Made by a program: the position numbers and the translations under genes. The notes under the pieces are model-generated. The model saw only the letters and a list, made by a program, of their open reading frames with translations, searched no databases and was not told the DNA's origin. This document shows, in pieces, positions 1 to 64,000 of a stretch of 64,000 nucleotides of DNA (within the stretch, counting starts at the first letter, position 1; every line of letters begins with the position of its first letter). This DNA is from Alphaproteobacteria bacterium (GTDB lineage: Bacteria > Pseudomonadota > Alphaproteobacteria > Micropepsales > Micropepsaceae): NCBI GenBank assembly GCA_013389115.1, contig JACADY010000011.1, positions 1-64,000 of the forward strand. Direction: 5' to 3'.

Positions 1-603
1 GGCGTCAGGCGGGCATTCTTGTGGATGTCCATTCGGTCCTCCCTTGGACACTGAAGCTTCGCAACCTCAGCTTCCTCGGTCGGGACCGAATGGACAACCT
101 ACTGAAAGCTCACATCTAGGGCGGGCGCCCACGGCGGCCCGCGCAGCCCGTCACGAAAGTCGCGAGGACCGACACGTCATGAGCGCCACCTGCGATCCCG
201 GCGATTGCCTGCGTGCGCCCTATTGCTGCCGGTCGCGCATCGAACCTAAGCCCGCACGCACCGCTTCGATCGATCCGTCACGGGAGGTATTCGAAACAGG
301 CCTCCCGTTGACGCCCGTTGAGGCAAGGGCGAAGAGAAACGTCATCATCGCCAGCATCTTGCGCCTTCTTGAGTAAAGCATTCCGCACACTTTCACGGGT
401 CGTGCGCTCGACGGACAGTGAATTCCGAACAATTAAGACTTGCGCGCGAGGCACCGATCCGGAACGCGGTGCCAGATGCCGCAAGATTTGCGATTTCAAT
501 CACAAAAAAGTCCGTCTCTCATCGAAGCCGTGCTCCACATCTGATTTGCCACTAAACTCAGCCTTCCTTTATGATATTGTGGCTGTATTAGGAGTTTGAT
601 CCG

Positions 604-1824
604 ATGCGCAGCTTGCTTGCGATCTTTCTCTATGCCTTCTTGCTGTCGCCGACTGCGGTGTTCGCGCGGGAATGCGACGGAGGCGGAAAGCTTCTCGACT
701 ATCTTTCTGGGCAATTGGATGATCCCGCGCCTTCGGTAATTGCTGATGTCTGGGTAGCAGGAGGCATCCCAGACACAGTTGCGCCTGAGTCAATTGCCGC
801 CACCCGGAATGCAATTGAGCTCTTTGAGGGAATGAGCCTCTCTCCAGAAAGAGCCGCGGACATCGTTGCGGGTGACTGGACCGGTTGGCGCGCTGGATTG
901 ATGTCGCGTGAGGAGTATGTGCGGCTATTTCTAGAAGAAGTTGGCCGCCGCACTGGAACTCACGGCGAACGTACCTCGATCCTGCAGGCCGCCCAAGTGA
1001 TGCAGAATGTTCTCGACGACCTTTATGGCGCCGCTGGCGGACGTGAAAGACCGGAGGATCCCTCTCGTATGTGGTGGTGGGATTCCTATTTGCGTCAAAA
1101 AGCGGCATCAGAGGAAATTGCACGGCTCATAGCCGTGCCTAAGGGCCAAGCCCTCTGGCACGACTATTTAGTTGGCCGGAAGACTGCCATAGCATGCGCC
1201 CTCGACGATGCATCCGCGCTGAATTTATTGGCGGCCACAATCAACCAAGACCGCTATCAACGCGGCGATATTGTCGTAGAACTCGTCGCGGGAAGGAAGA
1301 TCCCCCTGGCGTTTCGGACGATGGCCTATCTCGCCGGATTGCTGGAATATCGATTGGAAAAGTGTTCATGGGTTGGATCGCCCGACGACTTGGCTTCTGT
1401 CATGCGCTTCCAGCTTGCAGCAAATCAGATCGCGTTGTCGCAAGAGCAGCTGTTCGATATTGCCGATATAGTAGTCGATGCTGTCGAATTTGTCTCAAGC
1501 ATGGATGCCGGCAGGGCCGATGCCCGAGCGATGGATGAGGAGATTGGTTGCACGTCCCCACCTGCAATCGCTCTCTCGGGCGGGATTGTTCGAACTGTCA
1601 AGATCGATGCTTCGCCTTCATCAGACTCCCTTTTTGTTCAGAGTTGTTCAAGCCAGGGCCTCAGCCTCGGCCAATGCGCCTGTCTTGGTGAGCTGGGCCG
1701 CGGTGTCGCGCCGAAGATTGAAAAAATGGGCTATGATAGAAGTAGCACGATCAAGTGGATCATTGGGCGCAATCCAATACTTGGCATTCAGATCAGTGCT
1801 GTTTGTGGAATTGGTGATTATTGA
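604..1824 (+). CDS. hypothetical secreted protein
   Basis: 406-aa ORF with signal-peptide-like N-terminus MRSLLAIFLYAFLLSPTAVFA; no family recognised. Confidence 0.6.
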   Translation: MRSLLAIFLYAFLLSPTAVFARECDGGGKLLDYLSGQLDDPAPSVIADVWVAGGIPDTVAPESIAATRNAIELFEGMSLSPERAADIVAGDWTGWRAGLMSREEYVRLFLEEVGRRTGTHGERTSILQAAQVMQNVLDDLYGAAGGRERPEDPSRMWWWDSYLRQKAASEEIARLIAVPKGQALWHDYLVGRKTAIACALDDASALNLLAATINQDRYQRGDIVVELVAGRKIPLAFRTMAYLAGLLEYRLEKCSWVGSPDDLASVMRFQLAANQIALSQEQLFDIADIVVDAVEFVSSMDAGRADARAMDEEIGCTSPPAIALSGGIVRTVKIDASPSSDSLFVQSCSSQGLSLGQCACLGELGRGVAPKIEKMGYDRSSTIKWIIGRNPILGIQISAVCGIGDY

Positions 1825-2401
1825 CTCAAAGTCAGCCGCCCCACTCCGACATCTGCACTCCGTGACGGCAAGCCAGCCGACTATGGAACGGTGCTGCGGA
1901 GAAATCAAATTTATACATTAACTTATTGATTTATGCGTGTCTTATAATGTAACTCACGCCGATACCATCAGAAATACCATCAGTTTTCTTTACTCGCACC
2001 AACCCGTCTTTCATACAGACGGACCTCCAAAAAGGCGCAAGGCTGCGTAGCATCAAAACTTACAGCCCGCGCGGACTGTTGTATCTGAGGCATCTCTGCC
2101 GTCCTCGTGTCGGTAAAGATGGCCCTCAGCAATTTGCGTGCAGCACATCACAATGCGGATACCTAACACACGCCCCTCGAAGCGCCGATCAACATCAAGA
2201 ATTGGTGGCAGAAATGATGTGCGATCGCCAAACCAGCCAAGGCTTTTCCGCTAGCCGATCTGGCCTGCACAATCTGGAAGCTTCAGCCGGATCCGCCTTC
2301 CGTCTGAACCATTCTTCTTGTTACACAGAACCCGGTTGCGCCCTTGGGGGCAGGTACGTCGCCAGCGCCGCAATCCGATAACCCCACGACGGAGCTGCAA
2401 G

Positions 2402-2716
2402 ATGTTGATAGTGGAAGGCTGGGTGCGCCTCGAGAGCCCTGGCGAAGTCGATCGGCTGCGCACGGCAGCGATTGCGATGATGACGGCGACAAAATCTGAG
2501 GAACCTGGCTGCTTGGAGTACGCTTACGCCATCGATCTCGCCAACCCAACCCTGCTGCGGATCATTGAGCGATGGAAGGACGAAGCCGCTCTGACTGCGC
2601 ATTTCGCTACGCCTCATATGGCGGCGTTCGGTCGCGCGATGGCGGACGCCAAAATCGTGGGCGCGTCGATCAAAGCCTATTCGGGGGAAGTAGTCCGCAC
2701 ACTGATGGAGTCATAG
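2402..2716 (+). CDS. antibiotic biosynthesis monooxygenase (ABM)-domain-like protein
   Basis: Internal ATG of ORF 2318..2716; MLIVEGWVRLESPGEVDRLRTAAIAMMTATKSEEPGCLEYAYAIDL...FATPHMAAF is ABM-like. Confidence 0.65.
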   Translation: MLIVEGWVRLESPGEVDRLRTAAIAMMTATKSEEPGCLEYAYAIDLANPTLLRIIERWKDEAALTAHFATPHMAAFGRAMADAKIVGASIKAYSGEVVRTLMES

Positions 2717-3076
2717 TCCCGTTCGACGAGAGCACCGTAAATTTCTTTGTCCAACACTCCTGTCCCCTGAACCATGGAGGCGAAGGTGAAACGGCGGCGG
2801 CTCAGTGAAGGGCGAATCATCGCGGTCCTATGGGAGCGCGATGCGGCGGTCGTAACAGCCCGCCTGTACGGGAGGCACGGCAAATCGAGTCGCGAGCGTG
2901 ACAAACTGGAAATGGCGCGCCATTTCGCGTTTTATCAGCTCGACGGACGCAGATCTGGGCCAGCACCAGGTCAGTGAATGCAAAGCCGCGCCAGGAGCAA
3001 CGTGACGACCGTTCGAGCGACTGGCTATCGGCTTAGGCATGCGGAGAGGGATGAATGAGCGCGGTGGGCAAATAAG

Positions 3077-3847
3077 ATGAGTTCATTCAGGCTGCTTGCA
3101 CAGCTCGAGCCGCAGATGGTGCATATCGCGCCCGGGCGGTTCCTCATGGGGTCACCAGAGAGCGAAGAGGGCCGACATGACTCCGAGGGTCCACAGCATG
3201 AAGTGGTGATCGGCTACAGCTTTGAGGTTGGCCGGTATCCGGTGACTTTTCGAGAGTGGGACTTAGCTGTGCGCGTGGGTGGTTGCGGTGGCTGCACTCC
3301 ACGCGATGAGGGCTGGGGGCGTGGCTGGCGCCCCGTCATCAATGTGAGCTGGGACGATGCTCACAAATACATTGAGTTCCTCAAGGATCGGACAGGCAAG
3401 TCATACCGTCTGCTATCGGAGGCGGAGTGGGAGTATTGCTGCCGGGCGGGCACCACCACGGCCTATGCTTTTGGACACTCGCTCACAAGTCCAATCCAGC
3501 GCGTGGTCTTTAATGATGGGAAGGTCGTTGGCAGTTCTTGGGCCGATCGCATGCGTCCAACGGAACCACTGGAGGGTCTGTGGGCGAATAGTTGGGGCTT
3601 GGTGAGCAAGCATGGAAATGTCTGGGAGTGGTGCAAGGACTTCATGCACGCCAGTTATGCTGACGCCGGCCGGCCCGATGACGGGCGGCCATGGCTGATC
3701 GAAAGTGTGGATGACTACCGGATTATCCGCGGGGGCTCCTGCGCCACAAGTCCCATCAATATGCGCTCAGCGACCCGTGCTTGGACCCGTCGGACAGACC
3801 GGAGCCCCGTCATCGGATTCCGTCTCGCCAGGACCCTTTACCACTAG
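3077..3847 (+). CDS. formylglycine-generating enzyme (SUMF1/FGE-sulfatase) family protein
   Basis: APGRFLMGSPESEEGR, YRLLSEAEWEYCCRAGT, HGNVWEWC, IRGGSC...RSATR, GFRLAR motifs. Confidence 0.85.
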   Translation: MSSFRLLAQLEPQMVHIAPGRFLMGSPESEEGRHDSEGPQHEVVIGYSFEVGRYPVTFREWDLAVRVGGCGGCTPRDEGWGRGWRPVINVSWDDAHKYIEFLKDRTGKSYRLLSEAEWEYCCRAGTTTAYAFGHSLTSPIQRVVFNDGKVVGSSWADRMRPTEPLEGLWANSWGLVSKHGNVWEWCKDFMHASYADAGRPDDGRPWLIESVDDYRIIRGGSCATSPINMRSATRAWTRRTDRSPVIGFRLARTLYH

Positions 3848-4260
3848 ACCCAGGCGGCATGACGGTCCTGTCTAAGCAGTTAGTGACTAAAACCACCTAC
3901 CGGTTCCCCGTTTCGTCCTCTCCGGTGCGCCATTGCGTTCATTCTTACATGGAGCACTGCCGATGTTCTGGCCACGATTTGGCCAAGACCACAAACGTTG
4001 TTAACTGTTTGTCCGAGTTGGTCCAAATTCGCCGTTGTGCCTGCCTGAATGGAATGACGACATCTCGCCGGAAGCAGACACCAAACCGACACCCTGTTGA
4101 CCCGCACGAATGGGCAGTTACCCTGCCGTGAGGTTGCGGAAACCGGGAGCTATTCGATCATCTAATAGCGCTGAAAGGCTTCGCACAGCGCGCTGCCGCT
4201 CCGAACGGAAGCAGGCCACGTCCCCTGCGATACAAATCATTTCCAAGCTCCGAGGCCGTC

Positions 4261-4932
4261 ATGGACCTGCTCGATTTTGGTCTCAAGCCCTTGAGAGACC
4301 ATCTATCCGAAGCCGTCAAGGGTGAGGTGCGGCGAAGGGCCCAGAGACGACGCTTTGAAGATAAGCAGGCTTTGCACATGCGCGGAGATGACGAGGCGCG
4401 CCTGTGCATCGTCGCCAGCGGCATGGTTCGCTTCGGGCGGTTCCAGCACGACGGCTCGTTCAAACTGCTCGCTATGCTGGGGCCAGGCGCCCACTACGGC
4501 GATGTGGCCCTCCAACGCCATGCCTTCACGCAAAATGTCTACGCTCTCGGGCCAACCGAAATCGATGTGATCGACGCCGCCGCGCTGGAGATCTTGCTGC
4601 GTGATCAGCCTGAACTGGCCGTTGCCCTCTGGCGGTGCAACACGGCGCGCCTGAATGCGGTCCTGGAATTGTACGATGATGCAAGAACCCTGAACGTGAC
4701 AGCACGGCTGGCGAAAGTGATCTATGTCCATATGGGACGGGGCGAAGTGGCGAACGGCGTTGCTTGCCTTCAACGCGATCTCGCCGAACTACTCGGAGTT
4801 TCGAAGGTTGCCCTTGGAAACGCGATGCGCGATCTGGAGAGAGCAGGGCTCGTCCAATCGGGATATCGCCGCATCATCGTGCTCAACAAAGCCAAGCTAA
4901 AGTCTTGGCTTCGCACATCGGGATCAGCCTGA
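4261..4932 (+). CDS. Crp/Fnr family transcriptional regulator
   Basis: Cyclic-nucleotide-binding-like N-terminal domain plus C-terminal HTH (QRDLAELLGVSKVALGNAMRDLERAGLV). Confidence 0.8.
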   Translation: MDLLDFGLKPLRDHLSEAVKGEVRRRAQRRRFEDKQALHMRGDDEARLCIVASGMVRFGRFQHDGSFKLLAMLGPGAHYGDVALQRHAFTQNVYALGPTEIDVIDAAALEILLRDQPELAVALWRCNTARLNAVLELYDDARTLNVTARLAKVIYVHMGRGEVANGVACLQRDLAELLGVSKVALGNAMRDLERAGLVQSGYRRIIVLNKAKLKSWLRTSGSA

Positions 4933-5056
4933 CGCGCATCTGGCAAAAAAGCAAACTTCTTTGTCTTCTTCCCGGCGAGACGATGGCATGATGCGCTCAG
5001 AAAGAAAGCGTCACCGCGCGAAACGGCGGAGGTGACCGGACCCGGAGGAGCGCGCC

Positions 5057-6262
5057 GTGAGTTCAGCAGACCTCAGCCTTGAGCATCACGAGTTTGGCGA
5101 ATATGTCCGCCGATGGCTGGCGGAGAATGCCCCGCCGCCGCCGCCCGAGCGTCTGCCGATCACGCCCATCGAGGTCATGACGATCGGCCAACGGGATTAT
5201 CTGCAGGCATGGCAGCGCAAGTGCTATGACGCGGGCCTCGTCGGCGCCGATTATCCCAAGGACTACGGCGGGCACGGCAATATCGGCTTCCAGCGGATTG
5301 CCAATCAAGAGATGAACCGCGCCGGCGTGCCGTTTCTGATCAACATTGTCGGGCTGAGCATGGCGGCGCCGACAATTCTTCAACACGGCACTGAAGAGCA
5401 GAAACGCAAGTTCATTCCAGGGTGCCTGTCGGGTGAGGAGATTTGGTGCCAGGGCTTTTCTGAACCCGGCGCTGGATCGGACCTTGCGAACCAGCGCACC
5501 TCGGCCGTGCGCCTGGGCGATGAGTGGATCGTCAATGGGCACAAGGTCTGGACGAGCCTTGGCCATTTCGCCAAATGGATGATCCTGGTCACGCGCACCA
5601 GCAAAGATGACAAGTATAATGGGCTCACCTATTTCCTGTGCCCGATCGAAGGTCATCCTGGCGTCACGGTCCGCCCACTCGTGAAGATCACCGGGGAGAC
5701 CGGCTTCAACGAAGTATTCTTTCAAGACGTCAGGATCCCGGACGCCTATCGCCTGGACGATGTCGGCAAGGGCTGGGCCGTGGCGATGACAACACTGCTT
5801 GCCGAACGCGGCGCCTCGGAAGGCGCAGGCAGCGGTGGCGGAGGAGGGGAAAGCGCCATCCGGGACCTGATCGCCCTGGCGCGCGGCACTTGGCGCAATG
5901 GCCTCCTGGCCGCCGACGATCCAGTCACGCGCGACGCAATCATGAAGCGCGCCATCGTGGCTGAGGGTCTGCGCCAGAACGCCAAGCGGGCTCGTGTTCC
6001 CGCTCTGTGCGATCATCCTATGCGGCTGCCGCTGCAGCAGAAACTCACCGGGAGCGAGTTCCAGCAGGACAATGCCCGGCTGGGCGTCGAGATCGCAGGC
6101 GCCCATTCGACGCTATACAAGCGCGACCCGCGGGCGCCTCAGGCGGGCCACTGGCCGCTCGCTTTCCTCAATTCCTATGGCAACACGATTGCAGCAGGCA
6201 CCAACGAGATCCAGCGAAACATTTTGGGCGAGCGCGTGCTCGGCCTGCCAAAATCGAAATAG
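5057..6262 (+). CDS. acyl-CoA dehydrogenase family protein
   Basis: WCQGFSEPGAGSDLA, VNGHKVWTSLGHFA, GTNEIQRNILGERVLGLP motifs. Confidence 0.9.
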   Translation: MSSADLSLEHHEFGEYVRRWLAENAPPPPPERLPITPIEVMTIGQRDYLQAWQRKCYDAGLVGADYPKDYGGHGNIGFQRIANQEMNRAGVPFLINIVGLSMAAPTILQHGTEEQKRKFIPGCLSGEEIWCQGFSEPGAGSDLANQRTSAVRLGDEWIVNGHKVWTSLGHFAKWMILVTRTSKDDKYNGLTYFLCPIEGHPGVTVRPLVKITGETGFNEVFFQDVRIPDAYRLDDVGKGWAVAMTTLLAERGASEGAGSGGGGGESAIRDLIALARGTWRNGLLAADDPVTRDAIMKRAIVAEGLRQNAKRARVPALCDHPMRLPLQQKLTGSEFQQDNARLGVEIAGAHSTLYKRDPRAPQAGHWPLAFLNSYGNTIAAGTNEIQRNILGERVLGLPKSK

Positions 6263-6272
6263 GAGTGCGGGT

Positions 6273-7478
6273 ATGAGCACGACAAAAACCGCGCTGCGGG
6301 ATTTCGGGTTTGGCCAAGACGAAGCCATGCTGCGCGACATGGCGCGCAAGATGCTGGCTGAACGCTTGCCGATGGAACGGTTGCGCACGCTCGTCGCCGC
6401 GGCGCCTGAGCCTGTCTATGACAAGGGCGAGCGGCCCCCTTGGGATGAGCAGCTCTGGGCCGAAATCGTTGCGCTGGGCTGGACTGGCCTTGCCGTCGGC
6501 GAGGCGGAGGGCGGGTCCAACATCTCGCTCGTCGGGATCGCTGGAATTGTCGAGGAGGTAGGACGCCATGCCCTGCCCTCGCCGCTGATCCCGACCCTGA
6601 TGGCGAGCCTTGTGCTGCGCGCTGCGGGCGGCGATGTGGCCTGTGAGATCCTCAAGCGCATTGCCGGCGGCGCGACGGCGAGCTTGGCGGTGACCAACGA
6701 TCGCGGCAGCTGGGAGCCCGAGGATGCGCCGCTGGTCGCCAGTGAACAGGGCGGTGATCTGGTCCTGCACGGCGAGGCGAGGTTTGTTCAGGACGCGTTC
6801 AAGGCGAACATCCTCGTTGGGAGCGCAAAGCTCGGCGACAAGCTTGTCCTGTGGGCGGCCAAGACAAACGCCGATGGACTGAGCCTCCAGGCGGATCACA
6901 TCCACGATCTCACCCGCGATCAGGCGAGCGTTCATTTCAACGGGGTGCGGTTGGGCGCCGACTCGATTGTCTCCCGTGATGGCGCTGAGATTTTGAAAAC
7001 TGCTTGGCCATCGTTGTTGGTGCTTGTCTCCGCCGACCTGTGCGGGGCCAGCGAAAGGTTGCTCCAAACAACCGTGGACTACGCAAAGGAGCGGGTTCAG
7101 TTCGACCGGCCCATCGGCTTTTTTCAGGCAGTGAAGCATCCGCTGGTTAACGCGATGGTCGAAATCGATCGCGCGCGATCGCTGCTCTATCACGCCGCTG
7201 CGGAGATCGTCGCCGGATCTGGCAGGGCGGAGATCGCCGCGCACATGGCCAAGAGTGCAGCATCCGACGCCGCCGCCTTCATCTCGGATCGGGCGATCCA
7301 GCTGCATGGCGGAATAGGATTCACCTGGGAATACGGGTTGCACATCTACTTCAAGCGAAACCTGCACAATCAGACTCTGCTCGGGGATGGGGTGCACCAT
7401 CGAAAGAAGCTGGCGGACTTGCTGATCGGCCCTGTTAGCACGTCGCCCAATCTCGGGCGTGATCCGGCGACAAGCTGA
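6273..7478 (+). CDS. acyl-CoA dehydrogenase family protein (second, adjacent)
   Basis: Internal ATG of ORF 5994..7478, 11 bp after the previous stop; DYAKERVQFDRPIGFFQAVKHPL, QLHGGIGFTWEYGLH. Confidence 0.88.
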   Translation: MSTTKTALRDFGFGQDEAMLRDMARKMLAERLPMERLRTLVAAAPEPVYDKGERPPWDEQLWAEIVALGWTGLAVGEAEGGSNISLVGIAGIVEEVGRHALPSPLIPTLMASLVLRAAGGDVACEILKRIAGGATASLAVTNDRGSWEPEDAPLVASEQGGDLVLHGEARFVQDAFKANILVGSAKLGDKLVLWAAKTNADGLSLQADHIHDLTRDQASVHFNGVRLGADSIVSRDGAEILKTAWPSLLVLVSADLCGASERLLQTTVDYAKERVQFDRPIGFFQAVKHPLVNAMVEIDRARSLLYHAAAEIVAGSGRAEIAAHMAKSAASDAAAFISDRAIQLHGGIGFTWEYGLHIYFKRNLHNQTLLGDGVHHRKKLADLLIGPVSTSPNLGRDPATS

Positions 7479-7502
7479 GAGAAAGATTGCGGAGGAAGTA
7501 CC

Positions 7503-8471
7503 GTGAAAACCAGACTGACCGAACTGCTCGGCATTGAAGCGCCGATCATCTGTGGCGGCATGATGCGGGTGGGGACCGCTGACCTTGCAGCCGCTGTGTC
7601 CAATGCCGGCGGGCTTGGGGTCATGACTGCGCTGACGCAGAAAACACCTAAAGAGCTCCATGACGAAATTGAACGTTGCAGGACTCTTACGGACAAACCC
7701 TTCGCCGTGAATCTGACTGTTGGAGTCGTGGCGACCAAGATCGACTACGACGAATATGTCGAGGTGATCACGAGAAGCGGCGTCAAGATTGTCGAGACCG
7801 CCGGGCGCAGCCCTGAGCCTTTCATGGAGCGGTTCAAAGCCGCTGGCATCAAGGTGATCCACAAATGCGTCACTGTGCGCCACTCCCTGGCGGCTGAGCG
7901 GCTCGGCGTCGATGTGATCAGCATTGACGGCTTTGAGTGCGCCGGCCACCCGGGCGAACATGACGTTGGCGGGATTGTTCTGTTCCCCGCTGCGGCGCGC
8001 GCGCTCAAGATTCCAGTGGTCGCCTCAGGCGGCATCGCGGATGGCCGGGGTCTCGCCGCCGCGCTCGCGCTCGGCTGCGACGGCATCAATATGGGCACCC
8101 GCTTCATGGCGACGCAAGAAGCGCCTATCCACGACGGCATCAAGCAGAAGATTGTGGAGATGGACGAGAACCAGACCCAGATCATTTTCCGCAGCTATCG
8201 CAACACCGCGCGCGTCTACAAAAACTCGATTTCAAAGAAGGTCGCCGAGATCGAAGCCGCCGGCGGCGGTTTCGAACAAGTGCATGAGTATGTCTCCGGC
8301 ACTAATCAGGAAAAGGCCTGGACGACCGGCGACATCGAAGCCGGCATGGTGACGGCGGGCATGTCCGGCGCATTCGTGGAGGATGTGCCGACCTGCAAGG
8401 AGTTGGTGCAGAGGATTGTCGCGGACGCTGAGCAGATCATCAAGCAACGCCTGACGAATATGGTTGGCTAG
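7503..8471 (+). CDS. nitronate monooxygenase / 2-nitropropane dioxygenase-like flavoprotein
   Basis: APIICGGMMRVGTADLAAAVSNAGGLGVMTAL, GFECAGHPGE, VVASGGIADGRGLAAALALGCDGINMGTRF. Confidence 0.88.
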   Translation: MKTRLTELLGIEAPIICGGMMRVGTADLAAAVSNAGGLGVMTALTQKTPKELHDEIERCRTLTDKPFAVNLTVGVVATKIDYDEYVEVITRSGVKIVETAGRSPEPFMERFKAAGIKVIHKCVTVRHSLAAERLGVDVISIDGFECAGHPGEHDVGGIVLFPAAARALKIPVVASGGIADGRGLAAALALGCDGINMGTRFMATQEAPIHDGIKQKIVEMDENQTQIIFRSYRNTARVYKNSISKKVAEIEAAGGGFEQVHEYVSGTNQEKAWTTGDIEAGMVTAGMSGAFVEDVPTCKELVQRIVADAEQIIKQRLTNMVG

Positions 8472-8536
8472 GCCGGATAGCCTCGCAGCGTCGAGGATGC
8501 AACGGTTAGAGCACGCGTGTTGCTTGGAAGGGGAAT

Positions 8537-9487
8537 ATGATGAAAGGGACAGTCCGCCCGGTTGCGGCGATCGCACTCGCAGCCTCAGTATTGCTCTCGG
8601 GTTGCGAGGAACTCAGCCGAGCGTGGTACATTTCCCAGTACGAGCGCACGCTGGACACCTACGCCCAGATCGACACAACCGTGACAACGGTCACCAGCCG
8701 CACTGGCGCAGATGGGCGTGGTGCGGCGCTGATTTCGGCGTTCTTTGGGTTGGACAATGCCCTGCCGAAAGGTCCTACCGACCGAGTGGCCTGCGAGGGT
8801 GGCGGCGGCGCGGACGGTATGCCAGTGATCTTTTCGCATGAGGTCGACATCAAGACTCTAGAGCCCGGCGACTTCCGCATCACGACCGAGTCGGGGGCGA
8901 CTACTCGAGTCACCTGTCTGACGCTTGCACCTGCTGACGATCCGGGTGAACTGCGAACCGCATTGCTTGCCGGCGAGCTGGGCAGCGCCAAGGATCAGCC
9001 CTTGACGGTCGAAATCGTTGGGAATGTGTTGTCCTTGGACGGTACCCTGAATTTCAAAGGCGCAAGCGTCACTGCCACGCGGCTTGAGGCGGGTCCGACC
9101 CTCGTTTGGGCGGAAATTGTTCCTGAAGCGCAGTGGGAGCTTGGCAAAGAAGCAACCGTCTTGCCTTGGGGTGGCGGCGAACGCTGTCCGGTTGGCGCCG
9201 CGCAGGTTGTCCGTGTCACCTGGGGCGGCGGCGTCACCAAGCCTGATGGCCCCGACCCGGCCGACGACAACGAGCGCCGACTCTACAAGGTCTCAGTCGT
9301 GCGGATAGGAGGCGCGACAGCCGAGATCACGCCGTTTGCGCTCGCAGACCTTAATGACGGCGACAACAACCATCTGCTGTGTTTGGACACTACGGACGCG
9401 GTCACATCGGTTTCCTTCCCCGCTGGTTACTTGACCGACCCGCGGGAAGACCTGAACCCGGACACCACCATATCCGTGCAACAATAA
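8537..9487 (+). CDS. hypothetical lipoprotein
   Basis: Lipobox-like N-terminus AASVLLSGC; 316 aa; no family recognised. Confidence 0.6.
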   Translation: MMKGTVRPVAAIALAASVLLSGCEELSRAWYISQYERTLDTYAQIDTTVTTVTSRTGADGRGAALISAFFGLDNALPKGPTDRVACEGGGGADGMPVIFSHEVDIKTLEPGDFRITTESGATTRVTCLTLAPADDPGELRTALLAGELGSAKDQPLTVEIVGNVLSLDGTLNFKGASVTATRLEAGPTLVWAEIVPEAQWELGKEATVLPWGGGERCPVGAAQVVRVTWGGGVTKPDGPDPADDNERRLYKVSVVRIGGATAEITPFALADLNDGDNNHLLCLDTTDAVTSVSFPAGYLTDPREDLNPDTTISVQQ

Positions 9488-9509
9488 GCACTTGCTGAGG
9501 AGCCCACCC

Positions 9510-10151
9510 ATGACCCACATTGTCGACGTCTTCTGGTCCTTCCGGAGCCCTTATTCGTACTTCGCAACGCCAGACCTCCTTCGACTGCGCGAAGATTTTG
9601 AGGCGGAGGTCCGCTTCCGCCCCGTGCTTCCGATCGCCGTGCGCTCAAAGGAGTCGTTGTTCAAGGCGGATCAGAGGCCGGTCCGATATCTCATGCTGGA
9701 CATGGTTCGGCGCGCCGAGTTTCTCGGGATGAAGTTCGGCCGCCCCTCGCCTGATCCGATCGTCCAGGACATGGCGACGTTCGAGGTGGCTGCGGAGCAG
9801 CCATATATTTATCGCCTCACCGGTCTCGGCATTGAAGCCGAGCGCCGTGGCAAGGGCCTGGAGTTCGCCTTTCATGTGTCCCACCTGATCTGGGGCGGCG
9901 AACCCGGCTGGAACGAAGGCGACAAGCTCGCAAACGCGACGGCCAAGGCAGGCCTTGACCTTGCTGAAATGGACGCTGCGATCCTCGCGAACGATCCCAT
10001 GCCACACATCGAAGCTAACCATGCAGCCCTGGACGCCTCCGGTCACTGGGGCGTGCCGACCCTGGTGTTCAATGGCGAGCCCTTCTTTGGCCAGGATCGG
10101 ATCGAAACGCTGCGTTGGCGACTGGAGAAGTCAGGCGTGCCGAAGCGCTGA
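9510..10151 (+). CDS. 2-hydroxychromene-2-carboxylate isomerase / DsbA-family protein
   Basis: VDVFWSFRSPYSYFATPDLLRL N-terminus and WGVPTLVFNGEPFFGQDRIETL C-terminus. Confidence 0.8.
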   Translation: MTHIVDVFWSFRSPYSYFATPDLLRLREDFEAEVRFRPVLPIAVRSKESLFKADQRPVRYLMLDMVRRAEFLGMKFGRPSPDPIVQDMATFEVAAEQPYIYRLTGLGIEAERRGKGLEFAFHVSHLIWGGEPGWNEGDKLANATAKAGLDLAEMDAAILANDPMPHIEANHAALDASGHWGVPTLVFNGEPFFGQDRIETLRWRLEKSGVPKR

Positions 10152-10218
10152 AAAAGAAGAAATCCGCGCGGACTGGCTCGAATAAGTCTGTACACTGAAA
10201 TTCATTGGGAGGAGCAAA

Positions 10219-10830
10219 ATGCTAAAGCTTCACTTTGCGCCAAACTCTCGCGCCGGGCGAATCGTCTGGCTGCTGGAGGAATTGCAGTTGCCCTATGACA
10301 TCAACAAAATGTCGTTCCATCCGAAGGACCTTAAGTCCGACGAGCACCGCGCGCGCCATCCGCTCGGCCGGGTACCGGTGCTGGAGGACGGAGATGTGTC
10401 GATATTTGAGTCCGGCGCCATCGTTGACTACATCCTTGAGCGCCACAAGAATGGCGGACTGAAACCGGCCGTCAATGACCCGAGGTTTCCCGCCTATCTC
10501 CAATGGTTTCACTATTGCGAAGGCATGGTGATGCCGCCCGTGAACACGGTGGTGGTGCACACGATTCTCCTGCCTGAAGATCGGCGCGACGCGACGGTGC
10601 TCGGCCAAGCGCAGCGGCTGCTGACGAAAGCGCTCGAGCCCGTCGATGACGCCTTGGCCGGAAAAGACTACCTGATCGGCGACTTCTCAGGGGCTGACAT
10701 CATGCTCGGACACGCCTGCTTCATGGCGAACCGCATCGGCTCGGTCAGCGACGGGATGACGAACCTGAAGGCCTATGTGGCCCGCATCGCCGCCCGACCA
10801 GCCTTCCACAAGGCCATCACCTTGGCATAG
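10219..10830 (+). CDS. glutathione S-transferase
   Basis: LHFAPNSRAGRIVWLLEELQLPYD...PLGRVPVLEDGDVSIFESGAIVDYILE. Confidence 0.88.
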   Translation: MLKLHFAPNSRAGRIVWLLEELQLPYDINKMSFHPKDLKSDEHRARHPLGRVPVLEDGDVSIFESGAIVDYILERHKNGGLKPAVNDPRFPAYLQWFHYCEGMVMPPVNTVVVHTILLPEDRRDATVLGQAQRLLTKALEPVDDALAGKDYLIGDFSGADIMLGHACFMANRIGSVSDGMTNLKAYVARIAARPAFHKAITLA

Positions 10831-10912
10831 CGCCCAAAAAGGCGCCGACGCGGCGATTCACCCGCCGCCGGTTGTCCGCACAAGTAATAATAACAATGGG
10901 AAGAATTGACCG

Positions 10913-12502
10913 ATGAGCACGCTCAATGCGGAACAATTAGAGGCTATCCAAACCCTTGGCGACATCGCCCGACTTCATGCGCGCGTGCGGCCCAATGCCG
11001 TCGCCATGAAATTCGAGGGCCGCACGACGACCTATGCCGCATTCGACGCCAATACGAATCGCGTTGCGCATGCGTTGCTGGCCGCTGGCGTGTCCAAGGA
11101 TGAGCGGATCGGTTACCTCGCCAAGAATACCGACTACTTCTTCGAGATTCTGATCGGCGGGGCGAAGATGGGTGCGGTGACGCTTCCCATCGGCTGGCGG
11201 CTCGCGCCCGCAGAAATCGCCTATCTTCTTGAGAACGGGGAGGTCTCCATCCTGTTCGTTGGCGCCGAGTTCGCCGACCTCGCCCGGCAGGCGATCGAAC
11301 TCTCCGGACGTCAAGTGCGCGTGATCGAATTGGACAGCGCATCTGACCAAGGTTTCGCCGCCTGGCGCGACTGCGACAGCGCAAATGATCCAGGCGTCGA
11401 CATTCGAGCCTCCGACACCGCGCTTCAGCTTTACACCTCCGGCACGACTGGTCGGCCGAAGGGCGTGATGCTGACCAACGCCAATCTCTTGAAGATGTGG
11501 ATCCGGGCGGGGCTGGCCGAAATTGATTGCTATCGCTGGATCGATGGCGATGTGTGTCTCGTCGCCATGCCGCTCGCGCATATCGGCGGCACGGGTTGGG
11601 GCGTCGTGGGGCTGCTCAATGGCGCCAGTCTCGTGGTGCTGCGTGAATTCGATCCGCCCAGCGTCCTTCGACTGATTGCCCTGGAGCGGATCACAAAGCT
11701 CTTCATGGTGCCGGCTGCGCTGAATTTTCTCATTCAGATGCCAGGCGCAAGGGATGTCGATTACAACCGCCTGAAGATCATCTTCTATGGCGCGTCGCCA
11801 ATCCCGGTAGATCTATTGCGCCAATGCATGGACGTCTTCGGCTGCGGCTTCTGTCAACAGTACGGCATGACGGAGGCCTGCGGGACGATCGTTTATCTGC
11901 CGCCTGAAGATCATGACCCCAATGGCAACCGCCGGATGAAGTCAGCCGGACGACCGATGCCGGGGATCGAAATAAAGATCATCGACAAGGACGGAAATAC
12001 GCTTCCGTCTGAAGCCGTTGGCGAAATCGCCACGCGTTCGACGTCCAATATGGCAGGCTATTGGAAAAACGAGGAAGCGACGTCGCAAACGATCGATGCG
12101 GACGGATGGCTCCGCACAGGCGATGCCTGCTACCTCGACGACGATGGCTATCTCTACATCCAAGACCGGGTGAAGGACATGATCATCTCCGGCGCGGAGA
12201 ACATCTACCCTGCAGAGGTCGAGGGCGCGATCTTTGGTCATCCGGCTGTGGCGGAAGTCGCCATTATCGGCGTGCCTGACGAAAGATGGGGCGAAGCGGT
12301 GAAGGCCGTCGTCGTTCTGAAGCCTGGTGCTGAGGCCAACGAGGCCGATATCCTACAGTTTGCCCGGACCCGGATCGCCGGGTTCAAGGTGCCGAAATCA
12401 GTGGACTTTGTGGATGCCCTGCCGCGCAACGCCTCGGGCAAGGTGCTGAAACGCAGCCTGAGAGCGCCGTACTGGGCCGGCAAAGATCGCAATGTGAACT
12501 GA
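10913..12502 (+). CDS. AMP-dependent synthetase/ligase (acyl-CoA synthetase)
   Basis: LYTSGTTGRPKGVMLTN, QYGMTEACG, GWLRTGDACYLDDDGYLYIQDRVKDMIISGAENIYPAEVE, PRNASGKVLKRSLR. Confidence 0.92.
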   Translation: MSTLNAEQLEAIQTLGDIARLHARVRPNAVAMKFEGRTTTYAAFDANTNRVAHALLAAGVSKDERIGYLAKNTDYFFEILIGGAKMGAVTLPIGWRLAPAEIAYLLENGEVSILFVGAEFADLARQAIELSGRQVRVIELDSASDQGFAAWRDCDSANDPGVDIRASDTALQLYTSGTTGRPKGVMLTNANLLKMWIRAGLAEIDCYRWIDGDVCLVAMPLAHIGGTGWGVVGLLNGASLVVLREFDPPSVLRLIALERITKLFMVPAALNFLIQMPGARDVDYNRLKIIFYGASPIPVDLLRQCMDVFGCGFCQQYGMTEACGTIVYLPPEDHDPNGNRRMKSAGRPMPGIEIKIIDKDGNTLPSEAVGEIATRSTSNMAGYWKNEEATSQTIDADGWLRTGDACYLDDDGYLYIQDRVKDMIISGAENIYPAEVEGAIFGHPAVAEVAIIGVPDERWGEAVKAVVVLKPGAEANEADILQFARTRIAGFKVPKSVDFVDALPRNASGKVLKRSLRAPYWAGKDRNVN

Positions 12503-12551
12503 ACTCGCGAGAGCTGAAATTCGTATCATACCGAGTTAGGGACATACTCAG

Positions 12552-12699
12552 ATTGATCTCTACACGGCGCCGACGCCGAATGGTTGGAAAGCTTCGGTGA
12601 CGCTTGAGGAAATGGGCCTTTCCTATGAGGTGAAGTCGGTCAACATCGCCGCGGGCGAGCAGAAGACGTCGGAATACCTCAAGCTCAATCCGAACGGAT
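12552..12699 (+). pseudogene. truncated glutathione S-transferase (N-terminal thioredoxin-fold fragment)
   Basis: Manual translation from 12552: IDLYTAPTPNGWKASVTLEEMGLSYEVKSVNIAAGEQKTSEYLKLNPNG, then similarity stops; no ATG start. Confidence 0.75.
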
Positions 12700-12956
12700 G
12701 CGGGCATGCAAGCTTGGCGTTTTTGTAGGTTTGGCGACAGCGGCGCTGCTCGATGGCTTACAGCCTGAGCTCGCGCGTCAACCTGTGCCCGACACTGGGC
12801 CGCGGCGCTGGCCCCCTAAGGGCGCACGCGAGCGCTGGCAATTCACGGCCTGGCGCGGCTCAGCGCCTTATGAGCAAGGGGTTCTCTTCCAGACGGCGGT
12901 GGTTGTTGTAATGCTTAGCGACCGGCGTGATAGCCAAACCTGGAGCGGAGGCGGAC

Positions 12957-13751
12957 ATGGGGCGAGCGCGCCTATTTGAGTGGGAAGACCAGCCCTGGCT
13001 GCCTCGCGATTTGCGCGACATCGTCACCGATCATCTGAGATTTGCTTTCTCCGCGCCGGGCGCGGTGAACATGCGTGAGACGGTGGCCGACATCCTTGAG
13101 CCGCCCCTTCGCAGGAGCGGGTCCGACACCATTGTGGATGTATGTTCCGGCGGCGGCGGACCTCTGCCCGCGGCGCTCCCGCTGTTGTCGGCCCGCCTTG
13201 GCCCACTAAAAGCCACCTTGACCGACCTCTATCCCAATACGGCTGCGTTCGGGCAACTTGCAAAGAAGTCCGAAGGTGCACTCGCCGGCGAGACGCGATC
13301 GATCAGCGCTTTCGACGTACCTGCGGAGCTTGGGCGGTTCCAGACCCTTTTCACCGCATTCCATCACTTCAAACCGGAGGACGCCAAGCGGATCCTTGCG
13401 GACGCAGCCTCGAAGGGCCGCACGATCGTGGTCATCGAACCGTTCAAGCGCAGGGATTTCTGGATCGTGACATTTGGTGGTTTTCTGCGCGGACTGGTGC
13501 TCACGCCGGTGGTCGGTGAGTTGACGCTCGCGCGCCTATTGTGGACCTACCCGATTCCGATTTCGCCCTTTGTCGTCGCTTGGGACGGCGCGGTGTCGTG
13601 TCTCCGCGCCTACGGCGCCCCGGAAATGGAGGCGCTAGGTCGCGAAGCGGCGCCGTCTTACCACTGGGAGGCGGGAGAGCGGCCGATTCCCGGTCCGCTC
13701 AAACTCTCAATTACGTACCTGATTGGCGAGCCGGAGGCTGTGACAGCATGA
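12957..13751 (+). CDS. SAM-dependent methyltransferase-like protein
   Basis: IVDVCSGGGGPLPAALPLL motif I-like; start chosen at MGRARLFEWED inside ORF 12927..13751. Confidence 0.6.
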   Translation: MGRARLFEWEDQPWLPRDLRDIVTDHLRFAFSAPGAVNMRETVADILEPPLRRSGSDTIVDVCSGGGGPLPAALPLLSARLGPLKATLTDLYPNTAAFGQLAKKSEGALAGETRSISAFDVPAELGRFQTLFTAFHHFKPEDAKRILADAASKGRTIVVIEPFKRRDFWIVTFGGFLRGLVLTPVVGELTLARLLWTYPIPISPFVVAWDGAVSCLRAYGAPEMEALGREAAPSYHWEAGERPIPGPLKLSITYLIGEPEAVTA

Positions 13752-14164
13752 GCCAGGTCGAACACAAATGGCCGGCTGAAGCCGCCGCCTTGGAAGACAT
13801 GGAGGGGTTGATGGCGGCGGTGCGGCGCGCAGACGAGGCGCTGGTGCACGATGACCACGCCACAGCGCTTGATGCCACGGCGCCAGAGCTGCTCGCGAAC
13901 GTGCCGGGCGGGCACATCATTGACAAGGCCATCTTAGCGTTGGCCCTGCAGCACAACATGATCACCTATGATCGCTATGAACGTGTCATCGAGCGCGTTG
14001 TCCGGCGGGAGACTGGCGAGTTCGTCCTGATGGGATCGGAGGAAGTCACCCCGAAGTCGACCAATCAGCGCCTAAGCGAGGGCGGCGTCGAGCGCCGGCG
14101 TTTCACAGAGATCTGGCGATGCGACGACGGACGCTGGCTCCTTTGCATCCGGCACGCGGGTTGA
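13748..14164 (+). CDS. nuclear transport factor 2 (NTF2)-like protein
   Basis: Internal ATG; small alpha+beta protein ending RRRFTEIWRCDDGRWLLCIRHAG; overlaps upstream stop by ATGA. Confidence 0.6.
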   Translation: MSQVEHKWPAEAAALEDMEGLMAAVRRADEALVHDDHATALDATAPELLANVPGGHIIDKAILALALQHNMITYDRYERVIERVVRRETGEFVLMGSEEVTPKSTNQRLSEGGVERRRFTEIWRCDDGRWLLCIRHAG

Positions 14165-14918
14165 AATGGCGGAAGCTGGCCGAATGATCGAAAACAGTCG
14201 CCAACGTCCGTTCCGAGCGCGTGTGTACCGTCCCACTTCGGGCCAAATTCAAGTTGCACTAGAAACAATGACATAGGCGTTCCCGGTATGTCTTTGTTTT
14301 TCATCGTCCCTCCTGCTGAGAGCGGCTCTCTGATCAAACTCTCTGGCCGAAAAATGGGCAGAGACGGACGTTCAATTGTCGACGACTGCCGACTGAGCTT
14401 GGCCCAAAACGGTCACTCACTGCCAGCGCCCCCAAGGAGAATAGGTGGGAAGATGAGGTAAAATAGCCGCGTCGGTCCGCTTTCTGTGAAGAACAATCTG
14501 AGCAGCGTCATCGTTGCAGACCTTTCTTTTGCAGCGCGAAGAAATCACAGAAACCGGCAGACTGCCGCTTGTGCACAAGAAATACGCAACGCGCGGACCT
14601 TGCAGAAGTGACCACCGCTACATTGCAACTTTGAGCGACCTGTCACGAAAACGACATCAGGCGACAGCTTTGCAGACATGGAAGTAAAACCATCTGCATA
14701 CGGAGCAGAAACGCGCGCTCGCTGAGGCACCGAACGTGTACTTTGGACAACAGCCGTCGGAATACGATTTCGTCTGGATAGTGCATGGTCATGGCGCCGC
14801 AAATTCAACATAATCGGCGATGTCTTCTAATCAATGGCTTCAGAAAACGCCGCAGTCGAGATTGATCGGTCGCGGTCATATTCGGCGACAGGGCTTGCGA
14901 CGCAATTTGGAGGACGCA

Positions 14919-17270
14919 ATGAATCGTGCGGCATGTTGGATCTTAGTGCTCAGTGCTTTGGCGACCGTCCCCTCGTTGGCCCAAGATCGGCGTAGCAAGG
15001 AAGAGGCACGAGGATCTGCAATCGAAGCGGGAATTTGGAATGGCCAGGTCACGTCAGGCGACCGGGTCTATGACCTTCGTGTCATCAATGATTTTGACTA
15101 TCGCGGCAGCCTGCAATCGCGGTTTGAATTTCGTGACCCCAATGGCGGGTCTCCGATTGCGGTAGGCTATGGCTTTATCTCAGGGTCATTCCTGGCGCTT
15201 TCGAATTGGAGCTATGCCCCCTCTGTCTCGGCGCAATTGAAGGCGGGCTGGAACCCGCAGGTCACGTTATCCGCCAGCAACCCAAATTTGATTGAGGTCG
15301 AAGCCCAGCCCAATTTCGGTTACTCGGCCGCAACGCTCGAGCGCGCTCCGGCCCTCGAGGCACTGGGCGATATCGCGACGGCGCGAGACGTCGCGGGGCA
15401 ATTCGAGGGCATTTATGGATGTCATGGGGATCGTGCCCCAATGAAAGCCCTGCGGCTCAATCTGGAAGCCACAAGCGACACGCAGCTCAAAGGGTCGCTG
15501 GAAGTCGTTGCTCTGCCGCGCCAGTCCACCGCACCGGCTGAGAATCTGCCGGTCATCGCGCAATTTGATGCGACCCGAGGAACCCTGTCTGTCTTTGTCG
15601 AAGGGGCGCCCTCCGACGTCTATGATTTCGAAGGACGCTTCAGTGATTCCGGGCGGCGCTTGGCCGGCTTGGCGGGGCGGGGAACCAAATGCGAGGTTGT
15701 TCAATTCTACCGACCGGGCGCTAATCCCCTTCAGGCGATCTCAAGGCCGACGGGTCAACCCATTGCGGCGTGGGACACGCCAGGCGCCTGTGTTGCTATG
15801 ATCACGTGGGCCAACCAGGCGCGCCGAGCGTCAGGCAATCGGAGCCTTTATTTGGGAATGACGGTCGATCAGGCCGACAAGATCGCGGTTGGTCTTTTTG
15901 CCGACACACGGTTTCGTCCGTTCTTCGGTGTGGCGTTTGGTGAATTGACCGATTCCGATCGCAGCCATTTGGGAGAATTGGCCGAAGCCTGTAAGCGCCA
16001 AGTTGGATTCGCCCACGACTTGATGGAGAGCGGCGCCTACGGTGCCATCACGAAATTCGTCGGCGGCAGGACGCGTGGAGCGACCAGCAACCTGCCGATC
16101 CAAAAATTCCAACTCATGCAGACAACGCTCGCGCAAGAAATAGCCGCACTGAAGCCACGCGCCGTTGGCGAGGCCAATATCGCCGAATTGGAGGCAACTC
16201 TGGCAGGGCTGGATTCCAGATTTGGCGATCTCTGGGAGGCCGACAAAGCAGAAGCCCGGGCGCTCATTGAATCGAAACTGGAAGCGGCACGCGGTGCCAT
16301 GGCGCAGCGTCTGTTGAGCGATATTGCGGCTTTGACAACAGATGTTGAGGCCTTCAAGCAGGCAAACAAGATCCGGCAGGAGATAGCGGCCTTGGGCGAC
16401 AGCGCGATGTCGGCCCAAGCAGAGCTGAATGCCGCGCTCGACGCGAAATTGTCGGCTGCTGCCGATGCCGAAATGACCAGGTTGTCCGACATCTTTGCTA
16501 GGGAAACAAAGGATCTCGCGACCTTGAAGCGCATGCGCGCGGCCCTCGAACTGCGTTGGCCGGTGATGGGGAAATTTGCCAAGCCTGAAGGCTCTGGGTT
16601 CACAGCCTTTGCAACGATTTTCGGTGCCGTTGCCGCTGGCGCGTTCCCGACGTTCGAAAAAATAGCGAACGATCTTCTGGATGAAAGCGCGCCCTATGAA
16701 ACACGGCAGCGCCAATATTTCCAGATCGTCACGCTCTACTCTACCCTTTCTCCAACCGCCCCGGCCTGGGTCGGCCCGATGACCCGTTATACCGATCTGG
16801 TGAAGAGCCTTGAACCCAAGATCGAAGCAGCGGACTTGGTCGACGTAGATGGCTCCCCATCGGCGATTGCCATTCGCTTAGCCACTGCAAGCTATTTGGA
16901 GCAATACTGGCAAACGCTATTCAGTATGTTCCCTTACGACCTTTCCTTTATCGCGACGACGGTGAAGGTTGCTGGCACAGCCAAGAGGTCTTGCTCACCT
17001 GCGGAATCAGGTGGGTACTGGTGTGACTTCCATCTGACGATGGACTCTGCCTTCCCCTTCCCGGAAATCTTGCGGAACCTGCCCAGTTCCGCCCGCTTCG
17101 CCAAAGAGGGGGACGGGTGGTCAATTGTCGAAGTCCCTAACAATCCAGGCACGGGAATCGGCGGCGCGGGGATACCGGAAAGTTTCTTGGTCCCCTGCCA
17201 AGGATGCTATGACCCCTGGAGCAACGAGGCCTATCTGAATACCTTCTGGAGCATGGGATGGTTGGATTGA
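14919..17270 (+). CDS. large secreted hypothetical protein
   Basis: Signal peptide MNRAACWILVLSALATVPSLAQ at internal ATG of ORF 14820..17270; no family recognised. Confidence 0.6.
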   Translation: MNRAACWILVLSALATVPSLAQDRRSKEEARGSAIEAGIWNGQVTSGDRVYDLRVINDFDYRGSLQSRFEFRDPNGGSPIAVGYGFISGSFLALSNWSYAPSVSAQLKAGWNPQVTLSASNPNLIEVEAQPNFGYSAATLERAPALEALGDIATARDVAGQFEGIYGCHGDRAPMKALRLNLEATSDTQLKGSLEVVALPRQSTAPAENLPVIAQFDATRGTLSVFVEGAPSDVYDFEGRFSDSGRRLAGLAGRGTKCEVVQFYRPGANPLQAISRPTGQPIAAWDTPGACVAMITWANQARRASGNRSLYLGMTVDQADKIAVGLFADTRFRPFFGVAFGELTDSDRSHLGELAEACKRQVGFAHDLMESGAYGAITKFVGGRTRGATSNLPIQKFQLMQTTLAQEIAALKPRAVGEANIAELEATLAGLDSRFGDLWEADKAEARALIESKLEAARGAMAQRLLSDIAALTTDVEAFKQANKIRQEIAALGDSAMSAQAELNAALDAKLSAAADAEMTRLSDIFARETKDLATLKRMRAALELRWPVMGKFAKPEGSGFTAFATIFGAVAAGAFPTFEKIANDLLDESAPYETRQRQYFQIVTLYSTLSPTAPAWVGPMTRYTDLVKSLEPKIEAADLVDVDGSPSAIAIRLATASYLEQYWQTLFSMFPYDLSFIATTVKVAGTAKRSCSPAESGGYWCDFHLTMDSAFPFPEILRNLPSSARFAKEGDGWSIVEVPNNPGTGIGGAGIPESFLVPCQGCYDPWSNEAYLNTFWSMGWLD

Positions 17271-17336
17271 GGGCGGGTAGCGCGTCGCGCGGGAAGCCGA
17301 CCGGTCACCGACTGGTTGTAAGAGTCCGTTTGGAAA

Positions 17337-17591
17337 CTATCCATGGGCGATACGTCTGAGCAGGAGGCCGCCCAAGGCGAAGTGTATCATGGCCTCGGAG
17401 ACCTCGCGTCGCTGCTCGTAGTCCCGTTCGAGGCGGCGCCAGCGTGTTAGCCAGCCGAATGTGCGCTTGACGACCCAACGGTGCGGAAAATCCTTGGAGC
17501 CCGGCTCGGCGTCGATGCGGCGCACGGTCTCGACGACAAAGTCTAGGAAGCGTGCCTTGTCCAGCAGCATGGTCCGGTCATAGGCGCCGTC
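17337..17591 (-). pseudogene. IS5-family transposase, C-terminal fragment
   Basis: AYDRTMLLDKARFLDFVVETVRRIDAEPGSKDFPHRWVVKRTFGWLTRWRRLERDYEQR...MIHFALGGLLLRRI; N-terminal part absent. Confidence 0.8.
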
Positions 17592-17874
17592 GAGCACGCT
17601 TGGCCAATTTATCCAGCCGTGCCTTGAGGGACTGGTCCTCGCCCGCGGCCAATGCCTCTCGCGCTTCGTCGCGCCTGCGCCGGGCTTCCTTGAGCGAGAC
17701 TTCGGGATACCTGCCAAAAGCCAGAAGTTTCTGCTTCCCGGTAGAGCGAAACTGCATCCGCCACAGCCGGCTTCCTGAGGGCTTTACAAGCAGATAGAGC
17801 CCGCCCCGTCGGTCAGTTTGACAGGTCGATCACCGCCCTTGGCGGATCGGATGGCTGTGTCGGTCAGAGGCACG
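17592..17874 (-). pseudogene. DUF4102-type tyrosine integrase, N-terminal fragment (frameshifted)
   Basis: Minus-strand reading VPLTDTAIRSAKGGDRPVKLTDGAG then a +1/-1 shift into LYLLVKPSGSRLWRMQFRSTGKQKLLAFGRYPEVSLKEARRRRDEAREALAAGEDQSLKARLDKLAK; ends at the IS5 fragment. Confidence 0.8.
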
Positions 17875-18037
17875 TTGATGGTACCGGGTTGTAAAGCTCC
17901 GAACGATACCATCAAATGTACCATCAAATTTGATGGTACCAAACGGACATGCCCGGATGTGGGCGGACCGCGATAGTTGGAAACCCCTTTGATATCAGGA
18001 TGTTCCGGACATCAGCGAACGGCATCGGATGGGGGAG

Positions 18038-18113
18038 TGGTGCCCAGGGGCGGAATCGAACCACCGACACACGGATTTTCAATCCGTTGCTCTACCAACT
18101 GAGCTACCTGGGC
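18038..18113 (-). tRNA. tRNA-Phe (anticodon GAA)
   Basis: GCCCAGG/CCTGGGC acceptor stem, GAA anticodon in cggattGAAaatccg, encoded CCA. Confidence 0.95.
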
Positions 18114-18159
18114 CTAGGCGATGCGGCACGGACGCGCCACCCGCGCAGAGCGGAGGGTT

Positions 18160-18351
18160 TTAGGCACTTTGCCGGCCGGTGTCCAGCCCATCGGCGCCGG
18201 GGTCGTCCTCGTCCTCAGGCGGCGTCGCGGCGGGAATCGCATAGGCGCCGGAAAGCCAGCGGCCCAGGTCCACATCGCGGCAGCGGCGCGAGCAAAACGG
18301 CCTTTCACGCGGCTCGGCCGGCCGGCCGCAAATGGGGCAGCGTGCGCTCAT
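18160..18351 (-). CDS. yacG: DNA gyrase inhibitor YacG
   Basis: [29 protein letters not shown] zinc motif and classic position after RNase E/G. Confidence 0.9.
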
Positions 18352-19859
18352 TGGGCGGCCACCTCAAAACGCGTGCGGGGCCAGGCGGCTTGCGCCTCGA
18401 GCCCGAAACGGGCGACCCCGCGGCGGGCAAGCGCCTTCCTGACATCCTCTTCGGCGTCCTTGATCCAGGCGATCACTTCGGGCGCCGCATGGGCGATGAG
18501 ATTGCGGCCGGGCCGGGCCCTCGCCTCCTGTTCAAGGCGGCGCAGAACCTCGTTCGCCACCGTCTCCGGCGTCTTGATGCGGCCGCCGATCACCGGCGGC
18601 TCTGCCGGCTCGGTCAGGAATTTCATCAAGGGCTCACGCACGCGCTTGCGCGTCAGGGCGACGAGGCCAAATTCGCTCATGGGAGAAATCTGGGTCGGCA
18701 CGCGGTCGCTGCCAAGGCTCATCGCCAGGGTCTGCAAGACATTGGCGATATTCACAGGATCGGCCAAGTGAATGAAGTCGATCACGACGAGGCCGCCGAT
18801 GGCGCGCAGGCGAAGCTGGCGCCCGATCTCGGCAGCCGCGTCCAGATTGGTGCGCACGCTCGTCTCTTCAAGGCCCGTCGTGTCGGTAAGGCTGCCCGAA
18901 TTGACATCGATCGCCGTCAGGGCCTCGGTCGTTTCGATCGTGATCCAGCCGCCGCATTTCAAGGGCACGCGCGCGCGCAGGAGCTGTTCCAGCTGCGCAT
19001 CGATGCCATGCTCATCAAAAAGGGTTGGACTTGCCGTCTCAATCCGGTCCTGCAGTTCAGGCATGACACGCGCGGCGTAGGCCCGCGCTTCGGCCGCCGC
19101 GGCCGCACAATCGATCCGCACCCGGAGTGTCTCGGCATCGACAATGTCGCGCAAGACGCGGTTGATCGGACCCAAGTCAAAGTAAAGCGTTGCCGGCGGC
19201 GTTGATCTTGCCCTGCCCGTCTCCACCTTGAGCCATTGTCCGGCCAGGGCGAGGGCGTCCTCAACCAGCTCTTCCTCGCTGCGGCCCAAGGCGGCGGTGC
19301 GCACAATGAAGCCCGCGCCCCTCACCCCCTCCTTGTCCAGCCTCGCAACGACGCGTTCCATGATGGCGGCCAGGCGCTCGCGCTCCGGCCCTTCCTCGAT
19401 CCTGCGCGACATGGCAATGCCGTGCTGATGTGGCACGAAGACGAGCAGACGGCCGGGCAGCGTCACGTTGGCGGAGAGGCGCGCACCCTTATCGCCGATC
19501 GGGTCCTTCACAACCTGGACCAGCACGGCCTGGCCCTCGCGCACGCAGGCCGTGATGCAGGGCAGCGGCAATTCCTCAAAGCCGATCAGGTCGGCGAGGC
19601 AACGCGCCTCTTTCGCCCCCAAGAAACCCGCCTTGGCGAGCCCGATTTCGACGAAAGCCGCCTGCATGCCCGGCAGCACGCGCTGAACGCGGCCGAGGAT
19701 GATGTTCCCAAGGAGAGAGTGTCCGCCGCGGCCACGCGTCACCGCCGCTTCGTGCGGGGATATCGTGCGCTCCAGGTAGAACTCCTGAAGCAAACCATCG
19801 GCGATAACGGCGACGCGGGTTTCCGCCGCGCCGACATTGATCAGCACATCGTGCGCCAT
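18348..19859 (-). CDS. rng: ribonuclease E/G family protein
   Basis: [23 protein letters not shown] (S1), [19 protein letters not shown]; 503 aa. Confidence 0.88.
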
Positions 19860-19906
19860 GCGCCCGCCGGATCCAAAGAATGTCTCTTGGTGTCTAGATC
19901 AGCACA

Positions 19907-20557
19907 TCAACCGACGTAGGGGAAGTGCAGTCCTCGCAAAAGTGCAATCGTCTCGGCCAAAGGCAGGCCAACGACATTCGTATAGGAGCCCGACATCGAG
20001 ACCGCAAGGGCGGCGGCACGGCCCTGAATGGCGTAGCCTCCGGCCTTCCCCTCCCCTTCGCGGGTGTCGCAATAGGCGGCGATTTCCGTTTCCGTGAAGC
20101 GCTTCATGGCAACGCGGGTGCGTACCAATCGCTCACGCAGGATAGACTGATCGGTCAAGGCCGCAACCGCTGTCATCACCTGATGGCGCCGGCCGGAGAG
20201 AAGGCGCAGGCATTCGCGCACATCCTCAGCTGTGTCGGCCTTGGGAAGGATGCGCCGGCCACAGGAGACCACCGTGTCAGCGGCAAGGACGATCCATGGC
20301 GGGTGAGGATCGCGATCCTCCAACAGCGCGGCCGCCTTTATCGCCTTTTCACGCGCCATGCGGCACGCATAGTTGCGCGGCAACTCGCCCTTGCGGGGCG
20401 TTTCATCGATATCGGCGGGGAGAATGAGGTCCGGCTCGATGCCGGCCCGGCGCAACAGCTCGGCGCGGCGCGGGCTGGCGCTCGCCAAGATCAGCCGGGG
20501 GCGGGCGCTCGGAATGCTATTTGAACCGATAGGTGATGCGGCCCTTGGTGAGGTCAT
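19907..20557 (-). CDS. maf: Maf family nucleoside triphosphate pyrophosphatase
   Basis: [50 protein letters not shown]. Confidence 0.93.
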
Positions 20558-20735
20558 AGGGCGTCATTTCGACAAGGACCTTGTCGCCCGCCAGTACGCG
20601 GATGCGGTTCTTGCGCATCTTGCCGGCGGTATGGGCAATCACGATGTGTTCATTCTCCAGCTTCACGCGGAAGGTTGCGTTGGGCAGCAGCTCCAACACC
20701 GTTCCGGGAAATTCCAAAAGTTCTTCCTTCGCCAT
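20517..20735 (-). CDS. infA: translation initiation factor IF-1
   Basis: [72 protein letters not shown]. Confidence 0.98.
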
Positions 20736-20816
20736 TCCTCACCAATTTCGGGGGGTTGCTTTACGCGGCCGGGAGAATGCGCTTCCGTGCGCAAAATGCA
20801 AGCACGGGCTGGCGGC

Positions 20817-21269
20817 CTATCCTTCGAAGGGGTGCGCGAAACGCGCTTTTAGGCGGGCCAAAAGCTGATCGCGGACAAGGCGATAGGCATCCAGGCGCTG
20901 TTCCCTTGATCCTTCGACCATCGAGGGATCAAGAGTTGGCCAATATTCCACCTCCGCCGCCATGGTGCGGGTCATGTCCACGGCCTTGTGCTGGGCTTCG
21001 GGCGAGAGCGAAATGATGAGGTCGAAGGAGGTATCCTGCAGCTCTTCAAAGCTCTTGGGGGCATGACCGTCGAGGTCAAGCCCGATCTCGGCCATGGCTT
21101 CAGCGGCGAGAGGGTCGGTCTCTCCCACCTTGACGCCAACCGAGTCCACAAAGACGAACTTGCCGAACAGGTGGCGCATCAAGGCCGCCGCCATGGGCGA
21201 GCGGATCGCGTTCATCGTGCAGGCAAAAAGAACCGCGTCGGGCAAATCCTCGCCGTGGGGTCCGCGCAT
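20817..21269 (-). CDS. low molecular weight phosphotyrosine phosphatase family protein
   Basis: VLFACTMNAIRSPMAAALMRHLFG P-loop variant; position between infA and UPF0262. Confidence 0.8.
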   Translation of the reverse strand: MRGPHGEDLPDAVLFACTMNAIRSPMAAALMRHLFGKFVFVDSVGVKVGETDPLAAEAMAEIGLDLDGHAPKSFEELQDTSFDLIISLSPEAQHKAVDMTRTMAAEVEYWPTLDPSMVEGSREQRLDAYRLVRDQLLARLKARFAHPFEG

Positions 21270-21279
21270 GGGCTCACGC

Positions 21280-21768
21280 CTACCCCTTGAAGTGCAGCGA
21301 ACAGATCAACGTGAACAGCCGCCGCGCGGTGTCGAAATCGATCTCGACCTTGCCGTCGAGCCGTTCCTTCAAGATCTGCGAGCCCTCGTTGTGCAGGCCG
21401 CGGCGCCCCATGTCGATCGCCTCGATCTGCGAGGGCGTTGCCGTCTTGATGGCGTGGAAATAGCTCTCGCAGATGAGGAAGTAGTCCTTGATCACCCGCC
21501 GAAAGGGCGTCAGGGAGAGGATGATCTTGCCGTGTGGCTCCCGCGCCTCGGTCATGATGTCGAAGACGAGCCGGCCCTCCTCCAGTGCCAGGCGCAGAAC
21601 ATAAGGCCCGCCATCGGAATTGACCGGCCTGAAGCTGTTCTCCTCTATGAGGTCGAAGACGGCGACGCGCCGTTCATGCTCGATGTCGGGGTTGAGCGCG
21701 GCTATCGAGTTCTCGTCAATCGCCACTTCGACAATGCGGTAGGGCGAAGCGGGATTTGCCGGTGCCAT
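21280..21768 (-). CDS. UPF0262 family protein
   Basis: [36 protein letters not shown]...; alphaproteobacterial synteny next to hisD. Confidence 0.85.
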
Positions 21769-21771
21769 CGC

Positions 21772-23067
21772 CTAACGCCTGTTCAATCGGATCGAGACGG
21801 AAAGGGCATGGGCCTCAAGGCCCTCGGCCCTTGCCAGCGCGATGGCGGCGGGGCCGAGTTCGGCCAGCGCCTCCGGCGTGCATTTGAGGATCGAGGTGCG
21901 CTTCAGAAAATCGAGCACCGAGAGGCCGGAAGAAAAACGCGCGCTCCTTGCCGTGGGGAGGACATGATTTGGTCCCGCCACATAGTCGCCGATGGCCTCT
22001 GGCGTGTGGCGGCCCAAGAAGAGTGCCCCGGCATTGCGGATGCTCGCGGCCAGCGCCTCCGGCTCGTCCACTGCAATCTCCACATGTTCAGCGGCGATGG
22101 CATCGGCGAGGCGTGGCGCCTCAGCGAGCGCACGCACGAGAATGACCGCGCCGAAATCGCGCCAGCTTGCCGCCGCGATGGCTGCGCGCGGAGCCGTCCT
22201 CAGTGCCGTTTCGATGGCGGTCTCGACACGCTGCGCAAAGGCCGCGTCGTCCGTGATGAGGATGCTCTGCGCGGTTTCGTCGTGCTCCGCCTGGCTCAGG
22301 AGATCGGCCGCGATCCAGGCAGGATCGTTCCCCTTGTCCGCGATCACGAGGATCTCTGAGGGTCCCGCGATCGAATCGATGCCGACATGGCCGTAAACGA
22401 GGCGCTTTGCGGCCGCGACATAGGCATTGCCGGGGCCAACGATCTTGTCCACCGGCGCGATCGTCTTCGTGCCAAAAGCGAGCGCGGCGACCGCCTGCGC
22501 GCCGCCCACACGGTAAATCTCCGTCACACCGGCGAGCTTGGCTGCAGCAAGGACGGCGGCGTTCATAACGCCCTCTGGTGCGGGGACCACCATCGCGATG
22601 CGTGGTACGCCGGCGACCTTTGCCGCGACCGCATTCATGAGCACGGAACTGGGATAGGCCGCCTTGCCGCCCGGCACATAAAGTCCCGCAGCGGCAACGG
22701 GCGTCCAGCGCCAGCCCAGCTCGGCGCCCGCCTTGTCGGTGAAGCGTTCATCGCCGGGGCGCTGGCGTTCGTGATAGGCGGCGATACGCGCGGCGGCTAA
22801 TTCAAGGGCAGCCTTCGTTTCGACGGGAAGCGCGCGCGATGCCCGTTCAACCTCATCCTCGCTGACCCGCATCGTCTCAGCCGTGAGGTCGGTCCCATCG
22901 AAGCGGTTCGTGTATTCGATGAGCGCCTCATCGCCCCGGGCCTGCACATCGGCCAGGATGCCCCGCACCACCTTGTCCACGTCCTGCGACACCTCGCGCT
23001 TCATCGCGAGAAGCGCGGCGAAGCGGTCCTCGAAATCAGGTGCGGTAGTGGAAAGGCGAATGGGCAT
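21772..23067 (-). CDS. hisD: histidinol dehydrogenase
   Basis: WTPVAAAGLYVPGGKAAYPSSVLMNAVAAKVAGV, GPGNAYVAAAKR, DLLSQAEHD, GPNHVLPTARSARFSSGLSV. Confidence 0.96.
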   Translation of the reverse strand: MPIRLSTTAPDFEDRFAALLAMKREVSQDVDKVVRGILADVQARGDEALIEYTNRFDGTDLTAETMRVSEDEVERASRALPVETKAALELAAARIAAYHERQRPGDERFTDKAGAELGWRWTPVAAAGLYVPGGKAAYPSSVLMNAVAAKVAGVPRIAMVVPAPEGVMNAAVLAAAKLAGVTEIYRVGGAQAVAALAFGTKTIAPVDKIVGPGNAYVAAAKRLVYGHVGIDSIAGPSEILVIADKGNDPAWIAADLLSQAEHDETAQSILITDDAAFAQRVETAIETALRTAPRAAIAAASWRDFGAVILVRALAEAPRLADAIAAEHVEIAVDEPEALAASIRNAGALFLGRHTPEAIGDYVAGPNHVLPTARSARFSSGLSVLDFLKRTSILKCTPEALAELGPAAIALARAEGLEAHALSVSIRLNRR

Positions 23068-23136
23068 CTCACCTCGAACATAGCGCGCGATCCGCGCATT
23101 TCACCCTAAAGGCCTTACGGAAAAGGGGGCACTTTA

Positions 23137-23580
23137 TCAATCCGGATCGTGCCCGGGCTTCACGCGGGTGCCCCAGGGCTCGCCAATGTCCTCAAGCACG
23201 ACGTCGATGCATTCAGCTTCAATCCGGATCGCGGCCCCTCCCGCAAACGTCAGGGTGATGGTGCCTGCCCCCTCCTCCTTTGCGTCAAAGCCGATGGAGA
23301 GAAGATCGAGCACCGCGTCGCGCGCATCGCGGCGAATGGCGCTCGACTGCACCTTGAGGACGCCGTCGAAGTGAACGCCGGCGCGCGCACGATGGTAAAT
23401 GCCACGCGCATCCGCAGCGGGTAGCTCTTCCCATTTGAAGCGGTTGCAGACAAAGGCGAAGCGGCGCTGATGCGGCAGATAAGCCAGATCGCCGACCTTC
23501 AGCACCGCGTCCTGGAGATAGGCGGAGATGACCGCCAGATCTTCCGCATCCTCCGCGCGCAGCTTGGCCCGTTCAGACAT
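23137..23580 (-). CDS. DUF2948 family protein
   Basis: LRAEDAEDLAVISAYLQDAVLKVGDLAYLPHQRRFAFVCNRFKWE; located between hisD and murA. Confidence 0.8.
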   Translation of the reverse strand: MSERAKLRAEDAEDLAVISAYLQDAVLKVGDLAYLPHQRRFAFVCNRFKWEELPAADARGIYHRARAGVHFDGVLKVQSSAIRRDARDAVLDLLSIGFDAKEEGAGTITLTFAGGAAIRIEAECIDVVLEDIGEPWGTRVKPGHDPD

Positions 23581-23593
23581 CCGCCTCTTTCCG

Positions 23594-24880
23594 CTATACC
23601 TTTACGCGCTCAATGCTTGCGCCACAGCGGCCGAGCTTTTCCTCCAGGCGCTCAAAGCCGCGGTCGAGATGATAGACGCGATTGACGATCGTCTCACCCT
23701 CGGCGGCAAGCCCGGCAAGGACAAGACCGACACTCGCCCGCAAATCCGTCGCCATCACCGGCGCGCCCTTCAGGCGCTCCACGCCCGTCACGATGGCCGT
23801 CTGACCCTCAACGCGAATGTCGGCGCCCATGCGCGCCAGCTCCGGCACATGCATGAAGCGATTCTCGAAAATCGTCTCGGTGATATGCGAAACACCCTTG
23901 GCCTGGCAGACAAGCGCCATGAGCTGCGCCTGGAGGTCTGTCGGGAAACCGGGATAGGGATCCGTTGTCACATCGACAGGCTCCAAATGCGCGCCGTTGC
24001 GCGAGACATGGACGCCGCGATTGGTCTCTGTGATGTGGACCCCCATCGATTCAAGAATGGGGATCACCGCGTTGATGAGTTCCTTGCGCGCGCCCACAAG
24101 CTCCACTTCGCCGCCGACGGCCGCGACCGTCATCGCATAGGTGCCCGTCTCGATGCGGTCGGGAAGCACGCTGTGCCGCGCGCCATGCAGGCGAGGCTGA
24201 CCCTCAATGCGCAACGTGCGGGTCCCGAGGCCCTCGATCTTCGCCCCCATGGCAATGAGGCAGTGGGCAAGGTCGGTGACCTCGGGCTCGATGGCGCAAT
24301 TCTCCAGCAGCGTCTCACCCTTGGCGAGCGAGGCTGCCATCATCACATTTTCAGTTGCGCCCACAGATACGTGCGGGAAGCGATAGTGCCCGCCGGTGAG
24401 GCCGTCATTGGCCTGCGCGATCACATAGCCTTCCTCAAGATGGATCGTCGCGCCCAGGGCCTCCAGGCCCTTGATGTGGAAGTCCACCGGCCGCGGGCCG
24501 ATGGCGCAGCCGCCCGGCAGCGAGACCTTGGCCTTGCCTGAGCGCGCCAGCAGCGGGCCGAGGACGAAAAAGCTCGCCCGCATCTTGCGCACCAAGTCGT
24601 AAGGCGCGGTCGTGTCGGCGATTTCACGCGCGGTGAGGATGAGCGTGCGGCCCGATGCCGCCTCTGCCCCGCCATTGCCGTCCAGCGCGATGCGCACGCC
24701 CAGGACGCCCAGGATCTCGGCCAACTGGGAAATGTCGGCGAGGTGGGGGATATAGTCGAGAATGAGCGGCTCGTCACTCAGGAGGCTCGCCACCATAAGG
24801 GGGAGGCCCGCGTTCTTCGCGCCGCTGATCGGAATTTCGCCGTTGAGGCGGTTGCCTCCCCGGATGAGGATACGGTCCAT
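23594..24880 (-). CDS. murA: UDP-N-acetylglucosamine 1-carboxyvinyltransferase
   Basis: Start [57 protein letters not shown]. Confidence 0.97.
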
Positions 24881-25050
24881 ACGCTTCTCTGTGACTCCCC
24901 GGAACTGGTGTGGCGGCCCTGTGCCGTCGCTCATCCACTCGCCCGCCCGTCCCTTGCGTGTAGCGCAAGGATCGGGCCAGTGACAATGGAAGATGACCGC
25001 ATGCTCAGGCTTTGCTTTGACGGATTTGCGGTGGCATTGCGGCGCGAGGA

Positions 25051-25206
25051 TCAAGTCCCTTTTGAATCAGGGCTTTCCGCTTCGCCGGCCGCGCCCGCCC
25101 GTGCCCGGTCTTGCGCCTTGCGGCGGCGCAAATTGGCGCGCAGGGCCTTGGCCAGCCGTTCCTCGCGCGGGTTGGGGGAACTTTGTCGATCGCTAGGTGA
25201 TCCCAA
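25051..25206 (-). CDS. small basic protein (51 aa, possible TTG start), copy 1 of a duplicated core
   Basis: Manual translation: [51 protein letters not shown]; not in ORF track. Confidence 0.45.
25103..25172. repeat. 70-bp direct repeat, copy 1 (flanks norB)
   Basis: gcccggtcttgcgccttgcggcggcgcaaattggcgcgcagggccttggccagccgttcctcgcgcgggt; 69/70 identical to 27911..27980. Confidence 0.93.
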
Positions 25207-25406
25207 GGTGACGTCGCTTCCCGGCCCCTACTTTTCCCAATGTGGTTAACACGCAAACAAGGTTCAGACGTTGAGCGCATAGACCAGGTTCAACGCTGGG
25301 TGTACATTTTCACTGGGTGATTCTTGTGATGGAACACCCTTTGCGTGCCGACGCCTCACTTTGTCAGCGTTTGTGCTGGAATCCCTCAATCCAAGGGACG
25401 TGAGCC

Positions 25407-27716
25407 ATGTCGCATCAGACCGATGCACGCCTTGATGAAATGGAATCCTTGTCCCCGTGGTGGCCGCGCGCCGTTGCCCTCGTCATGGTGCTGGGTTTCA
25501 CCGGTCTCATCCTTTTATCGGTCACGGTCTACAATAACGCGCCCCCCATTCCCACCCGGGCGATCGCGCCAGATGGCGAAGTCGTTTTCACGGCCGACGA
25601 CATTTCCGACGGTCAGGCGGTATTCCTCAAATACGGCCTCATGAACAATGGGACCATTTGGGGCCATGGCGGGATGCTTGGTCCCGATTTCTCGGCGCAG
25701 ACCCTGCACAATCTCGGCCTCTTCTTTGCTGGCAGGATAGCGCGCGAGCGGTTCGGGGTCGCTTACACCGACTTGGACAGGCTGCAAAAAGGCACCGTCG
25801 AGGGCGAAGTTGCGGCACTTTTCAAAACCAACACCTTTGATCCCGCCAGTGGCACACTCCCTCTGCCTGAGGGTGGCAAAGAAGCCTTCGCGGATGCCGT
25901 CCGCTATTGGACCGATTACTTCAAGGAGCCCGCGACCAATGGCGGCCTCGCACGCGAGGCGGTAAGGAACGCGGATGAACTGCGCCAGCTTACGGCGTTC
26001 TTCGTGTGGACGGCTTGGGCATCGGCGGTCCAGCGTCCGGGCACAACCCATTCCTATACGAACAATTTTCCCTACGATCCGCTCGTGGGCAATCACCCCA
26101 CCGGGGATACCGTGCTGTGGAGCGCCGTGAGCCTACTCTTTCTGCTCGGTGGCATCGGGATCGTCCTGCTCGCTTTCGGCAAGTTCGATTATCTCGGGTG
26201 GCATGGCGGTGAGACGCACGGGGGCCGGAAAGTCCAAACGGCGCAGGTCACCCCTGCCCAGACCGCATTGCTCAAGTTCATGGTTGTGGCCGCAGCCCTT
26301 TTTCTGACGCAAGCCTTGGTCGGCGGCGCACTCGCACATTATCGCGCTGAGCCCGGCGATTTCTATGGTTTCGACCTCTCCGTCATTTTCCCAAGCAATT
26401 TGCTGCGCGGCTGGCACCTGCAGCTTGCAATCTTCTGGGTTGCCACTTCCTACATGGGCGGCGCCTTGTACGTAGCGGCGGCGCTCGCCGGCAAGGACCC
26501 GAAATGGCAGCAGACATTGATCAATATCCTGTTCGGCGCCCTCGTCCTTGTCGTTGTCGGCAGCCTCCTTGGCCAGTGGGCGGGAATCAAGAATCTCCTG
26601 GGCGATGTCTGGTTCTGGTTCGGAAATCAGGGTTGGGAATATCTTGAGATCGGCCGCTTCTGGCAGGTGCTGCTCGTCGCGGGCATGCTGTTCTGGTTCT
26701 GGCTCGTGCTCCGCGCGGTCTTGCCTATATGGGACAATCCGACGTTGAAGCCATTTGTAACGTTCTTCCTGATTGCGGCGTTTGCCATTCCCTTTTTCTA
26801 TTTGCCGGCGTTCTTCTTCGGTCCGAAAACGCATTTCACCATCGTGGACGTTTGGCGCTTCTGGATCATTCATTTGTGGGTTGAAGGATTTTTCGAATTC
26901 TTCATCACGGTGATCGTGGCGCTGATCTTCTTTCAGCTCGGCATCGTGCGGCGCATTACAGCTCTGCGCGTCATCTATCTCGATGCCATACTCTACTTCG
27001 TCGGGGGGCTGATCGGCACAGCGCATCACTGGTATTTCACGGGGCAAACGCCGCTCGCCATGGCCCTTGGCGCAACCTTCTCCGCGCTGGAAGTGGTGCC
27101 GCTCACCCTTTTGACGCTCGACGCCTGGGATTTTTACAAAGTGACGCGGGGCGATGTCGGCGCCTCGGGATTCCGACACCGGTGGACATTCTTTTTTCTC
27201 ATGGCCGTCGGCTTCTGGAATTTCATAGGCGCGGGCGTGTTCGGCTTCCTCATCAACATGCCTATCGTCAGCTACTACGAAGTCGGCACGACGCTTACCG
27301 TGAACCATGGCCATGCCGCGTTCGTTGGCGTTTTCGGCATGCTGGCCGTGGGGCTGATGGCTTATGTTCTGCGGGAAGTGACGAGCGATGTCAGCTGGTC
27401 TCGCGTGGAGCCGTATTTAAAGGTCTCGTTCTGGGGGCTCAATATCGGCCTTGCGATGATGGTTGGCCTTAGTCTCCTGCCCAACGGATTGCTGCAAGTG
27501 TGGGACGTGATCGCGAACGGCTACAGGCATGCACGCTCCATCGCACATACGGGAAGCGAACTGCCCAAGCTGCTGGAGTGGATGCGAACCCCCGGCGACC
27601 TCGTGTTCATCTTCGTTGGCACAGTCCCGCTGTTGCTGAGCTTGTGGTTTGCCTATCTTGATCTGCTGCGGAAACCGCCCCGTGTCGCCGTATTGCGCGA
27701 GGGGCAGGTCACGTGA
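25407..27716 (+). CDS. norB: quinol-dependent nitric oxide reductase (qNOR)
   Basis: 769 aa, fused N-terminal domain plus haem-copper oxidase-like helices (NHGHAAFVGVFGMLAVGLMAYVLR, GTAHHWYFTG). Confidence 0.9.
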   Translation: MSHQTDARLDEMESLSPWWPRAVALVMVLGFTGLILLSVTVYNNAPPIPTRAIAPDGEVVFTADDISDGQAVFLKYGLMNNGTIWGHGGMLGPDFSAQTLHNLGLFFAGRIARERFGVAYTDLDRLQKGTVEGEVAALFKTNTFDPASGTLPLPEGGKEAFADAVRYWTDYFKEPATNGGLAREAVRNADELRQLTAFFVWTAWASAVQRPGTTHSYTNNFPYDPLVGNHPTGDTVLWSAVSLLFLLGGIGIVLLAFGKFDYLGWHGGETHGGRKVQTAQVTPAQTALLKFMVVAAALFLTQALVGGALAHYRAEPGDFYGFDLSVIFPSNLLRGWHLQLAIFWVATSYMGGALYVAAALAGKDPKWQQTLINILFGALVLVVVGSLLGQWAGIKNLLGDVWFWFGNQGWEYLEIGRFWQVLLVAGMLFWFWLVLRAVLPIWDNPTLKPFVTFFLIAAFAIPFFYLPAFFFGPKTHFTIVDVWRFWIIHLWVEGFFEFFITVIVALIFFQLGIVRRITALRVIYLDAILYFVGGLIGTAHHWYFTGQTPLAMALGATFSALEVVPLTLLTLDAWDFYKVTRGDVGASGFRHRWTFFFLMAVGFWNFIGAGVFGFLINMPIVSYYEVGTTLTVNHGHAAFVGVFGMLAVGLMAYVLREVTSDVSWSRVEPYLKVSFWGLNIGLAMMVGLSLLPNGLLQVWDVIANGYRHARSIAHTGSELPKLLEWMRTPGDLVFIFVGTVPLLLSLWFAYLDLLRKPPRVAVLREGQVT

Positions 27717-27867
27717 CCGCCGTTGATGAACGCTCATGACCTGATAGTACCACCCGGCCGCTATCGATCCGATCGTGAGCCTTGAGCGCGCAGGCTCTTT
27801 TGGGGGCCGACCCCTTCACAGCGTGTGCTTCGATGCGGCGCTGAGCCGGTGGAGACGTTGGCGCGCG

Positions 27868-28029
27868 CTATTTGGTTTCCTCTTCGCTTTCCTGCGACGT
27901 TTCGGCTCGCGCCCGGTCTTGCGCCTTGCGGCGGCGCAGATTGGCGCGCAGGGCCTTGGCCAGCCGTTCCTCGCGCGGGTCGGGCCTTTGGGTGTTCGGC
28001 AATGGCACGTTCGGGCCTTCCTTGGTCAT
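27868..28029 (-). CDS. small basic protein (53 aa), copy 2 of a duplicated core
   Basis: Manual translation: [53 protein letters not shown]; not in ORF track. Confidence 0.65.
   Translation of the reverse strand: MTKEGPNVPLPNTQRPDPREERLAKALRANLRRRKAQDRARAETSQESEEETK
27911..27980. repeat. 70-bp direct repeat, copy 2
   Basis: Single mismatch to 25103..25172. Confidence 0.93.
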
Positions 28030-28109
28030 ATGCCGATCAAAGAATGGGTTACTTAACGCCGTTCCCTTTTTGCCCGGCGCCTCTGATGCTTGTCAAATCG
28101 CCCGCCAAT

Positions 28110-29003
28110 TCATCGCTCGCGCCGAGGGTCGCCCGCCTCATCGCGCGCGATGCGACCCAGCCAATCGCGCTTGCAGGGTTTTGGCCGCTTCAGGCCATCG
28201 GGAAGCTTAGTCAGCTCATCCACGCAGGCATCATCGATCTGTTCCTGGGTGACATTCCGTGCGGTTGAAAGGTCCGTCTCGCCAATAACCGCGCCCGACA
28301 GGTTGGCGCGCAGGAGATCGGCTCCCTCGAAGTCCACGCGTCTCAGTACGGCGCCGGAGAGGTCGGCGCTCGAAAGATTCGCGCCCGAGAGGTCAGCGCC
28401 CACCATGATCGCGCCCGAGAAATTGGCGGTGCTCAGCATCGCGCCCCTGAGATTGGCCCGCATCAACAGGGCCCCCGAGACATTCGCGCCGCGCAGGTTC
28501 GCGGCCATGAGATTGACGCCCGCCAGATAGGTGCGCTTCACCCACCGCCCGTCCTTGCCTTGTTCGCCCGACAAATCGATGCCGACAAGGGGCGTCGATG
28601 TCTTCCAAAGGCCATAATCGCCGATCACCACCCAGTCAGGAGGCGGATCGCCGTCGCCTTCAGCGGGCTCCGGGCCAAGGGGGAGCATCCAGCCATCCAT
28701 CAGCTGCATGCGGCGGGGATTGGGAATTTTCAGCGTCGTGTCGCTGTTGAGATATTCCAGAGCCTGGATCTTGCCGGAATTGCCAGGCGCCTTGGTCGTC
28801 AAGACCTGCCACGCATCGGCGTCACGCGCGGCGCGGCGATCGCTCATGTCCTGCAAATAGACCCAAATGCCCCCGACGATTGCGAGCGGCCCCAGAAAGC
28901 GCAACAAGCGCATCACGAAGGAATCGTTGAGTGCGTCGAGCACGCCAAACCCGTGCCGCTTCTGCATCACGTAGACGGGCTTTTCTTCATCCCAGTCCGA
29001 CAT
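28110..29003 (-). CDS. pentapeptide repeat protein with N-terminal transmembrane segment
   Basis: LRGANVSGALLMRANLRGAMLSTANFSGAIMVGADLSGANLSSADLSGAVLRRVDFEGADLLRANLSG. Confidence 0.92.
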   Translation of the reverse strand: MSDWDEEKPVYVMQKRHGFGVLDALNDSFVMRLLRFLGPLAIVGGIWVYLQDMSDRRAARDADAWQVLTTKAPGNSGKIQALEYLNSDTTLKIPNPRRMQLMDGWMLPLGPEPAEGDGDPPPDWVVIGDYGLWKTSTPLVGIDLSGEQGKDGRWVKRTYLAGVNLMAANLRGANVSGALLMRANLRGAMLSTANFSGAIMVGADLSGANLSSADLSGAVLRRVDFEGADLLRANLSGAVIGETDLSTARNVTQEQIDDACVDELTKLPDGLKRPKPCKRDWLGRIARDEAGDPRRER

Positions 29004-29107
29004 GGAGGCGCCCCTTCTGGTTCCCTCGCTCCATCCTTTCTTAAAGTTAACACACCCGGAGGCGCGGCGCTGTCTCCATCATGCGACAGGCCTGACGCTA
29101 GTGGAGC

Positions 29108-29161
29108 GAATTTGACATTTGATCCCCGCTCGCGGCGGCCCCAGTATCAAATGTCAAATTC
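29108..29161. repeat. perfect 16-bp inverted repeat GAATTTGACATTTGAT / ATCAAATGTCAAATTC
   Basis: Arms 29108..29123 and 29146..29161. Confidence 0.9.
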
Positions 29162-29208
29162 AAAAGCCTCCCCTCGAATCATATCGTTGCTCGTGTTCCT
29201 TTGATCCC

Positions 29209-29278
29209 GACATTTGCTCAACGGCTCGCTGCATCGAGATGCAAATGTCCGAATCGGACCACTAGTGAATTCGGACAT
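29209..29278. repeat. overlapping inverted repeats (GACATTTGC/GCAAATGTC and ATGTCCGAAT/ATTCGGACAT)
   Basis: Arms 29209..29217 with 29241..29249; 29245..29254 with 29269..29278. Confidence 0.8.
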
Positions 29279-29399
29279 AGGCGTCGCGCTGCGATCCCGG
29301 CACATTCAGGCTCTGGCGCGAAGGGCTTTCCCCCGGCGCCGCCTTGGGCTATACGAGCCGCCTTCTGTCCTTGCCCCCGCCTCACATGAGGGGCCGCAG

Positions 29400-29439
<40 letters not shown>

Positions 29440-29498
29440 GCAGCGCTGGAGACGGAAGTGGCTAATAAGGTGGGGGTTTTCCGAACCCTGCCGACTTC

Positions 29499-29519
29499 GG
29501 GGTAACGCCCGGGGTAACG
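29499..29519. promoter_or_regulatory. candidate integrase arm-type sites (GGGGTAACG x2, left end)
   Basis: 29499..29507 and 29511..29519, 12-bp period; inverted copy CGTTACCCC at 29672..29680. Confidence 0.6.
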
Positions 29520-29534
29520 TTTCGGAAGAAGGCG

Positions 29535-29609
<75 letters not shown>

Positions 29610-29821
29610 TCCTCCCCCAGAAAATCAAGTGGTTAGGTGGACCGCTCGCCTCCGGCGAACCTGTAACCCTGCGTTACCCCAAGGGCGAGATGGCCCGACT
29701 CAGACGTTGCCAGCCGTCAACGGATCGTTTAGAACAATATGAGAACATTGCTTTCGTTGGTGACAGCGGCGGCTCGCCGCAATACACAACGAGTTGGCAG
29801 GATCGAAGGGGAGAGCGCTAC

Positions 29822-30781
29822 ATGTTGACCTCGGTGGAGCTTTGCGCGGGCGCGGGCGGTCAGGCGGTTGGACTGGAGCAGGCGGGCTTCGAGCACACCG
29901 CCCTTGTCGAGATTGACCCGCACTGCTGCACCACACTCCGGGCGAACCGGCCCAACTGGAACGTGATCGAAGATGACCTGCGCATCTTCAAAGAGCGCTC
30001 CGCATCGTTCGCCGGAATTGACCTTCTGGCCGGGGGTCTACCCTGCCCGCCGTTCTCGGTCGCGGGAAAGCAGCTCGGCGCTGCTGACGAGCGCAACCTG
30101 TTCCCGGACGCAATCGAGATCGTCGCCGCGACGAAGCCCCGGGCAGTCATGATCGAGAACGTCAGGGGCTTCCTTGACGCGGTTTTCCAAGACTACCGGG
30201 AGGACTTGAAGCGCCAGCTTGAGAAGCTCGGATACAAGACCGAGTGGCGGCTTCTGAACGCCTCGGACTACGGGGTGCCGCAGCTCCGGCCCCGGGTCGT
30301 GATCGTGGCCATTGAAAACTCTTCCACCGAACACTTCGACTGGCCCACGCCGCAGCCGCACAACCCGCCCACGGTCGGCGCGGTCCTCCGGGACCAGATG
30401 GCCGCCGGGGGCTGGCCTGGGGCCGATGCATGGGCCAAGCGAGCCGACGAGATCGCCCCGACCATCGTGGGCGGGTCGAAGAAGCATGGCGGCCCCGACC
30501 TCGGACCTACTCGGGCTCGGGCCGCGTGGGCCTCGCTCGGGGTCAACGGCAAGACCGTTGCCGACGAGCCTCCGGCGGCGGACTTCGTGGGGATGCCGCG
30601 CCTCACGGTCCCGATGGTCGCACGCATTCAGGGCTTCCCCGATGACTGGCGGTTCACGGGCCGCAAGACGGCTGCCTACCGGCAGGTTGGCAACGCCTTC
30701 CCACCGCCGGTCGCAAGGGCCGTAGGCGAGAACGTGCGCGCGGCTCTGACGGCCCGGCGCATCTTCGCCGTGCGCGCCTAA
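29822..30781 (+). CDS. DNA (cytosine-5)-methyltransferase
   Basis: LCAGAGGQAVGLEQAGF (motif I), GGLPCPPFSVAGKQ (PC motif IV), MIENVRGF (ENV motif VI), YRQVGNAFPPPVA (motif X-like). Confidence 0.93.
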   Translation: MLTSVELCAGAGGQAVGLEQAGFEHTALVEIDPHCCTTLRANRPNWNVIEDDLRIFKERSASFAGIDLLAGGLPCPPFSVAGKQLGAADERNLFPDAIEIVAATKPRAVMIENVRGFLDAVFQDYREDLKRQLEKLGYKTEWRLLNASDYGVPQLRPRVVIVAIENSSTEHFDWPTPQPHNPPTVGAVLRDQMAAGGWPGADAWAKRADEIAPTIVGGSKKHGGPDLGPTRARAAWASLGVNGKTVADEPPAADFVGMPRLTVPMVARIQGFPDDWRFTGRKTAAYRQVGNAFPPPVARAVGENVRAALTARRIFAVRA

Positions 30782-30843
30782 GCTCGACCACCCGCGCGGG
30801 CTGTGCAACAATCTCCACCAATTTCGGTGGAGAATCAGACCTA

Positions 30844-31722
30844 TTGCGCGCCAACCTTCCAGCAAGCCTCGTCGCCCCGGGCCACCCCGACTTCGCCGTG
30901 TCGTCGGCCATCCTTGCCGAACTCGACCAGCGGGCCGGGGGGCGGGGGAAGCTCGCCCAGGAAGTCCCGGCCCTTCTGCGCGAGGTCGTTGACGATGTGA
31001 TACAGACGCCGCGCACCGGGCGGCGGTCCTACGACGAGTTGGAGAAGACCGAGAAGACCTACATCGGCACCCGCGTCGAGATCATGCTCCGGGCTCTCCT
31101 GTCGCTGCCGCGCGGGCGGCTGGACGCGGTGGTGGCCGGACATGACACCGACATCAAGCACACGATGGGCAACAACTGGATGATCCCGGGGGAGGCGACA
31201 GACCACCCCTGCATCCTCGTGGCCGCCGATGAGGACCGGGCGCGCTGCTACCTCGGGCTGATCGTCGCCCGGCCCGAATACCTGACTGCCGGAGCCAACC
31301 GTGACGCCAAGCGGAGCATTTCAGCCGCCGGTTTCGCCCACATCCGCTGGATCTTCGCTGACCGCCCATACCCGCCGAACTTCTGGCGCACGATCCCGGC
31401 GGCGTCTGTCCAGAGGATCGTCTCGGGCCGAACCGGCAACGAGCGCGTCATGGCTCTGTTCCGGGAGGTGCAGGACGTGCCCATCACCCGCGAGACGGTT
31501 GAGGGCGTAGCCCGGCAGAAGGACTTCATGCGCCGCATCCGCGCTGACGGCGGGCGCGGGACGCGCGACCTCCTCGCGGCGGAGGGCATCCTGTTGCTGT
31601 CGGGGAAGTATGACGGCCCCCTGATCCGCGCACTCGGGCTTCCGATGGGCGACTTCGTGGCCCACACCCCGGCGGACGAAGGGGAGCGGCAGACCGCCCG
31701 CGCGGCGGGCTGGCGGGTGTAG
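30844..31722 (+). CDS. NaeI-like type II restriction endonuclease
   Basis: DELEKTEKTYIGTRVEIMLRALL...GRLDAVVAGHDTDIKHTMGNNWMIPGEA resembles the NaeI catalytic region (E...D...DxK); between m5C MTase and Vsr. Confidence 0.8.
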   Translation: MRANLPASLVAPGHPDFAVSSAILAELDQRAGGRGKLAQEVPALLREVVDDVIQTPRTGRRSYDELEKTEKTYIGTRVEIMLRALLSLPRGRLDAVVAGHDTDIKHTMGNNWMIPGEATDHPCILVAADEDRARCYLGLIVARPEYLTAGANRDAKRSISAAGFAHIRWIFADRPYPPNFWRTIPAASVQRIVSGRTGNERVMALFREVQDVPITRETVEGVARQKDFMRRIRADGGRGTRDLLAAEGILLLSGKYDGPLIRALGLPMGDFVAHTPADEGERQTARAAGWRV

Positions 31723-32162
31723 TGGCCGACAAGATCAGCCCGGAGCGCCGCAGCGCAAACATGCGGCAAATCCGCAGCCGCGACATGAAGCCCGAGATGG
31801 CGGTGCGCCGCCTAGCCCACGGCATGGGCTACCGATACCGCCTGCACCGCCGCGACCTGCCCGGCAAGCCGGACCTCGTGTTCGGGCCGCGCCGCGCCGT
31901 CATCTTCGTCCACGGGTGCTTCTGGCACCAGCACGACTGCCGGGACGGTCACAACCCGAAGTCCAACGGCGGCTACTGGGATGCGAAGCTGCGCCGGAAC
32001 GTGGAGCGGGATGCCGAGGTGCGCGCCCGCCTTGAGGCGGACGGCTGGCGGGTCCTCGTGATCTGGGAGTGTGAGGCCCGCGATGCCGAGGCGCTGCGGG
32101 CAACGCTGGCTGACTTCCTTGGGCCTGTCGCACCAATCCCCGCCCAATCAGCGCCCGATTGA
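31722..32162 (+). CDS. vsr: very short patch repair endonuclease
   Basis: RSANMRQIRSRDMKPEMAVRRL...GKPDLVFGPRRAVIFVHGCFWHQHDC; GTG start overlaps the upstream TAG by 1 bp. Confidence 0.95.
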   Translation: MADKISPERRSANMRQIRSRDMKPEMAVRRLAHGMGYRYRLHRRDLPGKPDLVFGPRRAVIFVHGCFWHQHDCRDGHNPKSNGGYWDAKLRRNVERDAEVRARLEADGWRVLVIWECEARDAEALRATLADFLGPVAPIPAQSAPD

Positions 32163-32241
32163 CGCGACTGACTGCGGGCGCGCGGCGTGAGACTTCTCCA
32201 ACCACCGGCCAGCGGGGCCGGATGGAAAAGGAGAATGGAAG

Positions 32242-32430
32242 TTGGCAAAATCATCGGAATGGGACGAACGAGTCAGCGCGGCTCTTGCCGAGCTTGAGCA
32301 CTGGCGCTCACTGCCCAAGGGCGAACATCGGCGGGAGTCCCTTGAGAAGCTGGCTGCGGCCTACCCGGACGTGATCACGGTAGAATGGTTGCCGGACAAC
32401 CGGGTGATCATCACGGAATGCCTCGGCTGA
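32242..32430 (+). CDS. small hypothetical protein
   Basis: 62 aa MAKSSEWDERVSAALAELEHWRSLPKGEHRRESLEKLAAAYPDVITVEWLPDNRVIITECLG; purine-rich upstream sequence; same strand as vsr. Confidence 0.5.
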   Translation: MAKSSEWDERVSAALAELEHWRSLPKGEHRRESLEKLAAAYPDVITVEWLPDNRVIITECLG

Positions 32431-32477
32431 AACCCCGCGCCGCCCGGCGCGGTGCCGGGCGGTGCTTCAATCAATGA

Positions 32478-32831
32478 TTGGAGATGACGATGAATGTTGA
32501 ACAGAAATCGGAAGACCTCCTGCCGGAGAAAGCGCCGTCGCTCGCTGAGATCGTCGGCGCGGCGGAGACGCTGGCGGCGGCACGGCGGCTGCTCAGGGGG
32601 ACCGGCTGGGCTCGGCTGGAGGAGCGCCGGGGTCGGAAACGCGTGGTGGTTCACCCCCCCTACATCGTCCCGAGGGAGCGCGCGCTGCTGAGCGACGATG
32701 TGGCGGAGAAGATTCACCACGCGGCTAAGGTCTTGACGTGGGCCGCCAACCACTCGCTGCCCTTCGTGACCTTGGACATTCCGACCAACCATCTGGGGCT
32801 CTCGCTGACCATCAACTTCGACGGGTGCTGA
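32478..32831 (+). CDS. hypothetical protein
   Basis: 117-aa ORF, no competing ORF in its own frame, followed by a terminator. Confidence 0.5.
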   Translation: MEMTMNVEQKSEDLLPEKAPSLAEIVGAAETLAAARRLLRGTGWARLEERRGRKRVVVHPPYIVPRERALLSDDVAEKIHHAAKVLTWAANHSLPFVTLDIPTNHLGLSLTINFDGC

Positions 32832-32844
32832 CCCACCCGCAAAG

Positions 32845-32879
32845 GGGCCGCGCGGGTGACGCCTGCGCGGCCCTGTTTT
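32845..32879 (+). terminator. Rho-independent terminator between convergent island modules
   Basis: GGGCCGCGC-gggtgacgcct-GCGCGGCCC followed by tgtttt. Confidence 0.75.
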
Positions 32880-32932
32880 CATTGATCGTCGGCGGGGCGG
32901 TGCCGCCACCCGGCATCCGGTCGGTTCCGGGG

Positions 32933-33292
32933 TCAGTGCATGACCGGGCGGGGCAGCCAGAGGTCGCGGCTGAACAGGCACCAGCCCAGCGCGACCTGCA
33001 CGGCGCGGTCGTGCTGGCGGATCAGGTGGGGCGTGGCCCGCTCCGGGTCGCGGATCGCGTCCACCCACGCATCGCGGGTGGTCCCCGGGTAGCGGCGGCA
33101 GAGGAGCCCAACGAGCCCCCCGAGCCGGGCACGGGGGACGCGGTAGAGCCGGGCGAACTGCGCGACCATGGCGGGCGTGGGCCAGCCGTCCGGGCTCGCC
33201 TCCTCCGCGTAGGCCACCAGCGCGAGGTGCGCCTTGCGCAGCCGCGACGGGAACAGCCGCACGTAGGCCTCGGTGAGGCGCTCGGGCGTCAT
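32933..33292 (-). CDS. hypothetical protein
   Basis: MTPERLTEAYVRLFPSRLRKAHLALVAYAEEASPDGW...; ATGA overlap with the upstream ORF stop. Confidence 0.55.
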   Translation of the reverse strand: MTPERLTEAYVRLFPSRLRKAHLALVAYAEEASPDGWPTPAMVAQFARLYRVPRARLGGLVGLLCRRYPGTTRDAWVDAIRDPERATPHLIRQHDRAVQVALGWCLFSRDLWLPRPVMH

Positions 33293-33549
33293 GCGCCGCG
33301 CCCCGGGCCGGTGTAGGTGGCCCCGAGGGCATCGCCCTGGAACACGCACGGCGCGAAGCCGCCCGCCGCCGTGGCCGCGACCTGCGTGGTGTCGAAGCCG
33401 TCGAAGGGCGCGTTCATGTGCGGCACGAGGGCGTTGGCGGCGGTGATCGCCGCCGGGGCGCTGGCCGCGTCCACGAGGGCGGCGTGGGTGCCCGAGGGGT
33501 TCTTGAGGTGTTCAGCGCCCCGGGGGCGGGTGACGAGGTAGAGGGGCAT
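33289..33549 (-). CDS. small hypothetical protein
   Basis: 86 aa MPLYLVTRPRGAEHLKNPSGTHAALVDAASAPAAITAANALV...; ATGA-coupled. Confidence 0.5.
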   Translation of the reverse strand: MPLYLVTRPRGAEHLKNPSGTHAALVDAASAPAAITAANALVPHMNAPFDGFDTTQVAATAAGGFAPCVFQGDALGATYTGPGRGA

Positions 33550-33550
33550 G

Positions 33551-34270
33551 TCAGTTGGTCTCCTTTGAGTTGAGGGCTACTTTGACCTTGTCGAGCGCGG
33601 AGGCGCGCCCGCGTTCGAAGTCACGGTTGGCGACGATTGCGCGCTGGACCGTCGCCCGAACGCGCTCGATGGTGCGCGTCACTTCCGCCGCCTCCTCGCC
33701 CACGAGGCGCTGCGCCAGCTCCTGAGCAGAGAAGGGGCGGTCGCGGGCGGGCATCCGGTCGATGATCGTCAGCAGCGCGGCCCCGAGGGGGGCGTTCTTG
33801 GTGGCGACGGCGAACGCCGCCATGTTGCGGAGCTGGACCACGCCCGAGCCCTCAAGCTGCGCGAGGTAGTTGGTGCGTTCCGGCGTCCCGAGCCCGGCGC
33901 GAGCGAGCACCGCCTGCGGCGTGGCGAACAGCAGGGCGGTCGTGGAGAGGGAGTCAGCCGCCGCCTGCAACTCACGGAGCATCGCCCAGCGGGTGTCGGA
34001 GCTGTTAGGGAGAACTTCGGCCCGGGCCTTGGCCTCCGCCTTGCGCCCGGCCTCGGCCTGCGCCTCGGGCGGAAAGTCGGCCCGGGCGAGGCTCTCGGCT
34101 GCCTCGCGGCCCCGGGCGGCGATGCCGCTGGCGAGGGTGTCGAGCGTCTTGCCGAACTTCTCGGCGCGGCGGGCGACGGCTTCCGCGAGGCTGATGACCT
34201 CGCCCCGCGCCATGGGCGGGGCGGTGAGAGCGGGCAGCTCGGTTCCGGGGGACTGCGCGGGTTCGGGCAT
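33551..34270 (-). CDS. hypothetical protein
   Basis: Start MPEPAQSPGTELPALTAPPMARGEVISLAEAVARRAEKFGKTLD...; palindrome upstream. Confidence 0.5.
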   Translation of the reverse strand: MPEPAQSPGTELPALTAPPMARGEVISLAEAVARRAEKFGKTLDTLASGIAARGREAAESLARADFPPEAQAEAGRKAEAKARAEVLPNSSDTRWAMLRELQAAADSLSTTALLFATPQAVLARAGLGTPERTNYLAQLEGSGVVQLRNMAAFAVATKNAPLGAALLTIIDRMPARDRPFSAQELAQRLVGEEAAEVTRTIERVRATVQRAIVANRDFERGRASALDKVKVALNSKETN

Positions 34271-34377
34271 CGGGGGCTCCTGTCTTGAGTTTGCCGCCGT
34301 GCCGGAGCGCCTTGCTCTCGTCCGCGCCCATCCGTTGGGCGGCATGTTGACCTGAGCGACAGGATAGCCGATGCTGG

Positions 34378-34393
34378 TGGTATCAAGATACCA
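34378..34393. promoter_or_regulatory. operator-like palindrome TGGTATC-AA-GATACCA
   Basis: 7-bp perfect arms located upstream of the 34270 start. Confidence 0.45.
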
Positions 34394-34415
34394 CACAGCG
34401 TTGAGAACTGGCCTG

Positions 34416-34691
34416 TCAGAACCAGCCCCAGAGCGGGTCTCCGGCTTTGTTCGGCGCAGGGCGCGCGGCCTTGGCCGAGCGCTCGGGCAGGTGTGCCTCC
34501 GGGTCCTCCGCCGTCATGCCGAGGGCCATACCGACCACGACAGCCGGGGCGCAGGTCACGAGCGCGGTCACGGGCCGGGACAGGCCCGGAGGAGTCCAGC
34601 CCTCGCGGACGTAGGCGTCGTAGCCCATCCGGGAGAGGAGCCCCGCCGCGTTCGCGTAGGCTTCCTCGCGGGTCTCCGCCACCGCCCGCAC
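34416..34691 (-). CDS. hypothetical protein
   Basis: 91 aa, adjacent to the next gene in the minus-strand operon. Confidence 0.45.
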   Translation of the reverse strand: MRAVAETREEAYANAAGLLSRMGYDAYVREGWTPPGLSRPVTALVTCAPAVVVGMALGMTAEDPEAHLPERSAKAARPAPNKAGDPLWGWF

Positions 34692-34692
34692 G

Positions 34693-35214
34693 TCAGTCGC
34701 CCCGCCGCGCCTCGGGGTCCAGCGGGACGTGTTCCAGCACGTCCGGTTCCGGCTGGCCGGGGATGCTGCCGCCCGCCGCGCGGCGCTCCGACAGGAACTC
34801 GTCCATCGTCATCTTGGGCGGCAGGAGGACGACGCCCCCGGTCTTGACGCTGACGTTGAGCTCGGGAGCTTCGCCCTCGCGGTAGCCGTGCCGAGCCTTG
34901 AGGAGGAACAGGTTGGCGACCACGTTCCCCTCGTCCGCGACCCGGCGCAGGTTGCCCACCAGCACATCGTGCTCGCGGGCGAGGCCCCTCTGGTAAGCCT
35001 CCTCCACGGCGGGGTCGCGCCGCCGCACCTCGCGGAGCGTCGTCCCGTGCATCCCGAGGACGCGGGCGACGGTGGCGAGGTGGCAGCCCCGGCCCACCAG
35101 TTCTTCGATGATCGCCAGCCCCCGGGGGGTGATCTCCCAGTACGTGCGCCCCTGCCCGCCCGGGCCGGGCGCCACGAGGCGCGCGGGCAGTTCGTCGTCG
35201 GTGTCGTCGGTCAT
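34693..35214 (-). CDS. HTH protein, possibly phage terminase small-subunit-like
   Basis: ATVARVLGMHGTTLREVRRRDPAVEEAYQRGLAREH...FLLKARHGYREG...MTMDEFLSERRAA; ATGA overlap with the recombinase stop. Confidence 0.5.
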   Translation of the reverse strand: MTDDTDDELPARLVAPGPGGQGRTYWEITPRGLAIIEELVGRGCHLATVARVLGMHGTTLREVRRRDPAVEEAYQRGLAREHDVLVGNLRRVADEGNVVANLFLLKARHGYREGEAPELNVSVKTGGVVLLPPKMTMDEFLSERRAAGGSIPGQPEPDVLEHVPLDPEARRGD

Positions 35215-35822
35215 GTTGCCTCAAGCTCCTTCTGCTCGGCGTCCCACTGCTGGCACACCCGGAAGCTCAGCGACTTCCCGATGCGCAGTTCCTTGGCGAT
35301 GCGGTCCATGCCCACGCCCCGGGCGCGCAGGGCGCGGATGGACTGGACCAGCGTGTCGGAGGCCGGGGGCCTTCCGATGCGCTTGCCGCTCGCCCGCGCC
35401 CGGGCCATCCCGGCCCTCGTGCGCTCAACGATCATCGCTCGCTCAAACTCGGCGAAGACGCCCGACATCTGCAACAGCGCCCGGCCTGCCGGGGTGGACG
35501 TGTCCAGCGCCTGCTGCTCAAGGTAGAGGTCGCACCCGACCGTGCGCAGCGTCTCGAACAGGTCCACGAGGTCGCGGAGCGAGCGCCCGAGGCGCGACAC
35601 GTCCCAAGCCATCACCACGTCGAAGCGGCGGCGCTGGGCGTCGGCAATCATCGCGTCCAGCCCGGGGCGGCGCGAGGTCGCGCCGCTGGCCGTCTCGACG
35701 TACTCGCGGGCGACGGTCCAGCCCGCCCGAGCGGCCACCTCCCGGAGCCGGAGAAGCTGGTTCTCCGGCGTCTGCTCCCCGGTGCTGACCCGGGCGTAGA
35801 TCGCGGCGCGGCGGGCGGTCAT
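35211..35822 (-). CDS. serine recombinase (resolvase/invertase family)
   Basis: AAIYARVSTGEQTPENQLLRL (catalytic Ser), WDVSRLGRSLRDLV, FAEFERAMIVERTRAGMARARASGKRIGRP. Confidence 0.93.
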   Translation of the reverse strand: MTARRAAIYARVSTGEQTPENQLLRLREVAARAGWTVAREYVETASGATSRRPGLDAMIADAQRRRFDVVMAWDVSRLGRSLRDLVDLFETLRTVGCDLYLEQQALDTSTPAGRALLQMSGVFAEFERAMIVERTRAGMARARASGKRIGRPPASDTLVQSIRALRARGVGMDRIAKELRIGKSLSFRVCQQWDAEQKELEAT

Positions 35823-36100
35823 GCCGCCACCTCGTCGTTGGCGAGCCCGTAGTGGTCGCGGGTCCAGCGGGCCGCGCCGTCGAAGGCCATGTAGTCTTCG
35901 CGGAGGATGTCGTGCGCCGCGCCGCCCCGGCACAGCAGCGCCGCCACGACGCCACGCCCGTTGTGAACGTAGACGCGCACGGTGCCCTCGCGGGCGAGCG
36001 CGGCGGCGACGTTCTGCGCGACCAGTTGGAGGTTCACCGGGGTCGCGGTGTCGATGATGCTGTGATCGGCGGCGCGGTGGAACGAGTAGGTGGTGGTCAT
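35819..36100 (-). CDS. hypothetical protein
   Basis: MTTTYSFHRAADHSIIDTATPVNLQLVAQNVAAALAREGTVRVYVHNGRG...; ATGA overlap with the recombinase start. Confidence 0.55.
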   Translation of the reverse strand: MTTTYSFHRAADHSIIDTATPVNLQLVAQNVAAALAREGTVRVYVHNGRGVVAALLCRGGAAHDILREDYMAFDGAARWTRDHYGLANDEVAA

Positions 36101-36132
36101 GTCGGTTCTCCATTTCTCAGTGTGCCGGGCGC

Positions 36133-36147
36133 GCAACCTAGGGTTGC
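36133..36147. promoter_or_regulatory. operator-like palindrome GCAACC-TAG-GGTTGC
   Basis: Located just upstream of the ATGA-coupled operon starting at 36100. Confidence 0.4.
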
Positions 36148-36293
36148 ACCCCGAGATGGAACATAGCGTGAACGGGCGGCTCCGGCTAGTCTGAAAACGG
36201 ACGGTTCCGGTGTGGGCAGGACCGGCGGGCGAAGGCCCAAGAAACGTTGGGCCTGCCGCCCTCGGGCGGGGATGGGGTTTCGGGGTGGCGGTG

Positions 36294-36809
36294 TCAGCGC
36301 CTCGGGTTCGCGTCGGGATCGCACCCGTAGCGGCGGCGGGTGGCTTCCTCCGGCCCGTGGCGCAGGGCATCGCGCGCGGCTTCCATCAGCCGGATCGTGG
36401 CCCGGTCGTCGTCGCCGCGCCAGCCGCCCGCCGCCTCCCAAGTGTCGTATGCGCGTCCCCAAACTGGGTCTGGGTCGGCAGCGCTCCCTTCGTAGAGCTG
36501 CCAGATGGCATCGAAGGTCCAGCGGGGCATGAGGATGCCGAACGACGCGAGCGTGGCGTCCGCCCGCTCCCAGATGGTGTCCGGGGCGTCCATCCATTCC
36601 CAGTGGTAGATGTCGTTGTCGCGTCCGTCATCGTAGAGCATCGCGGCGCGAAGGTCGAATATCGCTGCCCAGAGAGGGTGGTATCCGTCCGGGGCGCGGC
36701 GCAGGTTGCGCCGTGGGCTCAGGTAGAGCCGGGCGTAGACCGGAGCGAGGATGCGCAACCACGAGGCAAACGACAGACCCCCGTTCCGGGTCACGGCATC
36801 AGCTTCCAT
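36294..36809 (-). CDS. hypothetical protein
   Basis: MEADAVTRNGGLSFASWLRILAPVYARLYLSPRRNL... start within ORF 36294..36875. Confidence 0.5.
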   Translation of the reverse strand: MEADAVTRNGGLSFASWLRILAPVYARLYLSPRRNLRRAPDGYHPLWAAIFDLRAAMLYDDGRDNDIYHWEWMDAPDTIWERADATLASFGILMPRWTFDAIWQLYEGSAADPDPVWGRAYDTWEAAGGWRGDDDRATIRLMEAARDALRHGPEEATRRRYGCDPDANPRR

Positions 36810-37120
36810 CTGCCATCTCCTTTTTGCTGCGGCGCAGAACGTGTGTTGCGATGGTTTTCCAGCCCCGAACCACACAGGGGGGAGTTGGGGGAGTTAGAGG
36901 GAGTCTATACCCGTAAGAACCCCCACGTTTTTCCCAAGAAGGACATGTGGTTAGGGGGTCTTCGGGGTCTTCTTCCCCCCTCTCGGAAAACGAGCGAGAA
37001 ATCCAAGAGTAAAGCGTAAATCCCCGTAAACGGGCTACCCGCGCTTACCGGCATAGACAGCTCGAAAAACCGCGCTGTTTTCTCCGGGCCGGAGAGACCC
37101 CCCAAGACCCCGAACTCCCC

Positions 37121-39607
37121 CTACGGCGGCACCGCCTCAAGGCAGAAGGTCGAAGCGTCCTTGTCGTCGGCCCGCCGCACGATCCGCCGCCCGCGCACGA
37201 TCCGGCCCACCTTCTTGCTCAGGTAGATGCCGACCGAATGCGGGTTCACGCCGCGCGGGCAGGCGGCGCGGAGGGCGATGCCCAGTTCCTCAGCCCCCGG
37301 CCCCCCGCTGCCCTGAAACGTGTCACTTCGCCGGATGAGTTCCGCCGCCTTGACGTAGCGCCCGACACCGAAGGCGGCTTCCCAAGCCTCGATCAGTCCC
37401 GCCAGTTCCTCGCGGGCGGAGTCACCGACCGAGACGCTCGCCCGGGTCGCGCAAGGGTCGGGCTCGCCGCACCAGACCAGTGCGGCGCGCACGAGGGCCG
37501 ACCAGTCCTCGAACCGTCCGAAGGGCTCAAGTTCGCGCGCCCCCGGCCTGCCCGCAAAGATGAAGGCGCGCAGCACCGTCAGCGCCGCCGCTACCAGTTC
37601 GCCGCGCCGCCTCCGAACCTCGGTCCGAAGGTCAACCGTGAAGGTCCGCTTCTCGGGGTGTTCCATCTTCGCATCCATCGCGCACATGATGGCGCGCGTT
37701 GACATGTCCTCGCGGAACTGGAGGTTGTTCCCGTTGGCGATGAACAGGGTCTGCGTCGGGACGCGGATTTGGTCGTTGGTGCCCAGCTTCCGGTTCTGCC
37801 ACGTCTCCGAGGTCAGGATCGAACACAGTGCGTCGCCGGTCACGGGCCGGGTCACGTTGTCGATCACCACCACGGGGTCGCCCTGCATCAGGATCGACAG
37901 CAGCCGCTTCTCGTCCTCCTCCTCGGTCGCGCCCTGCGACATGACGGGCGCGTCCCGGCCCGTGCCGAGGATCGCCACCACGTCCGCGATCAGCGACTTG
38001 CCGGTGCCCATCGTCGGGGCCGTGAAACCGTGCAGGGGCGCGGTGCGCAGCATCTTCCGGCAGACCGCCGTCAGCATCGCGGAGAGCGCCACCGACCGCG
38101 ACGGAACGTCAACGAACGGGAAGCCTTCGAGCAGTTCCTTCAAGAGGCCCATCGCCGCTACCGCATCGGCCCGAGAGGGACTCTCCGGCACGGTGCCGAA
38201 GGTCGCGCCGCCGGTGTCGAGGATAAGGCCGGAAGCCGCATCGTAGCCATCGTCGGCCAGCACGGTTCCGTCCGGTCGCAGCGTCGGACACTCGACCACC
38301 CCCCGCAGCACCGGGAGCCGCCAGAAGCCTTCGCGCGCGGCATAGCTGTGGGCGAAGGAGACGGGCGGCGCGGTCGGCACGGTGTCCGTGCCCTGCTTCG
38401 TCGTCACGATCTTCACGAAGTTCGCGCTTCCGATCATCAGCTCCCGCAGCCGGTGCGGCCGCAGTTCGCGGATCAGCAGCGCCCCGGCTTCGCGGAGGAC
38501 GCCGTCGTCGTTCCCGGATGCGTCCAGCCGGATCGGCTGCACCAGTCGCCCCGCGCTCTGGTAGATCGGAACTCCCGCCGTCAACAGTGCGGCCTCGGCA
38601 GCGTCCAGCGTCTCGGGAAGGCGGTTCTCCGAGTAGACAACCTCGGGCCGGTCGTCCGCCCGCCCCTCGGTGATGCCCAGCCACTTGCGGAAGCGCCCAG
38701 CCACCGCTTCGGGCAGCCCCAGCATCTCGACCCCCCGGGGAAGCCCCGTCGCGGCCTCGCCCGCCTCCACCTTCGCGGCGGTCTGCCCGGCCTTGCCGCG
38801 CTTGCCCGCCTCCTCGTCGCCCGCGATTTCTGCGGCCAGCACCACCGCGTGGTTGACATCCTCCACCGAGAGCTTCGCCGCCAGCAGCGCGCCCGAGAGC
38901 GCCATGCAGAAGTCGTCGCGCGAGCCCTGCGCCGGGTAAAACCGCGCCACCACCGACAGGAACGCGATCAGGCCCGCCCGCTTGAGGGCGTCCGCCGCGC
39001 TCATCGAGAGGGGGGCAACGTCCCGCTCCCAAGAAACCTGCTCGCCACTCGGGTGGACCGAGGGCGGGGCCATCGTGTGGCCCTTCCCCCGGACCTCAAG
39101 GACGCAGGCGGCGTGTTCCTCGGGGAGGCCCTCGGTGCCCTTCAACTCGGGGATGTCGAACTTGACGGTCTTGTCGAAGCCGGGGCAGAGGAACAGGTAG
39201 TGCGACCCCGGCGCGCCCGCGCGCCCGAACTTGGGCAGTGCGAACAGCAGCTTCGCCCCGATGCGCCGCGCCTCCGGCCAGTCAAGGTCGAAGTCCACTA
39301 GCCCGCCGTGTTCCGGCCCGAGCCGGAGCCCGAGGTTGTAGCCCCCGTGGTCCAGCAGCCGCTCCGCGTTCTCGGCGGTGACAGTGTTCGCGTCGTGCTT
39401 GCCGGGCGGCACCTTGGCCCTCGGTCCCAGCCGGATCGGCGTCCAGCCCCGGGCGAGGTATCCGCGCGCGGCTTCTATCAACGCCTCGCGCTTGGTCGGG
39501 GAGGCGTTCTCGGCTATACTCGCCCCATCAGGGTGATGATGATGCCTGTCTTCCGCGCCCCCGGCCCGATTCCCAGCGCCGGGGGCGTCCTCTTTGAAGT
39601 CACTCAT
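37121..39607 (-). CDS. bifunctional primase-polymerase / helicase-like ATPase
   Basis: N-terminal prim-pol-like region (GWTPIRLGPRAKVPPGKHD, LVDFDLDWPEARRIG, GSHYLFLC) and Walker A APTMGTGKSLIADVVA in the C-terminal half. Confidence 0.8.
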   Translation of the reverse strand: MSDFKEDAPGAGNRAGGAEDRHHHHPDGASIAENASPTKREALIEAARGYLARGWTPIRLGPRAKVPPGKHDANTVTAENAERLLDHGGYNLGLRLGPEHGGLVDFDLDWPEARRIGAKLLFALPKFGRAGAPGSHYLFLCPGFDKTVKFDIPELKGTEGLPEEHAACVLEVRGKGHTMAPPSVHPSGEQVSWERDVAPLSMSAADALKRAGLIAFLSVVARFYPAQGSRDDFCMALSGALLAAKLSVEDVNHAVVLAAEIAGDEEAGKRGKAGQTAAKVEAGEAATGLPRGVEMLGLPEAVAGRFRKWLGITEGRADDRPEVVYSENRLPETLDAAEAALLTAGVPIYQSAGRLVQPIRLDASGNDDGVLREAGALLIRELRPHRLRELMIGSANFVKIVTTKQGTDTVPTAPPVSFAHSYAAREGFWRLPVLRGVVECPTLRPDGTVLADDGYDAASGLILDTGGATFGTVPESPSRADAVAAMGLLKELLEGFPFVDVPSRSVALSAMLTAVCRKMLRTAPLHGFTAPTMGTGKSLIADVVAILGTGRDAPVMSQGATEEEDEKRLLSILMQGDPVVVIDNVTRPVTGDALCSILTSETWQNRKLGTNDQIRVPTQTLFIANGNNLQFREDMSTRAIMCAMDAKMEHPEKRTFTVDLRTEVRRRRGELVAAALTVLRAFIFAGRPGARELEPFGRFEDWSALVRAALVWCGEPDPCATRASVSVGDSAREELAGLIEAWEAAFGVGRYVKAAELIRRSDTFQGSGGPGAEELGIALRAACPRGVNPHSVGIYLSKKVGRIVRGRRIVRRADDKDASTFCLEAVPP

Positions 39608-39795
39608 CCCGCCGCCCTCGCCTCCGCGCGGGCCGCGACCCACTCCCCGACCTCGCGCTCAAGCCACGCCACCTTGTTGGCGCAGAGGCGGAGTTGGCGG
39701 GGGAAGTCCCCCTGCCGGATCAGCTTGTAGATGGTGGGCTTGGAGAGGCGGGTACGAACTGCAACCTCCTCTATCGTCAGCAGTGTGTCGGCCAT
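39604..39795 (-). CDS. AlpA-family excisionase/regulator
   Basis: MADTLLTIEEVAVRTRLSKPTIYKLIRQGDFPRQLRLCANKVAWLEREVGEWVAARAEARAAG. Confidence 0.92.
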   Translation of the reverse strand: MADTLLTIEEVAVRTRLSKPTIYKLIRQGDFPRQLRLCANKVAWLEREVGEWVAARAEARAAG

Positions 39796-39895
39796 CGGTT
39801 TATCCCCGGATATGTCGCTATCTGGGGAGAGACTAGCGGGGCCTTGCCGCCGGGGCCGTTTCACCGATTTCTGGCGAAAACCGGCGAAACCGCCG

Positions 39896-40528
39896 CTACG
39901 GCTTCTTTCTTGGCTTGCGGAGGCGCGACGCCCTGAGCTTCTCATCGTGACCGCGCAGGCTCGTGTCCACCATCCTGAGCACGTCCTTGTGCGTCGGAGA
40001 CGCGGAGGCGTTCGGCGTGGCGTTGCGCACCGCGAGAGCTTTCGGCGGCAACGAGCGCTCAAGCAGCTCTGCGATGAACATCTGCATCGGGTATGGTGGG
40101 AGGTCCTTGGCGGAGTTCTTGCTGCCCCGGTAGGTGTTGCCCTTCTGGTAGATGTTGCCCCGGTCTAGAACCCAGATGCGGGCCGCGACGGTGACGGCGT
40201 GGTCGAACCCGGCGTCGCGCGGCAACTTCCTGAGATCAGGCTCGGCCAAATGCGCCGCGTTTCTCGCGGCCCGCGCTATGTCGATGTCATCGGGCTCGAC
40301 ATCTGGACCGAGGCCACGCGCGATTTCGAGTGCCACGGCTTCGCGGTCGGCGGGCCGCATCGCCTCCCACAACTTGGCCAGCTTGAGCAGGCTCTTGCAC
40401 TCGGGCATCATTCTCGAACGCTCGACCAGTTCCTCTAGGCCAGCGGGGGTGCTCTCGTGGTGGCTGTCGTAGGCTGCCCGGACGCGCGCCACCTCGGCAT
40501 CGGTGATCTGCTCCCACGTCACTTCCAT
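39896..40528 (-). CDS. hypothetical protein encoded beside the integrase
   Basis: Start MEVTWEQITDAEVARVRAAYDSHHESTPAGLEELVERSRMM...; overlaps the 3' end of the integrase gene. Confidence 0.55.
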   Translation of the reverse strand: MEVTWEQITDAEVARVRAAYDSHHESTPAGLEELVERSRMMPECKSLLKLAKLWEAMRPADREAVALEIARGLGPDVEPDDIDIARAARNAAHLAEPDLRKLPRDAGFDHAVTVAARIWVLDRGNIYQKGNTYRGSKNSAKDLPPYPMQMFIAELLERSLPPKALAVRNATPNASASPTHKDVLRMVDTSLRGHDEKLRASRLRKPRKKP

Positions 40529-41694
40529 TGTGCGCCCCACAGGTCCAGCGCTGCGCGCTTCTCGGTCAGGTAGCTGTAGCGGTTGTAGGTGCCCGCGACG
40601 CCCGGAACCTCGTGGCCTAGGACGCGCTCGATGTGTTCCTGCTGGACCCCGAGCCGGGCCATGTGAGTCGCGGCGGAGCGGCGCAGGTCGTGCAGCGTCC
40701 AGTCCTCCACCTTGGACAGCCGGTCGAGCCGGGCCTTGGCCTTCGAGAAGCCCGAAACTGGCCGCTTGCCGCCGGTCGTGGACAGCATGAAGTCGCCCCC
40801 GTTCCACTTGGGCAGGGCCTCCACCAGCGCAAGCGCCGGGGCCGACAAGGGGACGACCTGCGGGCGGTCTGTCTTGTAGTGGCGGGCGGGGACCTCGAAC
40901 GCATTCTGGTCGGGCAGCAGCCAGCCGCGCTCTAGGTTGGCCACCTCCGCGCGGCGCTGCGCCGTAAGGATCAGCAGACGCACCATCGGCCCGAACGGGT
41001 AGCCCATGTCGCCCGCCGCCGCCCAGACAGCCTTGAGCTCGTCCATCGACAGCACCCGCTCGCGGGGCCGGTATCGCAGGTCCTTCCGCTGCATCCCGGC
41101 GACGGGGCTGGCGATGAGGTATCCCCGGTTGACGCACCAGTTGAACAGCGTCGTGACGTGCTTGCGCACCTCGCGCGCCTGCCCCGCGCCGTGCTCGGCC
41201 TTCACGTCATCCAGCAGCTCGTGGACCGACGCCCTGTCCAGCACGTCGATCTGCCGCCCGCGCCACTCCGGGACCACCAGCGCGTTCAGGAGCCGCTCGG
41301 TGTCGCGCCACTTGACGGTGCTGGCCTTCGCGTGGGCTTCCACGAACCGCCCGCAGATCGCCTCGAACGTCCGCTCGCCCTTCGCCCGGAGGTCGTCCTT
41401 CCTGACCTCCGCCGGGTCGTCGCCACGGTCGGCGGTGTCCAGCGCGTCGCGCGCCCGGTCCCTCGCGGCCTTGAGGTCGAGCAATGGGTAGGCCCCGAGG
41501 GTCATCCGGCGGAGCGGCCCCCGGTTCCCGCCGTCACCCCGGCCCGCCACGCGGTAGTGCACCGACCAGCTCTTCTTGCCGCCCTCGGTGATGCGCAGGG
41601 TCAGGCCCTGACAGCCTTCGTCGGACACTTCCAGCCGCCGCCCGGCTGCGGGCTTCAGTTTCTGCACGGCTATCTCGGTCAGTCTGGACTTCAC
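40519..41694 (-). CDS. int: tyrosine-type integrase with DUF4102 N-terminal domain
   Basis: LTEIAVQKLKPAAGRRLEVSDEGCQGLTLRITEGGKKSW..., LLILTAQRRAEVANLE, TLHDLRRSAATHMARLGV, RVLGHEVPGVAGTYNRYSY. Confidence 0.95.
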   Translation of the reverse strand: MKSRLTEIAVQKLKPAAGRRLEVSDEGCQGLTLRITEGGKKSWSVHYRVAGRGDGGNRGPLRRMTLGAYPLLDLKAARDRARDALDTADRGDDPAEVRKDDLRAKGERTFEAICGRFVEAHAKASTVKWRDTERLLNALVVPEWRGRQIDVLDRASVHELLDDVKAEHGAGQAREVRKHVTTLFNWCVNRGYLIASPVAGMQRKDLRYRPRERVLSMDELKAVWAAAGDMGYPFGPMVRLLILTAQRRAEVANLERGWLLPDQNAFEVPARHYKTDRPQVVPLSAPALALVEALPKWNGGDFMLSTTGGKRPVSGFSKAKARLDRLSKVEDWTLHDLRRSAATHMARLGVQQEHIERVLGHEVPGVAGTYNRYSYLTEKRAALDLWGAQWK

Positions 41695-41705
41695 GGGGCA
41701 CCTCC

Positions 41706-41725
41706 GGGGTAACGAGGGGGTAACG
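41706..41725. promoter_or_regulatory. candidate integrase arm-type sites (GGGGTAACG x2, right end)
   Basis: 41706..41714 and 41717..41725; inverted CGTTACCC at 41808..41815. Confidence 0.6.
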
Positions 41726-41854
41726 GGATGTGGGGCTATTGGGCTTAACGGGCCTATACTCCCAGAGCCCTATATAGCGCCCAAGTGCCTGCGATTAAAG
41801 TGGTTTCCGTTACCCGCAGAGACGACCAAAGACGGGCCTAGACTGGCGGCCCGG

Positions 41855-41902
41855 CCCTTGGTAAGGGAGAGGTCGACAGTTCAATCCTGTCCGGCAGCAC
41901 CA
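41855..41902 (+). pseudogene. 3' half of host tRNA-Thr(GGT), displaced (attR)
   Basis: CCCTTGGTAAGGGAGAGGTCGACAGTTCAATCCTGTCCGGCAGCACCA; pairs with 29400..29439. Confidence 0.93.
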
Positions 41903-42058
41903 GGGCATGAGCCTCGCTTGTGAATTTTGTGTATCACAGCGAACTTCCAGGCACGATCAGAACACTTCCAGCTTCTGCGGGCGTTGACAGGGGCGCTGAG
42001 GACCATAGTTTCCAGAGCAATCCCCTTCCCTCCCCGTTCTCAGCCGGAGACCCTTCCC

Positions 42059-42649
42059 ATGGCCTTTGAACTCCCCGCCCTTCCTTACGCGCGCGACGCC
42101 CTTGCCCCGCACATCAGCGCAAACACGCTCGATTTTCATTACGGCAAGCACCATCAGGCCTATGTGACCAACCTCAACAAGCTGGTGGAGGGTAAGCCCG
42201 CCGCCTCGATGCCGCTGGAAGAGGCCATCAAGAAGTCCTGGACCGACAAGGATATGGGCGTCTTCAACAATGCGGCGCAGATCTGGAACCATACGTTCTA
42301 TTGGCACTCCATGAAGCCCAATGGGGGCGGCAAGCCGACAGGCGAGATCGGGGAGAGAATCACGCGCGACTTCGGTTCCTACGAGGCCTTCGCCGAGCAG
42401 TTCAAGCAGGCGGGCGCAACCCAGTTCGGCTCGGGCTGGGCATGGCTCGTCCTCGATGGCGGCAAGCTCAAGGTGACGAAGACCCCCAACGCAGAACTGC
42501 CACTGACCGCCGGGCAGAAGGCCCTCCTCACCATGGACGTGTGGGAGCATGCCTATTATCTCGATTTCCAGAACCGGCGGCCGGACTATATCGGCACCTT
42601 CCTCGACAAGCTCGTGAACTGGGAGTTCGCGAACAAGAACTTGGCGTGA
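42059..42649 (+). CDS. sodB: superoxide dismutase (Fe/Mn type)
   Basis: MAFELPALPYARDALAPHISANTLDFHYGKHHQAYVTNLNKL; DVWEHAYYLDFQNRRPDYI. Confidence 0.97.
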   Translation: MAFELPALPYARDALAPHISANTLDFHYGKHHQAYVTNLNKLVEGKPAASMPLEEAIKKSWTDKDMGVFNNAAQIWNHTFYWHSMKPNGGGKPTGEIGERITRDFGSYEAFAEQFKQAGATQFGSGWAWLVLDGGKLKVTKTPNAELPLTAGQKALLTMDVWEHAYYLDFQNRRPDYIGTFLDKLVNWEFANKNLA

Positions 42650-42700
42650 TCGTTTCGCGGGTATCCGAGCCGAGACGGGTGAGGGGTGTTCCAAACTTCA

Positions 42701-42808
42701 CCTCCCCTTGCAGGGGGAGGCTGGGTGGGGGTCATCGTTCCAGCGCCGATCTCCACCTCTTCAGTCACCGGATCCCCACCCCTTGCCCTCCCCTTTTCAA
42801 GGGGAGGG
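42701..42808. repeat. two G/C-rich inverted repeats between convergent sodB and gabT
   Basis: CCTCCCC..GGGGAGG at 42701..42720; CCCTCCCCTT..AAGGGGAGGG at 42786..42808. Confidence 0.7.
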
Positions 42809-42892
42809 AGGGACCAGCGCCCTCTCACCATTTGCGGGCGCCTGCTATGAATGGATGGCCCGCTGCACGCAGTGCATGACCGGTGAGGCCGG

Positions 42893-44182
42893 CTAGTTCT
42901 CCGCCGCCGCACGCAGCGCGGCCTCGAGGATGTCGAGACCCTCGGCGATGATCGCATCGCTCGCCGTGATCGGGACCAGAATGCGGATGCCGTTACCATA
43001 GACGCCGCAGCCCAGGAGAATGAGCCCGCGCTCGCGCGCCGCCAGGATCACTGTGCGCGTCATCTCTGGGTCGGGATCATGCGTGCCGCGCGATTTCACG
43101 ATGTCAAAGGCGACCATCGCGCCCAAACCCCGAATGTCATCGAGCGGCACAAGATCGTTGCGGGTCGCCATGGCCTTCAGGCGCTGGATAAGACGCTTGC
43201 CGAGCGCGGCTGATTTCTCAAGGACGGCTTCCGCCTCCATGATCTCAAGAACCGCCAGCGCCGCGGCACAGGCGAGCGGGTTGCCCGCATAGGTGCCGCC
43301 AAGCCCGCCCGGCTCTGGCGCGTCCATGATTTCGGCCCGGCCGATGACGCCCGAGAGCGGCAACCCGCCCGCCAGCGACTTGGCCGTCGTCAAGAGATCA
43401 GGCTTTACGCCCGAATGCTCAATGGCAAAGAGCTTTCCCGTGCGGCCGAAGCCCGACTGGATCTCATCGGCGATGAGCAGGATGCCATGCCTTGTGCAGA
43501 GTTCCCGCAAGGATTTGAGGAAGTCGAACGGCGCGACGTAAAAGCCGCCCTCGCCCTGCACCGGCTCCAAGATGATGGCGGCAACGCGGGAGGGCTCGAC
43601 CTCTGTCTTGAACAGGGATTCGAGCGCCTTGAGCGAATGGGCCGCGGTGACGCCTTGGGCCTCAACCGGGAACGGCAGACGATAGATCTCACCCGGGAAG
43701 GGGGCGAAACCCGCCTTGTAGGGAATGACCTTGCCCGTGAGGCCGCTCGTAAACAGCGTGCGGCCGTGAAAGGCACCGGAAAAGGCGATAACACCTGGCC
43801 GCTTCGTCGCATAGCGCGCGATCTTGACCGCGTTCTCCACCGCCTCGGCGCCCGTTGTGAAAAAAATCGTCTTCGCGGGGCCATCGATTGGCGCAAGCGC
43901 GTTCAGCCTTTCCGCCAGCTCGATATAGGGCTCATAGGCATTCACCTGGAAAGCGGTGTGGATCGCGCGGTCAAGCTGCGCCTTCACCGCCGCGATCACC
44001 TTGGGATGGCGATGGCCTGTGTTCTGCACGCCGATGCCGCCGACGAAATCGATATAGCGTCGAGCCTCCACATCCCAGATTTCTGCGCCTTCCGCCCTTT
44101 CAGCGAAGACTGGATGGGCCGTCGCGACGCCGCGCGGCACTGCGGCAAGGCGGCGGGCTTGGAGTTCGGCGTTGGTGGGCAT
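42893..44182 (-). CDS. gabT: 4-aminobutyrate aminotransferase
   Basis: IWDVEARRYIDFVGGIGVQNTGHRHPKV, LLIADEIQSGFGRTGKLFAIEHSGVKPDLLTTAKSLAGGLPLSGV. Confidence 0.93.
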   Translation of the reverse strand: MPTNAELQARRLAAVPRGVATAHPVFAERAEGAEIWDVEARRYIDFVGGIGVQNTGHRHPKVIAAVKAQLDRAIHTAFQVNAYEPYIELAERLNALAPIDGPAKTIFFTTGAEAVENAVKIARYATKRPGVIAFSGAFHGRTLFTSGLTGKVIPYKAGFAPFPGEIYRLPFPVEAQGVTAAHSLKALESLFKTEVEPSRVAAIILEPVQGEGGFYVAPFDFLKSLRELCTRHGILLIADEIQSGFGRTGKLFAIEHSGVKPDLLTTAKSLAGGLPLSGVIGRAEIMDAPEPGGLGGTYAGNPLACAAALAVLEIMEAEAVLEKSAALGKRLIQRLKAMATRNDLVPLDDIRGLGAMVAFDIVKSRGTHDPDPEMTRTVILAARERGLILLGCGVYGNGIRILVPITASDAIIAEGLDILEAALRAAAEN

Positions 44183-44381
44183 GGGCGATGGTCCTCAAGA
44201 GGAGGCGGACAATAACTCACTCTAGCGCACGATCCCGCCTTTGCGAATCGGGTACGCGCGCCAGGTTCACGCGTTAGACCGCGCTTTCTGCCGAAAACCG
44301 GTTCCCATCCCCGCCTTCACGAGGACATGCTTTTCGGGAAAACGCTCCGGGCCATATCGCCGGGCGCTGTCAGCGGCTGCG

Positions 44382-45734
44382 TCAGATCGCGCGGGCGTGG
44401 CGCCCCGCCGAGGCCGACAGATAGGCATCAAAGGCACAGGCCACATTGCGCAGGAACGGGCGCGCGCGATCTTTCAGCTCGATCACGCTTCCTTGCCACG
44501 CGATGAGCCCGTCGTCCGCCAGTTCCCTCAGCGCATCCCTATCCGCAAGCGCGAGTGCCTCACCCTTGCCTGCAAAACCATCAAGATCGATGCGACGGTC
44601 GCACATGAGCCGCTCGATGATGCGCGCGCGCAGGCGGTCTTCGTGCGTCAGCGCGCGTCCGCGCTGCGTGGCGAAGCGCCCTTCTCCGATCGCCCGGCCA
44701 TAGTCCGAAAGCGGGACCGCGTTCTGGATAAAGCCCTGCGGCAGCTTGCCGATGGCGGAGGCGCCAAAGGCCAGAAGCACGTCCGCACGGTACGTAGTAT
44801 AGCCCTGGAAGTTCCGGCGCAGCGTGCCATCGCGGTGAGCGATGGCCATGGCATCATCGGCTCTCGCAAAATGGTCGAGGCCGATCGAGACATAGCCGGC
44901 GCCCGTCAGTTCCTCCTCGATGCGCTCAGCCTGCGCATGACGCTCCATGACGCCCGGTAGCGCCGAGGCATCGATGTATCCTTGGTGCCGCTTGAAGAAG
45001 GGCACATGCGCATAGCCGAACACGGCGAGGCGGCTCGGCGAGAGCGCAAGCACCTGGCGAACGGTGTCGATGCAATCGGCCTCGGTTTGATGGGGCAGGC
45101 CGTACATGATGTCGAAATTGATCGCCCCGATGCCGGCACCCTCCAGCCATTCGACGGCACGCGCGATCATTCCGAAAGGCTGAACACGATCGATGGCGGC
45201 CTGCACATGGCTGGCGAGCGTTTGCACACCCAACGAGACACGGTTGACGCCGCCCTCGCCCAGAGTGCGCGCCATCTCGCGGGTCAGCGTGCGCGGGTCA
45301 ATCTCGATCGCGATTTCAGCGTCGGCATCGATGTCGAAGCGCTCGGCCATTTGCGCCATCAACAGCGCAAACTCAGCGGGTGGCAACAGCGAAGGCGTGC
45401 CACCGCCGAAATGGATCGATGAGACCTGAAGGCGGTGCGGCAAGCGATCCGCGGCCATGGCCATCTCGCGCCGCAGGAGGGCCGCCATCTCCGCAATCGG
45501 CTCATCGCGCCTGGTGATGAAGGTGTGGCAGCCACAATAGCGGCACATTTGCCGACAGAAGGGGACATGAAGATAAAGGGAGCCGGTGGCGCCCTGCGGC
45601 ATCGCCTCCAGCCAAGCGCCATAGGTTTGCGCATCCACATCGCCCATGAAATGCGGGCTTGCGGGATAGCTCGTATAGCGCGGCACCTGGCGCATGCCAT
45701 AGCGGGCGATCAGATCGGGGGCGATGGCGGTCAC
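44382..45734 (-). CDS. hemN: oxygen-independent coproporphyrinogen III oxidase
   Basis: RYTSYPASPHF, YLHVPFCRQMCRYCGCHT radical-SAM motif, FGGGTPSLL; GTG start proposed inside ORF 44382..45860. Confidence 0.93.
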   Translation of the reverse strand: MTAIAPDLIARYGMRQVPRYTSYPASPHFMGDVDAQTYGAWLEAMPQGATGSLYLHVPFCRQMCRYCGCHTFITRRDEPIAEMAALLRREMAMAADRLPHRLQVSSIHFGGGTPSLLPPAEFALLMAQMAERFDIDADAEIAIEIDPRTLTREMARTLGEGGVNRVSLGVQTLASHVQAAIDRVQPFGMIARAVEWLEGAGIGAINFDIMYGLPHQTEADCIDTVRQVLALSPSRLAVFGYAHVPFFKRHQGYIDASALPGVMERHAQAERIEEELTGAGYVSIGLDHFARADDAMAIAHRDGTLRRNFQGYTTYRADVLLAFGASAIGKLPQGFIQNAVPLSDYGRAIGEGRFATQRGRALTHEDRLRARIIERLMCDRRIDLDGFAGKGEALALADRDALRELADDGLIAWQGSVIELKDRARPFLRNVACAFDAYLSASAGRHARAI

Positions 45735-45819
45735 GGGGGCGCACTCTCGAAGGCGGAACGATGGCGCAAAGTCGGCCTTTGATCCCTGCTTCGCCTTGAT
45801 GTGGGTCAAGCCTTCCGCC

Positions 45820-47283
45820 TCAGGCGCCGAGCCCGCCCATGGCCAGATACTTAATCTCAAGGAATTCCTCGATGCCGTACTTCGAGCCCTCGCGACCCAT
45901 GCCGCTTTCCTTCATGCCGCCAAAGGGCGCCACTTCGGTCGAGATGATGCCCTCATTGATGCCGACGATTCCATATTCAAGCCCCTCGGCCACCCGCCAG
46001 ACGCGGCCGAGATCGCGCGCGTAGAAATAGGCCGCGAGGCCATATTCGGTGTCATTGGCGAGCCTCACCGCGTCTTCCTCAGTGCGGAACCGAAAGAGTG
46101 TGGCGACGGGTCCAAAAATCTCTTCGCGCGCAATCCGCATCTGCGGCGTCACTTCGGTTATCACGGTCGGCGCGTAGAATGTGCCGCCCAAGGCATGGCG
46201 CTTGCCTCCCGTCACGATCTTCGCGCCCTGGCCGAGTGCTTCGGCGACAAGCTGCTCGACCTTCTCCACCGCGGCCTCGTTGATGAGGGGACCTTGCGCG
46301 ATGCCGGGCTCCAGGCCGTTGCCAACCTTCATTGCGGATGCGGCCTTGGCGAGTTTTCCGGCAAAGGCGTCGTAGACCTTTTCCTGGACGAGGAACCGGT
46401 TCGCGCACACGCAAGTCTGCCCCATGTTGCGGTACTTGGAGGCCATTGCGCCCTCGACCGCCGCATCGATATCGGCGTCCTCAAACACGATGAAGGGCGC
46501 ATTGCCGCCCAGCTCCATCGATACTTTCTTGACGGTGCCAGCGCATTGGCGGATGAGGACCTTGCCGATCTCGGTCGAGCCGGTGAAGGAGAACTTCCGC
46601 ACCAGCGGATTGCCGGTCAGTTCTGCCCCCACGCGTGAGGAATGGCGCGTGGTGATGACATTGAAGACGCCCTTTGGAATCCCGGCACGCCTTGCAAGCT
46701 CGGCCAGCGCCAGGGCGGAGAGGGGCGTCTCGCCGGCGGGCTTGATGATGATCGGGCAGCCTGCCGCCAGCGCTGGCCCTGCCTTGCGGGTGATCATAGC
46801 GTTGGGGAAGTTCCAAGGCGTCACCGCGGCGACGACACCCACCGGCTCCTTCAGAACAACGATGCGCCGGCCCCCCGCATTTTGCGGGATGACATCGCCG
46901 TAAATGCGCTTTCCCTCTTCGGCGAACCATTCGATGAAGGAGGCGCCATAGGCGACCTCCCCCCGGCTTTCGGCAAGCGGCTTACCCTGCTCGGCCGTCA
47001 TGATAACCGCCAAATCCTCTTGATTGGCCATCATGAGGTCGAACCATTTGCGCATCAGGCCTGCGCGATCCTTTGCCGTTCGGGCACGCCAGGGGCCCCA
47101 GGCCGCGCTCGCTGCCATGATTGCGCGACGGGTTTCTTCCTCCAACAGGTCTGGAACCTCCGCCAGAACCTCTCGCGTTGCAGGATTGGTGACGGCGAAG
47201 GTGGCGCCGCTGTCCGCGCCCGTCCATTCACCGTCGATGTAGCACTTCGACACCAGGAGCGTGGGGTCTTTGAGGGGGTGCAT
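45820..47283 (-). CDS. gabD: succinate-semialdehyde dehydrogenase
   Basis: Start MHPLKDPTLLVSKCYIDGEW; SFTGSTEIGKVLIRQCAGTVKKVSMELGGNAPFIVFEDADID, GQTCVCANR. Confidence 0.93.
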   Translation of the reverse strand: MHPLKDPTLLVSKCYIDGEWTGADSGATFAVTNPATREVLAEVPDLLEEETRRAIMAASAAWGPWRARTAKDRAGLMRKWFDLMMANQEDLAVIMTAEQGKPLAESRGEVAYGASFIEWFAEEGKRIYGDVIPQNAGGRRIVVLKEPVGVVAAVTPWNFPNAMITRKAGPALAAGCPIIIKPAGETPLSALALAELARRAGIPKGVFNVITTRHSSRVGAELTGNPLVRKFSFTGSTEIGKVLIRQCAGTVKKVSMELGGNAPFIVFEDADIDAAVEGAMASKYRNMGQTCVCANRFLVQEKVYDAFAGKLAKAASAMKVGNGLEPGIAQGPLINEAAVEKVEQLVAEALGQGAKIVTGGKRHALGGTFYAPTVITEVTPQMRIAREEIFGPVATLFRFRTEEDAVRLANDTEYGLAAYFYARDLGRVWRVAEGLEYGIVGINEGIISTEVAPFGGMKESGMGREGSKYGIEEFLEIKYLAMGGLGA

Positions 47284-47401
47284 GGGTCCGGCCTCCATCG
47301 TTGCCAAAGACTTTATTGTGATCGTTATACGCTTCACAGCCATTCGGGGACACCCCCGCACCGCCAAGTGCGGCAATCGCGCTTGATCGCGGAAGGGCTC
47401 G

Positions 47402-48178
47402 ATGCTTAGGGTCAGGCGACGCCTCGCCACGCCCACAAACGGAACCCCACCCTTGCTCGAACTTCTTGCCAGCCCTGAAGCCTGGGCCAGCCTCTTGACG
47501 CTCACGGCCCTTGAGATCGTCCTTGGCATCGACAACGTCATCTTCCTGTCGATCGTGGCAAGCCGCCTTCCCGCGCACCAGCAGCGCCAAGCGCGCCAGA
47601 TCGGGCTTGCGCTCGCGCTTCTCATGCGGATCGGCCTGCTCCTCTCGATCGCATGGATTGCAAGCCTTGAGGAACCGGTCTTCGAGGTCTTCGACCATGA
47701 CGTCTCCTGGCGCGATATCATCCTCATCGGCGGAGGGCTGTTCCTTTTGACCAAAGGGACGCGCGAAATTCACGACATGATGGAAGGCGAGCACGGCGAC
47801 GGGCAGAGCCGCCCCACCATCGGATTTGCCTCCGCCATCACGCAGATCGTGATGCTCGACATCGTGTTTTCGCTCGATTCCGTCATTACCGCCGTCGGCA
47901 TGGCCGAACAGATTGAGATCATGGTCGCCGCCGTTGTCATCGCCGTCATCGTGATGCTGGTCGCCTCCGAGCCCGTCAGCGCCTTTGTCAATCAGCACCC
48001 GACCGTCAAGATGCTGGCGCTGGCGTTCCTGCTGCTCGTCGGCGTCGCGCTTATCGCGGATGGCATTCATTTCCATATCCCGCGCGGGTATATCTACTTT
48101 GCCATCGCCTTCTCGGCGGGCGTCGAAGCCCTCAACCTCATCGCCGCGCGCAGGCGAACCAAAGGCAAACCCCATTGA
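47402..48178 (+). CDS. TerC family integral membrane protein
   Basis: TLTALEIVLGIDNVIFLSIVASRLP; IVMLDIVFSLDSVITAVGM. Confidence 0.92.
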   Translation: MLRVRRRLATPTNGTPPLLELLASPEAWASLLTLTALEIVLGIDNVIFLSIVASRLPAHQQRQARQIGLALALLMRIGLLLSIAWIASLEEPVFEVFDHDVSWRDIILIGGGLFLLTKGTREIHDMMEGEHGDGQSRPTIGFASAITQIVMLDIVFSLDSVITAVGMAEQIEIMVAAVVIAVIVMLVASEPVSAFVNQHPTVKMLALAFLLLVGVALIADGIHFHIPRGYIYFAIAFSAGVEALNLIAARRRTKGKPH

Positions 48179-48873
48179 TGGCCGAGGAAGATCAAAGCCT
48201 CGAAGTGGCCGAAGGCTCGGGCAAGGCGGACGATGACCATCGCTCGACCTCGCAGATCCTGCTCGCGCTCGTCCAGGATCACGGCCATGAGCGCATTTCG
48301 GTGCGGGACCTCCTTGAGGGACTTGGCGAACGCGGCTTCGGCTTTGCGTTCCTCATGTTTGCGATACCCGCCGCCATGCCAGGGCCGCCCGGCTTTGGCT
48401 CACTCTTCGGCATTCCGCTGATGATGTTCGCCGGGCAGATGGTCATGCGGATGCCCTCGCCCTGGCTGCCGGCCTTCATCGCCGATCGCAGTTTCGCGCG
48501 CAGCGACCTTGAAAAGATCGTCAGGATGGCCCTGCCCTACATGCAATGGGTGGAGCGCCTGTGCAAACCGCGCCTCGACTTTGCCGTGCTGGGCGTGGGG
48601 GAAGTGCTGCTCGGCCTGCTCGTCTTCATCCTTGCCTTTGTGCTGTTTCTGCCAGGCCCGGGGACGAATTTCCTGCCCGGCATTTCCATTTTGTTCCTTT
48701 CCATCGCCCTTATCGAGCGCGACGGCCTTCTGGTGCTGCTGGGGACCGTGTTCTCTTTCGCCATGCTCGTGCTTGCGGTATGGGGCGTATGGCTTTTCAT
48801 CGTCGAGATCATTCCCTTTGCCTGGATGTGGATCCTTTGGTTCTGGGATGGGATCGTCGGTCTCTTTGGATAG
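48175..48873 (+). CDS. ExoD family (exopolysaccharide synthesis) membrane protein
   Basis: SVRDLLEGLGERGFGFAFLMFAIPAAMPGPPGFGSLFGIPLMMFAGQMVM. Confidence 0.85.
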   Translation: MMAEEDQSLEVAEGSGKADDDHRSTSQILLALVQDHGHERISVRDLLEGLGERGFGFAFLMFAIPAAMPGPPGFGSLFGIPLMMFAGQMVMRMPSPWLPAFIADRSFARSDLEKIVRMALPYMQWVERLCKPRLDFAVLGVGEVLLGLLVFILAFVLFLPGPGTNFLPGISILFLSIALIERDGLLVLLGTVFSFAMLVLAVWGVWLFIVEIIPFAWMWILWFWDGIVGLFG

Positions 48874-48949
48874 GAACGGACACTCGTTCTGGTTGATTTG
48901 CATTCAGCGGCGTAATGCAGCACCTTCGCCTCGCTGGAAGGTATCGGTA

Positions 48950-49080
48950 TGTAAACTTCCCCTGTGGCACAGGGTTCGTTGGCACCCGGGGTGCAAGACT
49001 TCCCAGCGGCCGGCTTCCGCCGCTGTGCCAGTGCGAGACAGGCCTTAAGGCCGCCGCGCTTTCCAAGGGAGCCTTTTCTG
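48950..49080 (+). ncRNA. candidate structured 5' leader upstream of the TSUP transporter gene
   Basis: Closing stem TGGCACAG(48965..48972)/CTGTGCCA(49023..49030) around hairpins 48982..48994 and 49005..49024; CCCTG..CAGGG alternative overlaps the 5' strand. Confidence 0.4.
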
Positions 49081-49099
49081 TAATCGTGGGTGAGGGTCG

Positions 49100-49849
49100 A
49101 TGGACGATTTCTACTTTTTCGCCCTGGTCGGCTTTGGCGCGCAGCTTATCGATGGAGCCCTTGGCATGGGCTTTGGGATCATTTCATCGACCGTCCTGCT
49201 TGCCAGCGGCGTCCCTCCGGCGGTCGTCACTGCCAGTACGCATTCCGCCAAATCGTTTACCAACGCCGCGGCCGGCATGTCCCATTATCTCGCCAAAAAC
49301 GTCGACTTCGCGCTGTTCCTGCGGCTGACCCTGACTGGGGTTGCGGGCGGCATCGCGGGGGTGTTCGTCGTCTCATATGTGCACGCCGATGTCCTGCGCC
49401 CGATCATTGCCGTCTATCTCTTCTTGATGGGCGCCTACATCATCTGGCGCGCCTTCAGGTCCGATGCGTCTGCGACCGACTACTCCATGAGTGCGGCTGC
49501 GCCTGCCGGGCTCATCGCGGGATTCCTCGATTCAGTGGGCGGTGGCGGCTGGGGGCCGGTGGCGACTTCGACCCTTGTCGGACGCGGCGGCGCGCCGCGC
49601 TATGTCATCGGCACGGTGACCTTGGCGGAGTTTTTCGTCAGCATCGTCGTCGTCGCCATTCTCCTCCTGCAAGGCAAGGCGGGCGACATCGATGTCATGG
49701 GCGGTCTTGTGCTGGGCGGGCTCGTGGCGGCGCCCCTTGCGGGCTGGTCGATCCGATTCCTTCCCGCGCGCGGCCTCATGGCCGGCGTCGGCGTTCTCGT
49801 GATTGCGATATCCAGCCTGATGCTGATCCGTCTGCTCGGCTTTGTGTGA
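49100..49849 (+). CDS. TSUP (TauE/SafE) family transporter
   Basis: MDDFYFFALVGFGAQLIDGALGMGFGIISSTVLLASGVPPAVVTASTHSAKSFTNAAAG; GFLDSVGGGGWGPV. Confidence 0.88.
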   Translation: MDDFYFFALVGFGAQLIDGALGMGFGIISSTVLLASGVPPAVVTASTHSAKSFTNAAAGMSHYLAKNVDFALFLRLTLTGVAGGIAGVFVVSYVHADVLRPIIAVYLFLMGAYIIWRAFRSDASATDYSMSAAAPAGLIAGFLDSVGGGGWGPVATSTLVGRGGAPRYVIGTVTLAEFFVSIVVVAILLLQGKAGDIDVMGGLVLGGLVAAPLAGWSIRFLPARGLMAGVGVLVIAISSLMLIRLLGFV

Positions 49850-49866
49850 TCACGTTCCTCATCCAA

Positions 49867-50937
49867 TCAGGAACATTCGCACGACTCGCGCGGGATGACG
49901 CCCGCCGCCACACGCTCCCGTGCGATCGCGTCGGCAATGACGTTTGGGGGTAGGCCTTCCCTGTCGGCGCGAACGAAAATTTCCATCAGCGTTTGCCCTA
50001 TCGCGAGTACCCGCGCCTCGATCTCACTATCCGACCAGGCGAAGATCTGACCGGCGACGCGAATGATGCCGCCCCCGTTGATCACGTAGTCGGGCGCATA
50101 AAGCACGCCCTTCTCCTTCAACATCACGCCATGGCGATCCTCCGCCAGCTGATTGTTCGCACCGCCAGCGATCACCTTCGCTCTCAAAGTCGCGATCGAG
50201 GCGTCGTTGAGGGTCGCGCCGAGGGCACACGGGCTCACCACATCGCACTCAGCACCAAGGATTTCAGTGGGCGCGACGGCACGGGCATCGAACTCTTCCT
50301 CGGCCAGCTTAACGCGCGCCGACGCCACATCCGAGACGACGAGCCTTGCGCCCGCCTTGGCGAGATGACGGCAGAGATCATAGCCGACGGCACCCAGACC
50401 CTGAACGGCGACGCGCACGCCCTTGAGATCATCCGTGTGCAGACGATGCCGCACGGCGGCCTTCAACCCCTCGAACACACCAAGCGCTGTGAGCGGGCCT
50501 GAATCTCCGCCAGTCTTGCCGGCCTGCGTATAGCCGGCCACATATTTCGTCGTGCGGGCGATCACCGGCATATCGGCCGGCGTCATGCCCACGTCCATGG
50601 CCGTGATGTAACGCCCGCCCAGTCCCTCGACGGCTCGCCCATAGGCGGAAAGAAGGGCTTCCGTCTTGGCCGTCGCGGGATCGGCAATGATCACGGCCTT
50701 GCCGCCACCCAATGGCAGGCGTGCCATCGCGCTCTTGTAGGTCATGCCGCGCGACAGGCGCAAAGCATCCGTCAATGCCACCGACGAGTTTGAATAGGGC
50801 ACCATGCGTGTGCCGCCGCAGGCGGGTCCGAGGTTCGAATTGTGGACCGCGATGATGGCCTTCAACCCCGCCTTCTCGTCGCGAACGAATAGGATTTCCT
50901 CATGCGCGTCAAAGTCGGGCATTTCGAACACAGACAT
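49867..50937 (-). CDS. Leu/Glu/Phe/Val dehydrogenase (leucine dehydrogenase-like)
   Basis: Start MSVFEMPDFDAHEEILFVRDEKAGLKAIIAVHNSNLGPACGGTRM; GGGKAVIIADP; VAVQGLGAVGYDLCRHL. Confidence 0.9.
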   Translation of the reverse strand: MSVFEMPDFDAHEEILFVRDEKAGLKAIIAVHNSNLGPACGGTRMVPYSNSSVALTDALRLSRGMTYKSAMARLPLGGGKAVIIADPATAKTEALLSAYGRAVEGLGGRYITAMDVGMTPADMPVIARTTKYVAGYTQAGKTGGDSGPLTALGVFEGLKAAVRHRLHTDDLKGVRVAVQGLGAVGYDLCRHLAKAGARLVVSDVASARVKLAEEEFDARAVAPTEILGAECDVVSPCALGATLNDASIATLRAKVIAGGANNQLAEDRHGVMLKEKGVLYAPDYVINGGGIIRVAGQIFAWSDSEIEARVLAIGQTLMEIFVRADREGLPPNVIADAIARERVAAGVIPRESCECS

Positions 50938-50959
50938 CGGCACTTTCCTCTTTGTCGGG

Positions 50960-53900
50960 TTACTCAGCGGCGATCCGCTCTGGCGGGGTGGCGAAGGCGG
51001 CTTTGAGCGCCGTCTCATTCTCTTTCATCTTTTTGTAGTTGGCCAGTTTCACATGGCCAAAGCCCTTGACCTCCTGCGCGGCCGAAGCCAGGCGCACGGC
51101 GTGAGCGTGGTTTTCCGGCTTCAGATTCGCCGCGATGTCGCGCAGCAGTGCCTCATAATCCTCAATCATTTGGCGCTCGAGCCGGCGTTCCTGTGTGTAG
51201 CCAAAAATGTCGAGGGGGGTGCCGCGCAGCCTCTTCAGGCTTGCAAGGAGATGAAAGCCCCATTTCATCCAGGGCCCGAACGCAACTTTCTTAGGAATGC
51301 CCGTGTCGGGATCCGCCTGCGCCAACACCGGCGGGGCGAGGTGATACTTGATCTTGAAGTTGCCGGCGAAGTTCTCGGCGATTTTGCGCTCGAAGCTACC
51401 GTCCGTGTAAAGCCGTGCGACCTCATATTCGTCCTTGTAGGCCATCAGCTTGAAAAGCGATTTTGCGGCGGCCTCGGCGAGGCCGGTTCGGCCCGGAACC
51501 CGCTGCTCTTCCGCCTTGCGCAGATGCGCGATGAGCGTTTCAAACTTCTGCGCGTAGGCCCTGTTCTGATAGGCCGCGAGGAAATCGCTGCGCCTCGCGA
51601 TGAGTTCAGCGAGCGACCTGGCAAAGGGCCGCATCACGTCGGCCTCCAGCCCGGCAAGACGGCGCGCCGCCATTTCGTCATGCGCGGCAAGGCGGCCAAG
51701 GGCGAAGGCGCGCTTGTTCTTTTTTACCTCGGCCCCATTCAACTCAATCGCGCGCAATATCGCCTCGGAAGAGATGGGGATGAGGCCCTGCTGATAGGCA
51801 AAACCAGTCAACAGCATGTTGGCGTAGATCTGATCGCCAAGCAGGCGCACGGCCAGCTCATCCGCGTCCACGCTTGCGCAGGATTTGGACGCCTTGCGCA
51901 GGCGCGCGATCATGCCCGCGACGTCATAGGCAATGGCGGCATCGCGAATGAAGCCCGCGGTGGGCACAAGCGCGCCATTGACGACAGCGCGCGTGCGCTG
52001 AAGGTGCGCTGTGTCGATGGTCTCGGGCTTTGCCGCGACGACCATGTCACAGGCAAGAATGAGATCGGCGCCAAGGCTCGTCACCCGCGGCCCATGAATG
52101 CGGCCCTTGCTTGGCGCGATGCGGACATAGGACGTCACGCCGCCGCCCTTTTGCGCAAGGCCCATCATATCGAGCACGGTCGCCGAGCTTCCCTCTATAT
52201 GAGCCGCCGTGCCCAGAATGGCGCCGATCGAAGTCACGCCCGTGCCGCCGATGCCGGTAATGACGATGTTATAGCCATCACCCGCAAGCGCCGGGAGCGC
52301 CGGTTCCGGCACGTCGATGGGGGATTCGCCGCCATTCGTCGCACGGCTCCTCAGCCGCACATCTCCCTCGATCGTCACGAAGGATGGGCAAAAGCCGTTG
52401 ATGCAGGAATAGTCCTTGTTGCACGAGCTCTGATTGATCTCACGCTTGCGGCCGAATTCCGTCTCGAGCGGCTCGACCGACAGACAATTGGATTTCACCG
52501 AGCAATCGCCACAGCCCTCGCAGACGAGGTCGTTGATGAAAACGCGCTTCGGCGGATCGATCATCAGGCCGCGCTTGCGGCGGCGGCGCTTTTCAGCGGC
52601 GCAAGTCTGATCATAGATGATGACGGTGACGCCGTCATGCTCACGCAGCTCGCGCTGGATGGCATCCAGCCGGTCGCGGTGCTCAACCTTGGTGCCGTGC
52701 GGGAAAAACTGTGCGCCGGGATATTTGTCGGGATCATCGGAGACGACGACGAGCTTTGCCACGCCTTCCGCCGCGATTTGCCGAGCCAGCACATCGACCG
52801 GCAATTCGCCGTCCACGTGCTGGCCGCCCGTCATCGCGACCGCGTCGTTATAAAGGAGCTTGTAGGTAATATTCACCTTTGCCGCGACGGCCTGGCGGAT
52901 GGCGAGCAGACCGGAATGGAAATAGGTGCCATCGCCGAGATTGGCGAAGATATGCCGTTCATCCGTGAACGGAGCGGTGCCGATCCATGGCACACCCTCG
53001 CCGCCCATCTGGGTGAACAGATCGGTGCGGCGATCCATGCGCGTCACCATGTAGTGACAGCCAATGCCGGCAAGCGCGCGGGAGCCTTCCGGCACCTTGG
53101 TCGAGGTGTTGTGCGGGCAGCCCGAGCAGTAATACGGCTGGCGCTCATGAATGATCGAAAGGCCCTGGGTCTCGCGGTTCTTGGCCTCGATGAGGGCCAG
53201 ATGCGCTGCCATTTGCGGGCTCCATTGCTCGCGCGGGAAGAAGCGCGAGAGGGCCTTGGCGATCATCGAAGGCGTCAAATCGAGGATCGAGCGCAGCAGC
53301 GGTCTGCCTTCATGGTCGAACTTGCCCTCGACGCGCGGCCGGCCGCTATCGGGCATGTCGTAGATGGCGCTGCGCACCTGGGTTTCGACGAAGTCGCGCT
53401 TTTCCTCGATGACGAGGATCGTCTCCAGTCCTTCGGCGAAACGGCGCACGGGCTCATAGTCGAGCGGCCAGGGCATGCCCACCTTCAACACGCGCAGGCC
53501 AAGTCGCGCAATCTCATGATTGTCGAGCCCGAGATCGATGAGCGCCTGGCGGAAATCCGCATAGGCCTTGCCAGTCGTGACGATGCCGACACGGGCATTG
53601 GGGCTGTCGAGCACCACGCGGTTGAGCACGTTCTCGCGGCTGAAGGCGCGCACGGCCGGCACGCGGAATTCGCGCAGGCGCCGTTCCTGATCCTGCGGGG
53701 TATCACCAAGACGTATGCCGAAGCCTCCCTGCGGCATCTGCACATCGCGCGGCGTGCGGATCTGAAGCCGGTCAGGCGCGACATCGACCGTTGCAGAGGC
53801 ATCCATCGTCTCGGCAAGCGCGATCATCGACACCCAGACGCCGGCATAGCGCGACAGCGCCCAGCCGATGAGGCCATAGTCGAGGACTTCCTGGATGCCG

Positions 53901-54421
53901 CTTGGCGAGAGGATCGGGATTTCCCAATCCATGAAGGCAAACTCGCTTTGGCTGGGGAGGGTCGATGACTTGCAGGCGTGATCATCGCCCGCGATCGCAA
54001 GGACGCCGCCCTTGCCCCAGGTGCCCGCCGCATTGGCATGACGGAACGCGTCGCCCGAGCGGTCGACGCCAGGGGCCTTGCCGTACCACATGCCAAAGAC
54101 GCCGTCGAAGCGGGCGCCGGGATAGAGGTTGACCTGCTGCGTGCCCCATACGGCCGTTACCGCAAGGTCTTCATTCACGCCGGGCTGAAACTTGAGGTCA
54201 TGCGCATCGAGAAAGTGCTTCGCCCGCCAAAGCTGCTGGTCAAGCCCGCCCAAGGGCGAGCCGCGATAGCCAGAGATGAAACCCGCCGTGTTGAGCCCCG
54301 CGGCGCGGTCGAGCCGCTTTTGCATCATGGGCAGGCGCACCAGCGCCTGAATTCCGGTGAGAAAGACGCGGCCGCGCTCGACCGCATATTTGTCATCAAG
54401 TGTCAGCGGATGAATCGTCAT
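50960..54421 (-). CDS. indolepyruvate ferredoxin oxidoreductase family protein (fused)
   Basis: 1153 aa; GYRGSPLGGLDQQLWRAKHFL, YYCSGCPHNTSTKVPEGSRALAGIGCHYM, FINDLVCEGCGDCSVKSNC. Confidence 0.93.
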   Translation of the reverse strand: MTIHPLTLDDKYAVERGRVFLTGIQALVRLPMMQKRLDRAAGLNTAGFISGYRGSPLGGLDQQLWRAKHFLDAHDLKFQPGVNEDLAVTAVWGTQQVNLYPGARFDGVFGMWYGKAPGVDRSGDAFRHANAAGTWGKGGVLAIAGDDHACKSSTLPSQSEFAFMDWEIPILSPSGIQEVLDYGLIGWALSRYAGVWVSMIALAETMDASATVDVAPDRLQIRTPRDVQMPQGGFGIRLGDTPQDQERRLREFRVPAVRAFSRENVLNRVVLDSPNARVGIVTTGKAYADFRQALIDLGLDNHEIARLGLRVLKVGMPWPLDYEPVRRFAEGLETILVIEEKRDFVETQVRSAIYDMPDSGRPRVEGKFDHEGRPLLRSILDLTPSMIAKALSRFFPREQWSPQMAAHLALIEAKNRETQGLSIIHERQPYYCSGCPHNTSTKVPEGSRALAGIGCHYMVTRMDRRTDLFTQMGGEGVPWIGTAPFTDERHIFANLGDGTYFHSGLLAIRQAVAAKVNITYKLLYNDAVAMTGGQHVDGELPVDVLARQIAAEGVAKLVVVSDDPDKYPGAQFFPHGTKVEHRDRLDAIQRELREHDGVTVIIYDQTCAAEKRRRRKRGLMIDPPKRVFINDLVCEGCGDCSVKSNCLSVEPLETEFGRKREINQSSCNKDYSCINGFCPSFVTIEGDVRLRSRATNGGESPIDVPEPALPALAGDGYNIVITGIGGTGVTSIGAILGTAAHIEGSSATVLDMMGLAQKGGGVTSYVRIAPSKGRIHGPRVTSLGADLILACDMVVAAKPETIDTAHLQRTRAVVNGALVPTAGFIRDAAIAYDVAGMIARLRKASKSCASVDADELAVRLLGDQIYANMLLTGFAYQQGLIPISSEAILRAIELNGAEVKKNKRAFALGRLAAHDEMAARRLAGLEADVMRPFARSLAELIARRSDFLAAYQNRAYAQKFETLIAHLRKAEEQRVPGRTGLAEAAAKSLFKLMAYKDEYEVARLYTDGSFERKIAENFAGNFKIKYHLAPPVLAQADPDTGIPKKVAFGPWMKWGFHLLASLKRLRGTPLDIFGYTQERRLERQMIEDYEALLRDIAANLKPENHAHAVRLASAAQEVKGFGHVKLANYKKMKENETALKAAFATPPERIAAE

Positions 54422-54656
54422 CTGCGACCTTTCTCCCCCTTGTCAAATCGACTTTGTCCTCCACTCAAACCATACGCAGGAACGATGCTCATGGGTTTGC
54501 GTTTTCACGCCTCCCATCGACATGAAAGAATAGAAGCAGCGCAGCAAATTGACAGATTATTCGCTTGAGCGGGTGAGGCTTTACTTGGGGCTTTAGCGGG
54601 GGTCTCATTGCGCAAGAAGCGGCGATTTCATTCGCTTCACCCTTGGAGGCAAGGCC

Positions 54657-55523
54657 ATGCCGGGTCTCGAACACTATGCCCGCACCCACCCCGCCATTCG
54701 CGCGGATTTCACCATTGACCAGGGTTGGGACAACTATCCCGCGGAAGCCCACGACACCTGGCGCCGGCTCTATGCCCGCATGGAAACGATCCTGCCAGGG
54801 CGCGCCGCCCCAGCGTTTCTCGAGGGGTTGAAGCGGCTCGATATCGGGCATGAGAAAATTCCGCATTTCGAGCGCCTTTCAGACGGGCTCGAAGCGCTTA
54901 CAGGCTGGCGGATCGTCGCGGTTCCAGGCCTCGTGCCGGATGAAAAGTTCTTCGATCACCTGGCCAACCGGCGCTTTCCGGCCAGCAACTTCATCAGGCG
55001 GCCGGAGCAGCTCGACTATATCGAGGAGCCCGACATCTTCCACGACATCTTCGGGCACGTCCCCATGCTGGCCCATCCGGTCTTCGCCGATTACATGCAG
55101 GCCTATGGCCAGGGTGGCTTGCGGGCCGAGGGGCTTGGCGTGCTGCCCAATCTTGCCCGGCTCTACTGGTATACGGTCGAGTTCGGCCTCATCGCCCATG
55201 AGGGCCGCCTTGAATTCTATGGCTCCGGCATCGCCTCTTCGTCGGCCGAGAGCGTCTATTGCCTCGCCAGCCCCTCGCCCAACAGGATCGCCTTCGACCT
55301 CGAGCGGGTGATGCGCACCCGCTATCGGATCGATGATTTACAGGAGACCTATTTAGTCATCGATTCCTTCGAATCCCTTTTCGCGGCGACCTACCAGGAC
55401 TTCGCGGCGCTCTATGAACGCCTGCGGACCGGCCCCACCTATGAGCCGGGCACCGTGCTTGCGCAAGACCGCGTGCATTGGCGCGGCGATCGCAGCTATA
55501 AGCCCCATAGCCACGCGGTTTAG
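54657..55523 (+). CDS. phhA: phenylalanine-4-hydroxylase
   Basis: FEALTGWRIVAVPGLVPDEKFFDHLANRRFPASNFIRRPEQLDYIEEPDIFHDIFGHVPML metal-binding HxxxH region. Confidence 0.95.
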   Translation: MPGLEHYARTHPAIRADFTIDQGWDNYPAEAHDTWRRLYARMETILPGRAAPAFLEGLKRLDIGHEKIPHFERLSDGLEALTGWRIVAVPGLVPDEKFFDHLANRRFPASNFIRRPEQLDYIEEPDIFHDIFGHVPMLAHPVFADYMQAYGQGGLRAEGLGVLPNLARLYWYTVEFGLIAHEGRLEFYGSGIASSSAESVYCLASPSPNRIAFDLERVMRTRYRIDDLQETYLVIDSFESLFAATYQDFAALYERLRTGPTYEPGTVLAQDRVHWRGDRSYKPHSHAV

Positions 55524-55650
55524 AGCGGCGTGCCTTCAATCAGAATCGTCACGCAGCTCACTCGTCTCATTGTCGCAACGTTTTCGCGGAAAACCGGTAC
55601 CCACTCTTCCGCACGTTGCTTTAAGGTCGCGTGCCGGTCAGGGGTCTTCG

Positions 55651-56421
55651 ATGCAGAGTTTCGCCTATGGTCCGGGGCCGCGGCACCGGCTCGACCTCTA
55701 TGAGCCCCGCGGCAAGGCGCGCGGGGTCGTCGTCTATCTCTATGGCGGCGGCTGGCGCAGCGGCCGTCGCGGCCTCTACGGGTTTCTCGCCCGTGCCCTC
55801 GCGGCACGCGGTTATCGCGTCATCGTACCCGACTATCGCATCTTTCCGGAGGTTCGCTTTCCCGCCTTTGTCGAGGACGCCGCGCAGGCGGTTGCCTGGG
55901 TCGGGTCTCGCGCCGACGGCGCGGGAGAGGCCCTTCCCCTCTTCCTCATCGGCCATTCAGCGGGCGCGCATATCGCGGCGCTGCTGGCGCTCGATGCGCG
56001 CTATCTCCTCGACGCCGGCGCTGCGCCCCAATTGTTGAAAGGGTTCGTTGGCATTGCAGGGCCGATGAGCTTTGACCCCACAGAATGGGATTCGACGCGG
56101 CCCATTTTTTCAGGTTTGCCCGATCCTGAACGCGCGCGGCCCGTCAAGCTCGTCCGGCCCGGGGCACCGGCCATGCTCCTCATCCACGGCAATCGCGACA
56201 AGACCGTCGGCCTGCACAATTCCGAGCACCTGCTTGCCGCAATGCGGGCGGCGGGGAACGAGGCGAACCTTATCACATTGTCCGGCGTCGGGCATGTGAT
56301 GCCGCTCGCCTCATTCCTGTGGGCGGCCGGCTGGGTCAACAGCGCGATGCGCGAGACGGTGCGATTCCTCGACCGTCTCAGCGCGCCTGCTCATTCCGCG
56401 TACTTGACCGAGCAGCCATAG
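55651..56421 (+). CDS. alpha/beta hydrolase
   Basis: Internal start MQSFAYGPGPRHRLDLYEP; YLYGGGWRSG, IGHSAGAHIAALLAL nucleophile elbow. Confidence 0.85.
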   Translation: MQSFAYGPGPRHRLDLYEPRGKARGVVVYLYGGGWRSGRRGLYGFLARALAARGYRVIVPDYRIFPEVRFPAFVEDAAQAVAWVGSRADGAGEALPLFLIGHSAGAHIAALLALDARYLLDAGAAPQLLKGFVGIAGPMSFDPTEWDSTRPIFSGLPDPERARPVKLVRPGAPAMLLIHGNRDKTVGLHNSEHLLAAMRAAGNEANLITLSGVGHVMPLASFLWAAGWVNSAMRETVRFLDRLSAPAHSAYLTEQP

Positions 56422-57008
56422 GGCTCGCTGACCGGCGTGGCGACGGGCTTCCCCGCATTCATGTCGGCGAGGGCGGCCGTTACATAGTTCGTCGCGGCGG
56501 CAATATCCGCCTGATCGCTCGTCGGCTTGTCATCGATGCCGCCCATATAGACAAGCTTGCCTTCCGGATCGATCACGAACATATGGGGCGTCGTGCGTGC
56601 CTCATAGGCGCGCCCGATCGTGCCTTCAGGATCAAGGACAACGTAACTGGGCGAGGCAGCGCGGCTCTTGGTCAGCTCGGTCGCCTCCTCGGCGCTCACG
56701 AAGCCCTGCTTTCCGGGCGCGGAATAAATGATCGATACCCAGACCGTTCCCTCAGCGGTCGCGGCAGCCTGGGTCTTCTGCATGTTGCCGCTCTCATAGT
56801 GTTTGCGCACAAAGGGGCATTGGTGGTTCGTCCATTCAAGAACCACTGTCTTGCCGCGCAAGGATTCAAGCGTCACCGTCTCGCCGTTCGTCGCCATGCC
56901 GGAGAAGGCAGGCGCCTCTTCCCCCACAGCGGGCGCGGCCGCCGACACACCATTCCAAACGAGCCCGCCTATGAGAACGAGCCCAGCCCCCAACGTCGTC
57001 CAACGCAT
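56391..57008 (-). CDS. thioredoxin-like/AhpC-TSA family protein
   Basis: GEEAPAFSGMATNGETVTLESLRGKTVVLEWTNHQCPFVRKHYESGNMQK, signal peptide. Confidence 0.85.
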   Translation of the reverse strand: MRWTTLGAGLVLIGGLVWNGVSAAAPAVGEEAPAFSGMATNGETVTLESLRGKTVVLEWTNHQCPFVRKHYESGNMQKTQAAATAEGTVWVSIIYSAPGKQGFVSAEEATELTKSRAASPSYVVLDPEGTIGRAYEARTTPHMFVIDPEGKLVYMGGIDDKPTSDQADIAAATNYVTAALADMNAGKPVATPVSEPYGCSVKYAE

Positions 57009-57050
57009 GTGTCCGTCTCCTCAAGAGTTGTATCCGGTTTGCGATTTTGA

Positions 57051-59219
57051 CTACTGCGGCCCGCGTGCCTCAGCGGTGTCCGCACTCTCGATCGAGGAGA
57101 GAAGGATGCCCTCGGTCAAGAGCTGCGGCAATATCTCCGCGTGATCAGCATTCGGCGCGAAGTAGAGATAGAGCGGCACGCCGGCACGTCCATAGGCCTC
57201 TAGCACCCGGGAGATGACCGGATCGCGATTGGTCCAGTCGCCCTTGAGATAGGCGATATTGCGCCGCTCGAATTCCTCGCGCATCGAGGCTGAGGACAGG
57301 GCGACCTGTTCATTCACCTGACAGGTGATGCACCACGCCGCCGTCAGATTGACGAACACCGGACGCCCCTCGGCCCGCAGGCTCGCCAGGCGCTCGGGCG
57401 TGAAATGCTGCGAGATGGGTCCGCTGCCGGCCTGTTCAGCGGTGGCCCTTCCGTTCGAGGGGACGGGCAGCGGTGAAATGAAGGTGAGAAACACACCCGC
57501 GATGATGAGGCCGAGCCCAGCGCCGATGACGCCAAGGGGACCTCCGTCACGCTGACTGACACCAAAGGACCAGGCGGCAAAGGCGAGCGCGATGGCGACG
57601 ACGAAAATCGGAAAGAGTGCATCCTCGGACCCAAGTTGCAGGGTCATCACCCATACGAGCCATGCCGCCGTCATGTACATCGGGAAGGCAAGAAACTCCT
57701 TCAGGCGGACCATCCACAGGCCGGGGCGCGGCAGGGAAGAAATGACGCTGGGAAAAATCGACACCAGGAAAAACGGCAGGGCCATCCCAAAGCCAAGCAT
57801 GGCAAAGATAAGAAGCGCATCAAGGCTCGATTGGGTGACAGCATAACCGATGGCGGCGCCCATGAAGGGCACCGTGCAGGGTGTTGCGACGACGACAGCA
57901 AGGACACCCGTAAAGAAGGCGCCAAGGGACCCTGATTGCGCCGCCAGCCCCTGACCGGTGTTCTGGAAACTGCCGCCGATCTCGAACACGCCTTGAAAAT
58001 TGAGGCCAATCAGCAAGAACAGCGAGGCAAGGAGCGCCACGACCAGCGGCGATTGCAGCTGGAAGCCCCAGCCGATTTCTGCGCCCACCTCGCGCAGGAG
58101 GATCAGCGTCGCCGCGATCGCAACGAAGCTGAGGATGACGCCGGCGGTATAGATGAGCGCCTCGATGCGCGCCGCCCCCATCTCCTTGCCCGACTTGCTG
58201 ACAAAGGCGAGCGCCTTGATTGAAAGCACCGGCAGCACGCAGGGCATCACATTGAGGATGAGCCCCCCTAAGAAGGCATAGAGCAACGCGAAGGCAAGGC
58301 CGATACGTGCCGTCTCTCCACCGTCCGTGCCCAACGCATCGCTTGAGAGCGCGCGCACGGGGATGGGACCTTCGGCCGCCGTCACCTCAAACGCTTCAGC
58401 GCTTTGTGAGCCACGCGCGCGAAGCACGAGCACGCCGCCGAAGCGGCTTCCCGAGAGCGGCCCGCCCGCCTTCAGGCTGCTGCCAGGCTCCGTCCATAAG
58501 AGAATGCCGTCGGCACGCGGCTCGACACGCTGCTCGGCCGCGTTGCGGATGACACCGCCTTTGTGCGGGAAGAAGGCTGCCTCTTCCATGGTCGCGCGAC
58601 CAACTTCGGGTGCGACGACGAAAATGCCAAGCTGACCGTTGATGATCCCATAGCTTGCAACCCAGGAAGTCGGGCGCGGCATCGCCGCCCGCGTCGTGGC
58701 AAAGGCGGCGGCCCATCGGCTGTCCTTCAGAGACGTGCCATCAGTGACCGGCAGCGTGATGTCAAGCGCACCCTCTTCGGGAATGCAGATCTCCTCGCAA
58801 ACGAGCCAACCGGCATCCGCCCTCAGCGTCACCTGCGTGCCGGGCAGCAGATCCGCCGGCGCCTTGATGTCGACAAGAAGAAGAACTTCGTTTGAATAGC
58901 CGAAGTTGACTAGCGGACCAAAGGGGAGCCGCACGGGGTGAGGCCATTGTATCGGCCCAGCCTTGAACCCCTGAGGCAAGGTCCAATCGATCGTTGTCGG
59001 CTCACCCGAATCGCCCGGATTCGACCAATAAGTGTGCCAGCCCTCGCGAATTTTCTGCCGCAACGCCACCGTAAAGGTGCTGCCCGGCTTGATCGCGCGG
59101 ACTTCGGAGATGAGGCTTGCCTCGACATTTTCAGTCGTGACCGTTTCGCCGGCGGTCGCATGACCGGCCAGCGCCAGCGCCCAAAACGCCGCGACGAGAA
59201 GTGCCCCTATCCACCGCAT
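57051..59219 (-). CDS. DsbD-family thiol:disulfide interchange protein
   Basis: GGLILNVMPCVLPVLSIKAL, VATPCTVPFMGAAIGYA, VNLTAAWCITCQVNE; start MRWIGALLVAAFWALALAGHATA. Confidence 0.9.
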   Translation of the reverse strand: MRWIGALLVAAFWALALAGHATAGETVTTENVEASLISEVRAIKPGSTFTVALRQKIREGWHTYWSNPGDSGEPTTIDWTLPQGFKAGPIQWPHPVRLPFGPLVNFGYSNEVLLLVDIKAPADLLPGTQVTLRADAGWLVCEEICIPEEGALDITLPVTDGTSLKDSRWAAAFATTRAAMPRPTSWVASYGIINGQLGIFVVAPEVGRATMEEAAFFPHKGGVIRNAAEQRVEPRADGILLWTEPGSSLKAGGPLSGSRFGGVLVLRARGSQSAEAFEVTAAEGPIPVRALSSDALGTDGGETARIGLAFALLYAFLGGLILNVMPCVLPVLSIKALAFVSKSGKEMGAARIEALIYTAGVILSFVAIAATLILLREVGAEIGWGFQLQSPLVVALLASLFLLIGLNFQGVFEIGGSFQNTGQGLAAQSGSLGAFFTGVLAVVVATPCTVPFMGAAIGYAVTQSSLDALLIFAMLGFGMALPFFLVSIFPSVISSLPRPGLWMVRLKEFLAFPMYMTAAWLVWVMTLQLGSEDALFPIFVVAIALAFAAWSFGVSQRDGGPLGVIGAGLGLIIAGVFLTFISPLPVPSNGRATAEQAGSGPISQHFTPERLASLRAEGRPVFVNLTAAWCITCQVNEQVALSSASMREEFERRNIAYLKGDWTNRDPVISRVLEAYGRAGVPLYLYFAPNADHAEILPQLLTEGILLSSIESADTAEARGPQ

Positions 59220-59331
59220 GATTTGCCCTTTGAATGGGGTTATACACGAAATCAACAACCCCGGCGACCTGCCAGCGTTGTCCATAAACATAAATTCGAG
59301 GCAAGGCCCTCGGATAAGGGGGATTTCACGA

Positions 59332-60345
59332 ATGGTTGATGACAACAGGCAGTGGCGCCTTACCAGGCGCCCCGTGGGCGAAGTTAGGCCCGGAGACCTC
59401 ACCCTCAGCGTTCAGCCCAAGCCGGTACCGGGCAGCAATCAGATTCTCGTACGGAACATCTATCTTTCGCTCGATCCCACGAACCGGATCTGGATGAGCG
59501 ACATGGATCAGTACATGCCGCCCGTCGCCTTGGGCGATGTGATGCGCGGGGGCACGATCGGCGTCGTTGAGGTTTCAAACAACCCCGCTTTCAAGCCCGG
59601 CGACATCGTGCAGCCCTTTCTTGGCGGCTGGCAGGACTATGTCGTTGCGGACCATGCGCAGAAGGTTCCCGTCTCACCCCAGCTTCCCATTCTTGCTTCG
59701 ATGAGCGCGCTCGGCATGACGGGCGCGACGGCCTATTTCGGGCTGCTCGATATCGGCAAGCCGCAGGCGGGCGAAACGCTTGTCGTGTCCGCGGCGGCCG
59801 GCGCGGTGGGGTCGGTGGCGGGACAGATCGGCAAGCTCAAGGGCTGCCGTGTCGTCGGTCTTGCCGGAACGGATGACAAGTGCGCGTGGGTTACTCGCGA
59901 ACTTGGCTTTGATGCGTGCATCAACTATCGCAAGGAAAATGTCCTTGAGGCGCTGCGGCGTGCATGCCCGAACGGGATCGACATCTATTTTGAAAATGTG
60001 GGTGGCGAGATCCTGGATGCCGTTCTGACGCTCATCAATCTCAACGGACGCATTGCGCTTTGCGGTCTCATCTCATCCTACAATGCGACGGAGCCGGTGC
60101 CCGGCCCCTATATGTTCCGCAACATTTTGATGAAACGCGTCACGGTCAAAGGCTTCATCATCATCGACTATCTGTCCCGCATGGAGGAATTCTTCCGGGA
60201 CATGAGCCAATGGGTCCAATCCGGCCAAATCAAATGGCGTGTCGATCTCATCCAGGGACTTGAGAATGCCCCTGTGGCACTTCAGAAACTGTTCACAGGC
60301 GGCAATACGGGTAAGCTCGTCGTGCAAATCAGTCCGGAGCCTTGA
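59332..60345 (+). CDS. NADP-dependent MDR-family oxidoreductase
   Basis: QWRLTRRPVGEVRPGDLTL, YLSLDPTNRIWMSD, VSAAAGAVGSVAGQIGKLKGCRVVGLAG. Confidence 0.92.
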   Translation: MVDDNRQWRLTRRPVGEVRPGDLTLSVQPKPVPGSNQILVRNIYLSLDPTNRIWMSDMDQYMPPVALGDVMRGGTIGVVEVSNNPAFKPGDIVQPFLGGWQDYVVADHAQKVPVSPQLPILASMSALGMTGATAYFGLLDIGKPQAGETLVVSAAAGAVGSVAGQIGKLKGCRVVGLAGTDDKCAWVTRELGFDACINYRKENVLEALRRACPNGIDIYFENVGGEILDAVLTLINLNGRIALCGLISSYNATEPVPGPYMFRNILMKRVTVKGFIIIDYLSRMEEFFRDMSQWVQSGQIKWRVDLIQGLENAPVALQKLFTGGNTGKLVVQISPEP

Positions 60346-60785
60346 TGTCCCTTATCGTCTTGCTCTTTCGCGGACCGCGGGCGTTGCTGCCCTGCCTTGC
60401 GCTTCTCTATGGGCTCTCGGGCTGCATCACCATTGAAACGGGCGAGAATGCTCCTGAATGCCCGGGAGAATGGATGACGCGCACCGAACTGTTCTTCGGC
60501 CTTTCGAACGCTAATGGTCCGATCACGGATGAACAATTCAAGCGCTTCGTCGACACAGAGGTCGCGCCCAAATTTCCCGAGGGCTTTACCATTCTCGGCG
60601 GGGAAGGCGCGTGGCAAGGGGCGTCGGGCCAGTCGCAACGTGAAGGTGCCCGGGTGATCGTGCGCGTACACAAAGGAACCGTCAGCGACGAGGCAACCAT
60701 TAACGATGTGATGGAGACCTATAAAAGGCAGTTCCAGCAACAGTCCGTCATGCGCTCAGACGAGATCGTCTGTACACGGTTCTGA
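60342..60785 (+). CDS. hypothetical lipoprotein (DUF3574-like)
   Basis: LALLYGLSGC lipobox; RTELFFGLSNANGPITDEQFKRFVDTEVAPKFPEGFTILGGEGAW. Confidence 0.7.
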   Translation: MMSLIVLLFRGPRALLPCLALLYGLSGCITIETGENAPECPGEWMTRTELFFGLSNANGPITDEQFKRFVDTEVAPKFPEGFTILGGEGAWQGASGQSQREGARVIVRVHKGTVSDEATINDVMETYKRQFQQQSVMRSDEIVCTRF

Positions 60786-60790
60786 CAAGA

Positions 60791-60822
60791 AAGGCGCCTC
60801 ACCCGGCGGGGAGAGGCGCCTT
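60791..60822. terminator. bidirectional terminator-like hairpin between convergent genes
   Basis: AAGGCGCCTC (60791..60800) / GAGGCGCCTT (60813..60822). Confidence 0.55.
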
Positions 60823-60841
60823 ATGCTTGCCATTGATGCGA

Positions 60842-61612
60842 TCAGTTGAAGTGGTAGCTGATGCCCGCGCGAACGACGTGCATGTCCAAATCGACGTCGA
60901 CGGATTCGCTGTACCCTGGATAGGCTGCGGCAGTGCTGTTCGAGGAGAACGTCGCATCCTCGAAGTCGTAATAGTTGTATTCGGCCTTGAAGGACCAGTT
61001 GGGCGCAAACATTTCCTCAAAGCCCGCGCCGATTGTCCAACCGAAAAGCGTATCGGTGGTCGAGCCATAGCTCGTGTAGTCGGGACCCGTGGCCATCGGA
61101 TCGAGCTGGCCGGTGATGGCCGAGCCAACCTCGACCTCCGCGACGGCAAGGCCGCCGGTCACGAAGAACAGCGTCTGCTTGATCGACAGACCAAAGCGCG
61201 GGCGCAAGGTGGCCAGATAGGTCGTCTTGATGTCCTGGCGGAACGTGAAATCGAGGTTGTTCACCGGCTCCGTCAAGGGGCCTTCGGTGCGGGTATCCTC
61301 AAGACTGGTAAAGCTGATATCGGCTTCAAACCCGGCGACCCAGCGGTCGAAAGCAAAGTTGAAGCCGCCATGGATCCCACCCAGGATGCCGTCGGCGTCC
61401 ATATCGCCGGTACCGCCATCGGCGATCACGGACTGGATCTGCGGATCAACCGTCGACCAGGCGCCGCCTTCTTCCATGACGAATTCAGAATCCTGCCAGC
61501 CATAGCCTGCATTGGCGCCAATGTAGAAGCCGTCCCAGATCGCCGGGTCCGCGCTAGCCGGGGACGCCAAGCCAATTACGAGTGCCGCTGAAATCCCGAT
61601 AAGGATGCGCAT
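60842..61612 (-). CDS. outer membrane beta-barrel protein
   Basis: Signal peptide, WDGFYIGANAGYGW, C-terminal HVVRAGISYHFN. Confidence 0.9.
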   Translation of the reverse strand: MRILIGISAALVIGLASPASADPAIWDGFYIGANAGYGWQDSEFVMEEGGAWSTVDPQIQSVIADGGTGDMDADGILGGIHGGFNFAFDRWVAGFEADISFTSLEDTRTEGPLTEPVNNLDFTFRQDIKTTYLATLRPRFGLSIKQTLFFVTGGLAVAEVEVGSAITGQLDPMATGPDYTSYGSTTDTLFGWTIGAGFEEMFAPNWSFKAEYNYYDFEDATFSSNSTAAAYPGYSESVDVDLDMHVVRAGISYHFN

Positions 61613-61735
61613 GGGTCGAGGGTTCCTTCGCGTTGCCTTCGCCCGCGACCATGACCCGCTAAGGTTAAAATCGGCTTACCATGCGCGCTAAAATTGCAAC
61701 GATCTGACGCGAAGAACGGCCAGCGCGCGGCGCCC

Positions 61736-62089
61736 TCAGGTGAACTTCATGCCGAGAGACGTGGCGATGATCACCGCGTGCGAAAAACCGATGAGGAAGA
61801 CGACGCCGATCCAAATGAACTCATAGAGGAGCCAGCGATCCTTCATGCCGTTGCCCTGGGGAATGAGAATTCTTGGAACGAGCGCCATGACGACCGTCAG
61901 AAACAGTGCGATCGAGGGCATCATGAACAGCACGACCGGCACGAAAGCCAGGTGCATCCAGCGCACCGGGCTTGCCTCGGCGAAGGCGATGTCGGCGCTG
62001 GGGAAGATCATCACGAACGTGACGGCGGAGGCCGCGAACATCACCGCGATCAGAACGAGGCTCGTCACTACGGGCGTCTTGAAATCCAT
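61736..62089 (-). CDS. small integral membrane protein
   Basis: MDFKTPVVTSLVLIAVMFAASAVTFVMIF... four hydrophobic segments. Confidence 0.6.
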   Translation of the reverse strand: MDFKTPVVTSLVLIAVMFAASAVTFVMIFPSADIAFAEASPVRWMHLAFVPVVLFMMPSIALFLTVVMALVPRILIPQGNGMKDRWLLYEFIWIGVVFLIGFSHAVIIATSLGMKFT

Positions 62090-62214
62090 CCGGCCGCTTC
62101 CCCCTTTTGCCACGTTCCCGTCTTGTTGCGCCTGCGGGCACCGCATCGTCCCCGCAGGCGTCATTCCCTAGTGGAAGGGTGGAAGGACGCTGACCTTCCA
62201 CCTTTCCCACGCAC

Positions 62215-64000
<1,786 letters not shown>

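Follow-up and report, generated by a model that had tools for sequence, protein, structure and literature searches.

The window analyzed here is a stretch of 64,000 nucleotides at the start of contig JACADY010000011.1 (assembly GCA_013389115.1) from an alphaproteobacterium of the Micropepsaceae. It contains a complete integrative element of 12.4 kb (positions ~29428–41876), with halves of the host tRNA-Thr(GGT) gene on both sides and a G+C content of 69.1%, compared with 61–62% in the flanks. The backbone genes follow the order int, o212, AlpA, prim-pol/helicase, o193, serine recombinase, HTH173, o91, o281, o86, o138 and lie in a minus-strand block at 32933–41694, from the tyrosine integrase through short conserved ORFs. 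An earlier annotation made from the sequence alone (the sequence-only reading) had treated this block as the module. The block does hold the backbone genes, but the element is larger (29428–41876) and includes methyltransferase, NaeI and Vsr cargo genes at 29822–32162.

Gene content of the element

The functions proposed from sequence alone for the integrase, AlpA, prim-pol/helicase and serine recombinase were all supported by Pfam matches. The tyrosine integrase (40519–41694; PF00589 and PF13356) is accompanied by o212 (39896–40534), which has homologs in the elements L024 (35% identity) and L254 (72%) and goes with the Thr-GGT integrase. An AlpA-type regulator/excisionase follows (39604–39846; PF05930, 1.5e-12), and then the prim-pol/helicase replication protein (37121–39643), which matches PF09250 (3.5e-12) and, in its C-terminal half, phrog_29234 (1.4e-122). 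Next come o193 (36294–36875), common to the island and L024 only, a small ORF (35819–36115) with only a weak phrog_11514 match, and a small serine recombinase (35211–35822; PF00239, 5e-46) that overlaps the start of HTH173 (34693–35214) and adjoins the corresponding gene in most related elements. The block is completed by the conserved small protein o91 (34416–34691), whose slot is variable among elements, the family marker gene o281 (33551–34270, or to 34396 in a longer ORF version; predicted fold all-helical), the conserved small protein o86 (33289–33549), and o138 (32933–33349), the final gene of the conserved module, which has matches in 15/15 of the loci L243–L257. When the island was compared with L024, dN was lower than dS for 11/11 backbone ORFs, indicating that the short ORFs without an assigned function are real genes.

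The variable cargo slot, on the forward strand, is filled by a NaeI-type restriction-modification (RM) system. It consists of a C5 cytosine DNA methyltransferase (29822–30781; PF00145, 7e-72), a NaeI-type restriction endonuclease (30844–31722; PF09126, 2e-57) and a Vsr mismatch endonuclease (31722–32162; PF03852, 1e-30); the copies of the first two in element L244 are 80% and 83% identical, respectively. Two small forward-strand ORFs on the cargo side (32242–32430 and 32478–32831) had neither a family match nor a relative in other elements.

Searches against Pfam, PHROGs and NCBIfam found no capsid, portal, tail, large terminase or conjugation genes in the window, in agreement with what the sequence-only reading had stated for the block. 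We extended this analysis to 74 non-core ORFs of related elements, which were called by a simple script, so that some small genes may have escaped it or be miscalled. No relaxase or conjugation match to Pfam was found in the window or in these 74 ORFs, and no lysis match was present among the matches listed for either set. Portal, capsid and tail genes were likewise not recognized in the 74 ORFs (Pfam, and the 25 commonest PHROG families among the matches listed).

A split tRNA gene and its replacement

The ends of the element show an unusual arrangement, with all the following features on the forward strand. A displaced 5' half of the host tRNA-Thr(GGT) gene (29400–29440) spans the left junction at ~29428 and contains the attL core CCCTTGGTAAGGG (29428–29440). 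It begins 135 bp ahead of a complete, element-borne tRNA-Thr(GGT) gene (29535–29609), and two candidate integrase arm sites GGGGTAAC lie between them (29499–29518). Two further candidate copies of GGGGTAAC are found beside int (41706–41724), and the displaced 3' half of the host gene (41855–41902) forms the right junction, attR. The tRNA-Thr(GGT) core is repeated exactly over 22 nt at 29562 and 41855.

The acceptor stem of the displaced 5' half (GCTGCCG) pairs with the distant 3' half (CGGCAGC); the stem of the complete gene is a different one (GCTGTGG/TCACAGC). Most element-free related genomes have an intact tRNA-Thr(GGT) beginning with GCTGCCG; in one of the same genus (G001), the intact gene is followed by homologs of argD, ALDH and terC, the genes of the right flank of the window. 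The pairing of the displaced halves, together with these intact genes, indicates a split of the host gene at its anticodon, with a whole replacement brought in by the element. The assembly yielded no intact tRNA-Thr(GGT) apart from this replacement (a search with its 43-nt start, allowing ≤3 mismatches, gave one match); the remaining Thr tRNAs found there are TGT and CGT.

The layout is not specific to the window. L024 has the same one, with a sole tRNA-Thr(GGT) match and its own 5' and 3' halves; it also conserves the candidate arm sites, as L244 and L254 do in part. In total, ten elements in three tRNA types have a 5' half followed, at a distance of 135–146 bp, by a complete tRNA gene, and in these ten the host gene is split at the anticodon. 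Members of the family located in Asn-GTT and Thr-TGT genes show ordinary 3'-half restoration instead. Our initial reading of the window, a conventional att model with a single 3' half, was dropped given the 5' half and the arm repeats.

According to Islander (PMC4383910), the usual rule is that the tRNA gene is restored by a fragment carried on the island. The window element shares with these tRNA-targeting islands a tyrosine integrase, a tRNA gene that is split yet functional and an anticodon-centered crossover (PMC4383910); it differs in carrying a complete second gene and leaving both host halves displaced. Since fragment restoration is the usual rule (PMC4383910) and suits the Asn-GTT and Thr-TGT members, one could suppose that tRNA-Thr was restored in the ordinary way from a 3' fragment and that a nested or tandem double integration left a spare 5' half. 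This seems very improbable, given that the 5' half keeps its distance of 135–146 bp in all ten elements, that conserved element-specific repeats lie between it and the complete gene, and that its stem in the window pairs with the far 3' half and differs from the stem of the complete gene.

A family of related elements with a terminase-like protein

The sequence-only reading had suggested looking in alphaproteobacteria for islands of the same gene order in tRNA-Thr, and one was found: L024, from the Rhodobacteraceae MAG AG16, is likewise complete and keeps the gene order of the window element (identities of 35%–82%); its cargo is another RM system, one with a NotI-type enzyme. A profile search with o281 gave matches in 16/397 genomes of Rhodobacteraceae, namely that of L024 and 15 others (loci L243–L257). 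The order serine recombinase-HTH173-o91-o281-o86-o138 is common to the loci, contigs permitting, with o91 or o86 absent in some; many loci are fragments of draft assemblies, and absences refer to the sequence present. Integrase, primase, tRNA site and cargo are swapped among members. Thus L254 shares its integrase (79%), o212 (72%) and AlpA (94%) with the window but not the prim-pol, while with L246 the genes in common include o138 (87%) and o86 (85%). Of note, an apparent deletion in L246 (10498–10797) joins the start of its HTH173 homolog to the end of o91, so that the former is probably broken. The tRNA sites used are Thr-GGT, Arg-TCT, Arg-CCT, Asn-GTT and Thr-TGT; the cargo includes NaeI, NotI, type ISP, Eco57I-like and BsaWI-like systems as well as IrrE-type proteins; and mapped att-to-att lengths are ~11.3–14.3 kb. 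More distant members were detected in another alphaproteobacterial family (L283) and in the same family as the window genome (L284). A search of the host family with o212 matched the window alone, and viral contigs scanned with single-protein or two-sequence queries for HTH173, o281 and the integrase gave no match. Two other candidate markers were rejected: the prim-pol, as most members use a DUF5906/RepB-type primase, and the serine recombinase, as such recombinases occur in 52/61 genomes.

The genome of the window itself encodes a second member, L282 (contig C64:33500–53400), which occupies tRNA-Arg(TCT) and whose cargo comprises a glycosyltransferase and a DNA methyltransferase. Here too a 5' half and arm-like repeats accompany a complete tRNA; no other TCT tRNA is listed. 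Blocks of L282 are 93–98% identical at the DNA level to L243 from another genome, a single 17.9-kb contig for which a binning error is possible, and nothing matches past the int-side end. Blocks of 95–98% identity in two genomes whose flanks differ, and two members in one genome, point to recent movement.

In all probability, HTH173 is a small terminase (TerS), as the sequence-only reading had suspected ("possibly small terminase-like"). All 14 members of its alignment match PHROG 309 (terminase small subunit; best 2.5e-15), and the window protein by itself gives a weak match (3e-4). Its predicted fold has Sf6 TerS as the best solved-structure match (probability 0.90, E 0.17, supportive only), and its matches among viral models include annotated TerS proteins. 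Stronger support comes from synteny with the large terminase (TerL). In prophage L273, a member of the HTH173 family (PHROG 309, 8e-18) directly precedes TerL, portal and capsid genes. L272, in tRNA-Thr(GGT), reads int-201 aa-VapE primase-TerS-91 aa-TerL without capsid genes, and in L249 and L283, TerL lies within the o281/TerS module.

The sequence-only reading had named large terminase, structural or conjugation genes in homologous elements as findings that would speak against a satellite. TerL is indeed present in three relatives (L249, L272 and L283), but no portal, capsid or tail genes were seen in the stretch read of each. Rather than clear prophages, they therefore appear to be satellites that carry more of the packaging machinery. 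As judged from the sequences, TerL is optional in the family, the window element carrying TerS only, and some members may be less helper-dependent. Decay of a prophage that lost its structural genes would be another route to such a gene set, and prophage relatives of TerS and of the replication proteins are known. We regard it as most unlikely here because independent decay would not yield one conserved set: the same genes recur in the same order across many genomes, their ORFs are intact with dN < dS, and the att ends are clean.

For the protein o281, neither Pfam nor PHROGs gave a match, the phage collection contained no relative, and no fold match was recognizable. The fold of P4 Sid or Psu was considered and rejected, as both were absent from the fold search results, and a weak profile match to a lysozyme chain was discarded, as no stretch passes alone. 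Together, o281 and TerS provide a concrete marker set for an alphaproteobacterial satellite family with exchangeable restriction-system cargo.

Other contexts of the TerS and prim-pol families were also observed. In L052 (11801–13945), downstream of a prim-pol/helicase relative, a ParB-domain DNA methyltransferase lies between two TerS-family proteins, near which TerL was not detected; in L274, a TerS-family protein adjoins a similar methyltransferase. L025 and L026 are small islands in which int is joined only by a small HTH gene and a full-length relative of the prim-pol (41%); TerS and o281 were not detected in them.

A proposed PICI-like satellite

We propose, with a probability of about three in four, that the island is a phage satellite of a new, PICI-like variety that depends on a helper. 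It would work like a PICI and represent a new variant, and we do not file it as a PICI. The proposal rests on the recurrence of the module in 16/397 genomes, under purifying selection and within a narrow size range; on the exchange of integrase, primase, tRNA site and cargo between elements; on the TerS assignment (PHROG 309, fold and TerL synteny, once in a prophage with portal and capsid); on the 74 non-core ORFs without a portal, capsid, tail or relaxase match; and on the presence of two members in one genome with signs of recent movement. The satellite-like character seen by the sequence-only reading is thus strengthened by a module that recurs in many genomes without structural genes.

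The anatomy of the locus suggests that the element enters the host tRNA-Thr(GGT) gene at its anticodon, through the tyrosine integrase, and itself supplies the complete replacement. By analogy with PICIs, growth of a helper phage would trigger the cycle via AlpA-type control, and the excised circle would be replicated by the prim-pol/helicase, as its domains suggest. TerS would then steer the large terminase of the helper so that the element enters helper capsids. Since o91, o281, o86 and o138 accompany TerS, and in some relatives also TerL, a role for them in packaging or in the takeover of capsids is probable. Multimer resolution by the serine recombinase is a guess, and the cargo slot would be the route by which the RM system reaches the host.

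It is also conceivable that the element integrates and replicates but is not packaged by design, the TerS-like protein being a DNA-binding regulator only; movement would then occur by generalized transduction, vesicles or transformation, as for tycheposon-type or plasmid-like islands. Plasmids do carry prim-pol/helicase relatives, small int-HTH-primpol islands exist (L025 and L026), and L052 has two TerS-family proteins around a methyltransferase and no TerL detected there. We nevertheless consider this unlikely, as TerS keeps its position beside o281 in all fuller members, TerL occupies that slot in L249, L272 and L283, and the narrow sizes of 11–14 kb suit a packaging limit.

The known satellites offer several points of comparison. 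PICIs are recognized by a conserved organization with integrase, replication module and master regulator, a size of typically ~12–15 kb, att sites that are never prophage-occupied, genes orthologous to known PICI genes, and a helper phage that induces and packages them and with which they interfere (PMC6092414). The island has int, AlpA and prim-pol in order, as kept in its relatives, and measures 12.4 kb (relatives 11.3–14.3 kb). It has no structural genes as a prophage would, no relaxase or conjugation genes as in integrative mobilizable or conjugative elements, no TerL, portal or capsid genes of its own as in capsid-forming PICIs, and no Pfam or PHROG match to the Psu, Sid or delta of P4-like elements. 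By its organization, size, lack of structural genes and TerS, the island therefore agrees with those sequence criteria for Gram-negative PICIs that could be checked (PMC6092414). It shares with Gram-negative PICIs the integrase, AlpA-type regulator, replication module, absence of structural genes and exchangeable cargo, and the window copy also has the TerS without TerL and the 12–15 kb size (PMC6092414). It differs from PICIs in the host class, the conserved serine recombinase-TerS-o91-o281-o86-o138 module, the whole replacement tRNA gene and the TerL of some relatives; the likeness described here concerns organization and content. P4-like satellites share the integrase, AlpA, primase-helicase and ~11–12 kb size (PMC8628076), as well as an anti-phage cargo hotspot, described for P4 (PMC9122126); however, the island has no Psu, Sid or delta match, and its TerS is not among the listed P4 core components (PMC8628076).

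The sequence-only reading did not recognize the gene set as a described satellite family. In the open-access papers searched, none fits either, and the elements likely form a family of small mobile elements new to the literature. We lean slightly towards the fuller view that this is a new alphaproteobacterial satellite family with a serine recombinase-TerS-(TerL)-o91-o281-o86-o138 packaging module that is hard to lose, two of whose members coexist here and replace tRNA-Thr(GGT) and tRNA-Arg(TCT). If the only tRNA gene of the host is cut and a whole replacement supplied, a host that lost the satellite imprecisely would be deprived of a tRNA it needs; whole-tRNA replacement makes a testable prediction on element stability. 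The phage satellites studied in detail are mainly those of enterobacteria, vibrios and Gram-positive cocci. The proteins o281, o86 and o138 are candidates for new modes of takeover of phage capsids or packaging motors.

No helper prophage was identified in the genome of the window in a search for one terminase family (Terminase_6N). Its sole match lies in a cluster on contig C28 (L210, ~1–10400) whose terminase, head-tail and tail genes, identified by eye, resemble a gene transfer agent (GTA). A GTA is unlikely to be the packager given the small capacity of RcGTA heads, which hold only ~4 kb.

Finally, ~60 loci with a related prim-pol/helicase (mostly ~40% identical) carry TerL, and many also encode portal and capsid proteins. 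They look like a separate kind of 16–22 kb, comparable to capsid-forming PICI-like elements, with TerS, TerL, portal, capsid and RM genes; the window element and its family differ from these in having no portal, no capsid and, for most, no TerL. In the type represented by L040, L051, L083 and L034, int and prim-pol/helicase are accompanied by a Nu1-like TerS, a GpA-type TerL, a slot with RM or other cargo, portal and protease-capsid genes; no tail genes were noticed when these four were read by eye, and they may be capsid-forming satellites. Alphaproteobacterial elements of this type often sit on viral contigs of 16–22 kb.
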